Positions 1 to 64,000 of a DNA stretch of 64,000 bases are shown in pieces. Each line of letters opens with the position of its first letter. The stretch's first letter is position 1. The DNA lies in contig CP092872.1 of NCBI GenBank assembly GCA_030710605.1, positions 12,352,508-12,416,507 of the forward strand, written 5' to 3'. The notes below the pieces were generated by a model. It ran no database searches, was not told the DNA's origin, and saw nothing but the letters and a program-made list of their open reading frames with translations. Made by a program: the position numbers and the translations under genes. The DNA comes from Cordylochernes scorpioides (Eukaryota; Arthropoda; Arachnida; Pseudoscorpiones; Chernetidae).

Positions 1-84
1 AGTTCTTTTGTTGTTATGTGTCTCTGCGTCGTTTCATAACCACTGTCACTTTTATCCGTCCCTAGGTTTGTCAGTTCTACTATA

Positions 85-400
85 CACCAATGGACAAAAC
101 TTAAAGAAGTTGTACCTTTTAGCATGTATATCGGGGTTCAGACAATAACTCTGAAAGATACACTTATGGACAAAACTTAAGGAAGTTGTACTTTTTAGCA
201 TGTATATCGGGATTCAGACAATAACTCTGAAAAATACACTCATGGACAAAACTTAAGAAAGTTATATCTTTCAACATGTATATCGGGATTGAGACAATAA
301 TTCTGAAAGATATTACAGTGACTTTTATTGAAGACACACGAGAAAACCAAATGTGAACAAAATTGCCTCTGTCTACTTAAAAAACATGTACATACTAGAT
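85..400 (+). mobile_element. Truncated Tc1-like MITE with three 76-bp monomers
   Basis: After a TA dinucleotide the sequence CACCAATGGACAAAACTT begins three tandem monomers. These are followed by the element's unique inner segment (GTGACTTTTATTGAAGACAC, then AACAAAATTGCCTCTGTC). The far terminal inverted repeat is missing, so the element is truncated. The matching copy in the right arm (27060-27672) has seven monomers. There is no coding capacity. Confidence 0.7.
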
Positions 401-794
401 TGGTGTTCCTTTTTCATTTTATATTATTTGTCCCCAACTTTGAATATGATTTCTATAGAAAAATGCACATTTACTGCTCTAGTCTTTCATGGAAATTTCT
501 GAAAGTTTTCCAATTAAATTTTTCTCGAAGAAACTCCTTCATTGCTGTTTTTGCTGTTATCACGGTAGGGTTTTAAAAAAACGAAATGACATATTCAACA
601 CAAAAATCAGATTCCTCTTTTGTCAATCATTTTTCTATAGAGGCTCATATTTTACTCTCCACATCTTAACTTCATAACATTCTTTTTATCTCGTTTTCCA
701 ATTTTCTTGTTACAAATTTCTTTCCAGTGATTATCGGTCTAACACAACAGTTTTTGAAAACGTCATTAAAAAAACCTTTATTGTTTTGGTGTGG

Positions 795-1665
795 AACCTA
801 CCCATATATTCTCATGTCCAGCAATGGCCACAGAAAATTGACATGGACTCAGAACAGCAGCTACATATACCCAAGATAGAGAACGACTGCTGTGATAGAG
901 ATGTATGGAGACATCTGAGGCTCTTTATTGGACACGACAACAACATAAGAACATTGACATGGACTCAGAACATCAGCTTTACACTCCCTAGATAGAGACC
1001 ATTGCAACTTCTGTAATAGAGATGTACGGAGACATCTGAGGTTCTTCATTTGACACGACACCAATAGCATAAAATTGACATGGACCCAGAACAGCAGCTT
1101 TACACACCCAAAATATAGGACATTGCAACTGCTGTGATAGAGATGTACGGAGACATCTGAGGCTCTTTAATGAACAGCACAACAACAACAACAGAAAATT
1201 GACATGGACCCAGAACAGAAGCTTTACGCACCCAAGATAGAGAACGACTGCTGTGATAGAGATGCATGGAGACATCTGAGGCTCTTCATTGGACATGACA
1301 ACAACAACATAAAATTGACATGGACCCAGAACAGCAGCTTTACACACCCAAGATAGAGGACATTGCTGTAATAGAGATGTACGGAATCATCTTAGGCTCT
1401 TCATTGGACACGACAACAACAACAGAAAATTGACATGGACCCAGAGCAGCAGCTTTACACACCCAAGATAGAGGACATTGCTGTAATAGAGATGTACGGA
1501 ATCATCTTAGGCTCTTCATTGGACACGACAACAACAACAGAAAATTGACATGGACCCAGAACAGCAGCTTTTACACAATCAAGATAGAGGACATTGCGAT
1601 TTCTGTGATAGATTTGCACGCGCGGCGTAGACATTTGAGGTTCTATATTGAACAAGACAACAGCA
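795..1665 (+). repeat. Tandem repeat made from a LINE 3' end, about 7 units of 115-120 bp
   Basis: Each unit encodes in one frame a decayed form of the last codons of a non-LTR retrotransposon (D-PEQQLYTPKI-DIAAVIEMYGDI, then stop), followed by its 3' tail (GGACACGACAACAACAACAG). Intact single copies of this C-terminus are at 49976-50170 and 62350-62620. The first unit keeps the upstream zinc-knuckle remnant (CATATATTCTCATGTCCAGC). Units recur near 918, 1038, 1158, 1278, 1393, 1508 and 1636. The right arm has only about two units. Confidence 0.75.
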
Positions 1666-2099
1666 ATTAAAACAAAATTTATTTTATATTTTTTTAATAT
1701 ATATTTTAAAATTATTTATTAATATTTTGTTTATAATTTTCATTGTTTTTATATATCAAGGAGCTGTATGCTCTACACGCTTTAAAAATATCAGACCATA
1801 CAAATCTTGGCTTTGAATATGTTTTATCAAAATAGAGTTATTAGAAACTGGCGATAAAGGCTCGCGGGAACATCGGATATAAGGTTTTTAAAAGGTTCAA
1901 GCAAATCATCTTAAATCAAATAAAGAAGTGAGGTGACAGAGTGAGAGTGAGTTTGTGTGAAGCCAGTACTGTAACTCAGGTGGCACCAGGAGAGTACAGG
2001 GTGCGTGCAAGCCTGAAGTACGAATTGTTAGTACTTCTTTATGTGGGCCACTTCTGGCGTCGGAAATTGGTGGTGATCGACCGGGGTAAAATTAGCAGC

Positions 2100-2640
2100 G
2101 GTTGTTCCGCAGTCTTGTGCTGTATCTTCTGCTGTTTTATACTGTATTGTATTATACTGTATCCTACTCTACTGTATTCTACTGTACTGTATTTTGCTGT
2201 ACTGTATTCTACTGTACTGTATCTTCTACTGTTTTATACTGTATTGTATTATACTGTATCCTACTGTACTGTATTCTACTGTACTGTATCTTCTACTGTA
2301 ATGTTTTCTACTGCGCTCTATGCTACTGTACTGTATTATACTGCACTGTATTCTACTGCGATGTATGCTATTGCACTGTATCCTACTGCAATGTATGATA
2401 TTGCACTGTATCCTACTGCAGTGTATGATACTGTACTGTATTCTACTGCATTGTATGCCACTGTACTGTATATCACTGCGATGTATGCTATTGCACTGTA
2501 TCCTACTGCAATGTATGATACTGTACTGTATTCTACTGCATTGTATGCTATTGTACTGTATTCTACTGAATTGTATGCCACTGTACTGTATCCTACCGCA
2601 CTATATGCTACTATACTGTATCCGCGTAGGATAATTTGTG
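2100..2640 (+). repeat. 30-bp minisatellite built on CTGTA
   Basis: Repeats of CTGTACTGTATTCTACTGCA with variants show a clear 30-bp period in the distal half (2431, 2461, 2491). It stays open in several frames on both strands only because the unit length is a multiple of three and lacks stops. Tyr/Leu/Cys-rich translations here are not proteins. The reverse-complement counterpart is at 25270-25870 in the right arm, with a different internal arrangement. Confidence 0.85.
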
Positions 2641-2654
2641 TGAGATAGCATTCA

Positions 2655-3335
2655 AATTACTTTATCTATACTACCATATTTTTTCTTCCTCCGAATTGAA
2701 ATAATTCTACCGAGAGTTTCAGATTCCTTTACGTAAATGAATAAAAGCAGTATCACCACACAGTTCGCTGAGTTTGAACGAGGCCATTTAGAAGCGCTTC
2801 TTTCGCGATACTGGGATGAGACTGTTCCACTGTGCATTCTGTTGGCAGCTATGGTCATAGGAAGGTACCTTCTCAAGTTGAGACCCCCCCCGGAGGCTAT
2901 GCGGAACTCTTCGAAGATCAGGGGCACCTTCTTAAACTGAGCGTCGTCCCTGATGAAGAGTACGATGTCATCTGCATAGGCGACCACGCTGCCGCGTCTC
3001 AAGATCCTCTCAAGTCGGCGTAGCAGTGGTCCAACTCCGATACTGAAGAGCGCGGCGCTGAGACGGCAGCCCTGCCTCACCCCGTTGAGAAGGCCTTTGT
3101 GTAGACATCTCCGACCCGGATGACGGCGTTTGCTTCCCCGTAGAGGACAGTAATCCACCCTAGGAAGGTAGATGGTAGGCCCAGCTTCTCCAGCAGGGCG
3201 AACAGGTAGCTCCTGCTCAGGGTGTCGAAGGCCGACTTCAAGTCCAGAGAGATGATAGCCAGCGGCGTGTCATGTCTGGATGCCCCGGCGGCTTCGTCAG
3301 ACACTCGCGCAATGTTCCAGGAGGTAGATTGTCCC
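2655..3335 (-). pseudogene. LINE reverse transcriptase remnant
   Basis: On the minus strand one frame gives SLDLKSAFDTLSRSYLFALL (reverse-transcriptase motif A, catalytic Asp) and VLYGEANAVIRVGDV. After a frameshift near 3080-3090 it continues GVRQGCRLSAALFSIGVGPL (motif B) and VVAYADDIVLFIRDD (motif C with the YADD catalytic pair), then LNLRR. This is the palm of a non-LTR retrotransposon reverse transcriptase. No endonuclease or complete thumb is attached, so it is a dead fragment. The right-arm copy at 24545-25120 carries the same frameshift, so the lesion predates the arm duplication. Family level (R1/jockey-like) is uncertain. Confidence 0.85.
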
Positions 3336-3384
3336 GGAACGGCGTATAGAGAGAAATATTGAAACTATTTTATTACAATGCCCA

Positions 3385-3760
3385 TATATGTTCATCACTG
3401 ATGAGCCAAGCTATCCCAATACACCAATACCTCGCTTTGCGTCGTTTCGTTTTGCGTTTTGTTTTTCGAAGTTGCGTCGCTGCTTGATTTTTTACTGATT
3501 TTCACTGTGCGTCGTTAGATTTTCGAAGTTGCGTTGTTTTGGATTCCAGTCTTTAATTTTTTTTTTTTTTTTTGAAATTTTTTCCTAAAATATGGCAACA
3601 CCTTTTTTTTTATTGCGCCTTCACATATTTTCACTTTGCGTCTTTCAATTTGCGTCGTGTTTTTTTGGAACGTAACCCCGACGCAAAGCGAGGTATGGGT
3701 GTATATTTTTTTTCATCACAGTATGGACAGTAGAGGTTTGTATTATATATAAAAGAAACA
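3385..3760 (-). mobile_element. Palindromic-core element, split by a nested MITE
   Basis: CTCATCACTGATGAGCC-type core sequence lies at 3390-3412. The outer TCTACTGTCC/CTTACTG segment of the same family lies at 3715-3740 (seen as ATCACAGTATGGACAGTAGA). The two halves are separated by the Tigger-like MITE at 3422-3701. Related copies lie at 24180-24510, 28112-28170, 35255-35535, 41835-41980, 46250-46350, 51440-51560, 56400-56560, 61085-61160 and 61740-61830. Confidence 0.65.
3422..3701. mobile_element. Tigger/pogo-like MITE, 280 bp
   Basis: Terminal inverted repeats CACCAATACCTCGCTTTGCG and the reverse complement of CGCAAAGCGAGGTATGGGTG are flanked by TA on both sides (3420-3421, 3702-3703). 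The ends resemble the CAGGCATACCTCG termini of Tigger elements. The inside is low-complexity with GCGTCGT repeats and no transposase. It is inserted into the palindromic-core element and is present in both arms (24209-24482). Confidence 0.8.
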
Positions 3761-3794
3761 TTCGTGCGCAAATACTTTCATCATATATATATAA

Positions 3795-4062
3795 TATATA
3801 TATTAAAAATAAAGAAGGCATTTCCTGACCACGAGCACATGTGCTTTCTAGATGACAGAGCGCCATCTAGTGGAGCAAAAAAAAAAAACGTTTATTTAGC
3901 TTGCTCCGTGATATTTGGCCAACTCAATTTCTTGATAAATCAAGAAAAGCCATCTACGAACGCGTTTCGCGCTGTTAGCGCTCGTCAGCGTGGAGTAGGC
4001 TGTAACCACTGCGACCAAAAAGATTTTTGGTCCCAGAGGCTTCTTGAGAAATCAAGAAATAT
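3795..4062 (-). mobile_element. Hammerhead-bearing non-autonomous element, single unit
   Basis: This is homologous along its length to the tandem units at 38257-38820: GCACATGTGC, GCGCCATCTAGTGG, TTGATAAATCAAGAAAAG, the ribozyme, then the GGTCCCAGAGGCTTCTTGAG tail. There is no ORF. I infer a retrozyme or a decayed Penelope-type terminal repeat. The LTR element at 4074 inserted just beyond its end. The right-arm counterpart is at 23865-24130. Confidence 0.65.
3953..3994 (-). ncRNA. Type I hammerhead ribozyme motif
   Basis: Minus-strand order is stem I TCCACG, core CTGACGA, stem II GCGCT-AAC-AGCGC (5 bp), GAAA, minimal stem III A-C/G-T in the palindrome ACGCGT, U at the cleavage site, then stem I return CGTAGA. 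All invariant core bases are present. Stem I has one C-A mismatch against the ideal CGTGGA. Short stem III type I hammerheads are known from Penelope-like elements and metazoan retrozymes. Activity is an inference. Confidence 0.7.
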
Positions 4063-4073
4063 AAATATATACA

Positions 4074-4906
4074 TGTAATGAGAGATGTGAATTCTAGTAG
4101 CTTCTGTAGAGATCTGTCGACTAGAAATGTGATGTGGTGAGGTTGATGTCGACTACTGAAATAAGTTGAAGTTCTGGTAAGCCTTGTGTAGAGTTTTCCA
4201 GTACCTCTCTGCACCTTGGAAGACCTTTAAAAGTTCTCACAAAATACAGGCAGTCGTGGTCGAGGCAGAGTGGAAAAGCTTGGGGATATCCATACACAAA
4301 AAACGAAGACACAGTTGCACTAAGAAAGTTCCGTTAACAGATAAAAGCTGAGCTAGAAGCGCAAGATGGAGATAGACGAGTTCTTCCTAACTACATGTTG
4401 GATGAGATCGACATAACATACGACCGACGCGGCTTGCACTAAGGGTGAACTAAACTAAACTGTACTGAACTGACTGAACTGAGCTGTCAAGTCCCTGTAA
4501 AAGTGATGAATTTATAGTTTAAAAGACGGGGGGGGGACCTTATGTGACAGGGGCGTTTTAGAAAGGGCGCCTTTACCTGTCCAGGTGTGAGAGGGGTCTC
4601 TGCATTCCACCACATGTGACAGTGTGGGTGGCCTGTCGTGGGAACTGTGAATCTACCTGATTTATGACTTCCCTCTTTAGACTTTGTTGTTTTTGGAATA
4701 CTATGCTCGATCTCTGCTTTAGCTCAACTTTTAAATCTATTACAGATTTTATTTATTTATCCACTTTGTACAAATTACATTACATAGGGTGATGTAAAGA
4801 CACAGATTAATCATGCGCATAATTATTTATAGATGTGTCTATATACAACATGACAATCTTATTACAAGTTATATAGACAGTATGGGGTTGTTGGTTTAAA
4901 TTACCA
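4074..4906 (-). repeat. LTR, left copy (3' LTR if the element is minus-oriented)
   Basis: It starts TGTAATGAGAG and ends TTTAAATTACCA. By eye it differs from the right copy by about four substitutions and a few short indels over about 835 bp (for example GAATTTATAG here against GTATTTATAG on the right). This indicates a young insertion. The 63-residue frame on the minus strand in both LTRs starts at GTG and is not treated as a gene. Confidence 0.88.
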
Positions 4907-5173
4907 TAGATGGGCCCCGGGAGTGAAAGGGTTTATCCGGGTTTAGGCGGGTAAAGCCTCTCTAACACAGGTAAGTAATTAAAATTTCTTTTAATTAATT
5001 TAAACTGTGAGGGTTAAAAAGGCTATAACAAGATGATATTTGTTGGATATATAAAAGTGAAATAAAAATGACATTTTGTTTGATTAACAAAAAAGATGAT
5101 TAAAATAAAATGATGACATAAAAATTCACATTCTAAGAGAATATTGGTGGGCGTTGGACAGGGTTAGTAGTTA

Positions 5174-5516
5174 AAGAATAAGCAATTGTGAGATTTACAC
5201 ATGCAATCAAATACTTAGGTCCAGGTGCAAAGCGAGGATATGGACTTGAGCGTCTTCCTAGGCAATGTTTCACCTGTGATCCTGTATAGGGTAACAGTGC
5301 TTTGTCACAATTGTAGTGTTATTGGGTTGAAAAGTTGTTGAAGAATATGTAATTGTTAGAAGTGCCCATGTAGACCAAATACTCAGATCCAGGTGCAAAG
5401 CGAGGATATAGACTTGAGCTGTCTTCCTTGGCAATGTTTCACTTGCGATCCTATATAAGGGTTACAGTGTTTTGTCACAATTTTAGGATTATTGGGTTAA
5501 AAGTTGTTGAAGAAAA
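5174..5516 (+). repeat. Internal tandem duplication, two units of about 165-175 bp
   Basis: Both units contain CCAGGTGCAAAGCGAGGATA, a GACTTGAGC...GTCTTCC stretch, GGCAATGTTTCAC, TTTGTCACAATT and ATTGGGTT. The copies are diverged, so the duplication is older than the LTR insertion event. It lies inside the LTR element and has no coding signal. Confidence 0.75.
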
Positions 5517-8235
5517 GTTGCTTATTAATATGATTGAGAAAGGAGTGAAATAGAGCCATGCGATAAGTAGAATTGTAGCGACAGGAGGTGATCTGACTTG
5601 ACTCGAAATCAAAGGTTGAATGTGGTCCGCTAGAGCTGAAAAAAAAAGTTGAAAGTTGAAAAAAGTGAACACTTTGTGTATGCGTTGGTGATTTGCTCTG
5701 CGGATGAAATGAAATAAACTCTTGAAGCTTGTTCAGACCAGAAGTTTGGATTTGTAAGTCTGGGGAACTGTGTTCAAGGCGTTTGTTGAATTACGAAATC
5801 AAAAAATAAATTGTCAAGCAGTGCTGTCGTTTTTCTACATTGATGTGACGCAATGACTGAAAAGATAGTGATGAAAAATATAGGGGATTGGTTAAAGAAT
5901 ATGATTGTTGAAAACGATTGTTGTAGATGCCCGATAGTGGATGATAAACATTGTCAGATAATAAAGGTATTTAAACAAATATAAAATATAGTGAATAGAA
6001 ATATAGAAATATGATTGCGGGTACAAAAAGTGTAAGTGGACAAAATTAAACCTGTAATATATAAAATATATAATAAATAATAAAATAAAAATAATTTTTG
6101 AAACAATTAGATGTTTTACAATACTAAAATAATATCATGAAAAATAAAAGTAAACTTGATTAAAGGTTTTTTTTTTTTTTTTAAATGTTGGATTAAAAAA
6201 TTTGTTTATATAATTGAAAGGTAAGAATAAGAATAATTATTCAAGATTTTATACTAAATTTATAATATAATTGAAGGTTATTAATGATTGGATAAATTTT
6301 AAGTAGTGTAAAATTGAACAAAAATTGTCTCTTTTGACGAAAAGTTACAGTTGTGGTGTGTGACTAGATTATATCCCTTTGGTAACATCGGTGTTTCTAT
6401 GACTCTGAAACTGGGAATATGTGAAATGATCTTTGTCCTCAATGCTGGTATGTAGAGAATGATTTCTCTTTCGCGTTAAAAAGTCTATATAAGACTTAAC
6501 CAAATTGTTTTAATTGGTGTTATCAATTAACATGTAAAATGTTTGAAGTATGTTGTGTTGTGATATCTCGTTGGTGAGATTTGTGAGATTCTCGAGGAAA
6601 TCTAAATGAGTAGTGTGACACATGTGTTCAAAATGGCGTCATGAAGCTAGCGGTCAAGAAGATCTGCCTTGAGGGGGAAGAGAGGGCATGTCCAAAGATA
6701 TTCTCAAAAGATAGTAGTGACCAAGGGAGTGGCGTCAAAAAGGGCGTCCACTTCCTTTTTTTTTTTTACGGAAATTCTATTTTTGGGGTGGTCACACGTG
6801 CGGGGGTGTTTATTTTCTGTCTTACTTGAAACTGACTTTCTCCTTTTGTTGAGTTGGCAATTTACTGTTATAATTGAAAGATATGATTTTCTCGGTGTTC
6901 GTAGTTGTTGTGTTTCGAAGTTAGTTTAGAAAAAATGTTATTCAGTGTTGTCAAGTTTAGATGTGTGGTGAAAGTTCGACTTTCAACGTGGACACGTTTT
7001 GGGATGAATTGTGGTGTCACAGGCGTGGTGAAGGCGTCTTTGGCCTGAAATGTGAAAAAGTTTTGTGGTGTCGCACTGTGACACGAAGTGAGAAATGTGA
7101 ATATAAAGGTGTCAAGTGAAGTCTTAGTTTGGTACACATCTAACCTGTTTCACCATGAATAACAAATTTAATAAAGTCATGGGTGGTTGTTGTATGAAAC
7201 ACATCGAGAGAATATTTGACTGTTAGTGGATGTGGCACGCTTAATGTGAAATTATTTTATTGTGGTGACGATATAGAGCTAAGTGGAGCTCGAAATTGGA
7301 TTTGTGTGTTGAGTCGCGCACTAATAATTGTTGCCAATTTGAGATAGTGATGCGAGGGTGTTGTAAGGTTTTTTGAAAGAAATGTGTTGATGACCAATCA
7401 TGCATGTAAAAAGGAAAAGACGAGGGAGTGTATTTATCCTCGAATATTAACGATTGTAATCGTTTTGGAAGGCTGTGACTTAAATTAGCTACTGGCGGTG
7501 AAGTGGAGTGAATCTTTATTCCTAACTTGTTTTGGGAAAGATAGTTGTTTTCCCTAGTGGTGTTTTTGAAGATATTGTATCTTCCGATTTTTGCAATTAA
7601 AAAAAATGCGTTTCACCTATGTTAATTTATATTTAAAATTTGAATATACTTTTTAAATTGTTGATTATGGTAGTTAAAATGATTCTTGTAAAAGGGCAAT
7701 GTAGTGAGAGTTACAAATAATTTGAATTGGGCGCTTACTTAAAATGGTGAACATTACCAAATTTTAAGAATTGATAAAGATATTGGTCTTTTGATATAAA
7801 GATAACTAATAAGTAAAACAAAAATAAGTTGAGAATTATGATGAATGAGATTTTTTTAAAAATAATAATAATGAATTTTTTTTTTCAAGTCGTAGCTTTG
7901 GATAATGCCATTTTAGGTAAATTTAGGAAAGGCATGTAAGATTAGTAAATTAGTAAAAATGCGTGATGGGCGAATTTTTTTTTTTTAAGTAAAATTGAGA
8001 GTAATAACTTGAAATTTATAATCTGATTAAAAATTAAAGTAAATTTGATCAATGAAAATGTGAAAGTTTTAAAAATTGAATTAAAAAATGGTATAAAAAA
8101 GGTAAAAATTGATTTTAAAATGCTTAAAGTGAAAATTTAAATACAAAATTAATAGGGCATCAAGTTTTGAACTTGAGGATAAAGTTAAGGTAGGTTTTTT
8201 TTTTTTAAACTTACAATTTTGAAGATAGTTCAGTC

Positions 8236-8613
8236 AGGAAACTTGGTCTTGGCTTGTATTCCTGCTGACGTTGAAGACGCTCCATGTAGAGCTTGTAGAC
8301 GCTTGTAGCTTCTGTGAAGTTGATTGTGGCTTGTTGCCTTGAGCATTGTCTCGACGATGTCAGGTCGAAGGTGTAGAACTTGTCACAGGGTTTGGGTACA
8401 TTTGGGTTTAGGCGCGGTCAGCTTACTTGTTCCCGGCGTTGGCGATCGGTTAGCGGGTATGCGGAAGTCCGTTGGGGCGGCGTTTCTTCCGTAAATACCT
8501 CTTTTTGGGGAAGAGATGGCTTTGTCGTTTCGTTGGAATGGTCGGTTTGTTCCTCCATCTTTGCACTTTCTCGCTTCTATCTGAACAGTCTTCTTACCTC
8601 TTCGTTGTGTCAT
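8236..8613 (-). pseudogene. gag-like leader ORF of the LTR element, one in-frame stop
   Basis: An ATG lies about 30 bases inside the right LTR in minus orientation. The frame reads MTQRRGKKTVQIEARK...FRIPANRSPTPGTSKLTAPK to a TGA at about 8383-8385. It then continues open (LRPDIVETMLKATSHNQL...LQALHGASSTSAGIQAK) to a second stop near 8236, about 125 codons in all. The region is more GC-rich than the rest of the interior. Position and basic, disordered composition suit the start of a gag protein, but there is no recognisable capsid or CCHC motif. Homology is not established. Confidence 0.35.
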
Positions 8614-8641
8614 CCTTCGTTTTGGTCATCCTGTCGACTCA

Positions 8642-9481
8642 TGTAATGATATGAGAGATGTGAATTCCAGTAGCTTTTGTAGAGATCTGTCGACTAGAAA
8701 TGTGATGTGGTGAGGTTGATGTCGACTACTGAAATAAGTTGAAGTTCTGGTAAGCCTTGTGTAGAGTTTTCCAGTACCTCTCTGCACCTTGGAAGACCTT
8801 TAAAAGTTCTCACAAAATACAGGCAGTCGTGGTCGAGGCAGAGTGGAAAAGCTTGGGGATATCCATACACAAAAAACGAAGACACAGTTGCACTAAGAAA
8901 GTTCCGTTAACAGATAAAAGCTGAGCTAGAAGCGCAAGATGGAGATAGACGAGTTCTTCCTAACTACATGTTGGATGAGATCGACATAACATACGACCGA
9001 CGCGGCTTGCACTAAGGGTGAACTAAACTAAACTGTACTGAACTGACTGAACTGAGCTGTCAAGTCCCTGTAAAAGTGATGTATTTATAGTTTAAAAGAC
9101 GGGGGGGGGACCTTATGTGACAGGGGCGTTTTAGAAAGGGCGCCTTTACCTGTCCAGGTGTGAGAGGGGTCTCTGCATTCCACCACATGTGACAGTGTGG
9201 GTGGCCTGTCGTGGGAACTGTGAATCTACCTGATTTATGACTTCCCTCTTTAGACTTTGTTGTTCTTGGAATACTATGCTCGATCTCTGCTTTAGCTCAA
9301 CTTTTAAATCTATTACAGATTTTATTTATTTATCCACTTTGTACAAATTACATTACATAGGGTGATGTAAAGACACAGATTAATCATGCGCATAATTATT
9401 TATAGATGTGTCTCTATATACAACATGACAATCTTATTACAAGTTATATAGACAGTATGGGGTTGTTGGTTTAAATTACCA
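8642..9481 (-). repeat. LTR, right copy (5' LTR if the element is minus-oriented)
   Basis: TG at 8642-8643 and CA at 9480-9481 match the left LTR. It has a 3-base addition near its left end (TGTAATGATATGAGAG). The target duplication TATACA follows at 9482-9487. If transcription starts at the TCAGT at 9051-9055, U3 is 9481-9056 and R-U5 is 9055-8642. Confidence 0.88.
9051..9089 (-). promoter_or_regulatory. Predicted LTR core promoter (TATA box plus TCAGT initiator)
   Basis: On the minus strand TATAAATA (9089-9082) is followed 34 bases downstream by TCAGT (9055-9051), the arthropod initiator consensus, at the expected spacing. The left LTR has TATAAATT at the same place, one base worse. This is the main argument for minus-strand orientation of the element. 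Confidence 0.5.
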
Positions 9482-9544
9482 TATACATATAGATGTCGTG
9501 TTTTTGCTCTGCGTTAATATATGAAATTATATAAGGTTAAATAA

Positions 9545-9730
9545 AAATGGATAAATATTGCCACGTGGAAAATTAAGGAATACAAACTTCAGGATGACAC
9601 AGCAATTTATTCAAGACAAGAACAAACTATGAATGATAAACAAAAGATAAGCAATGAGGGAAGTTTACAGAGTAGCAAAGTATAAACATAAAAAATGATA
9701 TTCTTATAATAAAATAAGATCTGTAACGAC
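9545..9730 (+). repeat. Dispersed repeat family (four copies in window)
   Basis: It shares CCACGTGGAAAATTA, CAAACTTCAGGATGA, CAGCAATTTATT, GAACAAACTATGAATGATAA and GGGAAGTTTACAGAGTAGCA with 15430-15565 (inverted), 20725-20885 (direct) and 23630-23765 (inverted, right arm). No ORF or clear termini are seen. It may be part of an LTR or MITE. Confidence 0.7.
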
Positions 9731-10387
9731 GTTTTTTTACTGAATAAAGATCGAATTTGATGTGTTAATAAGATAATAAATTCTTTGCTACAATATTAAT
9801 GAGAATAATCCAAATTTTTATAAATTGTACTTAATTAAGAAATTAAGAGAGTTGAAAATATCCATGGATAAGTTTCTTTTGAAGGGTTTTAATTCACAAA
9901 TCTCTCAACTTTTGGATACGAAAGTCCTTCAACAGGAGGAGACGTGATACAAAAACAACATACGAAATTTCTAACTAGTTCTGTTTGTTAAATAATCCCA
10001 CTTGGAAGCTGATCTGTTGTCGAGAGTTGTCATCCCCAAGTGTCACCAATGTCATTCAGACAGATGTTTTTATTTGGCTTTTTTCAGACATTTTAAACTG
10101 AATTCCACAGAGACAATAAAAAACCTTAATACAGCTACTCTCCTTGGAACACAGTCCACAAAACAAACAAAAAGTTTGGATCACCTCCAAAATTTCTTTT
10201 ATCTCCATATAATATTTTTTATGTGTAAATATGTTCTGGCGTGTGTATTGTGCACATCACACTTAGAATGGTATTTATGTAGGAAGTTTTGTGGATGTTT
10301 TTACAAAGATTTTCAAACATCGTCCATTTCAAATACGAATGTCATTTCTGATTTCAACAAATGATATTAAACGCTTCCTTGCAATCA

Positions 10388-10776
10388 TGCCCCTTTAACG
10401 GCCACGCCTCTTTAACGGCCACTTTTAACGTTCACGCCTCTTTAGCGACCACTTTCAACGGTCACGCCTCTTTAAAGATCACGCCTATTTAAAGGCCACG
10501 CCTTTTTAGCGAACACGCCTCTTTAGCGACCACATCTATTTAACAGCTATGCCTCTTTAGCGACCACACCTATTTAACAGCCACGTCTTTTAATGATGAT
10601 CTTATAACAACCACGCTTCTTTAACGGCCATGCTTCTTAATCGGCTACGTCTCTTAACAGCTACTCTTTTTTAACAACATCGCTTTTTTAACGACCACCT
10701 TTTAACCTCTACGCCTCTTTAACGACTATGTCACTTTTACGATCACGCTTTTTTTTAACAACCAGGCTTCTTTCAC
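10388..10776 (+). repeat. Degenerate minisatellite of about 19 bp
   Basis: Units of the type CACGCCTCTTTAACGGC are repeated with much variation up to the assembly gap. The right-arm counterpart (22546-22935, reverse complement AAAGAGGCGTGGTCGTT) continues past the point where the gap begins, so the gap falls at the array edge. Confidence 0.85.
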
Positions 10777-10876
10777 NNNNNNNNNNNNNNNNNNNNNNNN
10801 NNNNNNNNNNNNNNNNNNNNNNNNNNNNNNNNNNNNNNNNNNNNNNNNNNNNNNNNNNNNNNNNNNNNNNNNNNNN
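10777..10876. other. Assembly gap (100 N)
   Basis: Exactly 100 N, the usual placeholder for a gap of unknown size. It lies inside the left arm of the inverted repeat. Confidence 0.98.
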
Positions 10877-10917
10877 CAATCTGCACTATTAAAAGAAAAG
10901 ATAATATGCATTATATA

Positions 10918-11200
10918 CACTATGTACAATGAATATGGCGCCTCTACCATCGCTGCAGAGTTTGGTGGAGAATCACCAGCGGGTCTCCAGCGACACCACG
11001 TATTTCGTGATCTACGAAGAAAACGTAGATAGCATGCTTCGCTGCTGAGGAGATGGTGATGGCGTGGTCCTCAAGACCAACTGGAAAGATCCAGGGCTGT
11101 AGGTCCGGCGGCCCGATGATGGAGAACGCCTCTCGGATGACAGTAAAGCCTGTAGAAGAACACATGCGTCCGAAAGCTTGCCAATAAAGTTCTTATAAGA
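10918..11200 (-). pseudogene. Unidentified coding-like fragment, copy A
   Basis: It is homologous to 13435-13665. On the minus strand both read ...FPVGLEDH-ITISS-AK--IYV, then FFVD-EIRGVAGD-LVILHQTLQ, with conservative differences (T/A, Y/H, N/H, L/P). The plus frame is also open in copy B but is broken in copy A, so the minus strand looks the more likely coding strand. Base composition is richer in GC than the flanks. I do not recognise the family; a retroelement remnant is likely. DNA from 11203 to 11940 shows no supported gene. It holds a GC-rich patch at 11490-11600 and a TATAAATACC at about 11656, which may be LTR debris. Confidence 0.35.
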
Positions 11201-11942
11201 CATTCCTCTTTAATCGGCGTTTTATTTTGCTATAATTTAATTATAATAATTATAATTTAGCGCTTATTTTCTTTTAAAATATATATAATATATTGATACA
11301 TATTTCTACATTTCCTAGTACACAATGATTAAAAACCAAAAAAGCGAGAGAGTATGACAATTAAACCAGTTTATTAACATCTAGTAAACAAATTTAGAGC
11401 TTAAAATTAGAGTAAAAAAACAATAATAAGGAGAAATATTTACACCAGACGAAGCCTACTTCGAAGGGACATCTGAATATTGTCAAGTAGCTCCATCCAG
11501 ATGAGACACCTGTTAATCATCCCTGGACCCGGGTGGGACCACAGGTGTGAGGGGTTCTCGGAAGCTGATCTGTAAATAAGGAAAACGGGACGGTGGCTGA
11601 CGCCGTTCATTAGGATTATCTTTAACTTGGGGTAAGTTGTGCTATCTCTCTCTCCCTATAAATACCCCTTATAATAAATGAATTATTCCCAAATATTTTC
11701 TTGCTTTATTTATCTCCGCGACAATATTATCAGGAGCTATAAGCATGTCTCATCAATGGTGAACTCTCCCAGCCGTTTCGCCATTTTAATCTACAGATCA
11801 CTTCACTATTGTATTAAATTGTATTTCTTATATATTCTGAATCTGCTATTGAGTACAATAAATTGGTGTTTTAAAAGAACTATGGACATATGATTATAGG
11901 ACTGTAGAAATGTCCATCTACTTCTTTCTTATCTCCACTCAA

Positions 11943-12134
11943 TCATTTTAAGGTATCAAGCTTGTAAAGCTTGAGACTTTTGATGGTGTCTGCCGGGGAA
12001 GAGTAGAGCTCATCAATGGATGAGTCAATACAGTCGATAATGTGTTTTTGGATTGCAGGTTGAGAATTGCACTTAGTACATAGTGGGAAAACCTTGCAAT
12101 CATTCTGGAAAGTCATTGTCAAGTGTGTTAACAA
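11943..12134 (-). pseudogene. LINE C-terminal zinc-knuckle remnant
   Basis: The minus-strand frame reads FPLCTKCNSQPAIQKHIIDC, then SSIDELYSSPADTIKSLKLY, to a stop. The C-x2-C...H-x3/4-C arrangement near a C-terminus is typical of non-LTR retrotransposon ORF2 proteins. The upstream reverse transcriptase is absent. A more decayed relative (IDKLYSSTAETIKG) is at 42640-42740. DNA from 12135 to 12900 is AT-rich, and I see only dispersed repeat fragments there. Confidence 0.55.
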
Positions 12135-12899
12135 ATAAATGATATTTTAATCCAATATATGCCTTTTTAATTAAAGATTTATTTATGGATTGCTCTATTT
12201 TCAAAACAATAATTTATAAAATAAAATATGAGCAAAGAGGGAAATTCACAGAGTAACAAAATATAAACATCAAAATATTTAACAACAACAAAAAGCCTTT
12301 ATTGAGGACCTCTCGTCCTATAAAGGATTCGCCAGTTTACAGAGTAATTGAAGAGAAAAGAACTAATACAGAGATATATGTAGTAGGCATAGTATAGTAT
12401 TTTCTACACTGTGACTATATACAATAGCAGCAACAAGCCTTTTACTGGAATCAAAGTCCCATACAGGATTTGTCATTCTAATCCTGACAAAGATTATTTG
12501 CATAAAATTATTTACATCAATTAGATTATGTATATAGCTTCCCCTTCTCTTCAGCCGTCTTCCAAAATTTGAAAAACGCAAAAGCTCCAGCTCTGATAAA
12601 TATCAAAATTAATACTTTGTTAATAAAATAATAAATACTTTACTACAATATTGTAGTTCTAATATTCAGCGATAGATGGAGATAATTTAATGATGATATT
12701 ATAAGCATTAATGAGCTTATTTCCTGAGAAAATAGGTCACAGTCAAGATGAGGATTTTAGTGAATGGTATCGTATTGATATGACATTTTGACAATTAAAA
12801 ATTTTTTATTGACATCTTGTCAATACATGCAATATTATATAAAATAATTAGATTTTCTGTTGTATTTTGATTGTTATTTATATAGAATTATTAGCTACT

Positions 12900-13185
12900 G
12901 CTTGATTTTGGTATACATGAGAATTTTACGATACCGCTTTGCAGTCGTGGGTATAATCTTGAAAGAATAATAATAAAAAAGTAAAGATTAGAAATTCCTT
13001 TAATTGAGCTTATAAGGTATATAAAAACATAATTTGATAAAAGTAATGCCTGGCTTAAGGCGTAAGAATAAAATAGAAAAGCTTATTTACATAATGTACA
13101 AAAGTTTTGAGCCGGCCATTGGGATAAAACAACAACGAGTTTTTATAGGCGAAGAGTGACCTCTGGCGGTCGATTTAACAGAATA
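12900..13185 (+). repeat. Dispersed repeat with CTCTGGCGGTCG end, copy A
   Basis: Shared marks are TTAATTGAGCTTATAA, GCCTGGCTTAAGGCGTAAGA, TTTTGAGCCGGCC and the terminal GACCTCTGGCGGTCGA. An inverted copy is at 37700-37985. Its outer portions also flank the hammerhead units at 38160-38260 and 38820-38870. No ORF. Confidence 0.65.
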
Positions 13186-13267
13186 TTTGGATCTATGAAA
13201 TATAATTCCAAATAAAATAATATTTTTATATAACATGTATATATACATAATACTATGTACAATAGTT

Positions 13268-13404
13268 CTTTAAATTAAAAAAACTTCGGCCAGTAAATCT
13301 TTTTTTATTGTCTTTGTATAAAGACATACAAAGACATACATATAAATAAAATCATTTGTATTGAGACAATAAAAAATATTTACTGGCCGAAGAATCTTTA
13401 ATTT
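13268..13404. mobile_element. Short foldback element, about 137 bp
   Basis: Inverted ends AACTTCGGCCAGTAAAT/ATTTACTGGCCGAAG, with TTTATTGTCT/GAGACAATAAA continuing inward, enclose a short AT-rich centre. The same left end with a different centre, a hammerhead-like motif, is at 49312-49400. Confidence 0.7.
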
Positions 13405-13434
13405 GAATAACTATGAATGCCGGCCAGGCAGCCT

Positions 13435-13665
13435 CTATCTTTACGGCTATATACAATGTACATGGCGCCTCTACCACGGCTGCAGAGTTTGGTGGAGAAT
13501 CACCAGCAGGTCTCCAGCGACACCACGTATTTCGTTATCTACGAAGAATACGTAGATTACGTACTTCGCCGAAGAGGAGATGGTGATGGTGTGGTCCTCG
13601 AGACCAACTGGAAAGTTCCAAGACTTCAGGTCCGATGATGGAGAACACCTCTCGGATGACAACGG
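13435..13665 (-). pseudogene. Unidentified coding-like fragment, copy B
   Basis: Partner of 10918-11200. The minus-strand frame reads NFPVGLEDHTITISSSAKYV, then IYVFFVDNEIRGVAGDLLVI. Both copies lie in the spacer of the large inverted repeat in the same orientation. Function and family are not recognised. DNA from 13670 to 13970 shows no supported feature. Confidence 0.35.
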
Positions 13666-13969
13666 CGCTATATTGGTATGATAGGGGAGTTGAAGCGTTC
13701 AATCTCAAGTTCCAAATGGTACAGACATGTGGAATGTGAGATAAGATACTGGATCATGGTTGTCTAAAGTTGTCGATGCGCATCCAATCAACATATATCG
13801 ATCGAAGAATCCTATGTGTAAGATATTGTTGCATCAATGCGCCTTACATTTTTTCAAAATATTCTATGATATTTAATTTTTATTTAAAACAGATTATTTA
13901 GATTATCATCATTACTTTTTTATAGTTTCATTCCTTTTATAATATTGTTATTGTACATATATCTTGATT

Positions 13970-14290
13970 GGTTATTGGAGCGAGAGCTCAAAAATCATTT
14001 ATTTTGGTTAGCAGCCCCGTAAATAAAGATATTTTCTCTTGGAGCGAGAGAGGACCTAGACGAATACTACGGATCACGACCTACGAGGAAGACAACCAAT
14101 AAATAAACGCAATAACTTTAAAAGGTAATTTATTTTTATTTACTTTTCTTTTTTTTGCTTTAAGTATGGAAATACGCTCGGGAAACGTTGAAACGTTTAT
14201 AACTCCAAGAAGGAGGAAACCAAGGTCGACGACTCTGAAAAGCTGCAACTTGGTGCAACAATTGCTAATACCTATGTTACGACGCTTTTC
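13970..14290 (+). pseudogene. Retroelement leader with gag-like start, copy A
   Basis: It is homologous in inverted orientation to 28190-28430. Shared marks are GATTGGTTATTGGAGCGAGAG, GATCACGACCTACGAGGAAG, AATAAATAAAC and an ATG at 14166 preceded by TTGCTTTAAGT. In the other copy the frame starts METRSVYNTKKEETKVEDPA; here it is diverged and shifted. An LTR-retrotransposon 5' region is my inference. Confidence 0.35.
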
Positions 14291-14585
14291 AGCTGTCGTT
14301 GTTTACGTACAAAGGCTTCTGAATAACAAGAGGGTTCTATGTAGATACAGCTTAGCGTGACATACTTTATCACCAGTAACCGCTAGTAGAATTAAGGATT
14401 AGATGCCTCCAATTTCCGCCACCAGAAGGATCTTCCTCGCCAACAGCCGTCGAGGTCGGGCAAGCTTCTCTGGCATCCTCTTCCAGGATAATCCACATGG
14501 CCATACTACTGGAGACAACTTGCCGCTTCTCTCAACGCCGATGTCATCAGACTGTCTGTTCACCCCGCCTGTCTTTTACTCAGTC

Positions 14586-15388
14586 TTTTGACCCGTATGT
14601 TACTTTTTGAAAAGTAATATGTTAATAGGTAAACAGCTATATGCATAGTGTTACGACTACTATGGTAGTCAACTTTATTTTTATGCAAATATATTTGTAA
14701 CTTTAAAACTAAGAGAAAAAAGTATGTAAATTTCTTTTAATGTATATGTAAATTTCTTTGAATGTATAAATTAGTATGTAAATTTCTTCAATATATAAAT
14801 TGAGCGTGTTTTTCAATAAAAAAGAGTTTCTGGATAGGTTTTTGGACGTTTGGTAGTCGTCCTTAGAGCCTCTTTCTTTGGAGTTACCGAGCTGGTCAAG
14901 TAGCTGGTTTGAAACACTAGCTCGTCTCTCAAGGTAAAGAGAGACAGCAATCTATATTGAGAAGAAGACCTCAATTCATAGTGTGGTTGTAGAGACAAAA
15001 CAAGCACGGTGTGTCTTCTCAATTTCCCTGCTGAACTGTGTACCCCTTCTTTTAATCCCACGGTTTCTCCTTGGCCAGTAGTACTTCCTTGTTTACCATC
15101 CACGTCGTTTTGGCTCTTATGAAGGGGAGCCAGATGGCACACGTATTTGTCACATAAATACTCTCGCTACATTGTAAGCCAATATATAGGTATGTAGCGT
15201 AAGTGACTGGGAAGGTAGTAAGCTTTGTCAACTTGTGCTACCAGGTAAACAGTTCAGCTGGGAATCTGAGAATGTCGTTATAAAAAATGACTAGAAAACA
15301 CACCGTGTTTGTCTCCACACCATACTATGCATATAGCTCTTTACCTATTTACATATTTTATTTTAAAAAAATAACATACGCGTCAAAA
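14586..15388. mobile_element. Putative DNA element with about 70-bp terminal inverted repeats, 803 bp
   Basis: The left end TTTTGACCCGTATGTTA with ATAGGTAAACAGCTATATGC pairs with the reverse complement of the right end (TTTTGACGCGTATGTTA, ATAGGTAAAGAGCTATATGC). A second inverted pair, GAGACAAA...CACGGTGTG, lies further in. A 109-codon minus-strand frame (14813-15142) inside has no recognisable transposase motif. No target duplication is readable. Confidence 0.6.
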
Positions 15389-15429
15389 ATAGTGTTGTAA
15401 AGTATTTATTATTTTATTAACAGAGTATC

Positions 15430-15565
15430 ATTTTTTTATGTTTATATTTTGTTATTCTGTAAACATCCCTCATTGCTTATCGTTTGTTTATCATTCATAG
15501 TTTGTTCTTGCCTTAAATAAATTGCTGTGTCATCCTGGAGTTTGTCTTTCCTAATTTTCCACGTG
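15430..15565 (-). repeat. Dispersed repeat family, inverted copy
   Basis: It matches 9545-9730 in reverse complement (CATTCATAGTTTGTTC, AAATTGCTGTGTCATCCTG, TTTTCCACGTGGCAA). It lies directly before the 30-bp minisatellite. Confidence 0.7.
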
Positions 15566-15599
15566 GCAATTATTTACAATTATAAATATTCAAATTTGT

Positions 15600-17010
15600 T
15601 TTTAAACGGATAACCAACGAATCTACACACAGCGATGCGCATTCATGCACAAGTGCACATTTACGTGAACATAATCAAGCATATAAATAACATGTACATA
15701 AACAAATACACACAGATATATGCATAATGTACATAAATCATAACATAAACAAGAACTACCATGTACAGTACCAACGAGAACACACATATACCAACACATG
15801 GACAAACATGTACCTCGTCACGTATAAACATGAAGATACGTGATAAAGAGTATAAATAAACGTGCACGCGCACATTCATACGAAGAAACAGATTTACATG
15901 AACAAGACACACACAAGCAACAATATGAACATTAATATGAACAGATATGTACATAAACAAACAAGAACATGATCAATTACATGAACAGCCATGTGTATAC
16001 ACACGAAAAAAACATTTACATAAACAAGACACACATAAGCAACAATAAAATCATTTATTTAAACAGATATGTAAATAAACAAGCACAATACACAAACTAG
16101 AACATAATCAATTACATAAACTGACACGTGAAAACACACGAATAAAGATTTACATAAACAGGTACACACACAAACAAGAACATGTTCAATGTACATAGTC
16201 ACGATAAAACATGTACATAAACAGGTATATACATAATCAATAAATTAATCTATAACATAAACAGACATGTGCATACACACGATAAATCATGTGCATAAAC
16301 AGGTACACACGAACAAACAAGAACATGATCAATCACATAAACGGACAGGTTCATACAAACGAACAAACATGTACATAAACAGGTACACACACAATCAAGA
16401 AAATGATCAATGACCTAAACAGACATGTGCATACACACGAACAAACACGTACATAAACAGGTACACACGAACAAACATGTGCATAAACAGGTACACACGA
16501 ACAAACATGTGCATAAACATGTACACACGAACAAACATGTGCATCAACAGGTACACACGAACAAACATGTGCATAAACAGGTACACACGAACAAACACGT
16601 ACATAAACAGGTACACACGAACAAACACGTACATAAACAGCTACACACGAACAAACACGTACATAAACAGGTACACACGAACAAACACGTACATAAACAG
16701 GTACACACGAACAAACATGTGCATAAACAGGTACACACGAACAAACAAGAACATGATCAATCACATAAACGGACAGGTTCATACAAACGAATAAACATGT
16801 AAATAAACAGGTACACACACAAACAAGAACATGATCAATGTACATAAACACGATCAAACATGTACATAAACAGGTACATAAACAAACAAAAACATAATCG
16901 ATCACATAAACGGACAGGTTCATACAAACGAATAAACATGTACATAAACAGGTACGCACACAAACAAGAACATGATCAATGACTTAAACAGGCGTGTACA
17001 TACTAACGAA
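15600..17010 (+). repeat. 30-bp minisatellite with homogeneous core at 16430-16750
   Basis: The core unit is ACAAACATGTGCATAAACAG plus GTACACACGA, in about ten near-identical copies alternating between CATGTGC and CACGTAC variants. Diverged units spread to both sides, giving a graded array. Because 30 is a multiple of three, frames on both strands stay open (HTNKHVHKQV on plus; CTCLFVCTCL on minus). These are not treated as genes. Confidence 0.9.
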
Positions 17011-17014
17011 CAAA

Positions 17015-17745
17015 CACGTAGAATGACTGCATTATCAATGCAGAAAGCACTATGTAGCCCACCGTACTCCAAAGCTGTTTACCATCCACACCAACTAAGT
17101 ATTCACCTGCGGTATTTGGGGCGACGGAAGTTGAGGCGCCATGAATATTCCATAACCGCCCATAGAGAACCTAATCACGTTTTTAATCACTTGATAATTG
17201 CTATCGGGGCGGTCACACGAGACCCATTCTGTGGCATCTGGTGCTCTGGCAACTGGTACTCGCTGGGTATTTTGTGCCTAGATTGACAACTGGAGCCTCA
17301 ATGGGTATCTGATGTCTTGTTTGACAACTGGTGCTTCACTGGGTATCTGGTGCCTTGCTTGTCCACTTGTGGCGTTCTTAGTATCTCGGGCGTAACCGAT
17401 CTCCGCAGGACGACGGTCTCTGCCTCCTACTCTGTATGATGGCTGCGGTAGACGCTGCAGAATGTCCCCAGGTTCTACCCCTCCATTATCACATCCTGCG
17501 TTGAGTGCGCTATGGTAGAGGCACCGTCGCAGAAGTATTTGACAGTCGTCCTTAGCCGGCGCTCAGGAACTAGCACGTCTTGTCATCAGTCTCCTTCTCT
17601 TCTGTCAGAGCCAAACATCAGAAGCCGGTGGTGTTAGCCACGTTCGGTTCCGAACCAGCCAAGAGTCGCCGTGTGACCTGAATATCGTTCATTCAGGCGA
17701 GGCAAAGCTGGCCCGCGATGTCCAGAGTGTATTCTTATATATATT
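17015..17745. other. GC-richer unassigned block
   Basis: This sequence is clearly richer in GC than its surroundings and has three diverged repeats of the type CAACTGGTGCTTCACTGGGT (about 17250-17350). No frame longer than about 100 codons is open. It could be the 5' end of a decayed retroelement. I cannot name it. Confidence 0.3.
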
Positions 17746-17751
17746 ACAATA

Positions 17752-20474
17752 CACTCATAGACAAAACTTAAGGAAGTTTTACCTTTCAGCATGTATATCG
17801 AGATTCAGACAATAACTCTGAAAGTTACACTCATAGACAAAACTTAAGGAAGTTTTACCTTTCAGCATGTATATCGAGATTCAGACAATAACTCTGAAAG
17901 TTACACTCATAGACAAAACTTAAGGAAGTTTTACCTTTCAGCATGTATATCGAGATTCAGACAATAACTCTGAAAGTTACACTCATAGACAAAACTTAAG
18001 GAAGTTTTACCTTTCAGCATGTATATCGAGATTCAGACAATAACTCTGAAAGTTACACTCATAGACAAAACTTAAGGAAGTTTTACCTTTCAGCATGTAT
18101 ATCGAGATTCAGACAATAACTCTGAAAGATACACTCATGGACAAAACTTAAGGAAGATGCACCTTTTAGCATGTATATCGAGATTCAGACAATAACTCTG
18201 AAAGATACACTCATAGACAAAACTTAAGGAAGTTGTACCTTTTAGCATGTATATCGAGATTCAGACAATAACTCTGAAAGTTACACTCATAGACAAAACT
18301 TAAGGAAGTTGTACCTTTTAGCATGTATATCGGGATTCAGACAATAACTCTGAAAGTTACACTCATAGACAAAACTTAAGGAAGTTGTACCTTTTAGCAT
18401 GTATATCGGGATTCAGACAATAACTCTGAAAGTTACAATCATAGACAAAACTTAAGGAAGTTGTACCTTTTAGCATGTATATCGGGATTCAGACAATAAC
18501 TCTGAAAGTTACACTCATAGACAAAACTTAAGGAAGTTGTACCTTTTAGCATGTATATCGGGATTCAGACAATAACTCTGTAAGATACACTCATGGACAA
18601 AACTTAAGGAAGTTATACCTTTTAGCATGTATATCGGGATTCAGACAATAACTCTGAAAGTTACACTCATAGACAAAACTTAAGGAAGTTGTACCTTTTA
18701 GCATGTATATCGGGATTCAGACAATAACTCTGTAAGATACACTCATGGACAAAACTTAAGGAAGTTATACCTTTTAGCATGTATATCGGGATTCAGACAA
18801 TAACTCTGAAAGTTACACTCATAGACAAAACTTAAGGTAGTTGTACCTTTTAGCATGTATATCGGGATTCAGACAATAACTCTGAAAGTTACACTCATAG
18901 ACAAAACTTAAGGAAGTTTTACCTTTCAGCATGTATATCGAGATTCAGACAATAACTCTGAAAGTTACACTCATAGACAAAACTTAAGGAAGTTTTACCT
19001 TTCAGCATATATATCGGGATTCAGACAATAACTCTGAAAGTTACACTCATAGACAAAACTTAAGGAAGTTGTACCTTTTAGCATGTATATCGAGATTCAG
19101 ACAATAACTCTGAAAGTTACACTCATAGACAAAACTTAAGGAAGTTGTACCTTTTAGCATGTATATCGAGATTCAGACAATAACTCTGAAAGTTACACTC
19201 ATAGACAAAACTTAAGGAAGTTTTACCTTTCAGCATGTATATCGAGATTCAGACAATAACTCTGAAAGTTACACTCATAGACAAAACTTAAGGAAGTTGT
19301 ACCTTTTAGCATGTATATCGAGATTCAGACAATAACTCTGAAAGTTACACTCATAGACAAAACTTAAGGAAGTTTTACCTTTCAGCATGTATATCGAGAT
19401 TCAGACAATAACTCTGTAAGATACACTCATGGACAAAACTTAAGGAAGTTGTACCTTTTAGCATGTATATCGAGATTCAGACAATAACTCTGAAAGTTAC
19501 ACTCATGGACAAAACTTAAGGAAGTTTTACCTTTCAGCATGTATATCGAGATTCAGACAATAACTCTGAAAGATACACTCATGGACAAAACTTAAGGAAG
19601 ATGCATCTTTCCGCATGTATATCGAGATTCAGACAATAACTCTGAAAGATACACTCATGGACAAAACTTAAGGAAGATGCACCTTTTAGCATGTATATCG
19701 AGATTCAGACAATAACTCTGAAAGATACACTCATGGACAAAACTTAAAGAAGTTTTACCTTTCAGCATGTATATCGAGATTCAGACAATAACTCTGAAAG
19801 ATACACTCATGGACAAAACTTAAGGAAGTTGTACCTTTTAGCATGTATATCGAGATTCAGACAATAACTCTGAAAGATACACTCATAGACAAAACTTAAG
19901 GAAGTTTTACCTTTCAGCATGTATATCGAGATTCAGACAATAACTCTGAAAGATACACTCATGGACAAAACTTAAGGAAGTTGCACTTTTTAGCATGTAT
20001 ATCGAGATTCAGACAATAACTCTGAAAGATAAACTCATGGACAAAACTTAAGTAAGTTTTACCTTTCAGCATGTATATCAGGATTCAGACAATAACTCTG
20101 AAAGATACACTCACGGACAAAACTTAAGGAGGTTTTATCTTTCAGCATGTATAACGGGATTCAGACAATAACTCTGAAAGATAAAATCATGGACAAAACT
20201 TAAGGAAGTTGTACCTTTTAGCATGTATATCGGGATTCAGACAATAACTCTGAAAGATACACTCATGGGCAAAACTTAAGGAAGTTGTATCTTTCAGCAT
20301 GTATATCAGGATTCAGACAATAACTCTGAAAGATATTACAGTGACCTTCAATGTGTGAACACACACGAGCTAACCAAGTGTAAACAAAATTGTCTCCGTC
20401 TCATTCAAAAAAAAAAAAAAAAAAACACCAGCTACATCAAAGACCTTCCACTTCCGAAATTTCATCCCTGAGTG
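17752..20474. mobile_element. Tc1-like MITE expanded into a 76-bp satellite (about 34 monomers)
   Basis: The left terminus after TA is CACTCATAGACAAAACTTAA. The right terminus is the reverse complement of CACTCAGGGATGAAATTTCG, followed by TA. Between them 17752-20340 is a head-to-tail array with an exact 76-bp period, and 20340-20474 is the element's unique inner segment (GTGACCTTCAATGTGTG...AAATTGTCTCCGTCTC). Each monomer begins with the terminal sequence, so the satellite was generated from the MITE's own end. Subfamilies differ at ATCGAGATT/ATCGGGATT and CTTTCAGC/CTTTTAGC. No coding capacity. Confidence 0.88.
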
Positions 20475-20724
20475 TATATTGTCACACGGTGCCTCAGAGT
20501 TGGTTTTACGTCGACATTTGATTACCTCATGACTATATTGAAGACAAGATAAAAAAAAAATCATTGAATAAGCAAATTATATTCACAGGAGGGTATTTAT
20601 AAACTCTTTGCGAATATCAAAAACAACCAGAGAAATATATAAACCAAATATTTATTAATAAAATGAGCTAAAATCGCATTATGATAAATCACCGAGTAGA
20701 CATTCACAAAGTATTATGTAACAA

Positions 20725-20885
20725 TACTGCCACGTGGAAAATTAGGGAAGACAAACTTCAGGATGAATCAGCAATTTATTTAAGACAGGAACAAACTATG
20801 AATGATAAACAAAAGCAACGAGGGAAGTTTACAGAGTAGCAAAATATAAATATAAAAAATTATACTCTGTTAATAAAATAATAAA
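20725..20885 (+). repeat. Dispersed repeat family, direct copy
   Basis: It matches 9545-9730 (CCACGTGGAAAATTAGGGAA, CAAACTTCAGGATGA, GGGAAGTTTACAGAGTAGCA). It is followed by the LINE-tail array. The interval 20475-20724 is AT-rich with nothing identifiable. Confidence 0.7.
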
Positions 20886-20914
20886 TAATTTGCTACAATA
20901 TAAAGAAAAATAAG

Positions 20915-22045
20915 GTGGGGGGGGGAGAAGTCCGATTACACATCCCTGCGGTCCCCCCTGGACCCTTGGATAATTCGACAAAATTCTGGTTCGTTTCCAA
21001 GGTGACTAATGTGGCAACGGCACCCATTTTCCAATAAAGAGCAAATAGCCGCAGCCTTGCAGAAAATTGACATAGACCCAGAGCAGCAGCTTTACACACC
21101 CAAGATAGTGGACATTGCTGCTGCTGTGATAGAGATGTATGGATAGATCTGAGGCTCTTCATTGGACACGACAACAACAACTGAAAATTGACAGACACAG
21201 ATCAGCAGTTTTACACACCCAAGATAGTGGACATTGCTGCTGCTGTGATAGAGATGCATGGAGATATCTGAGGCTCTTCTTTGGACACGACAACAACAAA
21301 CCCAAGATAGTGGACATTTCTGCTGCTGTGATAGAGATGCATGTAGACATCTGAGACTCTTTATTGGACACGACACCAACCCAAGATAGTGGACATTTCT
21401 GCTGCTGTGATAGAGATGCATGTAGACATCTGAGGCTCTTTATTGGACACGACAACAACAAACCCAAGATAGTGGACATTTCTGCTGCTGTGATAGAGAT
21501 GCATGTAGACATCTGAGGCTCTTCATTGGACACGACAACAAAAACCCAAGATAGTGGACATTGCCGCTGCTGTGATAGAGATGTATGGAGACATCTGAGG
21601 CTTTTCATTGGACACGACAACAACAAACCCAAGATAGTGGACATTGCTGCTGCTGTGATAGAGATGCATGGAGACATCTGAGGCTTTTCATTGGACACGA
21701 CAACAACAAACCCAAGATAGAGGACATTGCTGCTGCTGTGATAGAGATGCATGGAGACATCTGAGACTCTTCATTGGACACGACAGCAACAAACCCAAGA
21801 TAGTGGACATTGCTGCTGCTGTGATAGAGATGTATGGAGACATCTGAGGCTCTTTATTGGACACGACAACAACAAACCCAAGATAGGGGACATTGCTGCT
21901 GCTGTGATAGAGATGTATGGAGACATCTGAGGCTCTTTATTGGACACGACAACAACAAACCCAAGATAGGGGACATTGCTGCTGCTGTGATAGAGATGTA
22001 TGGAGACATCTGAGGCTCTTCATTGGACATGACAACAACAAAAAG
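20915..22045 (+). repeat. LINE-tail tandem array, about 11 units
   Basis: The first two units are long (about 115 bp, including GAAAATTGACATAGACCCAG). Later units lose that stretch and settle at about 80-90 bp (AACCCAAGATAGTGGACATT, GCTGCTGCTGTGATAGAGAT, GACACGACAACAACAAA). Unit content matches the end of the LINE reading frame plus the 3' tail. Open frames on both strands here are repeat shadows. Confidence 0.8.
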
Positions 22046-22179
22046 AGAAATAAGTACTAACAACCAACCCATCGAACATATAGGAAATATAAGTAGAGGT
22101 CATGTTAACACAGCAGTAATGAAATTTTAAATTGTGATAAATATGCCTAATAAACCAAACTTCACTGGTATTTCCCTCT

Positions 22180-22480
22180 TACTAGACGAACAGTGTCTCA
22201 GTATAAGGACTTGAACAGGTCCCCCAGGTCTGCAGGATCATGGTATGGTGTCATCCTAAGCCATGAACTAGGTTTCTTTTCTGTATTGAATTTTCTACAG
22301 ATATGACAATCATACGTCACATCAGATAGTTTCCGTGTCATCTTGTACAATCCTAAGTAACTTTTCGTGATTTTCTTGAAGTTTCCAACCTTTTATACAG
22401 ATAAGAAATTCCACATCAGATCGCCAACGCTGTAATCTGCCACTTCGTGCAAGGAGCCCTAGTCTAACTTTGTCCTTTCC
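22180..22480 (-). pseudogene. Possible Gypsy-type integrase C-terminal remnant
   Basis: The minus-strand reading includes RKLSDVTYDCHIC and WLRMTPYHDPADL. This resembles the 'KLSDVxY...LKPYHD' end of Gypsy-type integrases. The upstream frame is shifted and contains stops. There is no catalytic core. Assignment is tentative. The flanking 22050-22180 and 22480-22545 show nothing supported. Confidence 0.35.
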
Positions 22481-22545
22481 CCTGGCCTTCAATAGTTTCC
22501 AATCATTCCATGCTTCTTAAATAACTCTAATGACAATACAAGATC

Positions 22546-22935
22546 GTGAAAGAAGCCTGGTTGTTAAAGAAGCGTGGTCGTAAAAGTGACATAGTCGTTA
22601 AAGAGGCGTAGAGGTTAAAAAGTGGTCGTTAAAAAAGCGATGTTGTTAAAAAAGAGTAGCTGTTAAGAGACGTGGCCGATTAAGAAGCATGGCTGTTAAA
22701 GAGGCGTGGTTGTTATAAGGTGATCGTTAAAGAGACGTGGCTGTTTTATTGGTGTTGTCGCTAAAGAGGCATAGCCGTTAAATAGATGTGGTCGCTAAAG
22801 AGGCGTATTCGCTAAAAAGGCGTGGCCGTTAAATAGGCATGGTCTTTAAAGAGGCATGACTGTTAAAAGTGGTCGCTAAAGAGGCGTGAACGTTAAAAGT
22901 GTTCGTTAAAGAGGCGTGGTCGTTAGAGGGGCATG
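22546..22935 (-). repeat. Degenerate 19-bp minisatellite, right arm
   Basis: Reverse-complement counterpart of 10388-10776, with units of the type AAAGAGGCGTGGTCGTT. It is complete here, unlike the gap-interrupted left copy. The next stretch, 22936-23630, is arm DNA with a TTG-initiated frame (22923-23321, minus) matching 10002-10364. Confidence 0.85.
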
Positions 22936-23629
22936 GCTGCAAGGAAGCGTTTAATATCATTTGTTGAAATTAGAAAAATGACATTCTTATTTGAAATGGA
23001 CGATGTTTGAAAATATCTGTAAAAACACCCACAAAACTTCCTACATAAATACCATTCTAAGTGTGATGTGCACAATACACACGCCAGAACATATTTACAC
23101 ATAAAAAATATTATATGGAGATAAAAGAAATTTTGGAGGTGATCCAAACTTTTTGTTTGTTTTGTGAACTGTGTTCCAAGGAGAGTAGCTGTATTAAGGT
23201 TTTTTATTGTCTCTGTGGAATTTAGTTTAAAATGTCTAAAAAAAGCCAAATAAAAACATCTGTCTGAATGACATTGGTGACACTTGGGGATGACAACTCT
23301 CGACAACAGATCAGCTTCCAAGTGGGAATATTTAACAAACAGAAGTAGTTAGAAATTTCGTATGTTGTTTTTGTATCACGTCTCCTCCTGCAGAAGGACT
23401 TTCGTACCCAAAAGTTGAGTGATTTGTAAATTAAAACCTTTCAAAAGAAACTTATCCATGGATGTTTTCAACTCTCTTAATTTCTTAATTAAGTACAATT
23501 TATAAAAAGCCTCGATTATTTATTATTATTGTAGCAAAGAATTTATTATCTTATTAACACAGCAAAAATCGATCTTTATTCAGTAAAAAAACGTCGTTAC
23601 AGCTCTTATTTTATTATCAGAATATCATT

Positions 23630-23765
23630 TTTTTATGTTTATATATTTTGCTACTCTGTAAACTTCCTTCATTGCTTATCTTTTGTTTATCATTCATAGT
23701 TTGTTCTTGCCTTAAATATATTGCTGTGTCATTCTGATGTTTGTCTTCCCTAATTTTCCACGTGG
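23630..23765 (-). repeat. Dispersed repeat family, right-arm copy
   Basis: Reverse complement of the family at 9545-9730 (TATCATTCATAGTTTGTTCT, CCACGTGGCAATATTTATCC). It is part of the inverted-repeat arm. Confidence 0.7.
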
Positions 23766-23864
23766 CAATATTTATCCATTTTTATTTAACCTTATATAAC
23801 TTCATATATTAACACAAAGCAATAACACGACATCTATGTGTATATATTTATATTTCTTGATTTC

Positions 23865-24130
23865 TCAAGAAGCCTCTGGGAAAAAAATCTTTTTGGTCGC
23901 AGTAGTTACAGTCTACTCCACGCTGACAAGCGCTAACAGCGCGAAACGCGTTCGTGGATGGCTTTTCTTGATTTATCAAGAAATTGGGTGGACCAAATAT
24001 CACGGAGCAAGCTAAATAAACGTTTAGTTTTTTTTTTTTGCTCCACTAGATGGCGCTCTGTCATCTAGAAATGTGCTCGTGGCTAGGAAATGCCTTCTTT
24101 ATTTTTAATATATATATTATATATATGATG
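23865..24130 (+). mobile_element. Hammerhead-bearing element, right-arm copy
   Basis: Reverse complement of 3795-4062. It carries CTTGATTTCTCAAGAAGCC, the ribozyme-like segment, TTGATTTATCAAGAAATTGG and CCACTAGATGGCGC. The adjacent TATACA (23839-23844) is the unoccupied target of the LTR insertion. Confidence 0.65.
23917..23958 (+). ncRNA. Hammerhead motif, core G8 lost
   Basis: Stem I TCCACG/CGTGGA is perfect (6 bp) and stem II GCGCT-AAC-AGCGC is intact, as are GAAA and ACGCGT. The core reads CTGACAA instead of CTGACGA. The missing base is G8, known as a catalytic residue, so this copy should be inactive. The left-arm partner keeps the core but has a stem I mismatch. Confidence 0.65.
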
Positions 24131-24208
24131 AAAGTATTTGCGCAAGAATGTTTCTTTTATATATAATACAAACCTCTACTGTCCATACTGTGATGAAAAA
24201 AAAATATA

Positions 24209-24482
24209 CACCCATACCTCGCTTTGCGTCGGGGTTACGTTCCAAAAAAACACGACGCAAATTGAAAGACGCAAAGTGAAAATATGTGAAGGCACAATAA
24301 AAAAAAGGTGTTGCCATATTTTAGGAAAAAAATTCAAAAAAAAAAAAAATTAAAGACTGGAATCCAAAACAACGCAACTTCGAAAATCTAACGACGCACA
24401 GTGAAAATCAGTAAAAATTAAGCAGCGACGCAACTTCGAAAACAAAACGCAAAACGAAACGACGCAAAGCGAGGTATTGGTG
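24209..24482. mobile_element. Tigger/pogo-like MITE, right-arm copy
   Basis: Termini CACCCATACCTCGCTTTGCG and GCAAAGCGAGGTATTGGTG with flanking TA (24207-24208, 24483-24484). It is inserted in the palindromic-core element exactly as in the left arm. Confidence 0.8.
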
Positions 24483-24544
24483 TAATGGGAGGGCTTGGCT
24501 CATCAGTGATGAACATATATGGACATTGTAATAAAATAGTTTCA

Positions 24545-25120
24545 ATATTTCTCTCTATACGCCGTTCCGGGACAATCTTCCTCCTGGAACATTGCGCGAG
24601 TGTCTGACGAAGCCGCCGGGGCATCCAGACATGACACGCCGCTGACTATCGTCTCTTTGGACCTGAAGTCGGCCTTCGACACCCTGAGCAGGAGCTACCT
24701 GTTCGCCATGCTGGAGAAGCTGGGCCTATCATCTACCTTCCTAGGGTGGATTGCTGTCCTCTACGGGGAAGCAAATGCCGCCATCCGGGTCGGAGATGTA
24801 TACACCAAGGCCTTCTCAACGGGGTGAAGCAGGGCTGCCGTCTCAGCGCCGCGCTCTTCAGTATCGGAGTTGGACCACTGCTACGCCGCCTTGAGAGGAT
24901 CTTGGGCCGCGACAGCGTAGTCGCCTATGCAGATGACATCGTACTCTTCATCATGAACGACGCTCAGTTTAAGAAGGTGCCCCTGATCTTCGAAGAGTTC
25001 CGCATGTCCTCCGGGGGGGATCTTAACTTGAGAAGGTACCTTCCTATGACCATAGCTGCCAACAGAATGCACAGTGGAACAGTCTCATCCCAGTATAGCG
25101 AAAAGAAGCGCTTCTAAATG
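24545..25120 (+). pseudogene. LINE reverse transcriptase remnant, right-arm copy
   Basis: Frame 1 reads SLDLKSAFDTLSRSYLFAML to about 24827. After a frameshift, frame 2 reads NGVKQGCRLSAALFSIGVGP, then SVVAYADDIVLFIMND and LNLRRYL. Motifs A, B and C of a non-LTR reverse transcriptase are present but split. Same lesion as 2655-3335. There is no ATG-initiated full ORF. Confidence 0.85.
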
Positions 25121-25269
25121 GCCTCGTTCAAACTCAGCGAACTGTGTGGTGATACTGCTTTTATTCATTTACGTAAAGGAATCTGAAAGTCTCGGTAGAC
25201 TTCTTTCAATTCGGAGGAATAAATATTATGGTGGTATAGATAAAGTTATTTGAATGCTATCTCACACAC

Positions 25270-25870
25270 ACACAAATTCTCCTACGCGGATACAGTATAG
25301 TAGCTTATAGTGCGGTAGGATACAGTACAGTGGCATACAATTCAGTAGAATACGGTACAATAGCATAAAATGCAGTAGGATATAGTGCAATAGCATACAA
25401 TGCAGTAGGATACAGTGCAATAGCATACAATGCAGTAGGATACAGTGCAATAGCATACAATGCAGTAGGATACAGTACAGTGGTATACAGTCAAGTAGCA
25501 TACAGTATATTAGAATATAACGCAGTTGTAAACAGTACAGAAGCATACAATTCAGTAGAATACAGTAAAGTAGGAGATACATCGCAGTAGAATACAGTAT
25601 AGAATAATACAGTACAGTAGCATAGAGCGCAGTAGAAAACATTACAGTAGAAGATACAGTACAATAGAATACAGTACAGTAGGATACAGTATAATACAAT
25701 ACAGTATAAAACAGTAGAAGATACAGTACAGTAGAATACAGTAGAGTAGGATACAGTATAATACAATACAGTATAAAACAGTAGAAGATACAGTACAGTA
25801 GAATACAGTAGAGTAGGATACAGTATAATACAATACAGTATAAAACAGTAGAAGATACAGCACAAGACTG
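25270..25870 (-). repeat. 30-bp minisatellite, right arm
   Basis: Reverse complement of the CTGTA-based array at 2100-2640 (TACAGTGCAATAGCATACAA and similar). Internal block order differs from the left arm, indicating independent rearrangement. Confidence 0.85.
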
Positions 25871-26317
25871 CGGAACAACCGCTGCTAATTTTACCCCGGT
25901 CGATCACCACCAATTTCCGACGCCAGAAGTGGCCCACATAAAGAAGTACTAACAATTCGTACTTCAGGCTTGCACGCACCCTGTACTTTCCTGGTGCCAC
26001 CTGAGTTACAGTACTGGCTTCACACAAACTCACTCTGTCATATCACCTCTTTATTTGATTCAAGATGATTTGCTTGAACCTTTTAAAAACTTTATATCTG
26101 ATGTTCCCGCGAGCCTTTATCTCCAGTTTCTAATAACTCTATTATGATAAAACCTACTGTCAGCCAAGTTTTAAATGGTCTGTTATTTAAATCACGTAGA
26201 GCATACAGCGCTTTTATGATAAAAACAATTTAAAATTATAAACAAAGTAATAAAAATTATAAATAAGGTGGTAATATATACAAAAAAAAAAGCTATGAAA
26301 GAAGGTTGGTTTTGTTG

Positions 26318-26575
26318 TTGCTGTCGTGTCCAATGTTGAACCTCAAATGTCTACGCCGCGCGTGCAAATCTATCACAGAAATCGCAATGTTCTCTATCAT
26401 GGGTGTGTAAAGCCTCTGCTCTGGGTCCATGTCAATTTTCTGTTGTTTTTGTCGTGTCCAATAGAGAGCCTCAGATGTCTCTATGCATCTCTATCACAAC
26501 AGTCGTTCTCTATCTTGGGTATATGTAGCTGCTGTTCTGAGTCTATGTCAATTTTCTGAGGCCATTGCTGATGAG
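26318..26575 (-). repeat. LINE-tail tandem repeat, right arm, about 2 units
   Basis: Reverse complement of the 115-120 bp LINE-tail unit (GTCGTGTCCAATAGAGAGCC; CTATCTTGGGTATATGTAGC). The left arm has about seven units at the matching place. The following interval 26576-27055 is AT-rich arm DNA without a supported gene. Confidence 0.75.
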
Positions 26576-27059
26576 AATATGTGAATAGGTTCCACACCAA
26601 GACAATAAAGGTTTTTAATTACGTTTTTAAAAACTGTTGTGTTCGACCGATAATCACCGAAAAGAAATCTGTAACAAGAAAATTGGAAAACGAGATAAAA
26701 AGAAGGCATGAGGAAATTGGATTTTATATGCAACTATGAAGTTAAGAAATGAAGAGTAAAAGATGAGGCGCTATAGAAAAATGATTGACAAAAGATGAAT
26801 CTAATTTTTATGTCGAATATGTAATTTTGATTTTTAAAAACCTACCGTGATAACAGCAAAAACAGCAATGAAGGAGTTTCTTCGAGGAAAATTTAATTGG
26901 AAAACTTCCAGAAATTTCCATAAAAGACTGTAGCAGGAAATGTTTATGTTTCTAGAGATTTCATATTTGAAAATTGGGGGCAAATAATATAAAATGAAAA
27001 AGGAACACCAGTTGAATGTCAATATAGCATATGAACTCATAGAAAGTGGAAAGATGTCA

Positions 27060-27672
27060 TGATATCTTTTTTTTTAAGTAGTAGAGGCAATTTAGTTCAT
27101 ACTTGGTGATCTCGTGTGTCTTCCCTAAAGGTCACTGTAATATCTTTCAGAGTTATTGACTGAATCCCCATATACATGTTAAAAGGTACAACTTCCTTAA
27201 GTTTTGTCCATGAGTGTATCTTTCAGAGTTATTGTCTGAATCCCGATATACATGCTGAAAGGTACAACTTCCTTAAGTTTTGTCTATGAGTGTATCTTTT
27301 AGAGTTATTGTCTCAATCCCGATGTAAATACTAAAAGGTACAATTTCCTTAAGTTTTGTCCATGAGTGTATCTTTCAGAGTTATTGTCTCAATCCCGATA
27401 TACATGCTAAAAGGTACAATTTCCTTAAGTTTTGTCCATGAGTGTATCTTTCAGAATTATTGTCTGAATCCCGATATACATACTAAAAGGCACAACTTCC
27501 TTAAGTTTTGTCCATGAGTGTATCTTCCATAGTTATTGTCTGAATCCCGATATACATACTAAAAGGTACAACTTCCTTAAGTTTTGTCCATGAGTGTATC
27601 TTTCATAGTTATTGTCTGAATCCCGATATACATACTAAAAGTTACAACTTTTTCAAGTTTTGTCCATTGGTG
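27060..27672 (-). mobile_element. Truncated Tc1-like MITE with seven monomers, right arm
   Basis: Seven tandem monomers in reverse orientation, each ending TTAAGTTTTGTCCATGAGTG or a close variant, follow the element's inner segment (AGGCAATTTAGTTCATACTT). It is truncated at the inner end like its left-arm partner. Confidence 0.7.
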
Positions 27673-28111
27673 TATAGTAGAACTGACAAACCTAGGGACA
27701 GATAGAAATGACAGTGGTTATGAAACGACGCAGAGACACATAACAACAAAAGAACTCAGCTGTTTGTTGTTTTGTTGCATAGATACCCTAGCAACGGTCA
27801 GTAATTGACAAACCACGGGATATTGTCCATTTGACAACCAGGTGAACATGTCATTTGTACATGTGTTGCAATAACATAACTCACATTTCATTACAATTTA
27901 ATTGCCTACCTTTGTTCCCTAGAAACATATTTGAATATAATTCGGCTCTTTTGATTTCTACATAAATATAGCAGATCAACTTTATGTTGAAAATATTTTA
28001 CCACGTTTCCGACGTTACTATATGCAAATTAAGACTGGAAACAATTATGCAAATTTTTATTGCATTAAACCAAATTTGTACTGCTTTTACTGCGATGTAA
28101 AATTATTAGGA

Positions 28112-28170
28112 GGGCCTGACTCATCAGTGATGAACCCTCTCAGCGGTTTCGCCAGTTTAATCTAACATAC
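28112..28170 (+). mobile_element. Palindromic-core element fragment
   Basis: GGAGGGCCTGACTCATCAGT, then GATGAACCCTCTCAGCGG and TTTCGCCAGTTTAATCTA, preceded by CTTTTACTGCGATG. It lies just outside the right arm in otherwise featureless AT-rich DNA (27757-28190). Confidence 0.6.
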
Positions 28171-28189
28171 CGGTTTAATTATATATTGA

Positions 28190-28430
28190 GATATATTGAG
28201 ATGAGAGATGTATTGAGATCAACTGAATATATTGTTGCACCAAGTTGCAGTTTAGCAGGGTCTTCGACCTTGGTTTCCTCCTTCTTGGTGTTATACACCG
28301 AGCGGGTTTCCATACTAAAGCAAACAAAAATAAATTACCTTTTAAAATTATTGTGTTTATTTATTCGTTGTCTTCCTCGTAGGTCGTGATCCTGAGTCTT
28401 CGGTCCTCTCTCGCTCCAATAACCAATCTA
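28190..28430 (-). pseudogene. Retroelement leader with gag-like start, copy B
   Basis: On the minus strand an ATG (about 28310) preceded by TTTGCTTTAGT opens METRSVYNTKKEETKVEDPA, then KLQLGATIYSVDLNTS, before decaying. Upstream lie AATAAATAAACACAATA and GAGCGAGAGAGGACC, shared with 13970-14290. A METRS start near an LTR-like leader suits Gypsy-type gag, but this is an inference. Confidence 0.4.
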
Positions 28431-28532
28431 GATTATGTACAATAACAATATTACAAAAGGAATTAAATAATACAATATAATGCGCCTGTTTTATAAATTA
28501 CTTTATATAATATTTACGAACGGAAAAAATAT

Positions 28533-28765
28533 GTCCAGGGTAGCCTAGTGGACATGGCATCTACCTGGTAAGCGGAACACCGTGGGTTCGATTCCCATTC
28601 CTGGTCATTTTATTTTTACGTTTATCATTACTCTTCACAATTCATCTTTTCATACTTCATCCGTAAGGTTAGAAATAATCGTTATTTCTCCTTAAAATAA
28701 TTTTCGATTTTTCGTTTAAAAGAAACACATGCGGGATAATTTTCAAATGTCCTTCTACAAAAGGA
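28533..28765 (+). mobile_element. tRNA-derived SINE
   Basis: The 5' head is tRNA-like: A-box-like TAGCCTAGTGGACATGG, B box GGGTTCGATTCCC, acceptor-like CCAGG/CCTGG pairing, and a candidate GGT anticodon loop (CTGGTAA). The body (TTATCATTACTCTTCACAAT, GGTTAGAAATAATCGTTATT, GAAACACATGCGGGATAATT) recurs without the head at 33859-34010, 35776-36015, 40080-40255, 52500-52745, 52850-53190 and 54650-54840. Pol III transcription is expected for such heads. The stretch 28770-29520 has no supported feature. Confidence 0.75.
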
Positions 28766-29524
28766 ATGAAACTATAAAAAGGAATAATACTATAGTATAT
28801 ATAATCTGTTTAAAATAAATATTAAATATCATATTATATTTTGTAAAAATGTAGAGCGCATTGATGCAACAATATACACACGACTCTTTAGAGGGTTTAT
28901 TGGAGATGGTAAATAAAGCGACACTATGTAAATATGACAGTAGATATATGCAAATACATGCATCGAACACTGTTCGTATGTAAACACAGCGAACCATATT
29001 TCCCCCCCACACGTGGGTCACCCCACGGGACGCCCAGGACGGACGTTCCTGGCACAAGTCCAATAATTCCCCAGAGAAAGGTCTCCTCTATAACCCGACT
29101 CCTCAAAAATTAATCACGCTCTCCTTAAAGTAATTCTTCCTTCTCATTTATAAATGAAAAATTCTTCCCTTAAGTTTTCTATGACCTTATATCACGTTTG
29201 TTTTCCAGCACTTTAACCAACTGAATCAGGGTTTGAATACCCCTGGTAATATCTATATATTTACATATTGCGTTTAAAAGTATACACTTGGTTTATGTTT
29301 TTTTTTTCTCTGTGTGACCTCGAATTTTTAAATATTTCTCTTACCTACAACATGATTATTTTTTCATAATTTGAAAACCTTAAAGTTAATATTTGAAATC
29401 AAATTAGAATAGAACGTTGAATGGAATAGGAACATAGACTTTTATCATAGGAATTTTAAACTAATTATATGAATTTAGAGTTGTTGAATATTGTGTTTTA
29501 TATTTCTATAAGACGTCAATTTCC

Positions 29525-32500
29525 ACAATTTCATCAGTCACCACACGGAGGTCACCACACAGTTGTCACCACACGGAGGTCATCACACAGTTGTCACCAC
29601 ACGGAGGTCACCACACAGTTGTCACCACACGGAGGTCATCACACAGTTGTCACCACACGGAGGTCATCACACAGTTGTCACCACACGGAGGTCATCACAC
29701 AGTTGTCACCACACAGTTGTCACCACACGGAGGTCACCACACAGTTGTCACCACACAGTTGTCACCACACGGAGATCACCACACAGTTGTTACGTGTTGT
29801 CACCACACGTAGGTCACCACACAGTTGTCACATGTTGTCACCACACGGAGATCACCACACAGTTGTTACGTGTTGTCACCACACGTAGGTCACCACACAG
29901 TTGTCACATGTTGTCACCACACGTAGGTCACCACACAGTTGTCACATGTTGTCACCACACGTAGGTCACCACACAGTTGTCACATGTTGTCACCACACGG
30001 AGATCACCACACAGTTGTTACGTGTTGTCACCACACGTAGGTCACCACACAGTTGTCACGTGTTGTCACCACACAGTTGTCACCACACGGATCACCACAC
30101 AGTTGTCTTGTGTTGTCACCACACGGAGATCACCACACAGTTGTCACATGTTGTCACCACACGGAGATCACCACACAGTTGTTACGTGTTGTCACCACAC
30201 GTAGGTCACCACACAGTTGTCACATGTTGTCACCACACGTAGGTCACCACACAGTTGTCACATGTTGTCACCACACGGAGATCACCACACAGTTGTTACG
30301 TGTTGTCACCACACGTAGGTCACCACACAGTTGTCACATGTTGTCACCACACGTAGGTCACCACACAGTTGTCACATGTTGTCACCACACGTAGGTCACC
30401 ACACAGTTGTCACATGTTGTCACCACACGGAGATCACCACACAGTTGTTACGTGTTGTCACCACACGTAGGTCACCACACAGTTGTCACGTGTTGTCACC
30501 ACACGGAGATCACCACACAGTTGTCACCACACGGATCACCACACAGTTGTCTTGTGTTGTCACCACACGGATCACCACACAGTTGTCTTGTGTTGTCACC
30601 ACACGGAGATCACCACACAGTTGTCACATGTTGTCACCACACGGAGATCACCACACAGTTGTTACGTGTTGTCACCACACGTAGGTCACCACACAGTTGT
30701 CACGTGTTGTCACCACACAGTTGTCACATGTTGTCCCCACACGGAGATCACCACACAGTTGTCACCACACGTAGGTCACCACACAGTTGTCACGTGTTGT
30801 CACCACACAGTTGTCACGTGTTGTCACCACACAGTTGTCACGTGTTGTCACCACACAGTTGTCACCACACGGATCACCACACAGTTGTCTTGTGTTGTCA
30901 CCACACGGAGATCACCACACAGTTGTCACATGTTGTCACTACACGGGGATCACCACACAGTTGTTACGTGTTGTCACCACACGTAGGTCACCACACAGTT
31001 GTCACGTGTTGTCACCACACAGTTGTCACCCCACGGATCACCACACAGTTGTCTTGTGTTGTCACCACACGGAGATCACCACACAGTTGTCACATGTTGT
31101 CACCACACGGAGATCACCACACAGTTGTTACGTGTTGTCACCACACGTAGGTCACCACACAGTTGTCACGTGTTGTCACCACACAGTTGTCACCACACGG
31201 ATCACCACACAGTTGTCTTGTGTTGTCACCACACGGAGATCACCACACAGTTGTCACATGTTGTCACCACACGGAGATCACCACACAGTTGTTACGTGTT
31301 GTCACCACACGTAGGTCACCACACAGTTGTCACATGTTGTCACCACACGTAGGTCACCACACAGTTGTCACATGTTGTCACCACACGGAGATCACCACAC
31401 AGTTGTTACGTGTTGTCACCACACGTAGGTCACCACACAGTTGTCACGTGTTGTCACCACACGGAGATCACCACACAGTTGTCACCACACGGATCACCAC
31501 ACAGTTGTCTTGTGTTGTCACCACACGGATCACCACACAGTTGTCTTGTGTTGTCACCACACGGAGATCACCACACAGTTGTCACATGTTGTCACCACAC
31601 GGATCACCACACAGTTGTCTTGTGTTGTCACCACACGGAGATCACCACACAGTTGTTACGTGTTGTCACCACACGTAGGTCACCACACAGTTGTCACGTG
31701 TTGTCACCACACGGAGATCACCACACAGTTGTCACCACACGGATCACCACACAGTTGTCTTGTGTTGTCACCACACGGATCACCACACAGTTGTCTTGTG
31801 TTGTCACCACACGGAGATCACCACACAGTTGTCACATGTTGTCACCACACGGATCACCACACAGTTGTCTTGTGTTGTCACCACACGGAGATCACCACAC
31901 AGTTGTTACGTGTTGTCACCACACGTAGGTCACCACACAGTTGTCACGTGTTGTCACCAACGGAGATCACCACACAGTTGTCACCACACGGATCACCACA
32001 CAGTTGTCTTGTGTTGTCACCACACGGAGATCACCACACAGTTGTCACATGTTGTCACTACACGGAGACCACCACACAGTTGTTACGTGTTGTCACCACA
32101 CGTAGGTCACCACACAGTTGTCACGTGTTGTCACCACACAGTTGTCACATGTTGTCCCCACACGGATCACCACACAGTTGTCACATGTTGTCCCCACACG
32201 GATCACCACACAGTTGTCACATGTTGTCCCCACACGGATCACCACACAGTTGTCACATGTTGTCCCCACACGGATCACCACACAGTTGTCACGTGTTGTC
32301 CCCACACGGATCACCACACAGTTGTCACATGTTGTCCCCACACGGATCACCACACAGTTGTCACATGTTGTCCCCACACGGATCACCACACAGTTGTCAC
32401 ATGTTGTCCCCACACGGATCACCACACAGTTGTCACGTGTTGTCCCCACACGGATCACCACACAGTTGTCACGTGTTGTCACCACACAGTTGTCACATGT

Positions 32501-33130
32501 TGTCCCCACACGGATCACCACACAGTTGTCACATGTTGTCCCCACACGGATCACCACACAGTTGTCACATGTTGTCCCCACACGGATCACCACACAGTTG
32601 TCATATGTTGTCCCCACACAGTTGTCACATGTTGTCCCCACACGGATCACCACACAGTTGTCACATGTTGTCCCCACACGGATCACCACACAGTTGTCAC
32701 ATGTTGTCCCCACACGGATCACCACACAGTTGTCATATGTTGTCACCACACGGATCACCACACAGTTGTCATATGTTGTCCCCACACAGTTGTCACATGT
32801 TGTCCCCACACGGATCACCACACAGTTGTCACATGTTGTCCCCACACGGATCACCACACAGTTGTCACGTGTTGTCCCCACACGGATCACCACACAGTTG
32901 TCATATGTTGTCCCCACACAGTTGTCACATGTTGTCCCCACACGGATCACCACACAGTTGTCACATGTTGTCCCCACACGGATCACCACACAGTTGTCAC
33001 ATGTTGTCCCCACACGGATCACCACACAGTTGTCACATGTTGTCCCCACACGGATCACCACACAGTTGTCACATGTTGTCCCCACACGGAGGTCACCACA
33101 CAGTTGTCACCACCCGGAGGTCACCACATT
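29525..33130 (+). repeat. 3.6-kb array with 28-, 38- and 36-bp units
   Basis: The outer edges (29536-29780 and about 33085-33130) use a 28-bp unit (GTCACCACACGGAGGTCACC...). The middle (about 29780-32115) uses 38-bp units with the added TGTTGTCAC-type block. The distal part (about 32118-33085) uses a uniform 36-bp unit marked by GTTGTCCCCACACGGATCAC. Higher-order repeats of about 164 bp (30.8-31.3 kb) and exactly 250 bp (31501 and 31751) are visible. Frames up to about 600 codons (PHSCH, TTQLS, VVTCC repeats) are open in all plus frames, and one is open on minus. I do not treat them as genes. Confidence 0.92.
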
Positions 33131-33425
33131 CTCCGCCCATTGTCGTCCCAGCCTGGCACTCTGCCAGACGCCGTCCTCCAATAACTTCAAATCCTCCCTC
33201 GCGAACGTGGACACTCTCCTTCACTTCAACGGTTTGAAAATCTGTGAAATATTTATTTTACGATACATACATATATATGTTATCGGACTCCCAAATATAA
33301 AAACAAATGATATATTTAGAAAATGGATCTCCGATTCGTGCATCTCAAAGTTACTGATGTCTTGCGCCATCTCTCGGAATAAATATAATCTATAAATTCA
33401 TTTTAAATATCAAAAATACAAGGTA

Positions 33426-34802
33426 TGTCCCATAAGTTCCCGGACTGGGTCCATAAAAAAAAAGGTAAGATATTTTTTTTTTTAATTATTAAAACTTTTT
33501 AAAGTAATCCCCCCTTGCTTCAACGCACCAGCGCCATCGTTTCCCCAAATTGTCGAAACAGTTTTAATAGAGCTCTTTTGGAATGCTCTTCAATGCCAAC
33601 AGCGATTTTTCTATTATGTCATCCCTGGTGTCAAAATGTCTTCCTTTTAGAACTGCTTTAAGTTTGGGGAACAGGAAAAAGTCATTTGGTGCGATGTCTT
33701 GGGAATAGGGTGGTTGAGGTAGGATTTCTGTCCCGTTTTTCGCCAAAAAAACTCGTCACAAAGTGCGCTGTGTGAGGGCGGGTATTGTTATGGTGTAGGA
33801 TCCAGTTAATAACCGTTCGGCATGCAGGAAGATACTCGTGATGAACAATGCCCTTGTTTAAAATTTTATTTTTCCGTTCGCCATTACTCTTCATGTTTCA
33901 CCTTTCCATACCTCATCCTCAAAGTTAGAAATGTCGCTATTTCTCTTTGAAAATAGATTTCGATTTTTATAAAAGAAACATTCGCGGTATAATTTCAATT
34001 TTCGTTTTATAATGCCCTTGTTATCCAAAAAAGCGACCAGCAACACCTTGTTTCTGGATTTCAATATCCTAGATTTTTTTGGTCTAGGCTCACCCTGACC
34101 TCTCCACTCAGCATATTGACGCTTGGTTTCAGGGTCATAGTCATAGACCCATGTCTCGTCGCCTGTGATTATCTTGTCTTTCTATTCCGGATCCGTTCTT
34201 GTCATTTCCAACATGTTCTCACAGGTTGCAAGCCGACACAGGTTTTGCTCATTAGTGAGGAATCTTGGGATGGATTTTGCAGGAGTCTTTTTGAGCTTCA
34301 AATCTTCGGTTACGATCCTTCCAATCGTTGTTTTAGAGATGCCTGTGTCGTGCTCTAGCTCCAGCAAAGTGGTTCGAGGATTTTCTTTTATCAAATCGGT
34401 GATTTATTGCACATTTTGGGCGTCCTTGCCGAGGTTCATTTTCAATGGAAATTTGGCCAGCTTTAAATCTAGAATGCCATTCAAAAACAGTTGTTCTCTT
34501 TGGAGAGTCATTGGGGAACACTTTATTAAGCATTTCAAAAGTTTCGGTTGCAGATATTTGAAGTTTCACACAAAATTCTATGCAAATCCTCTGCTTCAAT
34601 TTTTGTTCCATCGTAAAATCGCCGCAGCGCTAGGTGTGACCTTTAAATAAATTAGAATTACCTTGGCGCGCGCTAAAGTACCGCCTCGATATTGGTACCA
34701 CCGTGTTGCCAGATATTTTTTCTATAATAAACAGTCAAATTTATTTACATTTTTCATTTATTTATTTTTTTATGGACCCAGTCCGGGAACTTATGGGAGT
34801 TG
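33426..34802 (-). mobile_element. mariner transposon, inactive
   Basis: Terminal inverted repeats share CCATAAGTTCCCGGACTGGG and GTCCATAAA, flanked by TA (33424-33425 and 34803-34804). Minus-strand transposase pieces in order are an N-terminal helix-turn-helix (MEQKLKQRICIEFCVKLQIS; VFEWHSRFKAGQISIENEPR), TTLLELEHDTGISKTTIGRI, the first catalytic Asp (TGDETWVYDYDPETK), then LHHNNTRPHTAHF where the second catalytic Asp is lost (family pattern HDNA), and SQDIAPNDFFLFPKLK with the third Asp. Frameshifts and a 152-bp insertion at 33859-34010 break the frame. A dead but recognisable element. Confidence 0.9.
33859..34010 (+). mobile_element. SINE-body insertion inside mariner, 12-bp target duplication
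   Basis: The perfect 12-bp repeat AATGCCCTTGTT lies at 33847-33858 and 34011-34022. The 152-bp insert matches the SINE body (TTATTTTTCCGTTCGCCATT; GAAATGTCGCTATTTCTC; GAAACATTCGCGGTATAATT). The duplication length points to reverse-transcriptase-mediated insertion. It splits the transposase after NKGI. Confidence 0.85.
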
Positions 34803-34859
34803 TATATATTGAGTTGTAACTCAATTTTAACCTTAAATTATAACTTTTTGGGGTTTTCA

Positions 34860-34985
34860 GGAAGCCTCTATAATACGAATTCTGGTCGTTAAGGCATAGC
34901 CTGCACCGTGCCTGACAAGGGCCGACAATCCGAAACGCATACATGGTTGGCTTTTCTTAATTCATCATGAAATTGAAGTGAAGCC
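34860..34985 (+). mobile_element. Decayed hammerhead-bearing element
   Basis: It keeps GAAGCCTCT at one end, CCTGACAAGGGCCGACAATC, CGAAACGCATACATGGTTGG and CTTTTCTTAATTCATC, in the order of the 3795-4062 family. Core and stems are degraded (CTGACAA, interrupted stem I), so it is presumably inactive. Confidence 0.5.
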
Positions 34986-35084
34986 TTTACTAAATGATAC
35001 CAGATGATCCAATACAAATTTACCTTTGTGCTATTTTTTTCAATTTAAAAAATTATGATAAAATAAACCCTAATCTATAAAATG

Positions 35085-35245
35085 CAATCATGAACAAAAC
35101 CTAAGGAATTGGAAAGTATTTGAAGTTGCCGGTTGTCTATTTTTTTTAAGACAGGTAATTTTGTTCACACTTGGTTATCTGGTGTGTCTTCAATAAAGGT
35201 CACTGTAATATCTTTCAGAGTTATTGTCTCAATCCCGATATACTT
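35085..35245 (-). mobile_element. Tc1-like MITE fragment (unique inner segment, one partial monomer)
   Basis: ATGAACAAAACCTAAGGAAT, then GACAGGTAATTTTGTTCACA, TCACTGTAATATCTTTCAGA and one incomplete monomer. It shows the ancestral single-monomer layout of the element family that forms the 76-bp satellites. Confidence 0.65.
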
Positions 35246-35254
35246 CCTAATCAA

Positions 35255-35535
35255 AATTCGAAACTATTATAGACGCGTATGATTCTTTTTAAAAATAAAC
35301 AATTTCTACTGTCCTTACTGTAATGGAAAAATTAATGGGATGGCCTGGCTCATCAGTGCTGAACCCTTCCAGCGGTTTCGCCAGTTTAATCTACAATTGG
35401 GAGGGTTTACCACTGATGAACCAGGCCCACCCATTAATTTATTTCATTGCAGTAAGGACAGTAGAAATTGTTTATATTTAAAAAGAATCTTACGCGTCTA
35501 AAATAGTTTCGAATTTTGATAACAGATGGCGCGCT
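35255..35535. mobile_element. Foldback element with two palindromic cores
   Basis: Arms of about 125 bp are reverse complements: TCAAAATTCGAAACTATTAT, GACGCGTATGATTCTTTTT, CAATTTCTACTGTCCTTACT and the GGCCTGGCTCATCAGT core. They are mirrored to AAATAGTTTCGAATTTTGAT. The right end carries AGATGGCGCGC. It would fold into one long hairpin. Shorter relatives are at 37395-37555, 41835-41980 and 56400-56560. Confidence 0.8.
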
Positions 35536-35775
35536 AATGCATGCTAAAACTGATCCATGTTGGAACATAATCCTCTCGCACCTTTACGTTATACTATGAG
35601 CTTAGACCGGCCACTTTACACACACACAATAGGTAAAATACCTTTTTAAAAGATTCATCCTCAAAATTTCAAGAATAACTTCTCAAGCGGGATGCTTCGT
35701 CCCTATACTGAGGAAGGTCATAGCCCGATACCATAGTTTGCACACTTATAATACAATATAATACCGCTTGTGATT

Positions 35776-36015
35776 GTAAAACGATATTTGAAAATTATCC
35801 CGCATGTGTTTCTTTCAAACGAAAAATCGAAATTTAAGGAGAAATAACGAGTATTTCTAACCTTAGGGATAAAGTATGAAAGGATGAATTACTCTTCACA
35901 ATTCATCCTTTCATACTTCATCCCTAAGGTTAGAAATAATCGTTATTTCTCCTTAAATTTCGATTTTTCGTTTGAAAGAAACACATGAGGGATAATTTTC
36001 AAATGTCGTTTTACA
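35776..36015. mobile_element. Near-perfect foldback of the SINE body
   Basis: About 118-bp arms are joined almost without a loop: TGTAAAACGATATTTGAAAA...GTATGAAAGGATGAAT, then ATTCATCCTTTCATACTTC...CAAATGTCGTTTTACA. This is an inverted dimer of the body found behind the tRNA head at 28533-28765. Confidence 0.85.
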
Positions 36016-36252
36016 ATATACAGACTATTTTGTTTTTTTTTACTTATCCTTAGTACACGTGGTACAGGCCATGATAATCATGGTAGGTAGTTAGCGACTG
36101 CTTTTACTGTAAGCGCACCACATGTCTACACATGTGAAAAGCAGTTCGACTTTGCACTTACAAATGTGCCAGATCTCCGTTTGGTTACTTGCACTCGCTG
36201 GTGGGGTTGGACTTTTGCAAGAATCTGGGGCTTATTGGAGCATTTTTTTTAT

Positions 36253-36340
36253 CAGAAAAAAAGTGTCCAATGCGGGAATCGAACCCGGGTCGTAGTGGTC
36301 GAAAACCAAACGGTTTAACCAGCCTTCCATCGACCCCCCG
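36253..36340 (-). tRNA. tRNA-like pseudogene or SINE head
   Basis: Minus strand: GTCGATGGAAGGCTGGTTAA (acceptor and D arm), an anticodon-arm candidate TGGTTTTCGACCA with loop TTTTCGA, and the T arm CGGGTTCGATTCCCG, followed by a T7 Pol III terminator (complement of AAAAAAA at 36255-36261). Acceptor pairing is imperfect (three mismatches of seven), so a functional tRNA gene is unlikely. The terminator directly after it argues against a long SINE body. Confidence 0.45.
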
Positions 36341-36799
36341 ACATGGTACATTCCATAAAACCAACAGCTTGTTTGTTCTAATATAATAAACTAAACGTAT
36401 TCTTTTAATGCGTTTTTAAACGGGAGAAATGTTCATTGTTTGCACACGTATAGCTACTTTTAAAATATAAGGATAAAGATGCGACAATCTTGTCGTAAAA
36501 ATTACTCACAAAACCTAAAAATGAAATGTTTGTAGATAAAAAACAGTGTAAGAGTTGGTATAAAATAATATTTTTCATTTTTTCTATAAACGTAGTAGAG
36601 ATAAAAAAGAACAAACACATTCTCTAGACTAAAGTGAGCTTTTAGTTCTTTCAAATCTCACAGTGGTGATAAGCGAGCTCTACCTAAAGATGTTTTGTAC
36701 AAATGTGATGTGAAATTGTACCATATTCGAAAACATTTGTATATTTACAATAGAATTAATTTATAAATCAAAATTAAACTTCACATTTATAAATTTAAT

Positions 36800-37000
36800 T
36801 GCCATCTATCGTAAATATTTTACACAAATAAATTTACTGGCATTGCGTTTCTTTTAAATATGATCAAATATTATCTCTACAGACCTTACTGCAATGATAT
36901 GAGTTATTAAATGAGAGATAACTCAGAGAACTCTCATTCAATAACTCATATCATTGCAGTAATGTCGGTAGAGATAATATTTGATCATATTTAAAATAAA
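36800..37000. mobile_element. Foldback element, about 60-bp hairpin stems
   Basis: ATCAAATATTATCTCTACAG and ACTGCAATGATATGAGTTAT are mirrored by ATAACTCATATCATTGCAGT and AGAGATAATATTTGATCATA. The left end has GCCATCTATCG. It is a relative of the insertion at 61530-61915, which has the same arms around a palindromic core. Confidence 0.8.
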
Positions 37001-37004
37001 ATTC

Positions 37005-37330
37005 ACATATTGATAATATTAGTTCAATGTACTTGAAGAAGATAAGAATGAAAACATTTGCATATTTACAATGGAATTGATAATATTGGATCAATGTACG
37101 TGAAGAAGATAAGAATGAAAACATTTGCATATTCACAATGGAATTGATAATATTGGATCAATGTACGTGAAGAAGATAAGAATGAAAACATTTGCATATT
37201 TACAATGGAATTGATAATTTGGATCAATGTACGTGAAGAAGATAAGAATGAAAACATTTGTATATTTACAATGGAATTGATAATATTGGATCAATGTACG
37301 TGAAGAAGATAAGAATGAAAACATTTGGTA
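37005..37330 (+). repeat. 67-bp tandem repeat, about 5 units
   Basis: GAAGAAGATAAGAATGAAAA recurs every 67 bp (about 37032, 37099, 37166, 37232, 37299) with AATGGAATTGATAATATTGG and TCAATGTACGTGAAG. It starts at the edge of the foldback element and may have grown from its flank. No gene. Confidence 0.88.
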
Positions 37331-37394
37331 TTTTAAGAATAAAAAAAGATGTATTTCTACTTAATAAACTTATAAGGTGTTTATATGATGATAC

Positions 37395-37555
37395 ATTAGC
37401 GCGCCATCTGTTATTAAAATTCGAAACTATTTCAGACGCGTATGATTCTTTTTGAAATTAAACATATTTCCATTGCAGTAAGGGCAATAGAAATTGTTTT
37501 ATCTAAAAAAGAATCTTACGCGTCTTTAATAGTTTCGAATTTTTATAAGGTGTTT
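37395..37555. mobile_element. Short foldback relative
   Basis: GCGCGCCATCTGTTATTAAA, AATTCGAAACTATTTCAGAC and GCGTATGATTCTTTTT are mirrored by AAAAAGAATCTTACGCGTCT and AATAGTTTCGAATTTTTAT. The palindromic core is deleted. Confidence 0.75.
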
Positions 37556-37699
37556 GTTGGCTTAAATAAGCATCATGCAAAATACGACATATATATATAT
37601 ATGTTATATTAAAATAATTTATTTATAATGTTCAATTAAAATATTTTATTTAGAATTATGTTAAAGTGTTATTTTATTTAAAATTATAATGTCATAAAT

Positions 37700-37985
37700 A
37701 TAAATACTCTGTTTAAATCGACCGCCAGAGGTCATGCTTCCCATATAAAATCTCATTGTTGTTCTTCCCCGGCTGGTCGGCTCAAACCATATGTAATTAT
37801 GTAAATATTCTTTTGTTTTTCATATTTTTTATTCTTACGCCTTAAGCCAGGCTGTACTTGTACAAAATTATGTTTTTAATATGAATTCATTTCACAGCTC
37901 AATAAATCAATATCTGATCAAGACCATTTTATTATTATTCTTTTAAGAAATTTAGCCACGACTGCAAACGATACCATTAAGTAAT
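37700..37985 (-). repeat. Dispersed repeat with GCGGTCG end, copy B
   Basis: Reverse complement of 12900-13185: TCGACCGCCAGAGGTCATG, GGCTGGTCGGCTCAAA, TCTTACGCCTTAAGCCAGGC. No ORF. The stretch 37985-38160 is AT-rich with a TA run and nothing supported. Confidence 0.65.
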
Positions 37986-38040
37986 AATGTACTCAAAAGA
38001 ACCAGCAATTGATCTCTATCTCAAAATAATATTTTTTATA

Positions 38041-38071
<31 letters not shown>

Positions 38072-38445
38072 GGCAAATTTGTTTGATATATAATTTTTGC
38101 TTAGGTTGTTTATGAATACATGAGAATATTTGTGATATTGCAGTGTCATGGTAATAATTAAGAATAACAATTAGCTTTAATTGAGCTGATAAACATAATA
38201 AAGGAAGAAATACCTGATTTGAGGCGTAAAGAAGAAAATAAAATATTACATATTAACATATGAAAAAACGAAAGAAAAAAATAGAAGATAAAAGATCAGG
38301 TGTTGAAATCAAAAATAAAAATGGCATATCCTGACCAGGAGCACATGTGCTTACCATCTGGTGGAACAGAAATCAACTAAACATTGATTTAGCCTGTTCC
38401 CTGATATTTGGCCAACCCAATTTCTTGATAAATCAAGAAAAGCGA

Positions 38446-38488
38446 TCCACGAACGCGTTTCGCGCTTTTTGGCGCTCGTCAGCGTGGA
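38446..38488 (-). ncRNA. Type I hammerhead ribozyme, consensus-complete
   Basis: Minus strand: stem I 38488-38483 (TCCACG), CTGACGA 38482-38476, stem II GCGC 38475-38472, loop CAAAAA, stem II return GCGC 38465-38462, GAAA 38461-38458, minimal stem III within ACGCGT 38458-38453, cleavage-site U at 38452, and stem I return CGTGGA 38451-38446. Stem I is 6 of 6 paired and stem II 4 of 4. Predicted cleavage is between 38452 and 38451 after a GUU triplet (GUC is commoner). The palindromic stem III suggests pairing between two ribozymes, as proposed for such minimal forms. Confidence 0.8.
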
Positions 38489-38796
38489 GTAGGCTGAACC
38501 ACTGCGATCAAAAAAAATTTTTGGTCCCAGCAGCCTCCTGAAAAACCAAGAAATGGGTATTTAAGGCCAAACTTGCGTAAATACGCTTAACACATAAAAA
38601 AAAACGAAATAAAAAATAGAATATAAAAAGATCAGGTGTTGAAATCAAAAATAAAAATGGCATATCCTGACCAGGAGCACATGTGCTTTACAGAAGGCAG
38701 AGCGCCATCTGCTGGAACAGAAATCAACTAAACATTGATTTAGCCTGTTCCCTGATATTTGGCCAACCCAATCTCTTGATAAATCAAGAAAAGCCA

Positions 38797-38820
38797 TCCA
38801 CGAACGCGTTTCGCGCTTTT
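38797..38820 (-). ncRNA. Truncated hammerhead (3' half only)
   Basis: It has GCGC, GAAA, ACGCGT, U and CGTGGA of the same ribozyme. The stem II 5' strand, CTGACGA and stem I 5' strand are lost at 38820. It cannot cleave alone. It marks the second unit boundary. Confidence 0.7.
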
Positions 38821-39699
38821 ATATAATGAGTTTATATAGGGAAAACCGCGACATCTGGCGGTCGACTTTTTTTCAATGATTTCAACTGTGATATTATAAC
38901 ACTATACGCGCTGAGTTTGTTTATACACAAATTTAATGCCTCGAAAAAGGTTGGCGTTTAGCCAACCGAAATACTAGCAAATAAATATTTTATTCAATCC
39001 AATATATGTTTTTTTTTATTATCTAATGATTTAAATATGGATTGCTCTATTTTAAGAACACAGTTTAAATATATTTAAAATGTATAATGATGCACTAACG
39101 CTCCATCTGTTATCAAAATTCGAAACTATAGTATGTAAAAAATATTTATCTTTTTTTTTTCAATTATATTAAAGAATAAAATTCATTGATGAACTATAAC
39201 AAAAATGATGAGTTATATATACTCTCAACTAACAAAAAAATATTGAATTTTCAAAAATATTTTTTACAGTTTGGAGCTATTGATCGTCTGTTATAAATTA
39301 TTGAAGAGTTCTTCTGCGAAGTATTGTACGTGACGTTCGGCTGTTGATTTATTTACTTCACTATGGCGTCTGCTTTCTCTCTAATTTGACAAATATTTCG
39401 TCTGGTTTGGATTTAAAATATATAGGATGTTTAATTATTTTATCTATTTTTCAACCTATAAAACAAGTTTTTAAAATCTCTGTGAAAATGTTTAATACCT
39501 CCACGCTAAATATTTTTTTTCCGCCTAAAATAATTTTAAATATGAAATTTCGTTGTTAGATTATCAAAGTTTTGAATATTTTTATTACATTTATGAAACT
39601 ATGTATATATATATAATTAATATATTTTTTATTATTTTTAAAAAAATTTAATGAATTTTTTAAAACACATTCTCTAATATCGTTTTGAAAAAAGAGCAA

Positions 39700-39825
39700 T
39701 CCATAAATAAATCTTTAAATAAAAAGGCATATATTGGATCAAAATATCATTTATTATCATTTATTATTGGTAAAATAAATGATATTTTGATCCACAATAT
39801 ATGCCTTTTTATTTAAAAATTCTCT
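39700..39825. mobile_element. Foldback hairpin around ATATATGCC
   Basis: AAATAAAAAGGCATATATTG and GATCAAAATATCATTTATT are mirrored by AATAAATGATATTTTGATCC and ATATATGCCTTTTTATTTA. The copy-2 equivalent is at 54285-54385. Single-arm relatives are at 12150-12225 and 39000-39060. Confidence 0.8.
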
Positions 39826-40079
39826 AATATGTGTATTCTTGAAATTCTCAATGTCCATTTGAAGGAATTACTTCATATTACAACTTCAATTTTAAAGTTT
39901 TACACAAAAATTAATAAGGAGAGCGCTTTACGATGTTTCAGATTATATTATTATAAAAAACGTAAATTTTCTAATGCATCAAATTCGTTTATGTATTTTA
40001 AACCAAAAAGGTTGAGCTTTTAAAGCATCTCCGTGATCAAAATTCCAATACAATAGAAAATTCAATAAATACATGTTAT

Positions 40080-40255
40080 AATACAATATATTGTGGCTTA
40101 TGATTGTAGAATGACATGGACAATTATATCGCAAATGTTTCTTTTGAACGAAAAATCGAAATTTATTTTAAGGTGAAATAACGATTATTTCTAACCTTGG
40201 AGTATGAAAGGATGAATTGTGAAGAGTAATGATAAACGGAAAAATTAAGTATTCA
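40080..40255 (-). mobile_element. SINE-body fragment
   Basis: Reverse complement of the SINE body (GAACGAAAAATCGAAATTTA; GATTATTTCTAACCTTGGAG; GAATTGTGAAGAGTAATGAT), ending in CAGGGATGGGAA from the tRNA-head junction. The copy-2 equivalent is at 54650-54845. Confidence 0.65.
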
Positions 40256-40974
40256 GGGATGGGAACTTTCATTTGAATTTGCATATGTATATTTTGAAAT
40301 AATGTATATAAAATAGAATGTAAACATTTACATGCAAATATCCACATAGGATATAGCGTGTGTTTTGTAATGAATAAATCAAAAGAGAATCAACGTGATA
40401 TATTTTCTTCAATTTGATGTTATTTTGTAGCTATGAACAGATTACAAAGTTCTATCAAATGGAATTTCAATGGTTCAGGATTCTAGCGAATAGAGACAGG
40501 TTAGTTTTACTTCATAATGCATTCATATTTTTGCTGTGTTCACTTTTCAATATTCTATATTTAGAATTTTAAAGACATTTTGTAGCATAAGAACTACACA
40601 CACTGCTATATTTTCTATATAGGTGATATCAATTGGTAACTTTGTAAAACTTTCTTTGCACTAAATATATTGAAAACAAATTTTGCGTGCAATGTAATGC
40701 ATTAAATAAAGTAACTTTCTCAATATACTTTGTTAATAGTGAAAAAAAAAAAACTTCGAAGGAATTTATCCGTGAAAAATTCACGGGAAGAGAAAAATTC
40801 ATAGAAAATTACAGAGTGAGGAAAACATTTACTTTCGCATAAATCTTCTTTTGAAGCAGATGATGGATTAGAATCTGGACACTGTTCCGCCATGTTGGAT
40901 CGCCGACTGCTCCTCCTGGTGGCGGCTTCTCGAACTATTTCCCGGCTAGGCAACCTCTGCACTGATAGTGAGTA

Positions 40975-41490
40975 TATATATATATAGTGGGAATGTATGT
41001 AAATATTGTCGCTATATGTAAATATTGCAGGTTTATGCAAATATTGTGGGTATATGCAAATATTGTGGGTATATGCAAATATTGTGGGTATATGTATAAA
41101 TGATTGGTATATGTCACTATTATGGGTATATACAAATATTGTGGGCATATGTAAATATAATGGTATATGTAAATATTGTGTGTATATAATAACGAATAGA
41201 TTCAAAAAGGATAAGTTTCTTTATTTTTTATAGAGCAGAATTATATTGTATAATACATTGTGTGTATATGCAAATATTATAGGTATATGTAAATATTGCG
41301 AGGTATTAACTATTGCGGGTATATGCAAATATTGTGGGTATATGTAAACATTATGGGTATATGTAAAAATAATATGTATATGTAAATATTTAGGGTATGT
41401 GCAAATATTATGAGTATCTGTAAATATTGTGATAAATATTTAAATAGTGCGGGTATAAGTAAGAATTATGGGTATGTGCACATATTGCAA
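40975..41490 (+). repeat. 19-bp minisatellite, copy 1
   Basis: GGGTATATGCAAATATTGT units, perfect around 41040-41095 and drifting outward. Open frames on both strands are repeat shadows. It is adjacent to a short GC-rich patch (40880-40960). Confidence 0.85.
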
Positions 41491-41834
41491 CATATATGCG
41501 TGCATTTCGAGTTCTGACAGCCAGTGATATACACTCAAAACGTTAAACCTATCAAACTTCTGTTTTTATTTGAACCAAAGTTTTGATGACCCACTTTCCC
41601 CATTTTCAAGGTGACAAAGTTTCAATGTTCTGATAAGCTGGTAAATCCAAATAAAAGATTAATGAGTTCCTCCTATCGAGTTTATGCAATCCTATCCTAT
41701 GGAAATCATTTTTTTTCTATAGCCATTGATCTTCTGCAATCAATATTAAGTTTCTTTCTCATAGAATTATTGTTCTTGTGCGATTTTGAAGTCCCGGCAA
41801 AGAGAAAATTACTGAATCAATAATATATATAGTG

Positions 41835-41980
41835 AAAATTCGAAACTATTATAGACGCGCATGGTTCTTTTACAAATTAAACAATTTCTACTGTCCTTAC
41901 TGTAATGGAAAAATTAATGGGAGGGCCTGGCTCATCAGTGGTGAACCTTCCCATCGGTTTCGCCAGTTTAATCTACCATA
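41835..41980 (+). mobile_element. Palindromic-core element, copy 1
   Basis: AATTCGAAACTATTATAGAC, CTACTGTCCTTACTGTAATG, GGGAGGGCCTGGCTCATCAG, TGGTGAACCTTCCCATCGG and TTTCGCCAGTTTAATCTACC. This is one arm of the foldback layout at 35255-35535. Copy 2 at 56400-56560. Confidence 0.75.
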
Positions 41981-42162
41981 TCGCTGTTATATTGCATTTT
42001 TCGATCTTCCTTTAATAGTGATACTGATGCTAGACTCTTGGAATGGGTATTCTAGATGAACTATGGAATAAGTTTTGAGGAAAGTAGAATTAAAGAAGAA
42101 TAAGGCATCATAATATTTATAGTGGCTATTAAGAATTAAAAATAAATATCAAGAAAGAGTTC

Positions 42163-42300
42163 TTCGGGCATGGCCTGGATGATGATGCCCTGGCGTCCAC
42201 CAAGACACACATCTATAGGTACTTCTTCGGTGTGGAACTGAGGAGTGAAGACCTTGTCTGGAGGAGGACTCTCTCAAGGTGGGGAAGTCTTCCTTGCTGA
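42163..42300 (+). pseudogene. Coding-like 45-codon C-terminal fragment, unidentified
   Basis: The plus frame reads FGHGLDDDALASTKTHIYRY, then FFGVELRSEDLVWRRTLSRW and GSLPC to a stop. Copy 2 (56725-56876) keeps the same frame with substitutions and a small in-frame indel (ELRSVQEYLVWRRTLSRWEN). Frame preservation suggests real coding ancestry, most likely a retroelement ORF end. I do not recognise the family. Confidence 0.35.
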
Positions 42301-42479
42301 AGAAATTTGTACATAAATACAACTATATATTCCCCTATATTTTATCTACCCTTTTTATTTATCCTCTTTATTATATATTACCTCTTCATTTTATCATGAT
42401 TATTCTCTTCAACAATTGATCAGAGAAGAATCAAATATTTGTTGAATTGTCAATTGTCAGGAAATGTGCTTCAGGTGTC

Positions 42480-42545
42480 GCGGTGTAGGAATGGTATAAA
42501 CTGTTGAATTTCAACATTCGACCCAGGATCGAATCCCTCATTGTC
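42480..42545 (+). mobile_element. tRNA-like SINE head, copy 1
   Basis: GGTGTAGGAATGGTATAAAC resembles an A box, and AGGATCGAATCCC is a B-box-like sequence. TGTTGAATTTCAACA may be the anticodon arm. The copy-2 equivalent (57137-57205) keeps both boxes with changes. The downstream body is not resolved. Confidence 0.4.
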
Positions 42546-42639
42546 AACTTTATTTACTAAAGACATTTGCTTCAAAGATCCCCGTATATTTCAGAAGTAC
42601 AATCTCAACTATCCTCTTTTTCTCTTCATCTTTCTTATC

Positions 42640-42740
42640 CCCACTGTATCACAAATAGAATATCGAATTTGTTGAACCTTTGATGGTTTCAGCTGTAGAT
42701 GAATAGAGTTTATCAATGGATGAGCTAAAGCAGAACCCGA
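42640..42740 (-). pseudogene. LINE C-terminal fragment related to 11943-12134
   Basis: The minus frame reads SSIDKLYSSTAETIKGSTNS, aligning with SSIDELYSSPADTIKSLKLY of the zinc-knuckle remnant at 11943-12134. The cysteine part is missing. It is also present in copy 2 (57315-57380). Confidence 0.4.
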
Positions 42741-42858
42741 ACAGTAAGTGGAAGTAACCAAACGGGGCACTGACACACTTCTAATTACAAATTTTGAATT
42801 GCCTTCTGACATGTGGTGTGTACTTGTAGTAATGATTACCGTGATTCCCATGACCTCT

Positions 42859-44080
42859 GTACCACGGATAGTTTGGATAGGTACTACGCGGACGACATCG
42901 TCCTGTTCATCCGCAGTGAGGAGCAGTTCAGGGTTGCGATCTCCATCTTCTGCGCGCCTCGGGTATAAAGAAAATTTCACCAAGAGAGCAAAGGTCTATG
43001 GTGCGGCGCCTAGCGTGTCAGTAACGACGCTCCGCTGGTCATCTCCCGATCGTCTGTAGAGATCATGGTTCTAGGCTGCACTGGGAAATCAAAATTCAGC
43101 CCAAGAACGACATATCCTGGTCCTGCTCGAAACTGCTATAACGAGGTGGTCTCCCTACACCCGCGGTCTCTCTTTCGTCGGCCGGGCCAGACCCGCCAAC
43201 TCCTTGGTTCTCTCCTCGGTGGTCCATCACATCCACGGCTACCTGCCTACCGACCGTACCATCCACAAGATCCAGGCCCGTCTTGTGCGGTTCATCTGGG
43301 TGCCGGAGCGAATCGCCATGCTGCCTGGAAGCGTCCTAGCGAGGCCTGGAGATCTCTAGGAGGATTCGGACTAATTTATCTCAAGTTCCAGGTTCAATTG
43401 CCATGCTTCAAGGGCGTGCAGCGTGGCAACCGCAGCGCCTATTGTTGGCTGGTCGAGAGCGGCGCGTGGATCTATCCTCCTTCATCCGGGTCCTGGCTCC
43501 TGCCGCGGCATCTCCGGATTCTTAAGATCAGAGAGTCGATCGCTGACATCCTTGCTCTGAAACACCGCGCGCTTACAACGCCTCAGCTCTTAAACCTCCC
43601 CATCATTGGTGATTGCCGTCTTCTACGGCCACCCGACCTTTTGGCTTCTTCGTGATGGGTTGGCGCCTGCGTTGGAGACTTTGTGGATCCTGCCGCTCCC
43701 CTCACTCGCCCAACGCGCTGTGCCCTGGCGGACGCAAATTCTTTTATCCAACTTCTGCCGGCGTTTTGAGGACGAGAGCTTTCGCGGGATCTTCCGCGTT
43801 GGCACCATCCTGGAGGCTGTGGTGCTTCGCGGGACGAGGGTGTATCACCACCCGCACTGCCCGCCGATTGCTGGAACACCTGCTCCTGGCTGCCCTGCCC
43901 ATCACCCAGTTTCCCAGAAAGTGGGAGAAACATATGAATCTCCCCATCAACATAGATTGGTCGTCGCTCCGTACCTGCGCCTTCTCCGGGCACAGCGCGG
44001 ACATGACTGAGGCTGGCAATGCACGCCTTGTCCCATCCTGCCTCGGCCTGAGAGTCCTGAGTCACCTGTGGGTCCTATAG
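42859..44080 (+). pseudogene. LINE reverse transcriptase 3' remnant, copy 1
   Basis: It starts within the palm: YYADDIVLFIRSEEQFRVAI from 42882 (motif C). Then, with frameshifts, come NFTKRAKVYGAAP and LVLSSVVHHIHGYLPTDRTI, followed by HKIQARLVRFIW, the thumb/connection typical of non-LTR reverse transcriptases. A GC-rich C-terminal part follows to about 44080 with no single open frame. It is broken in at least three places. The YADD neighbourhood resembles the remnants in the inverted-repeat arms but is not the same copy. Other long frames here are shadows. Confidence 0.8.
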
Positions 44081-44557
44081 ACTGATCCGATAGACTAATC
44101 TATCCGATAGGTTTATCTTTCCTATAGACTGGTTTATTCAATACACTGATTTATCCAAAAGAGAGGTCGAACAAATAGAATTACCTGGTAGATATATAAT
44201 TTTACCAGCCCTGCCCGAGATGACAGATAGAGGAACAGATAGGGTGGTTAGCTGACAATATCTAATAAGAGCAGTCCAATAGCAATCAACAGTCAGTGTG
44301 GTGAGCTAGTCTGTGGTGGGACTTGTAAAAAGCCACAAAAATTCAATGCCAAAATTGGGTGGATGATAAATTATGTGTCACCACTAAGGTAAGCACTGCC
44401 AACCATAATCTGAACCCATGTCGAAGTCAGCGGCCAAGATCCTATCTGTAGGTAAGTCAGACTGCCACAGTATGTCCTTCAAATTCCTGGAATTAACAGC
44501 ACACATAGATTCACCCATCATTAGCTTGCCTTGTTGGGCTCTTAGTCGAGGAAAATA

Positions 44558-45155
44558 CACTCAGGGACAAAATATCAAGTAAGTGGAAAGTCTAGCTATC
44601 ACTGGTTTTCTGTTTTTTTTTTTTTTTTTTTTTGAAGGAGTCAGAGATATTTTGTTCATACTTGGTTATCTCGTGTGTCTTTAATAAAGGTCACTTTAAT
44701 ATCTTTCAGAGTTATTGTCGTAATCCCGATATACATGCTGAAAGGTACAACTTCCTTAAGTTTTATCCATGAGTGTATCTTTCAGAGTTATTGTCTGAAT
44801 CCTGATATACATGCTGAAAGGTACAACTTCCTTAAGTTTTGTCTATGAATGTATCTTTCAGAGTTATTGTCTGAATCCTGATATACATGCTAAAAAGTAC
44901 AACTTACTTAAGTTTTGTCCATGAATGTATCTTTCAGAGTTTTTGTCTGAATCGCAATATACATGCTAAAAGGTACAACTTCCTTAAGTTTTATCCATGA
45001 GTGTATATTTTAGAGTTATTGTCTGAATCCCGATATACATACTGAAAAGTACAACTTCCTTAAGTTTTGTCCATGAGTGTATCTTTCAGAGTTATTGTCT
45101 GAATCCCGATATACATACTCAAAAGTACAACTTCCTGAAGTTTTATCCATGAGTG
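44558..45155 (-). mobile_element. Complete Tc1-like MITE with six monomers, copy 1
   Basis: TA then CACTCAGGGACAAAATATCA at the left. At the right, GAAGTTTTATCCATGAGTG then TA. The inner segment (GTCAGAGATATTTTGTTCAT, TAATAAAGGTCACTTTAATA) is followed by six 76-bp monomers. This shows both ends and the inner array in one element and is the clearest model of the family. Confidence 0.85.
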
Positions 45156-45344
45156 TATAACACAAACAGAACAATAAGTTCTCCTGTCAACTATATCCCA
45201 AAGCGGCGCAATCATTTAAAGTTTAATAAAATTTCAATAATTAAATTAGGAGCAATATTAACCTGAGCAAAGAAGGTGATCTTTCATTGAATGTTGGAAC
45301 ATGTCGATCACATCTTTATTATTTTGAGAAATAGGTCATCTCCT

Positions 45345-45680
45345 AATCGTGCAACTAAAAGTTACTGATGGCTTGCGCCATCTATCGGATGGCTATGATA
45401 TTTTTGATGTACCTTTAGAGATATTTTTTACCATTTATACCTACTAAGGATAGAAGTCCTATGAAGGTCTAGTGTCCAATGGTTGCTATGATATTTATGT
45501 TGTACCTTTACTGATATTTGACCATTTGTACCTTACATAGTATAGTGGTCTTTTATATAGATTCAGTGTACAATTATTTCTATGGTATTTATGATATCCT
45601 TTCGAGATATTTGAGCCATACCATTTTTATTCCAATAAATGGATTAACCAATCAGTAACTTTTAGTTGCATAATCAGGAG
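45345..45680. mobile_element. Foldback element with GCGCCATCT box, expanded centre
   Basis: Ends GTGCAACTAAAAGTTACTGA and ATCAGTAACTTTTAGTTGCA are inverted. The left arm has TTGCGCCATCTATCGGA. The centre carries diverged repeats of TATGATATTTATGTTGTACC. In copy 2 (60055-60180) the centre is short and the hairpin nearly perfect. Confidence 0.75.
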
Positions 45681-46004
45681 ATGTTCTTTTTCTCAATTTA
45701 TCCCCCTGATCCAAGTACAAATTCACTTTTGTACTATTTTTCTTTATTTTTGTTTAAAAGGTTCTCTCTCAGTAAGATCGCCGGTCAGATATGAGACAGG
45801 TACAATGCTCTATATACTTGGGATAGATAGAGCGGGTTGGAACTTACCCTACTGTACTGGAAAAAAGACGACCCTGTCTAAATGTTTACTCTCCGCCTTC
45901 CATATTTGTCCACATTAGAATGACTCAGCTGTGGTGACAATGTCCTCCACTTGGTCTCACCTCTCTCCCAGCTACTTGGAGATGAGATTTAGAGACCAAC
46001 ATCC

Positions 46005-46215
46005 TCACATAGGTTTTATATTGTTGGAATGTCCATTTACATAGGTTTTACATTGTTGTAATGTCCATTTACATAGGTTTTACATTGTTGGAATGTCCAT
46101 TTACATAGGTTTTACATTGTTGGAATGTCCATTTACATAGGTTTTACATTGTTGGAATGTCCATTTACATAGGTTTTACATTGTTGGAATGTCCATTTAC
46201 ATAGGTTTTACATAT
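46005..46215 (+). repeat. 32-bp minisatellite, copy 1 (about 6 units)
   Basis: TTACATAGGTTTTACATTGT plus TGGAATGTCCAT. Copy 2 has about 16 units at the matching site (60505-61005). A relative with GACCATTT is at 50995-51440. Confidence 0.9.
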
Positions 46216-46249
46216 TAAAGAAATTGAAACAATCCACCACGATATTTTC

Positions 46250-46350
46250 TTCTTTCAAATAAAGCAACCTTTCCTACTCTCCTTAATGCTATGGAAAAAA
46301 TATTGGGAAGGTCTGGCTCATCAGTGATGAACCTTCCCAGCGGTTTCGTC
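46250..46350 (+). mobile_element. Palindromic-core element fragment, copy 1
   Basis: CTCCTTAATGCTATGGAAAA, TTGGGAAGGTCTGGCTCATC, AGTGATGAACCTTCCCAGCG and GTTTCGTCAGG. Here GGGAAGG and CCTTCCC are matched where other copies have GGGAGGG and CCCTCCC, a paired change. It lies immediately left of the satellite block. Confidence 0.65.
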
Positions 46351-46373
46351 AGGTTCCTAACAACACTCATAGA

Positions 46374-48941
46374 CAAAAGGAAGTTGTACCTTTTAACATG
46401 TATATCAGGAATCAGACAATAACTCCGAAAGATACACTCATGGACAAAACTTAAGAAAGTTGTACCTTTTAACATGTATATCAGGAATCAGACAATAACT
46501 CCGAAAGATACACTCATGGACAAAACTTAAGAAAGTTGTACCTTTTAACATGTATATCAGGAATCAGACAATAACTCCGAAAGATACACTCATAGACAAA
46601 AGGAAGTTGTACCTTTTAACATGTATATCAGGAATCAGACAATAACTCCGAAAGATACACTCATGGACAAAACTTAAGAAAGTTGTACCTTTTAACATGT
46701 ATATCAGGAATCAGACAATAACTCCGAAAGATACACTCATAGACAAAAGGAAGTTGTACCTTTTAACATGTATATCAGGAATCAGACAATAACTCTGAAA
46801 GATACACTCATAGACAAAAGGAAGTTGTACCTTTTAACATGTATATCAGGATTCAGACAATAACTCTGAAAGATACACTCATAGACAAAAGGAAGTTGTA
46901 CCTTTTAACATGTATATCAGGATTCAGACAATAACTCTGAAAGATACACTCATGGACAAAACTTAAGGAAGTTGTACCTTTTAGCATGTATATCGGGATT
47001 CAGACAATAACTCTGAAAGATACACTCATGGACAAACCTTAAGGAACTTGTACCTTTTAGCATGTATATCGGGATTCAGACAATAACTCTGAAAGATACA
47101 CTCATGGACAAAACTTAAGGAAGTTGTACCTTTTAACATGTATATCAGGATTCAGACAATAACTCTGAAAGATACACTCATGGACAAAACTTAAGGAAGT
47201 TATACCTTTTAACATGTATATCAGGATTCAGACAATAACTCTGAAAGATACACTCATTGACAAAACTTAAGGAAGTTGTACCTTTTAACATGTATATCAG
47301 GATTCAGACAATAACTCTGAAAGATACACTCATAGACAAAAGGAAGTTGTACCTTTTAACATGTATATCAGGATTCAGACAATAACTCTGAAAGATACAC
47401 TCATAGACAAAAGGAAGTTGTACCTTTTAACATGTATATCAGGATTCAGACAATAACTCTGAAAGATACACTCATGGACAGAACTTAAGAAAGTTGTACC
47501 TTTTAACATGTATATCAGGAATCAGACAATAACTCTGAAAGATACACTCATAGACAAAAGGAAGTTGTACCTTTTAACATGTATATCAGGATTCAGACAA
47601 TAACTCTGAAAGATACACTCATAGACAAAAGGAAGTTGTACCTTTTAACATGTATATCAGGATTCAGACAATAACTCTGAAAGATACACTCATGGACAAA
47701 ACTTAAGGAAGTTGTACCTTTTAGCATGTATATCGGGATTCAGACAATAACTCTGAAAGATACACTCATGGACAAACCTTAAGGAACTTGTACCTTTTAG
47801 CATGTATATCGGGATTCAGACAATAACTCTGAAAGATACACTCATGGACAAAACTTAAGGAAGTTGTACCTTTTAACATGTATATCAGGATTCAGACAAT
47901 AACTCTGAAAGATACACTCATGGACAAAACTTAAGGAAGTTATACCTTTTAACATGTATATCAGGATTCAGACAATAACTCTGAAAGATACACTCATTGA
48001 CAAAACTTAAGGAAGTTGTACCTTTTAACATGTATATCAGGATTCAGACAATAACTCTGAAAGATACACTCATAGACAAAAGGAAGTTGTACCTTTTAAC
48101 ATGTATATCAGGATTCAGACAATAACTCTGAAAGATACACTCATAGACAAAAGGAAGTTGTACCTTTTAACATGTATATCAGGATTCAGACAATAACTCT
48201 GAAAGATACACTCATGGACAAAACTTAAGGAAGTTGTACCTTTTAGCATGTATATCGGGATTCAGACAATAACTCTGAAAGATACACTCATGGACAAACC
48301 TTAAGGAACTTGTACCTTTTAGCATGTATATCGGGATTCAGACAATAACTCTGAAAGATACACTCATGGACAAAACTTAAGGAAGTTGTACCTTTTAACA
48401 TGTATATCAGGATTCAGACAATAACTCTGAAAGATACACTCATGGACAAAACTTAAGGAAGTTATACCTTTTAACATGTATATCAGGATTCAGACAATAA
48501 CTCTGAAAGATACACTCATTGACAAAACTTAAGGAAGTTGTACCTTTTAACATGTATATCGGGATTCAGACAATAACTCTGAAAGATACACTCATGGACA
48601 AAACTTAAGGAATTTGTACCTTTTAACATGTATATCAGGATTCAGACAATAACTCTGAAAGATACACTCATGGACAAAACTTAAGGAAGTTGTACCTTTT
48701 AACATGTATATCAGGATTCAGACAATAACTCTGAAAGATACACTCATTGACAAAACTTAAGGAAGTTGTACCTTTTAACATGTATATCAAGATTCAGACA
48801 ATAACTCTGAAATATATTACAGTGACCTTTTTTGAACGAGATAACCAAGTGTAAACAAAATTGCATCTGTCTCCTTTAAAATAAAACGGACAACCAGTGA
48901 TATCAAAGACTTTTAACTTCCTTAAGTTTTGTCCATGAGTG
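46374..48941. mobile_element. Tc1-like MITE expanded into a satellite (about 33 monomers), copy 1 only
   Basis: Left end CACTCATAGACAAAAGGAAG, right end TTAAGTTTTGTCCATGAGTG. Monomers are of two kinds: 76 bp, and shorter ones lacking the ACTTA segment (ATAGACAAAAGGAAG). Multi-monomer blocks repeat: the pair marked by TTTTAGCATGTATATCGGGA followed by GGACAAACCTTAAGGAACTT occurs at about 46980, 47720 and 48243. In copy 2 the same site has one monomer (61164-61240). Confidence 0.9.
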
Positions 48942-49311
48942 CATATTATAGACAAGATATGTATTCACATATAAAAATTAATCAGATTGTGTGTTAAATG
49001 AGGAATAACAAATTTAAAAAACAAAATAAGAATAAACGTGAAGCACAAGGATTAGCAATGAGTATAAAAAGCTAAATACGGATAGTTCTTACTAGAATTC
49101 TAAGTTTCCATATAACTCGTACCTGATCCCATAGTACACAGTTTCACTTTTCTACTATTTCAAAGTATTAGAACTGTTTTCAAATTATATGTCTCTTTTT
49201 GGGATTGGAATTAAATGGTAGCGAAGAAATAATTTATATTTTATTATTTAATTATTCAATGAAAATATTTAAAAACAGATTTATTATTTTATATTTGTAA
49301 AATTATCATTT

Positions 49312-49560
49312 ATGTTTCTTCAAATTAAAGAAATTTCGGCCAGTAAATCTTTTTATTGTCTCGACGTTTCGACAAAAATATTTTGTTCTCGTCAGGAGCG
49401 AACAAAATTTAAAACATTTGGCAAAGCGTTAGAAATTATTCTAAGGCTGCAAGGGCGTTCTCACGCGATATTCGAAATTTTGTACAACATCTAAAGCACG
49501 AGTCAAAAAAAAAAAACAAATATTTAACTCACAAAAGACTATGATTTTTTAAATAAATCA
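49312..49560 (-). mobile_element. Insertion carrying a second hammerhead-like motif
   Basis: Present in copy 1, absent from copy 2 (about 61980-62005). The left end AAATTTCGGCCAGTAAATCT and TTTATTGTCTC are shared with the foldback at 13268-13404. The rest (GCAAAGCGTTAGAAATTATT, GCAAGGGCGTTCTCACGCGA) is unique in the window. No valid gene. Confidence 0.6.
49355..49399 (-). ncRNA. Hammerhead-like motif, family 2
   Basis: Minus strand: CTC, CTGACGA (49395-49389), stem II GAACAAAATATTTTTGTC (7 pairs with one bulged A), GAAA, C and GTC (palindromic ACGT as minimal stem III), then GAGAC. The core and GUC cleavage triplet are complete. Stem I is only CTC/GAG (3 bp). Plausible but weaker than 38446-38488. 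Confidence 0.5.
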
Positions 49561-49894
49561 TTCAATATTCTCTAGCTGTAGATAGTATTGTTGATAATTG
49601 TCGACTAGTCGTGCTGACGTTATCAATAAATACGCTTATATCTCAAGATATTCCAAGACTTGATTTCTAAGCTACAATATTATTAACAAATCTTTATCAG
49701 ATGAATTTTTCAACTAATTTCATAATCAATTGAAATAAATGTCACATCTCTGCACAAACGCAATTAAACTGTAGAAAGCTTTCGTGATAGAAATCCATAT
49801 TAGATAGAAGTAAATTATTTTCTTCTTCTTTTATTCTTACAATTTATACTTGAGAACTTTGATTTTGGTATCATTGAAAACAACAACAATAAGA

Positions 49895-50205
49895 AAAGAT
49901 CAAATATATTAAATAAACTCTGAGAGAAAACTGACAAAAACTATAACATGGCTTAGAACAAAACACTATAAAGGAATGGCAATAATCCAGATGGCACAAG
50001 AACCTATAGAGCATGCAACAGCTGTCCTGGTGTGGACACCTACTCACATATTCTCATGCCCAGCAATGGCCGCAGCCTTGCAGAAAATTGACTTAGACCC
50101 AGAGCAGCAGCTTTACACACCCAAGATAGTGGATATTGCTGCTGCTGTGATGGAGATGCATGGAGACATCTGAGACTCTTCTTTGGACACGACAACAACA
50201 ACAAC
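49895..50205 (+). pseudogene. LINE ORF C-terminus and 3' tail, copy 1
   Basis: TPTHIFSCPAMAAALQKIDL, then DPEQQLYTPKIVDIAAAVME and MHGDI to a stop, followed by GGACACGACAACAACAACAA. A deletion removed the CxxC part of the knuckle that copy 2 keeps. This is the single-copy source structure of the LINE-tail tandem arrays. Confidence 0.8.
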
Positions 50206-50994
50206 ATTGGAAGCAACGTTTTTTAGCTGTTCCCTATGTTAGTCATTATTATTATTTTATTTCCAAAGCGCTATATCCCGCAAGGGATACATGCGCCAAA
50301 CAAGTAGAAAAGTTTATTTACATAAGTTATTTACATTATTCAACACATGAAGAACACTAGAGATACAGATTTTGTAGAAAGTTTAGAATGTATTTACAAA
50401 ATAAATTAAGCTTTAAATATGATTTTATCGGAAATCAAATCGTTAAGTTCACAAAAAAAAATAGTTCATTCTTCCTTCTATAATCTTGAAATGCTGGGCA
50501 TTCGATCAGTAGATGTCTTGAGGTTTGTTGAAATATCCATAGTTTATATCATCCAACAAGATTCTTCAGTTCATTCTTATAAAAAAACAGGCAGAAGACT
50601 AAAGTAATCTATTATTAATAGTAAAAAGAAATGAGTCTTAGAACTAGTTAATATTGGCTATTCCACGAAAAATATTCTGACTTGTTGTACCTGAAAATCT
50701 TGTCAGAAAATCAAATTGTTCAACCCATTATTAATGATGTTTACGAAAGTTTGTTTTTTGCCCCAAAATTCCGTAGATCTCTTGGCAATAATGGCGGAAT
50801 TCTCCGTTAATTTGCTCTCCCTGCATAGTTTACATATTGATCAACTTTGTGGTTTGGAGAGTTACAGTTCCTTCTCTAGCTTGGATGGATAATTCTACCG
50901 AGCTACGTAACTACATGAGTTTAGTATGTCGGAAATGTAGATAAATGTATGTCTAATTGTGTTATTGTATAAATGTTCATTTACATTGGTTTAC

Positions 50995-51440
50995 ATTATT
51001 ATAATATTCATTTAAACAGATTTTACATTGTTGGAATGTCAATTTACATAGGTTTTACATTGTTAGAATGACCATTTACATAGGTTTTACATTGTTGGAA
51101 TGACCATTTACATAGGGTTTACATTGTTGGAATGACCATTTACATAGGTTTTCCATTGTTGGAATGACCATTTACATAGGTTTTACATTGTTGGAATGAC
51201 CATTTACATAGGTTTTAGATTGTTGGAATTCCATTTATATAAGTTCTATATTGTTGCAAATCCATTTACATAGGTTTTATATTGGTTAAATGTTCATTTA
51301 TTTAGGTTTTACATTGATTGAATGTCCATTCACCTTGGTTTTACATTAGGTAAATGTCCATATACATAGGTTTTGCATTGTTTTCATTCCATTTACATAG
51401 GTTTTACATTTTTTAAATGTTCATTTACATAGGTTTTACA
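50995..51440 (+). repeat. 32-bp minisatellite, GACCATTT variant, copy 1
   Basis: ACATAGGTTTTACATTGTTG units with GAATGACCATTT, drifting in the last 200 bp. It matches 63460-64000. Confidence 0.88.
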
Positions 51441-51560
51441 TACTAACGCTGTGAGGGTTCACCACTGATGAGCCATGCCCTCCCATTAAAATTTCCATTG
51501 CAATAAAGACAGTAGAAATTGTTTAATTTTCAAAAGAACCATATGAGTCTATAATAGTTT
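51440..51560 (-). mobile_element. Palindromic-core element fragment
   Basis: GCTGTGAGGGTTCACCACTG, ATGAGCCATGCCCTCCCATT, AAAGACAGTAGAAATTGTTT and TATAATAGTTTCGAATTTTG: one arm of the 35255-35535 layout in reverse. It is at the right boundary of the duplicated segment within this window. Confidence 0.65.
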
Positions 51561-51635
51561 CGAATTTTGATAAAGTGTCAGTTGTTTACCAGTTAATATG
51601 AGTATACATGGTGTTCAAATTGACTAATTTTACTA

Positions 51636-52075
51636 CAGTTAAACCTGTCTATAGCGCTCCCTCTTGGGACTCACCAAAATAGAGTGCTATAGAAAGGAAG
51701 GCGCTATTTAGAGGGGCGCTATAGACAGTTCACTTTTAATGTAAAATGTTTGCATTTTGATGTTTAAAATCGGGCGCTATAGAGAGGAAGGTGCTATAGA
51801 AAGGAAGGCGCTATTTAGAGGGGCGCTATAGACAGGTCACTTTTAATGTAAAATGTTTGCATTTTGATGTGTAAAATCGGGCGCTATAGAGAGGAAGGTG
51901 CTAGAGAAAGGAAGGTGCTGTAGAAAGGAAGGCGCTATTTAGAGGGGCGCTATAGATAGGTCACTTTTAATGTAAAATGTTTACATTTTAATGTTTAAAA
52001 TCGGGCGCTATAGAGAGGAAGGTGTTTTAGAAAGAAAGGCACTATTTAGAGGGGCGATATAGACAGGTTTAACTG
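51636..52075. mobile_element. Tigger/pogo-like MITE with internal tandem repeats, 440 bp
   Basis: Inverted ends CAGTTAAACCTGTCTATAGC and the reverse complement of TATAGACAGGTTTAACTG, flanked by TA. Inside are three repeats of about 105-125 bp with GGGCGCTATAGAGAGGAAGG, each starting from terminal-like sequence. No transposase. The next interval, 52080-52495, shows no gene. Confidence 0.82.
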
Positions 52076-52499
52076 TATTAGAGAATTAGTTAACAGATAG
52101 AAATAAGTTCTCCCATCTCTCTCTATATAAATACTGGAAGCCTATCCATCTAATTACACTTTTTCTTTACGACAGGGTCGCTAGGATGTCCTCAAATGTG
52201 GGCCATAGTTTATGTTTTTTTGGCTTTTTTAAGTTTGGAGGAGATTTTTATGACACTTTTTACGATGGAACTTGCTTTCTGAAATTGTAAAAGTGCCAGT
52301 ACTAATAAAAATTTAGGTTTTTTTTATCACTATATAACTGTATTTAGCATATGTTGTACATGATGAGTGTATCTATACAAGGTGTGTATTCCATGGCCCG
52401 GTTGTATATTGAGAGAGTGTGACAATCACACTGGGTCAATGGTAGAAACTGACCGCTTTGTAGGGATAAGGTAGAAAATGAAAGTAAATTGATATTACA

Positions 52500-52745
52500 A
52501 TACAATATAATGCGGCTTGTGATTGTAAAACGACATTTAAAAATTACCCCTCATGTGTTTCTTTTCAACAAAAAATCAAAATTAATTTTAAGGAGAAATA
52601 ACGATTATTTCTAACCTTAGGGATGAGGTATGAAAGGATGAATTGTGCCCTGGACACTTTATTTTTTCCGTTTATCATTACTCTTCACAATTCATCCTTT
52701 CATTATTCATCCCTAAGGTTCAAATGTCGTTTTAAATTGATATTA
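52500..52745. mobile_element. Foldback of SINE body
   Basis: GTAAAACGACATTTAAAAAT...GAAAGGATGAATTGTG is mirrored by CACAATTCATCCTTTC...CAAATGTCGTTTTA, around a centre that contains CCCTGGACACTTTA from the tRNA-head junction. Confidence 0.8.
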
Positions 52746-52849
52746 TAGCGTAGAAATCAAGTCTTGGAATATCTGAAGATGTAAAAGTATTTATTGATCG
52801 CATCAGTAAGACTAGTCGACAATTATCAACAAAACCAACAAAACTATTT

Positions 52850-53190
52850 CTAATACAATATAATGCGGCTTATGATTGTACAACGACGTTTGACAAATTT
52901 TATAACAAATGTTTCTTTTAAACGAAAAATCGTAATTTATTTTGAAGAGAAATAACGATTATTTCTATCCTTAGGGATGAAGTATAAAAGGATGAATTGT
53001 GAATAGTAATGATAAACGTGAATTCCCATCCCTGGACACTTTATTTTTCCGTTCATCATTACTCTTCACACTTCATACTTTCATACTTCATCTCTGAGGA
53101 TAGAAATAGTCGTTATTTCTCATTAAATTGAGATTTTTTTGTTCAAAAGAAACATTTGTGATAAAAATTGTCAAACGTTGTTTTACAACA
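52850..53190. mobile_element. Foldback of SINE body, longer arms
   Basis: Arms of about 150 bp (TGTACAACGACGTTTGACAA...GGATGAATTGTGAATAG, mirrored to GTCAAACGTTGTTTTACA) enclose AATTCCCATCCCTGGACAC. This is the same head-to-head arrangement as 52500-52745. Confidence 0.8.
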
Positions 53191-53485
53191 AAACTATCTA
53201 CAGCTAGAGAATCTTGAACAAGCAAGCTAAGGAATGTTTATTTGTACAATTTGTATTATAGATTAGAAACACAAGATAATAATACTAAATCACACAAATA
53301 TACAGCTTTATTGAGACCACCGGTCTTACACAGATTCATTACAGGACGGAAGCATAGATGGAGCTCCTATACTCCAGGCAGCGCAGAACCCAACAGCCTC
53401 CAGGTCTGACATATGTCCAGTGGTCACAGAATCCATCGTCAATAAGTTAGAATATCACTGAAAAGAAGTAATAAGACTAAATCCA

Positions 53486-53583
53486 AATAGTGTGTGACGT
53501 TTCGGTAACAGCGTTGGTATACCATCATTCAGTACTTTTTTTCTGATGATGAAAACAATGAAATGTCACACACTATTTATTTA
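53486..53583. mobile_element. Inverted pair of degenerate hammerhead-like arms
   Basis: AAATAGTGTGTGACGTTTCG is mirrored by GAAATGTCACACACTATTT. The plus strand holds CTGATGATG...GAAATGTCAC. The minus strand holds CTGAATGATGG...TTACCGAAACGTCACAC. Both have hammerhead-type strings with core defects (GAAAT; CTGAATGA). Confidence 0.4.
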
Positions 53584-53763
53584 TTTGGATATGATCCTTG
53601 TGTTTTAATGGAAGTGAGTTTTGAAACATGATGTATATATAACCGCTCCATCTATATTTATAAAGTAAAACTAATTAACGTGAACATATTTTAAAAAGAA
53701 ATGAGTAAAGAAAAAAATATTTACAACAATCTACTTCGAAAAGAAAAAATATTGTAAGGGTTT

Positions 53764-53863
53764 NNNNNNNNNNNNNNNNNNNNNNNNNNNNNNNNNNNNN
53801 NNNNNNNNNNNNNNNNNNNNNNNNNNNNNNNNNNNNNNNNNNNNNNNNNNNNNNNNNNNNNNN
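53764..53863. other. Assembly gap (100 N)
   Basis: Exactly 100 N. Copy 2 of the segmental duplication begins at the first base after it, so the upstream part of copy 2 may be missing. Confidence 0.98.
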
Positions 53864-55549
53864 GTCTGTTATAAATTATTGAAGAGTTCTTCTGCGAAGT
53901 ATTGTACGTGACGTTCGGCTGTTGATTTATTTACTTCACTATGGCGTCTGCTTTCTCTCTAATTTGACAAATATTTCGTCTGGTTTGGATTTAAAATATA
54001 TAGGATGTTTAATTATTTTATCTATTTTCTCACCTATAAAACGAGTTTTTAAAATCTCTGTGAAAAAATTATTAATATCTCCACGCTAAATATTTTTTTC
54101 CCGCCTAAAATAATTATAAATATAAAATTTCGTTATTAGATTATCAAAGTTTTGAATATTTTTTATTACATTTATGAAACTATGTATATATATATAATAA
54201 TATATTTTTTATAACTCTTTTAAAATTTTAATGAATTTTTTTAAAACACATTCTCTAATAATAAAATAGAGCAACCATAAATAAATCTTTAAATAAAAAG
54301 GCATATATTGGATCAAAATATTATTTATTATCATTTATTATTGGTAAAATAAATTATATTTTGATCCAATATATGCCTTTTTATTTAAAAATTCTCTAAT
54401 ATGTGTATTCTTGAAATTCTCAATGTCCATTTGAAGAAATTATACTTCATATTAAAACTTCAATTTTTAAAGTTTTACACAAAAATTAATAAGGAGAGCG
54501 CTTTACGAAGTTTCAGATTATATTATTATAAAATACGTAAAGTTTCTAATGCATCAAATCCGTTTATGTATTTCAAACCAAAAAGGTTGAGGTTTTAGAG
54601 CATATCATTGATCAAAATTCCAATACAATATAAAATTCAATAAATAAATGTTATAATACAATATAATGTGACTTATGATTGTAGAACGACATTTGAAAAT
54701 TATCCCGCATGTGTTTATTTTGAACGAAAAATAGAAATTTATTTTAAGGAGAAATAACGATTATTTCTAACCTTGAAGTATGAAAGGATGAATTGTGAAG
54801 GGTAATGATAAACGGAAAAATTAAGTATTCAGGGATGGGAACTTGCATTTGAATTTGCATATATATATTTTGAAAATATGAATATAAAATAGAGTTTAAA
54901 CATTTACATGCAAATATCTATATAGGATATAGCGTGTGTTTTGTAATAAATAAATCAAAAGAGAATCAACGTAATATATTTTCCTCAATTTGATGTTATT
55001 TTGTAGCTATGAATAGATTACAAAGTTCTATCAAATGGAATTTCAATGGTTCAGGATTCTAGCGAATAGAGCAGGTTAGTTTTACTCCATAATGTATTCG
55101 CATTTTTACTGTTTTCATTTTTAAACTTCTATATTTAGAATTTTAGAGACATTTTGTAGCATAAGAACTACACACACTTCTATATTTTCTATATAGGTGG
55201 ATAGTATTTGTCAACTTTGTAAAACTTTCTTCGCACTAAATATATTGAAAACAAATTTTGCGTGCAATGTAATGCATTAAATAAAGTAACTTTCTCAATA
55301 TACTTTGTTAATAGTGAAAAAAAACTTCGAAGGAATTTATCCGTGAAAAATTCACGGGAAGAGAAAAATTCATAGAAAATTACAGAGTGAGGAAAACATT
55401 TACTTTCGCATAAATCTTCTTTTGAAGCAGATGATGGATTAGAATCGGGGACACTGTTCCGCCATGTTGGATCGCCGACTGCCCCTCCTGGTGGCGGCTT
55501 CTCGAACTATTTCCCGGCTAGGCAACCTCTGCACTGATAGTGAGTATAT

Positions 55550-56060
55550 ATATATAGTGGGGGTATATGTAAATATTGCAGGTATATGTAAATATTGCGG
55601 GTTTATGCAAATATTGTGGGTATATGCAAATATTGTGGGTATATGCAAATATTGTGGGTATATGTATAAATGATTGGTATATGTCACTATTATGGGTATA
55701 TACAAATATTGTGGGCATATGTAAATATAATGGTATATGTAAATATTGTGTGTATATAATAACGAATAGATTAAAAAAGGATAAGTTTCTTTATTTTTTA
55801 TAGAGCAGAATTATATTGTATAATACATTGTGTGTATATGAAAATATTATAGGTATATGTAAATATTGCGAGGTATTAACTATTGCGGGTATATGCAAAT
55901 ATTGTGGGTATATGTAAACATTATGGGTATATGTAAAAATAATATGTATATGTAAATATTTTGGGTATGTGCAAATATTGTGAGTATCTGTAAATATTGT
56001 GATAAATATTTAAATAGTGCGGGTATAAGTAAGAATTATGGGTATGTGCACATATTGCAA
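55550..56060 (+). repeat. 19-bp minisatellite, copy 2
   Basis: GGGTATATGCAAATATTGT units, nearly identical to 40975-41490 apart from a few unit changes at the start. Confidence 0.85.
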
Positions 56061-56399
56061 CATATATGCGTGCATTTCGAGTTCTGACAGCCAGTGATAT
56101 ACACTCAAAACGTTAAACCCATCAAACTTCTGTTTTTATTTGAACCAAAGTCTTGATGACTCACTTTCCCCATTTTCAAGGTGACAAAGTTCCAATGTTC
56201 TGATAAGCCGGATAATTCAAATAAAAGATTAATGAGTTCCTGCTATCGAGTTTATGCAATCCTATCCTATGGAAATAATTTTTTCTATAGCCATTGATCT
56301 TCTGCAATCAATATTAAGTTTCTTTCTCATAGAATTATTGTTCTTGCGCGATGTTGAAGTCCCGGCAAAGAGAAAATTACTGAATTAATAATATATATA

Positions 56400-56560
56400 G
56401 TGAAAATTCGAAACTATTATAGACGCGCATGGTTCTTTTACAAATTAAACAATTTCTACTGTCCTTACTGTAATGGAAAAAATTAATGGGAGGGCCTGTC
56501 TCATCAGTGGTGAACCTTCCCATCGGTTTCGCCAGTTAAATTTACCATACCGCTGTTATA
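56400..56560 (+). mobile_element. Palindromic-core element, copy 2
   Basis: Same arm as 41835-41980: AATTCGAAACTATTATAGAC, GGGAGGGCCTGTCTCATCAG, GTTTCGCCAGTTAAATTTAC. Confidence 0.75.
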
Positions 56561-56724
56561 TTGCATTTTTGGAACTTCCTTTTATAGTGATACTGTTGCT
56601 AGACTCTTGTAATAGGTATTTTAGATGAACTATGGACATAAGCTTTGAGGACAGCAGAATTACAGCAGTATAATGCATCATAATATATAGGGGCTATTAA
56701 AGAATCAAATATAAATATCCAGAA

Positions 56725-56876
56725 AGAGTGCTTCGGGCATGGCCTGGATGATGATGCCCTGGAGTCTACCAAGACACACATCTATAAGTACTTCCTCGGT
56801 GTGGAACTGAGGAGTGTACAAGAATATCTTGTCTGGAGGAGGACCCTCTCAAGGTGGGAAAACCTCCCTTACTGAA
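56725..56876 (+). pseudogene. Coding-like C-terminal fragment, copy 2
   Basis: The plus frame reads CFGHGLDDDALESTKTHIYK, then YFLGVELRSVQEYLVWRRTL and SRWENLPY to a stop. It is in frame with 42163-42300 despite substitutions and a small indel, so the frame was conserved or the copies are young. Unidentified. Confidence 0.35.
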
Positions 56877-57136
56877 GAAATTTAAACATATACAACTATA
56901 TATATTTTTCTACATTTTATTTATCCTTTTTTTATATAAATACAAAGCAATAACGAGCCATGATGACATTAAGACGCGAATGTTTCTTTTCACAAATAAA
57001 TCAAACTTCTACTGTCCTTACTGCGATAAAATAAAATATTATATGTACCCTCTTAATTTTATCCTAACTATTTTCTGTGACAATTGATTAGAAGAATCAA
57101 TTATATTGTTTGAATTTTCAATTGTCAAGAAAAAGT

Positions 57137-57205
57137 GCTTCAGGTGTCGGTGAGGTATAAACTGTTGATTTTCAACAACCTCGACCCAGGAACGAATCCC
57201 GACTT
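57137..57205 (+). mobile_element. tRNA-like SINE head, copy 2
   Basis: GGTGTCGGTGAGGTATAAAC, TGTTGATTTTCAACA and CAGGAACGAATCCCG parallel the copy-1 head at 42480-42545. The B box is weaker. Confidence 0.35.
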
Positions 57206-57540
57206 GTCAACTTTATTTACTAAAGACATTTGCTTCAAAGATCCCCGTTTATTTCAGAAGTCCAATCTCAACTATCCTCTTGTTCTCTTCATCTTTCTTA
57301 TCCCCACTCTATCACAAATAGAATATCGAGTTTGTTGAACCTTTGATGGTTTCAGCTGGGGATCAATGGATGAGCTAATGCAGAACCCAAACAGTAAGTG
57401 CAAATAACCAAACGGGGCTCTGACATACTTCTAATTACAAATGTCGAATTGCCTTCAGTATGTATAGACATGTGGTGTGTACTTGTAGTAATGATTACCG
57501 TGATTCCCATGACCTCTGTACCACGGGTAGTTTGTATAGG

Positions 57541-58720
57541 TGCTACGCGGACGATATCGTCCTGTTCATCCGCAGTGAGGAGCAGTTCAGGGTAGCGATC
57601 TCCATCTTCGGCGCGCCTCGGGTATAAAGGGAAATTTCACCAAGAGAGCAAAGGTATGGTGCGGCGTCTACGGTGCCAGAAACGAGGCTCCGCTGGTCAT
57701 CTCCCGATCATCGGTAGAGCCCAAGGTTCTAGGCTGCACTGGGAAATCAAAATTCAACCCAAGAACGACATATCCTGGTCCTGCTCGAAGCTGCTATAAC
57801 GAGGTGGTCTCCCTACACCCGCGGCCTCTCTCTCGTCGGCCGGGCCAGAGCGGCCAACTCCTTGGTTCTCTCCTCGGTGGTCCATCACATCCACGGCTAC
57901 CTGCCTACCGACCGTACCATCCACAAGATCCAGGCACGTCTTGCGCGGTTCATCTGGAAGCCGGGAGCAAATCGTCATGTTGCCTGGAAGCGTCCTGGCG
58001 AGGCCTGGAGGTCTCTAGAAGGATTCGAACTAATTTATCTCAGGTCCCAGCTCCGATTTTCATGCTTCAAGGGCGTGCAGCGTGGCAACCGCAGCGCCTA
58101 TTGTTGGCTTGTCGAGAGCGGCGCGTGGATCTATCCTCCTCCATCCGGGTGCTGGCTCCTGCCTCGACGTCTCCGGATTCTTAAGATCAGAGAGTCGATC
58201 GCTGATATCCTTGTGATAGACTACTGCGCGCTTATACTGCTTCAGCTCTTAAACCTCCCCATCATTGGTGATTGCCGTCTTCTCCGGCTGCTCTACCTTC
58301 TGCTCCTTCGCGATGGGTTGACGCCTTTGGAGAATTTGTGGATCCTGCCGCTCCCCTCACTCGCCCAACGTGCTGTGCCCTGGCGGACGCAACCTCTTTG
58401 TCCAGCTTCTGCCGGCGTTTTTCGGATGAGAGCTTTCGCGGAATCTTCCGCGTTGGCACCATCGTGGAGGCTGTGGTGCTTCGCGGGACGAGGGTGTATC
58501 ACCACCCGCACTGCCCGCCGATTGCTGGAGCACCTGGCTGCCCTGCCCATCATCCAGTTTCCCAGAAAGTGATAAGAACATATGAATCTCCTCACTAACA
58601 TAGGTTGGTCGTCGCTCCGGAGCTGCGCCTTCTCCGGGCACAGCGCGGACATGGCTTAGGCTGGCTATACATGCCTTGTCCCATCCTGCCTCGGCGCGAC
58701 AGTCCTGAGTCACCTGTGAG
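57541..58720 (+). pseudogene. LINE reverse transcriptase 3' remnant, copy 2
   Basis: CYADDIVLFIRSEEQFRVAI (motif C), then frameshifts. LVLSSVVHHIHGYLPTDRTI, HKIQARLARFIWKPGANRHV and AWKRPGEAWRSLEGFELIYL follow, the thumb and the region after it. A further frameshift leads to LQGRAAWQPQRLLLACRERR. It is collinear with 42859-44080. Longer open frames in the GC-rich part (for example 57862-58572) mix coding and shadow frames. Confidence 0.8.
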
Positions 58721-59195
58721 TCCTATAGACTGATCGACTGATCTATCCGATAGGCTTATCTTTCCTATAGACTGATTTCTGTTAAATAGACATATAGCCA
58801 ATAGAGAGACCTAGCAAATAGAATTGCCTGGTAGAGAACTGAATCCTACCAATGGTCTCTTAAATGACAAATAGAGGAACAATCATCAGATAGGGTAACA
58901 ATATCTAATAAGTACAACAGCAATAAACAGTCAGTGTGGTGAGCTAGTCTGTGGTGGGACTTGTATAAAGCCACAAAAATTCAATGCCAATATCGAGTGG
59001 ATGACAAATTATGTGTCACCACTAAGGTAAGCACTCCAACCAAAATCTGAACCCATGTCGAAGTCAGCGGCTAAGATCTCATCTGTAGGTAAGTCGGACT
59101 AACACAGTATGTACATCAGATTCCTGTAATCAACAGCAGACATAGATTTACCTATCATGAAGTTCGCCTTATTGGACTCTTAGCCGAGGAAAATA

Positions 59196-59862
59196 CACTC
59201 GTGGAGGAAAATTACGAGAGTGGAAAGTCTAGTTTTCGTTGGTCATCTTTTTTTATTTGATGAAGTGAAAAAAAAAAGGTTTTTCCTTTTTATATATTAT
59301 TGAAGTAATGAAAGAGAGAGAGCTTTCGAAAAAAATATCTCTTTTACAGGAAAATAATAAACATTATCTTTTTGTTAATAGCTTTTGACATATCTTTATT
59401 TCCTTTTAGAAACCCATATTTTCTCACGAAAGCTTGGTTTAATTTAAAAATAAAAATATCTATCAACGTTTAATTCAACAATAATTTGTTCTCATCTTAA
59501 CATAGACTAATGGAAAAAATTTAGGGAAGTGGAAAGTCTTTGATGTCGTCTGTTTTCTAATTATTTTGAAAGAGACAGAGGTAACTTTGTTCATAGTTGG
59601 TGATCTCGTGTGTCTTCAATAAAGGTCACTGTAATATCTTTCATAGTTATCGTCTAAATCCCGATAAACATACTGAAAAGTACAACTTCCTTAAGTTTTG
59701 TCCATGAGTGTATCTTTCAGAGTTATTGTCTGAATACCGATATACATCTTAAAAGGTACAACTTCCTTAAGTTTTGTCCATGAGTGTATCTTTCAGAGTT
59801 ATTGTCTGAATACCGATATACATCTTAAAAGGTACAACTTCCTTAAGTTTAATCCATGAGTG
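59196..59862 (-). mobile_element. Tc1-like MITE, copy 2, about three monomers
   Basis: TA then CACTCGTGGAGGAAAATTAC at the left; TTAAGTTTAATCCATGAGTG then TA at the right. Relative to copy 1 (44558-45155) it has about 260 bp of extra AT-rich DNA (59240-59510), an apparent second start (CTAATGGAAAAAATTTAGGG) and three monomers instead of six. Confidence 0.75.
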
Positions 59863-60054
59863 TATAACACAAACAGAACAATAACTTCTCCTGTCGACTA
59901 TATCCCAAAGCGGCGCAATCATTTAAAGCTTCATAAAATTTCAATAATTGAATTAGGGGCAATACTGACCTGAGCAAAGAAGGTGATCTTTCATTGAATG
60001 TTGGACCATGCCGATCAAATCTTTATTATTTCGAGAGAAAGGACATCTCCTAAT

Positions 60055-60180
60055 CGTGTAACTAAAATTTACTGATGGCTTGCGCCATCTATCGGAATAA
60101 AAAATCAACGATTAGTTGATATTTATTCCGATAGATGGCGCAAGCGATCAGTAACTTTTAATTGCACGATCAGATGTCCT
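60055..60180. mobile_element. Foldback element with GCGCCATCT box, compact copy
   Basis: CTGATGGCTTGCGCCATCTA and TCGGAATAAA are mirrored by TTTATTCCGATAGATGGCGC and AAGCGATCAGTAACTTTTA around a short loop. Stems are about 45 bp. Confidence 0.82.
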
Positions 60181-60504
60181 TTTTTCTCAGTTTATCCATC
60201 TGATCCAAGTACAAATTCACTTTTGTTCTCTTTTTTATTTTATTTTTCCGTTTCAAAAGTTCTCTTTCAGTAATATCGCCGATCAGATATGAGACAGGTA
60301 CAATGCTCTATATACTTGGGATAGATAGAGCGGGTTGTAACTTACCCTACTGTACTGGAAAAAGACGACCCTGTCTAAATGTTTACACTCCGCCGTCCAT
60401 ATTTGTCCACATTAGAATGACTCAGCTGTGGTGACAATGTCTTCCACTTGGTCTCACCTCTCTCCAAGCTACTTAGAGATGAGATTTAGAGAACAGTATC
60501 CTCA

Positions 60505-61005
60505 CATAGGTTTTACATTGTTGGAATGTCCATTTAAATAGGTTTTACATTGTTGGAATGTCCATTTACATAGGTTTTACATTGTTGGAATGTCCATTTA
60601 CATAGGTTTTACATTGTTGGAATGTCCATTTACATAGGTTTTACATTGTTGGAATGTCCATTTACATAGGTTTTACATTGTTGGAATGTCCATTTAAATA
60701 GGTTTTACATTGTTCGAATGTCCATTTACATAGGTTTTACATTGTTGGAATGTCCATTTACATAGGTTTTACATTGTTGGAATGTCCATTTACATAGGTT
60801 TTACATTGTTGGAATGTCCATTTACATAGGTTTTACATTGTTGGAATGTCCATTTACATAGGTTTACATTGTTGGAATGTCCATTTACATAGGTTTTACA
60901 TTGTTGTAATGTCCATTTACATAAGTTTTACATTGTTGGAATGTCCATTTACATCGGTTTTACATTGTTGGAATGTCCATTTACATAGGTTTTACATATG
61001 TGGAT
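60505..61005 (+). repeat. 32-bp minisatellite, copy 2 (about 16 units)
   Basis: TTACATAGGTTTTACATTGT plus TGGAATGTCCAT, highly uniform. It has more than twice the units of copy 1 (46005-46215). The following 61010-61160 is another palindromic-core fragment (GGGAGGGCCTGGCTCATCAG). Confidence 0.9.
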
Positions 61006-61163
61006 ACACTATATTAAAGAAAATGAAACAATCCAACACGATATTTTTCTTCTTTCTAATAAAGCAACCTTTCTTACTCTCCTTAATGCTATGGAAAAAA
61101 TATTGGGAGGGCCTGGCTCATCAGTGATGAACCCTCCTAGCGGTTTCGCCAGGTTACTAGCAA

Positions 61164-61250
61164 CACTCATAGACAAAAGGAAGTTATGCCTTTTAACATG
61201 TATATCGGGATTCAGACAATAACTTTGAAAGATATTACAGTGACCTTTAT
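61164..61250 (+). mobile_element. Single-monomer Tc1-like MITE remnant, copy 2
   Basis: CACTCATAGACAAAAGGAAG, TTTTAACATGTATATCGGGA, then GATATTACAGTGACCTTTAT and a truncated inner segment. This is the unexpanded state of the site that holds about 33 monomers in copy 1. Confidence 0.8.
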
Positions 61251-61529
61251 TGAACGAGAAAATGTGTGTTAAATGAGGAATAACAAATTTAAAAACAAAC
61301 TAAGAATAAATGGAAAGCACAAGGATTAGCAATGAGTATAAAAAGCTAAATACGGATAGTTCTTAGTAGAATTTTAGTTTCAATAAAACTACCTGATTCC
61401 ATAGTACAGAGTTTCACTTTTGTAGTATTTCAAAGTATTAGAACTGCTTTCAAATTATATGTCTCTTTTTGGGATTAGAATTATATTGTAGCGAAGAATT
61501 AATTTATATTTTATTATTTAATTATTCAA

Positions 61530-61915
61530 ATTTCACACAAATAAATTTACTGGCAATGCGTTTCTTTTAAATATCATCAAATATTATGCCCGATGCAATA
61601 CCTTGAAATTATATGTATGTACCTCTACAGACCTATAAGCTTATGTCCATAGTTCACTAAACACCCCTAAGCTGCCTTCCATAGAAAATACAGAGTATAC
61701 TCCAAACCAATCCAATACAATAGTAGAGCGGTCTAGAGATTAATTTGGCGAAACCGCTGAGAGGGTTCACTACTGATGAGCCAAGCCCTCTCATTCAATA
61801 ACTCATATCATTGCAGTAAGATCTGTAGAGATAATATTTGATGATATTTAAAAGAAGCACATTGCCAGTAAATTTATTTGTGTAAAATTTTAACGATAGA
61901 TGGCAATACAATTTA
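61530..61915. mobile_element. Foldback retroposon insertion, 14-bp target duplication
   Basis: The perfect 14-bp repeat ATTTAATTATTCAA lies at 61516-61529 and 61916-61929. Copy 1 has the single uninterrupted site near 49245-49260. The insert has inverted ends of about 65 bp (ACACAAATAAATTTACTGGC, TTAAATATCATCAAATATTA) around a palindromic core (GGCGAAACCGCTGAGAGGG, CTACTGATGAGCCAAGCCC) plus about 150 bp of other sequence. Confidence 0.88.
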
Positions 61916-62339
61916 ATTTAATTATTCAATGAAAATATTTAAAACATATTTATTATTTTATATTTGTGAAATCATCATTTAGTTGCCTAGCTTTCTTGTT
62001 CAATATTCTCTAGCTGTAGATAGTTTGGTTGATAGTTGTCGTCTGGTCGTGATGACGTCATCAATAAATACTTTTTACATCTTAAGATATTCCAAGACTT
62101 GATTTTCTACGTTACAATATAAATTAGAAATCTTTATCAGATGAATTTTTCAACTAATTTCATAATCAATTGAAATAAATGTCACATCTCTACACAAACG
62201 CAATTAAACTGTAGAAAGCTTTCGTGATAGAAATCCATATTAGATAAAAGTAAATTATTTTCTTCTTCTTTTATTCTTACAATTTTTACTTGTGAACTTT
62301 GATTTTGGTATCATTGAAAACAACAACAATAAGAAAAGA

Positions 62340-62640
62340 TCAAATATATGAAATAAACTCTGAGATAAAACTGACAAAAACTATAACAAGACTTAGAACA
62401 AAACACTATAAAGGAATGACAATACATCCAGATGGCACAAGAACTTATAGAGCATGCAACAACTGTCCTGGTGTTGAACTAACATCTACCCACATATTCT
62501 CATGCCCAGCAATGGCCGCAGCCTTGCAGAAAATTGACTTAGACCCAGAGCAGCATTTTTACACACCCAAGATAGTGGATATTGCTGCTGCTGTGATGGA
62601 GATGCATGGAGACATTTGAGACTCTTCTTTGGACACGACA
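62340..62640 (+). pseudogene. LINE ORF C-terminus with zinc knuckle, copy 2
   Basis: TRLRTKHYKGMTIHPDGTRT, then YRACNNCPGVELTSTHIFSC (C-x2-C-x8-H-x3-C knuckle), AMAAALQKIDLDPEQHFYTP and KIVDIAAAVMEMHGDI to a stop at about 62617. The 3' tail GGACACGACAACAACAACAA follows. Such knuckles close ORF2 of many arthropod non-LTR elements. The upstream reverse transcriptase is absent. Confidence 0.8.
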
Positions 62641-63459
62641 ACAACAACAACATTGGAAGCAACGTTTTTTAGCTGTTCCCTATGTTAGTCATTATTATTA
62701 TTATTATTTTATTTCCAAAGCGCTATATTCCGCAAGGGATACTTGCGCCAAACAAGGAGAAAAGTTTATTTACATAAGTTTATTTACAATATTCAACACA
62801 TGAAAAACATTAGAGATCCAGATTTTGTAGAAAGTTTAGAATGTATTTACAAAATGAATTAAACTTTAAATATGAGATATTTTTTATCGGAAATCAAATC
62901 TTTAAGTTCACAAACAACTAGTTCTTTCTTCCTTCTATAATATTGAAATGCTGGGCATTCGATTTGTAGATGTCTTGAGGTTAGTTGAAATATCCAATAG
63001 TTTATATCATCCAACAAGATTCTTCAGTTCATTCTTATAAAAATACAGGCAGAAGACTAAAGTAATTTATTATTAATAGTAAAAAATCATTCTTGGAATT
63101 AGTTAATATTGGCTATTCCACGATAAAAATGATCTGACTTGTTGTACCTGAAAATCTTGTCAGAAAATCAAATTGTTCAACCCATTATTAATGATGTTTA
63201 CGAAAGTTTGTTTTTGCCCGAAATTCCGTAGATCTCTTGGCAATAATGGCGGAATTCTCCGTTAATTTGCTCTCCGCCTGCATAGTTTACATATTGATCA
63301 ACTTTGTGGTTTGGAGAGTTACAGTTCCTTCTCTAGCTTGGATGGATAATTCTACCGAGCTACGTAACTACATTATTTTAGAAAGTCGGAAATGTAGATA
63401 AATGTATGTCTAATTGTGTTATTGTATAAATGTTCATTTACATTGGTTTACATTATTAT

Positions 63460-64000
63460 AATATTCATTTAAACAGGTTTTACATTGTTGGAATGTCAAT
63501 TTACATAGGTTTTACATTGTTAGAATGACCATTTACGTAGGTTTTACATTGTTGGAATGACCATTTACATAGGTTTTACATTGTTAGAATGACCATTTAC
63601 GTAGGTTTTACATTGTTGGAATGACCATTTACATAGGGTTTACATTGTTGGAATGACCATTTACATAGGTTTACATTGTTGGATTGTTGGAATGACCATT
63701 TACATAGGTTTTACATTGTTGGAATGACCATTTACATAGGTTTTACATTGTTGGAATTCCATTTATATAAGTTCTATATATTGTTGTAAATCCATTTACA
63801 TAGGTTTTATATTGGTTAAATGTTCATTTATTTAGGTTTTACATTGATGGAATGTCCATTCACTTTGATTTTACATTGGTTAAATGTCCATTTATATAGG
63901 TTAAACATTGTTGGAATACCATTTACATAGGTTTTACCTAGGTAAAATGTTCATTTACATGGGTTTTATAATGTTTAAAAGTTAATCTACATAGGTTTTA
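63460..64000 (+). repeat. 32-bp minisatellite, GACCATTT variant, copy 2
   Basis: ACATAGGTTTTACATTGTTG plus GAATGACCATTT, degenerating toward the window end. It matches 50995-51440. Confidence 0.88.

What the first reader, a model, noticed from the sequence alone, without database searches (positions are those of the whole stretch)
38257..38820. Retrozyme-like tandem element with a complete type I hammerhead ribozyme
Seen: two head-to-tail units of about 340 bp. The first carries every hammerhead part in order, with a 6-bp stem I, a 4-bp stem II, CTGACGA, GAAA and a minimal palindromic stem III (ACGCGT). Known: metazoan retrozymes are non-coding tandem units of this size with this ribozyme type, giving circular RNAs. 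Inferred: minus-strand transcripts would release a 351-nt monomer if both ribozymes were intact; here the second is truncated, so this is a near-functional relic or a partial copy.
Basis: partly seen in the sequence, partly recalled or inferred. Interest (0 to 1): 0.82.

Follow-up and report, generated by a model that had tools for sequence, protein, structure and literature searches.

The report
Animal-type retrozyme with palindromic hammerhead ribozyme
This stretch of what looks like an animal genome holds a small jumping element whose RNA should cut itself and close into a circle; the kind is already known, but this copy lies inside another repeat and pairs one whole ribozyme with half of a second.

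Summary
On the minus strand, 38441-38495 carries a type I hammerhead with an intact core; the cleavage half of a second one lies 351 nt upstream. Best Rfam match: Hammerhead_HH9, E 6.9e-7, below its gathering score. The element is a 558-bp insertion (38263-38820), one unit plus a 5'-truncated unit, 97.1% alike. It sits in a copy of another repeat that has two uninterrupted copies in the window; 30-37 bp of target are missing and no target duplication was found. Three further copies carry the hammerhead, each with a defect; two are one insertion duplicated. The most divergent keeps 14 of 15 pairs, with three double compensatory changes. The 351-nt monomer is predicted strongly self-paired (z -4.8).

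This fits a metazoan non-LTR retrozyme: a new member of a known kind. One correction: stem III is one pair with a palindromic loop, as in axolotl, so the ribozyme probably works better across two units, and the truncated unit keeps the substrate half; one core could in principle cut both sites (energy model only). Activity was not tested; no host genome is held.

The parts
38263..38820 (-). Whole retrozyme insertion: 5'-truncated unit A (from 38820) followed by unit B (to 38263). 38821-38824 (ATAT) is unassigned.
   Evidence: Flanks align to two uninterrupted copies of another repeat up to 38825 and from 38262 on; units repeat
38441..38495 (-). Unit B hammerhead ribozyme, type I, core intact, 14 of 15 pairs standard (C-C in the outer stem I); scissile bond after U38452 (GUU triplet)
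38792..38820 (-). Half hammerhead of unit A: stem II 3' strand, GAA, ACGCGT palindrome, cleavage site after U38803, stem I 3' strand; no catalytic 5' half
   Evidence: (25.3 bits)
38452..38802 (-). Predicted 351-nt monomer (linear or circular RNA) between the two cleavage sites; 40.2% GC; circular fold -105.7 kcal/mol, z -4.8
3802..4060 (-). Copy C, one unit's worth, with hammerhead 3948-4001; one mismatch in the inner stem I
23852..24109 (+). Copy D, in the inverted duplicate of the copy C locus; hammerhead 23910-23963, 15 of 15 pairs, but CTGACAA instead of CTGACGA
34845..34975 (+). Copy E, older subfamily, boundaries approximate; hammerhead 34898-34952 with three compensatory pair changes, CTGACAA, one inserted C and one broken pair
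38821..38899 (-). 5' flank: part of a host repeat with a TATA-like stretch (38838-38831); 71% like 13205-13134
38106..38262 (-). 3' flank: continuation of the same host repeat
37615..38191 (+). Uninterrupted copy of the host repeat (empty-site paralogue); ends limited by the stretch I aligned, and its last 86 bp overlap the other strand's 3' flank, so one of the two is over-extended
12700..13277 (-). Second uninterrupted copy of the host repeat, 415 of 528 aligned positions identical to the first; ends limited by the stretch I aligned

Best explanation
A metazoan non-LTR retrozyme: a small non-coding retroelement that spreads as self-cut, circularised RNA copied back by a reverse transcriptase from another element. 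Shown here: the hammerhead, the 1.6-unit tandem, further related copies, pair-preserving changes between subfamilies, and insertion into another repeat. Inferred from the published model: transcription of the minus strand, cleavage after U38803 and U38452, ligation of the 351-nt monomer into a circle by a host tRNA ligase, and reverse transcription round the circle, which would explain more than one unit in one insertion and a ragged 5' end. Inferred here: because stem III is a palindrome with one base pair within a unit, the core of unit B would first pair with the site in unit A (6-bp stem III, type III topology) and later cut its own site weakly, so one core could free the monomer.
For: Complete type I core, 1 hit in the window against 0 in 40 randomised windows; HH9 E 6.9e-7. 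Alignment of 4 copies: 57 of 60 pair cells standard, 3 pairs with compensatory double changes (0 in all six slid controls; 7 of 500 shuffles reach 3). Unit spacing lies in the published 150-450 bp range. Circular monomer fold z -4.8 against 100 dinucleotide-preserving shuffles. Empty-site paralogues. No ORF of 110 aa or more over 38263-38820 in six frames. [quoted passage not shown] Energy model: with the 5' end at 38820 and the 3' end from 38440 to 38360 (7 lengths), the A-site fold lies 1.8-2.6 kcal/mol above the ensemble, the own-site fold 7.3-13.2.
Against: No expression, cleavage or circle was observed. Each of the 3 other hammerhead-bearing copies has a defect, and B itself has a broken pair in the outer stem I; the family may be dead at these loci. 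No target site duplication at the one insertion whose ends are known, unlike the 15-bp ones published for Nematostella. The A-site preference reverses for 3' ends from 38340 on (5 lengths: own site 5.3, A site 8.6-11.0); with the 5' end at 38900 it holds at 5 of 12 lengths and is reversed at 7. Neither fold is the ground state. Below Rfam's gathering score. Host taxon unknown, so 'metazoan' is inferred.
Confidence: 0.85

Rival explanations
1. The units are remnants of the pseudo-LTRs of a Penelope-like element (PLE); these also carry type I hammerheads in tandem, which may cleave as dimers.
For: Minimal stem III and tandem arrangement are shared with PLE hammerheads (passages of PMC7761336; PMC11167929).
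Against: PLE hammerheads are described as minimal variants lacking helix III or the loop-loop interactions; here stem I has an outer helix beyond an internal loop, with 15 of 16 of its cells paired in the 4 copies. Of 10 ORFs scanned with Pfam (of 50 listed) two gave RVT_1 and none an endonuclease; these two fragments lie about 0.5 kb from copies C and D, beyond another repeat.
Confidence: 0.07
2. A retrozyme-derived but dead repeat: the hammerhead is a fossil without RNA processing today, at this locus or in the whole family.
For: 3 of 3 other copies have a defective hammerhead; units in this window are single or 1.6-mer.
Against: A and B are 97.1% alike and B's core is intact; compensatory changes point to past selection on the ribozyme. 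It may still be true of this locus.
Confidence: 0.25
3. Chance hammerhead-like sequence in an ordinary repeat.
For: Below Rfam's gathering score.
Against: 0 hits in 40 randomised windows; four related copies with pair-preserving changes.
Confidence: 0.01

Closest known systems
Metazoan non-LTR retrozymes (Cervera & de la Pena 2020, PMC7229834; mussel units 350-390 bp, axolotl 330/350 bp)
   Same: Type I hammerhead, non-coding tandem units of the same size, GC below 50%, self-paired predicted monomer, several loci
   Different: Here a 1.6-unit insertion with half a ribozyme and a target deletion instead of a duplication; sequence relation to a published retrozyme could not be tested (none held)
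Axolotl hammerhead HHR_Amex1, described as like the amphibian satellite ones (PMC7229834)
   Same: Stem III of one base pair capped by a palindromic tetraloop; works better as dimer there
   Different: Not compared by sequence. That paper calls invertebrate stem III longer, but PMC3088659 (passages) suggests dimeric forms for Aedes and Nematostella too, so this does not place the host
Rfam RF02275 Hammerhead_HH9
   Same: Same stem-loop II context (GAGC.CCAAAAAG.GCGAAAC) and two-part stem I
   Different: HH9's consensus has a 3-bp stem III; match 34.5 bits against a gathering score of 52
Penelope-like element pseudo-LTR hammerheads
   Same: Tandem, minimal stem III, possible dimeric action
   Different: Here the outer stem I and internal loop are present and no coding element was found attached

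Membership tests
Metazoan non-LTR retrozyme | Type I hammerhead with all core residues | tested here: met
   38441-38495 minus; of the 3 other full copies, C has the core but a stem I mismatch, D and E have CTGACAA
Metazoan non-LTR retrozyme | Tandem units of 150-450 bp | tested here: met
   Spacing 351/336 bp, about 1.6 units; no second unit was found beside copies C, D and E
Metazoan non-LTR retrozyme | Non-coding, GC below 50% | tested here: met
   No ORF of 110 aa or more over the insertion; monomer 40.2% GC
Metazoan non-LTR retrozyme | No LTR, PBS or PPT | tested here: inconclusive
   No direct repeat over the insertion's ends other than the units themselves; PBS and PPT not searched
Metazoan non-LTR retrozyme | Multiple dispersed copies | tested here: met
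   4 hammerhead-bearing copies plus one half in 64 kb, about 3 independent insertions; genome-wide not testable
Metazoan non-LTR retrozyme | Target site duplications over 4 bp, when present | tested here: inconclusive
   None found: no shared word of 6 between 40-nt and 56-nt junction stretches, two of 5; 30-37 bp of target missing. Optional in the paper
Metazoan non-LTR retrozyme | Highly self-paired monomer RNA | tested here: met
   z -4.8, 63% paired, prediction only
Metazoan non-LTR retrozyme | Self-cleavage and circular RNA in the host | not testable with these tools
   No RNA data or bench
Penelope-like element | ORF with reverse transcriptase and usually GIY-YIG endonuclease next to the hammerhead unit | tested here: not met
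   10 of the 50 ORFs against Pfam: RVT_1 in two, nothing else at E 0.01; none of the 50 touches the insertion; smaller ORFs not scanned
Rfam HH9 | Score at or above the gathering threshold | tested here: not met
   34.5 against 52 bits

The most novel reading that the evidence does not exclude
A one-and-a-half ribozyme element: reverse transcription round the RNA circle ended inside the hammerhead and left the substrate half of a second one. The palindromic stem III lets the single intact core cut the upstream half-site during transcription in a type III topology and later its own site in type I topology, so that 1.6 units form a minimal active retrozyme, in a host repeat that supplies a TATA-like stretch ending 10 nt upstream of the insertion.
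Probability: 0.3. Interest if true: 0.5.

Novelty: new member of a known kind. Interest (0 to 1): 0.36.

Why it matters
It adds a well-delimited retrozyme locus with paralogous empty sites, which is what is needed to ask how these elements integrate: here without a target duplication and with a short target deletion. It also gives a cheap test of whether half a hammerhead beside a whole one suffices to release a monomer; if so, more of the ragged genomic copies may be active than counts of paired intact ribozymes suggest.

Tried and rejected
Relatives outside the window: 5 pattern scans of viral contigs and 1 of genome contigs. (the last with the 76-bp satellite): 0 each; 22 contigs; 3 contigs; genome contigs: 1 (a Legionellales MAG). 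By eye (not counted) several of the 22 have a hammerhead with a longer stem III, and some hits look like coding sequence. With model R1 the best of 20 matches up to E 1 over L001-L023 scored 23.5 bits; over L024-L026, filters off, the best of 4 up to E 10 scored 13.1. The window copies score 89.6-104.6, but the model was built from them. One of the three (L026) has a partly pairing stem I and II by eye; at E 0.19 I did not follow it further. I take none as a relative. Rfam on copy C gives HH9 at 21.5 bits, E 0.0033; on copy E no hammerhead family up to E 1; copy D was not run alone.

Rejected: that the shared 5' boundary of copies C and D marks the end of a longer element. It is made by an LTR-type element (4078-9483, terminal repeats 99.28% identical) inserted beside copy C; the two loci are one inverted duplication. 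Rejected: the reverse transcriptase fragments at 2652-3269 and 24635-25117 as the coding part of the retrozyme; another repeat lies between (by eye). The fragment at 2652-3269 found nothing among solved structures even at E 10, so its clade is open. The ORF at 3734-4078 overlapping copy C is on the other strand and was taken as chance.

Papers: six searches, listings seen. PMC7229834: abstract, Results parts 1-2 of 3 and Discussion. PMC4918200, PMC7761336, PMC3088659, PMC11167929, PMC10085705: passages only. Lunse 2017 and Cervera 2014 are not held and are known to me only from citations and recall. I make no claim that the half-hammerhead idea is absent from print. That the second G of CTGANGA is needed for activity is recalled.

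Full report
Observation. The tandem and the hammerhead are real. Direct repeats lie 351 and 336 bp apart; units A (upstream on the minus strand) and B agree at 200 of 206 aligned positions, and B lacks 15 nt that A has. The minus strand of 38441-38495 holds every hammerhead part in order. A scan for the complete core with paired stems finds this one site in the window and none in 40 randomised windows. Rfam's HH9 matches at 34.5 bits, E 6.9e-7, below its gathering score of 52; at gathering thresholds only a tRNA is called in the window. Cleavage would fall after U38803 and U38452, leaving a 351-nt monomer.

Family. Blast of the element against the window, and a covariance model built from four copies and run with filters off, give four full hammerhead-bearing copies and the half in unit A (E 0.00014); the next match has E 0.29. 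The four scores are not independent evidence, as the model was built from them. Copies C and D are one insertion in an inverted duplication, so there are about three independent insertions in 64 kb. C has a mismatch in the inner stem I; D and E read CTGACAA where CTGACGA is expected, and E has an extra base before it and one broken pair in stem II. B has an intact core but a C-C mismatch in its outer stem I, where A, C and D have G. On the alignment of the four, 57 of 60 pair cells are standard, and three pairs differ on both sides in E (two in stem I, one in stem II); no slid control shows any such change, and 7 of 500 shuffles reach three. With four sequences this is modest, but it points to past selection on the ribozyme fold.

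Insertion. The sequence beside unit A (38899-38825) and beyond unit B (38262-38106) belongs to one repeat family with uninterrupted copies at 13277-12700 (minus) and 37615-38191 (plus), 415 of 528 aligned positions alike. These ends are set by the stretches I aligned, and 38106-38191 is claimed on both strands, so one alignment runs too far in AT-rich sequence. Against 37615-38191 the flanks stop at 37757 and resume at 37788, leaving 30 bp of target without counterpart; against the other copy they stop at 13134 and resume at 13102 (31 bp) or, without the element's own T run, at 13096 (37 bp). The insertion is 38263-38820; 38821-38824 is unassigned. The junction stretches share no word of 6 and only two of 5. 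The 5' end falls in loop II of the hammerhead and the 3' end in a run of T. These are paralogues, not alleles, so a later deletion at the site cannot be excluded.

Mechanism. In the published model (PMC7229834) such units are transcribed, cut by the hammerhead, closed by a tRNA ligase and copied back by another element's reverse transcriptase; more than one unit in an insertion follows from a circular template. The 351-nt monomer folds as a circle at -105.7 kcal/mol against a mean of -79.5 (sd 5.5) for 100 shuffles. Stem III here is a single A-U pair with a CGCG loop, as described for axolotl HHR_Amex1, which cleaves poorly alone and far better as a dimer; palindromic stem III sequences are noted for other repeat-type hammerheads (supplement legend in PMC3088659). 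In the energy model the 59-nt hammerhead alone lies at -15.0 with stem III open, against -18.5 for a misfold; forcing the one-pair stem III in the 43-nt form costs about 6 kcal/mol.

The half ribozyme. Unit A keeps ACGCGU-U|CGUGGAUGGCU. Two units can pair ACGCGU with ACGCGU, giving 6 bp, and the stem I 5' strand of B can pair with A's 3' strand, where the outer helix has 4 bp against 3 in B itself. As two strands, the lowest fold of B with A keeps this stem I and stem II but alters stem III. In one transcript with the 5' end at 38820 and the 3' end from 38440 to 38360 (7 lengths), the A-site fold lies 1.8-2.6 kcal/mol above the ensemble and B's own-site fold 7.3-13.2; from 38340 on (5 lengths) the order reverses, 8.6-11.0 against 5.3. 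With the 5' end at 38900 the A site is favoured at 5 of 12 lengths (38440, 38430, 38420, 38410, 38380) and B's own site at the other 7. So the idea needs cutting during transcription and rests on an energy model without tertiary contacts.

Membership and novelty. Size, ribozyme type, tandem form, GC, lack of coding and dispersal meet the published description; target duplications, optional there, were not found; expression is untested. PLE membership is not supported: no endonuclease among the 10 ORFs scanned, and stem I has an outer helix. The organism is unknown; that it is an animal is inferred from the hammerhead type and the repeat-rich sequence. I file it as a new member of a known kind.

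Noticed in passing
4078-9483: LTR-type element: direct repeats 4078-4908 and 8651-9483 are 99.28% identical over 833 bp; one ORF of 110 aa or more between them (7241-7612), without a Pfam match; inserted at the 5' end of retrozyme copy C.
   Followed up: partly
2116-10776 and 22546-25864: Inverted duplication (93.9% over 9481-10776 / 23845-22546), carrying retrozyme copies C and D and a reverse transcriptase fragment in each arm.
   Followed up: partly
39286-51441 and 53864-63908: Direct duplication in several blocks, 87-94% identical in the rows shown (the output was cut).
   Followed up: no
82-312, 17750-20332, 27141-27675, 44700-45158, 46377-48816, 59635-59865: One 76-bp satellite unit in arrays of 3 to 34 copies in both orientations.
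   Followed up: no
28533-28760: tRNA-Thr-like sequence (GGT anticodon) followed by a tail repeated at 33863-34012 and 53022-53188; possibly a tRNA-derived SINE.
   Followed up: no
60060-60165: Hairpin (by eye) of which 40 bp are 80% like a segment inside the retrozyme (38702-38741; E 2.5e-4).
   Followed up: no
3440-3700 and 24200-24480: Inverted-end repeat with ATACCTCGCTTTGCGTCG (by eye) between the retrozyme copies and the reverse transcriptase fragments.
   Followed up: no
L022:9622-9965: An IMG/VR viral contig with two identical hammerhead-like sites 319 nt apart; by eye the surroundings are not repeated. No Rfam match at gathering thresholds.
   Followed up: partly
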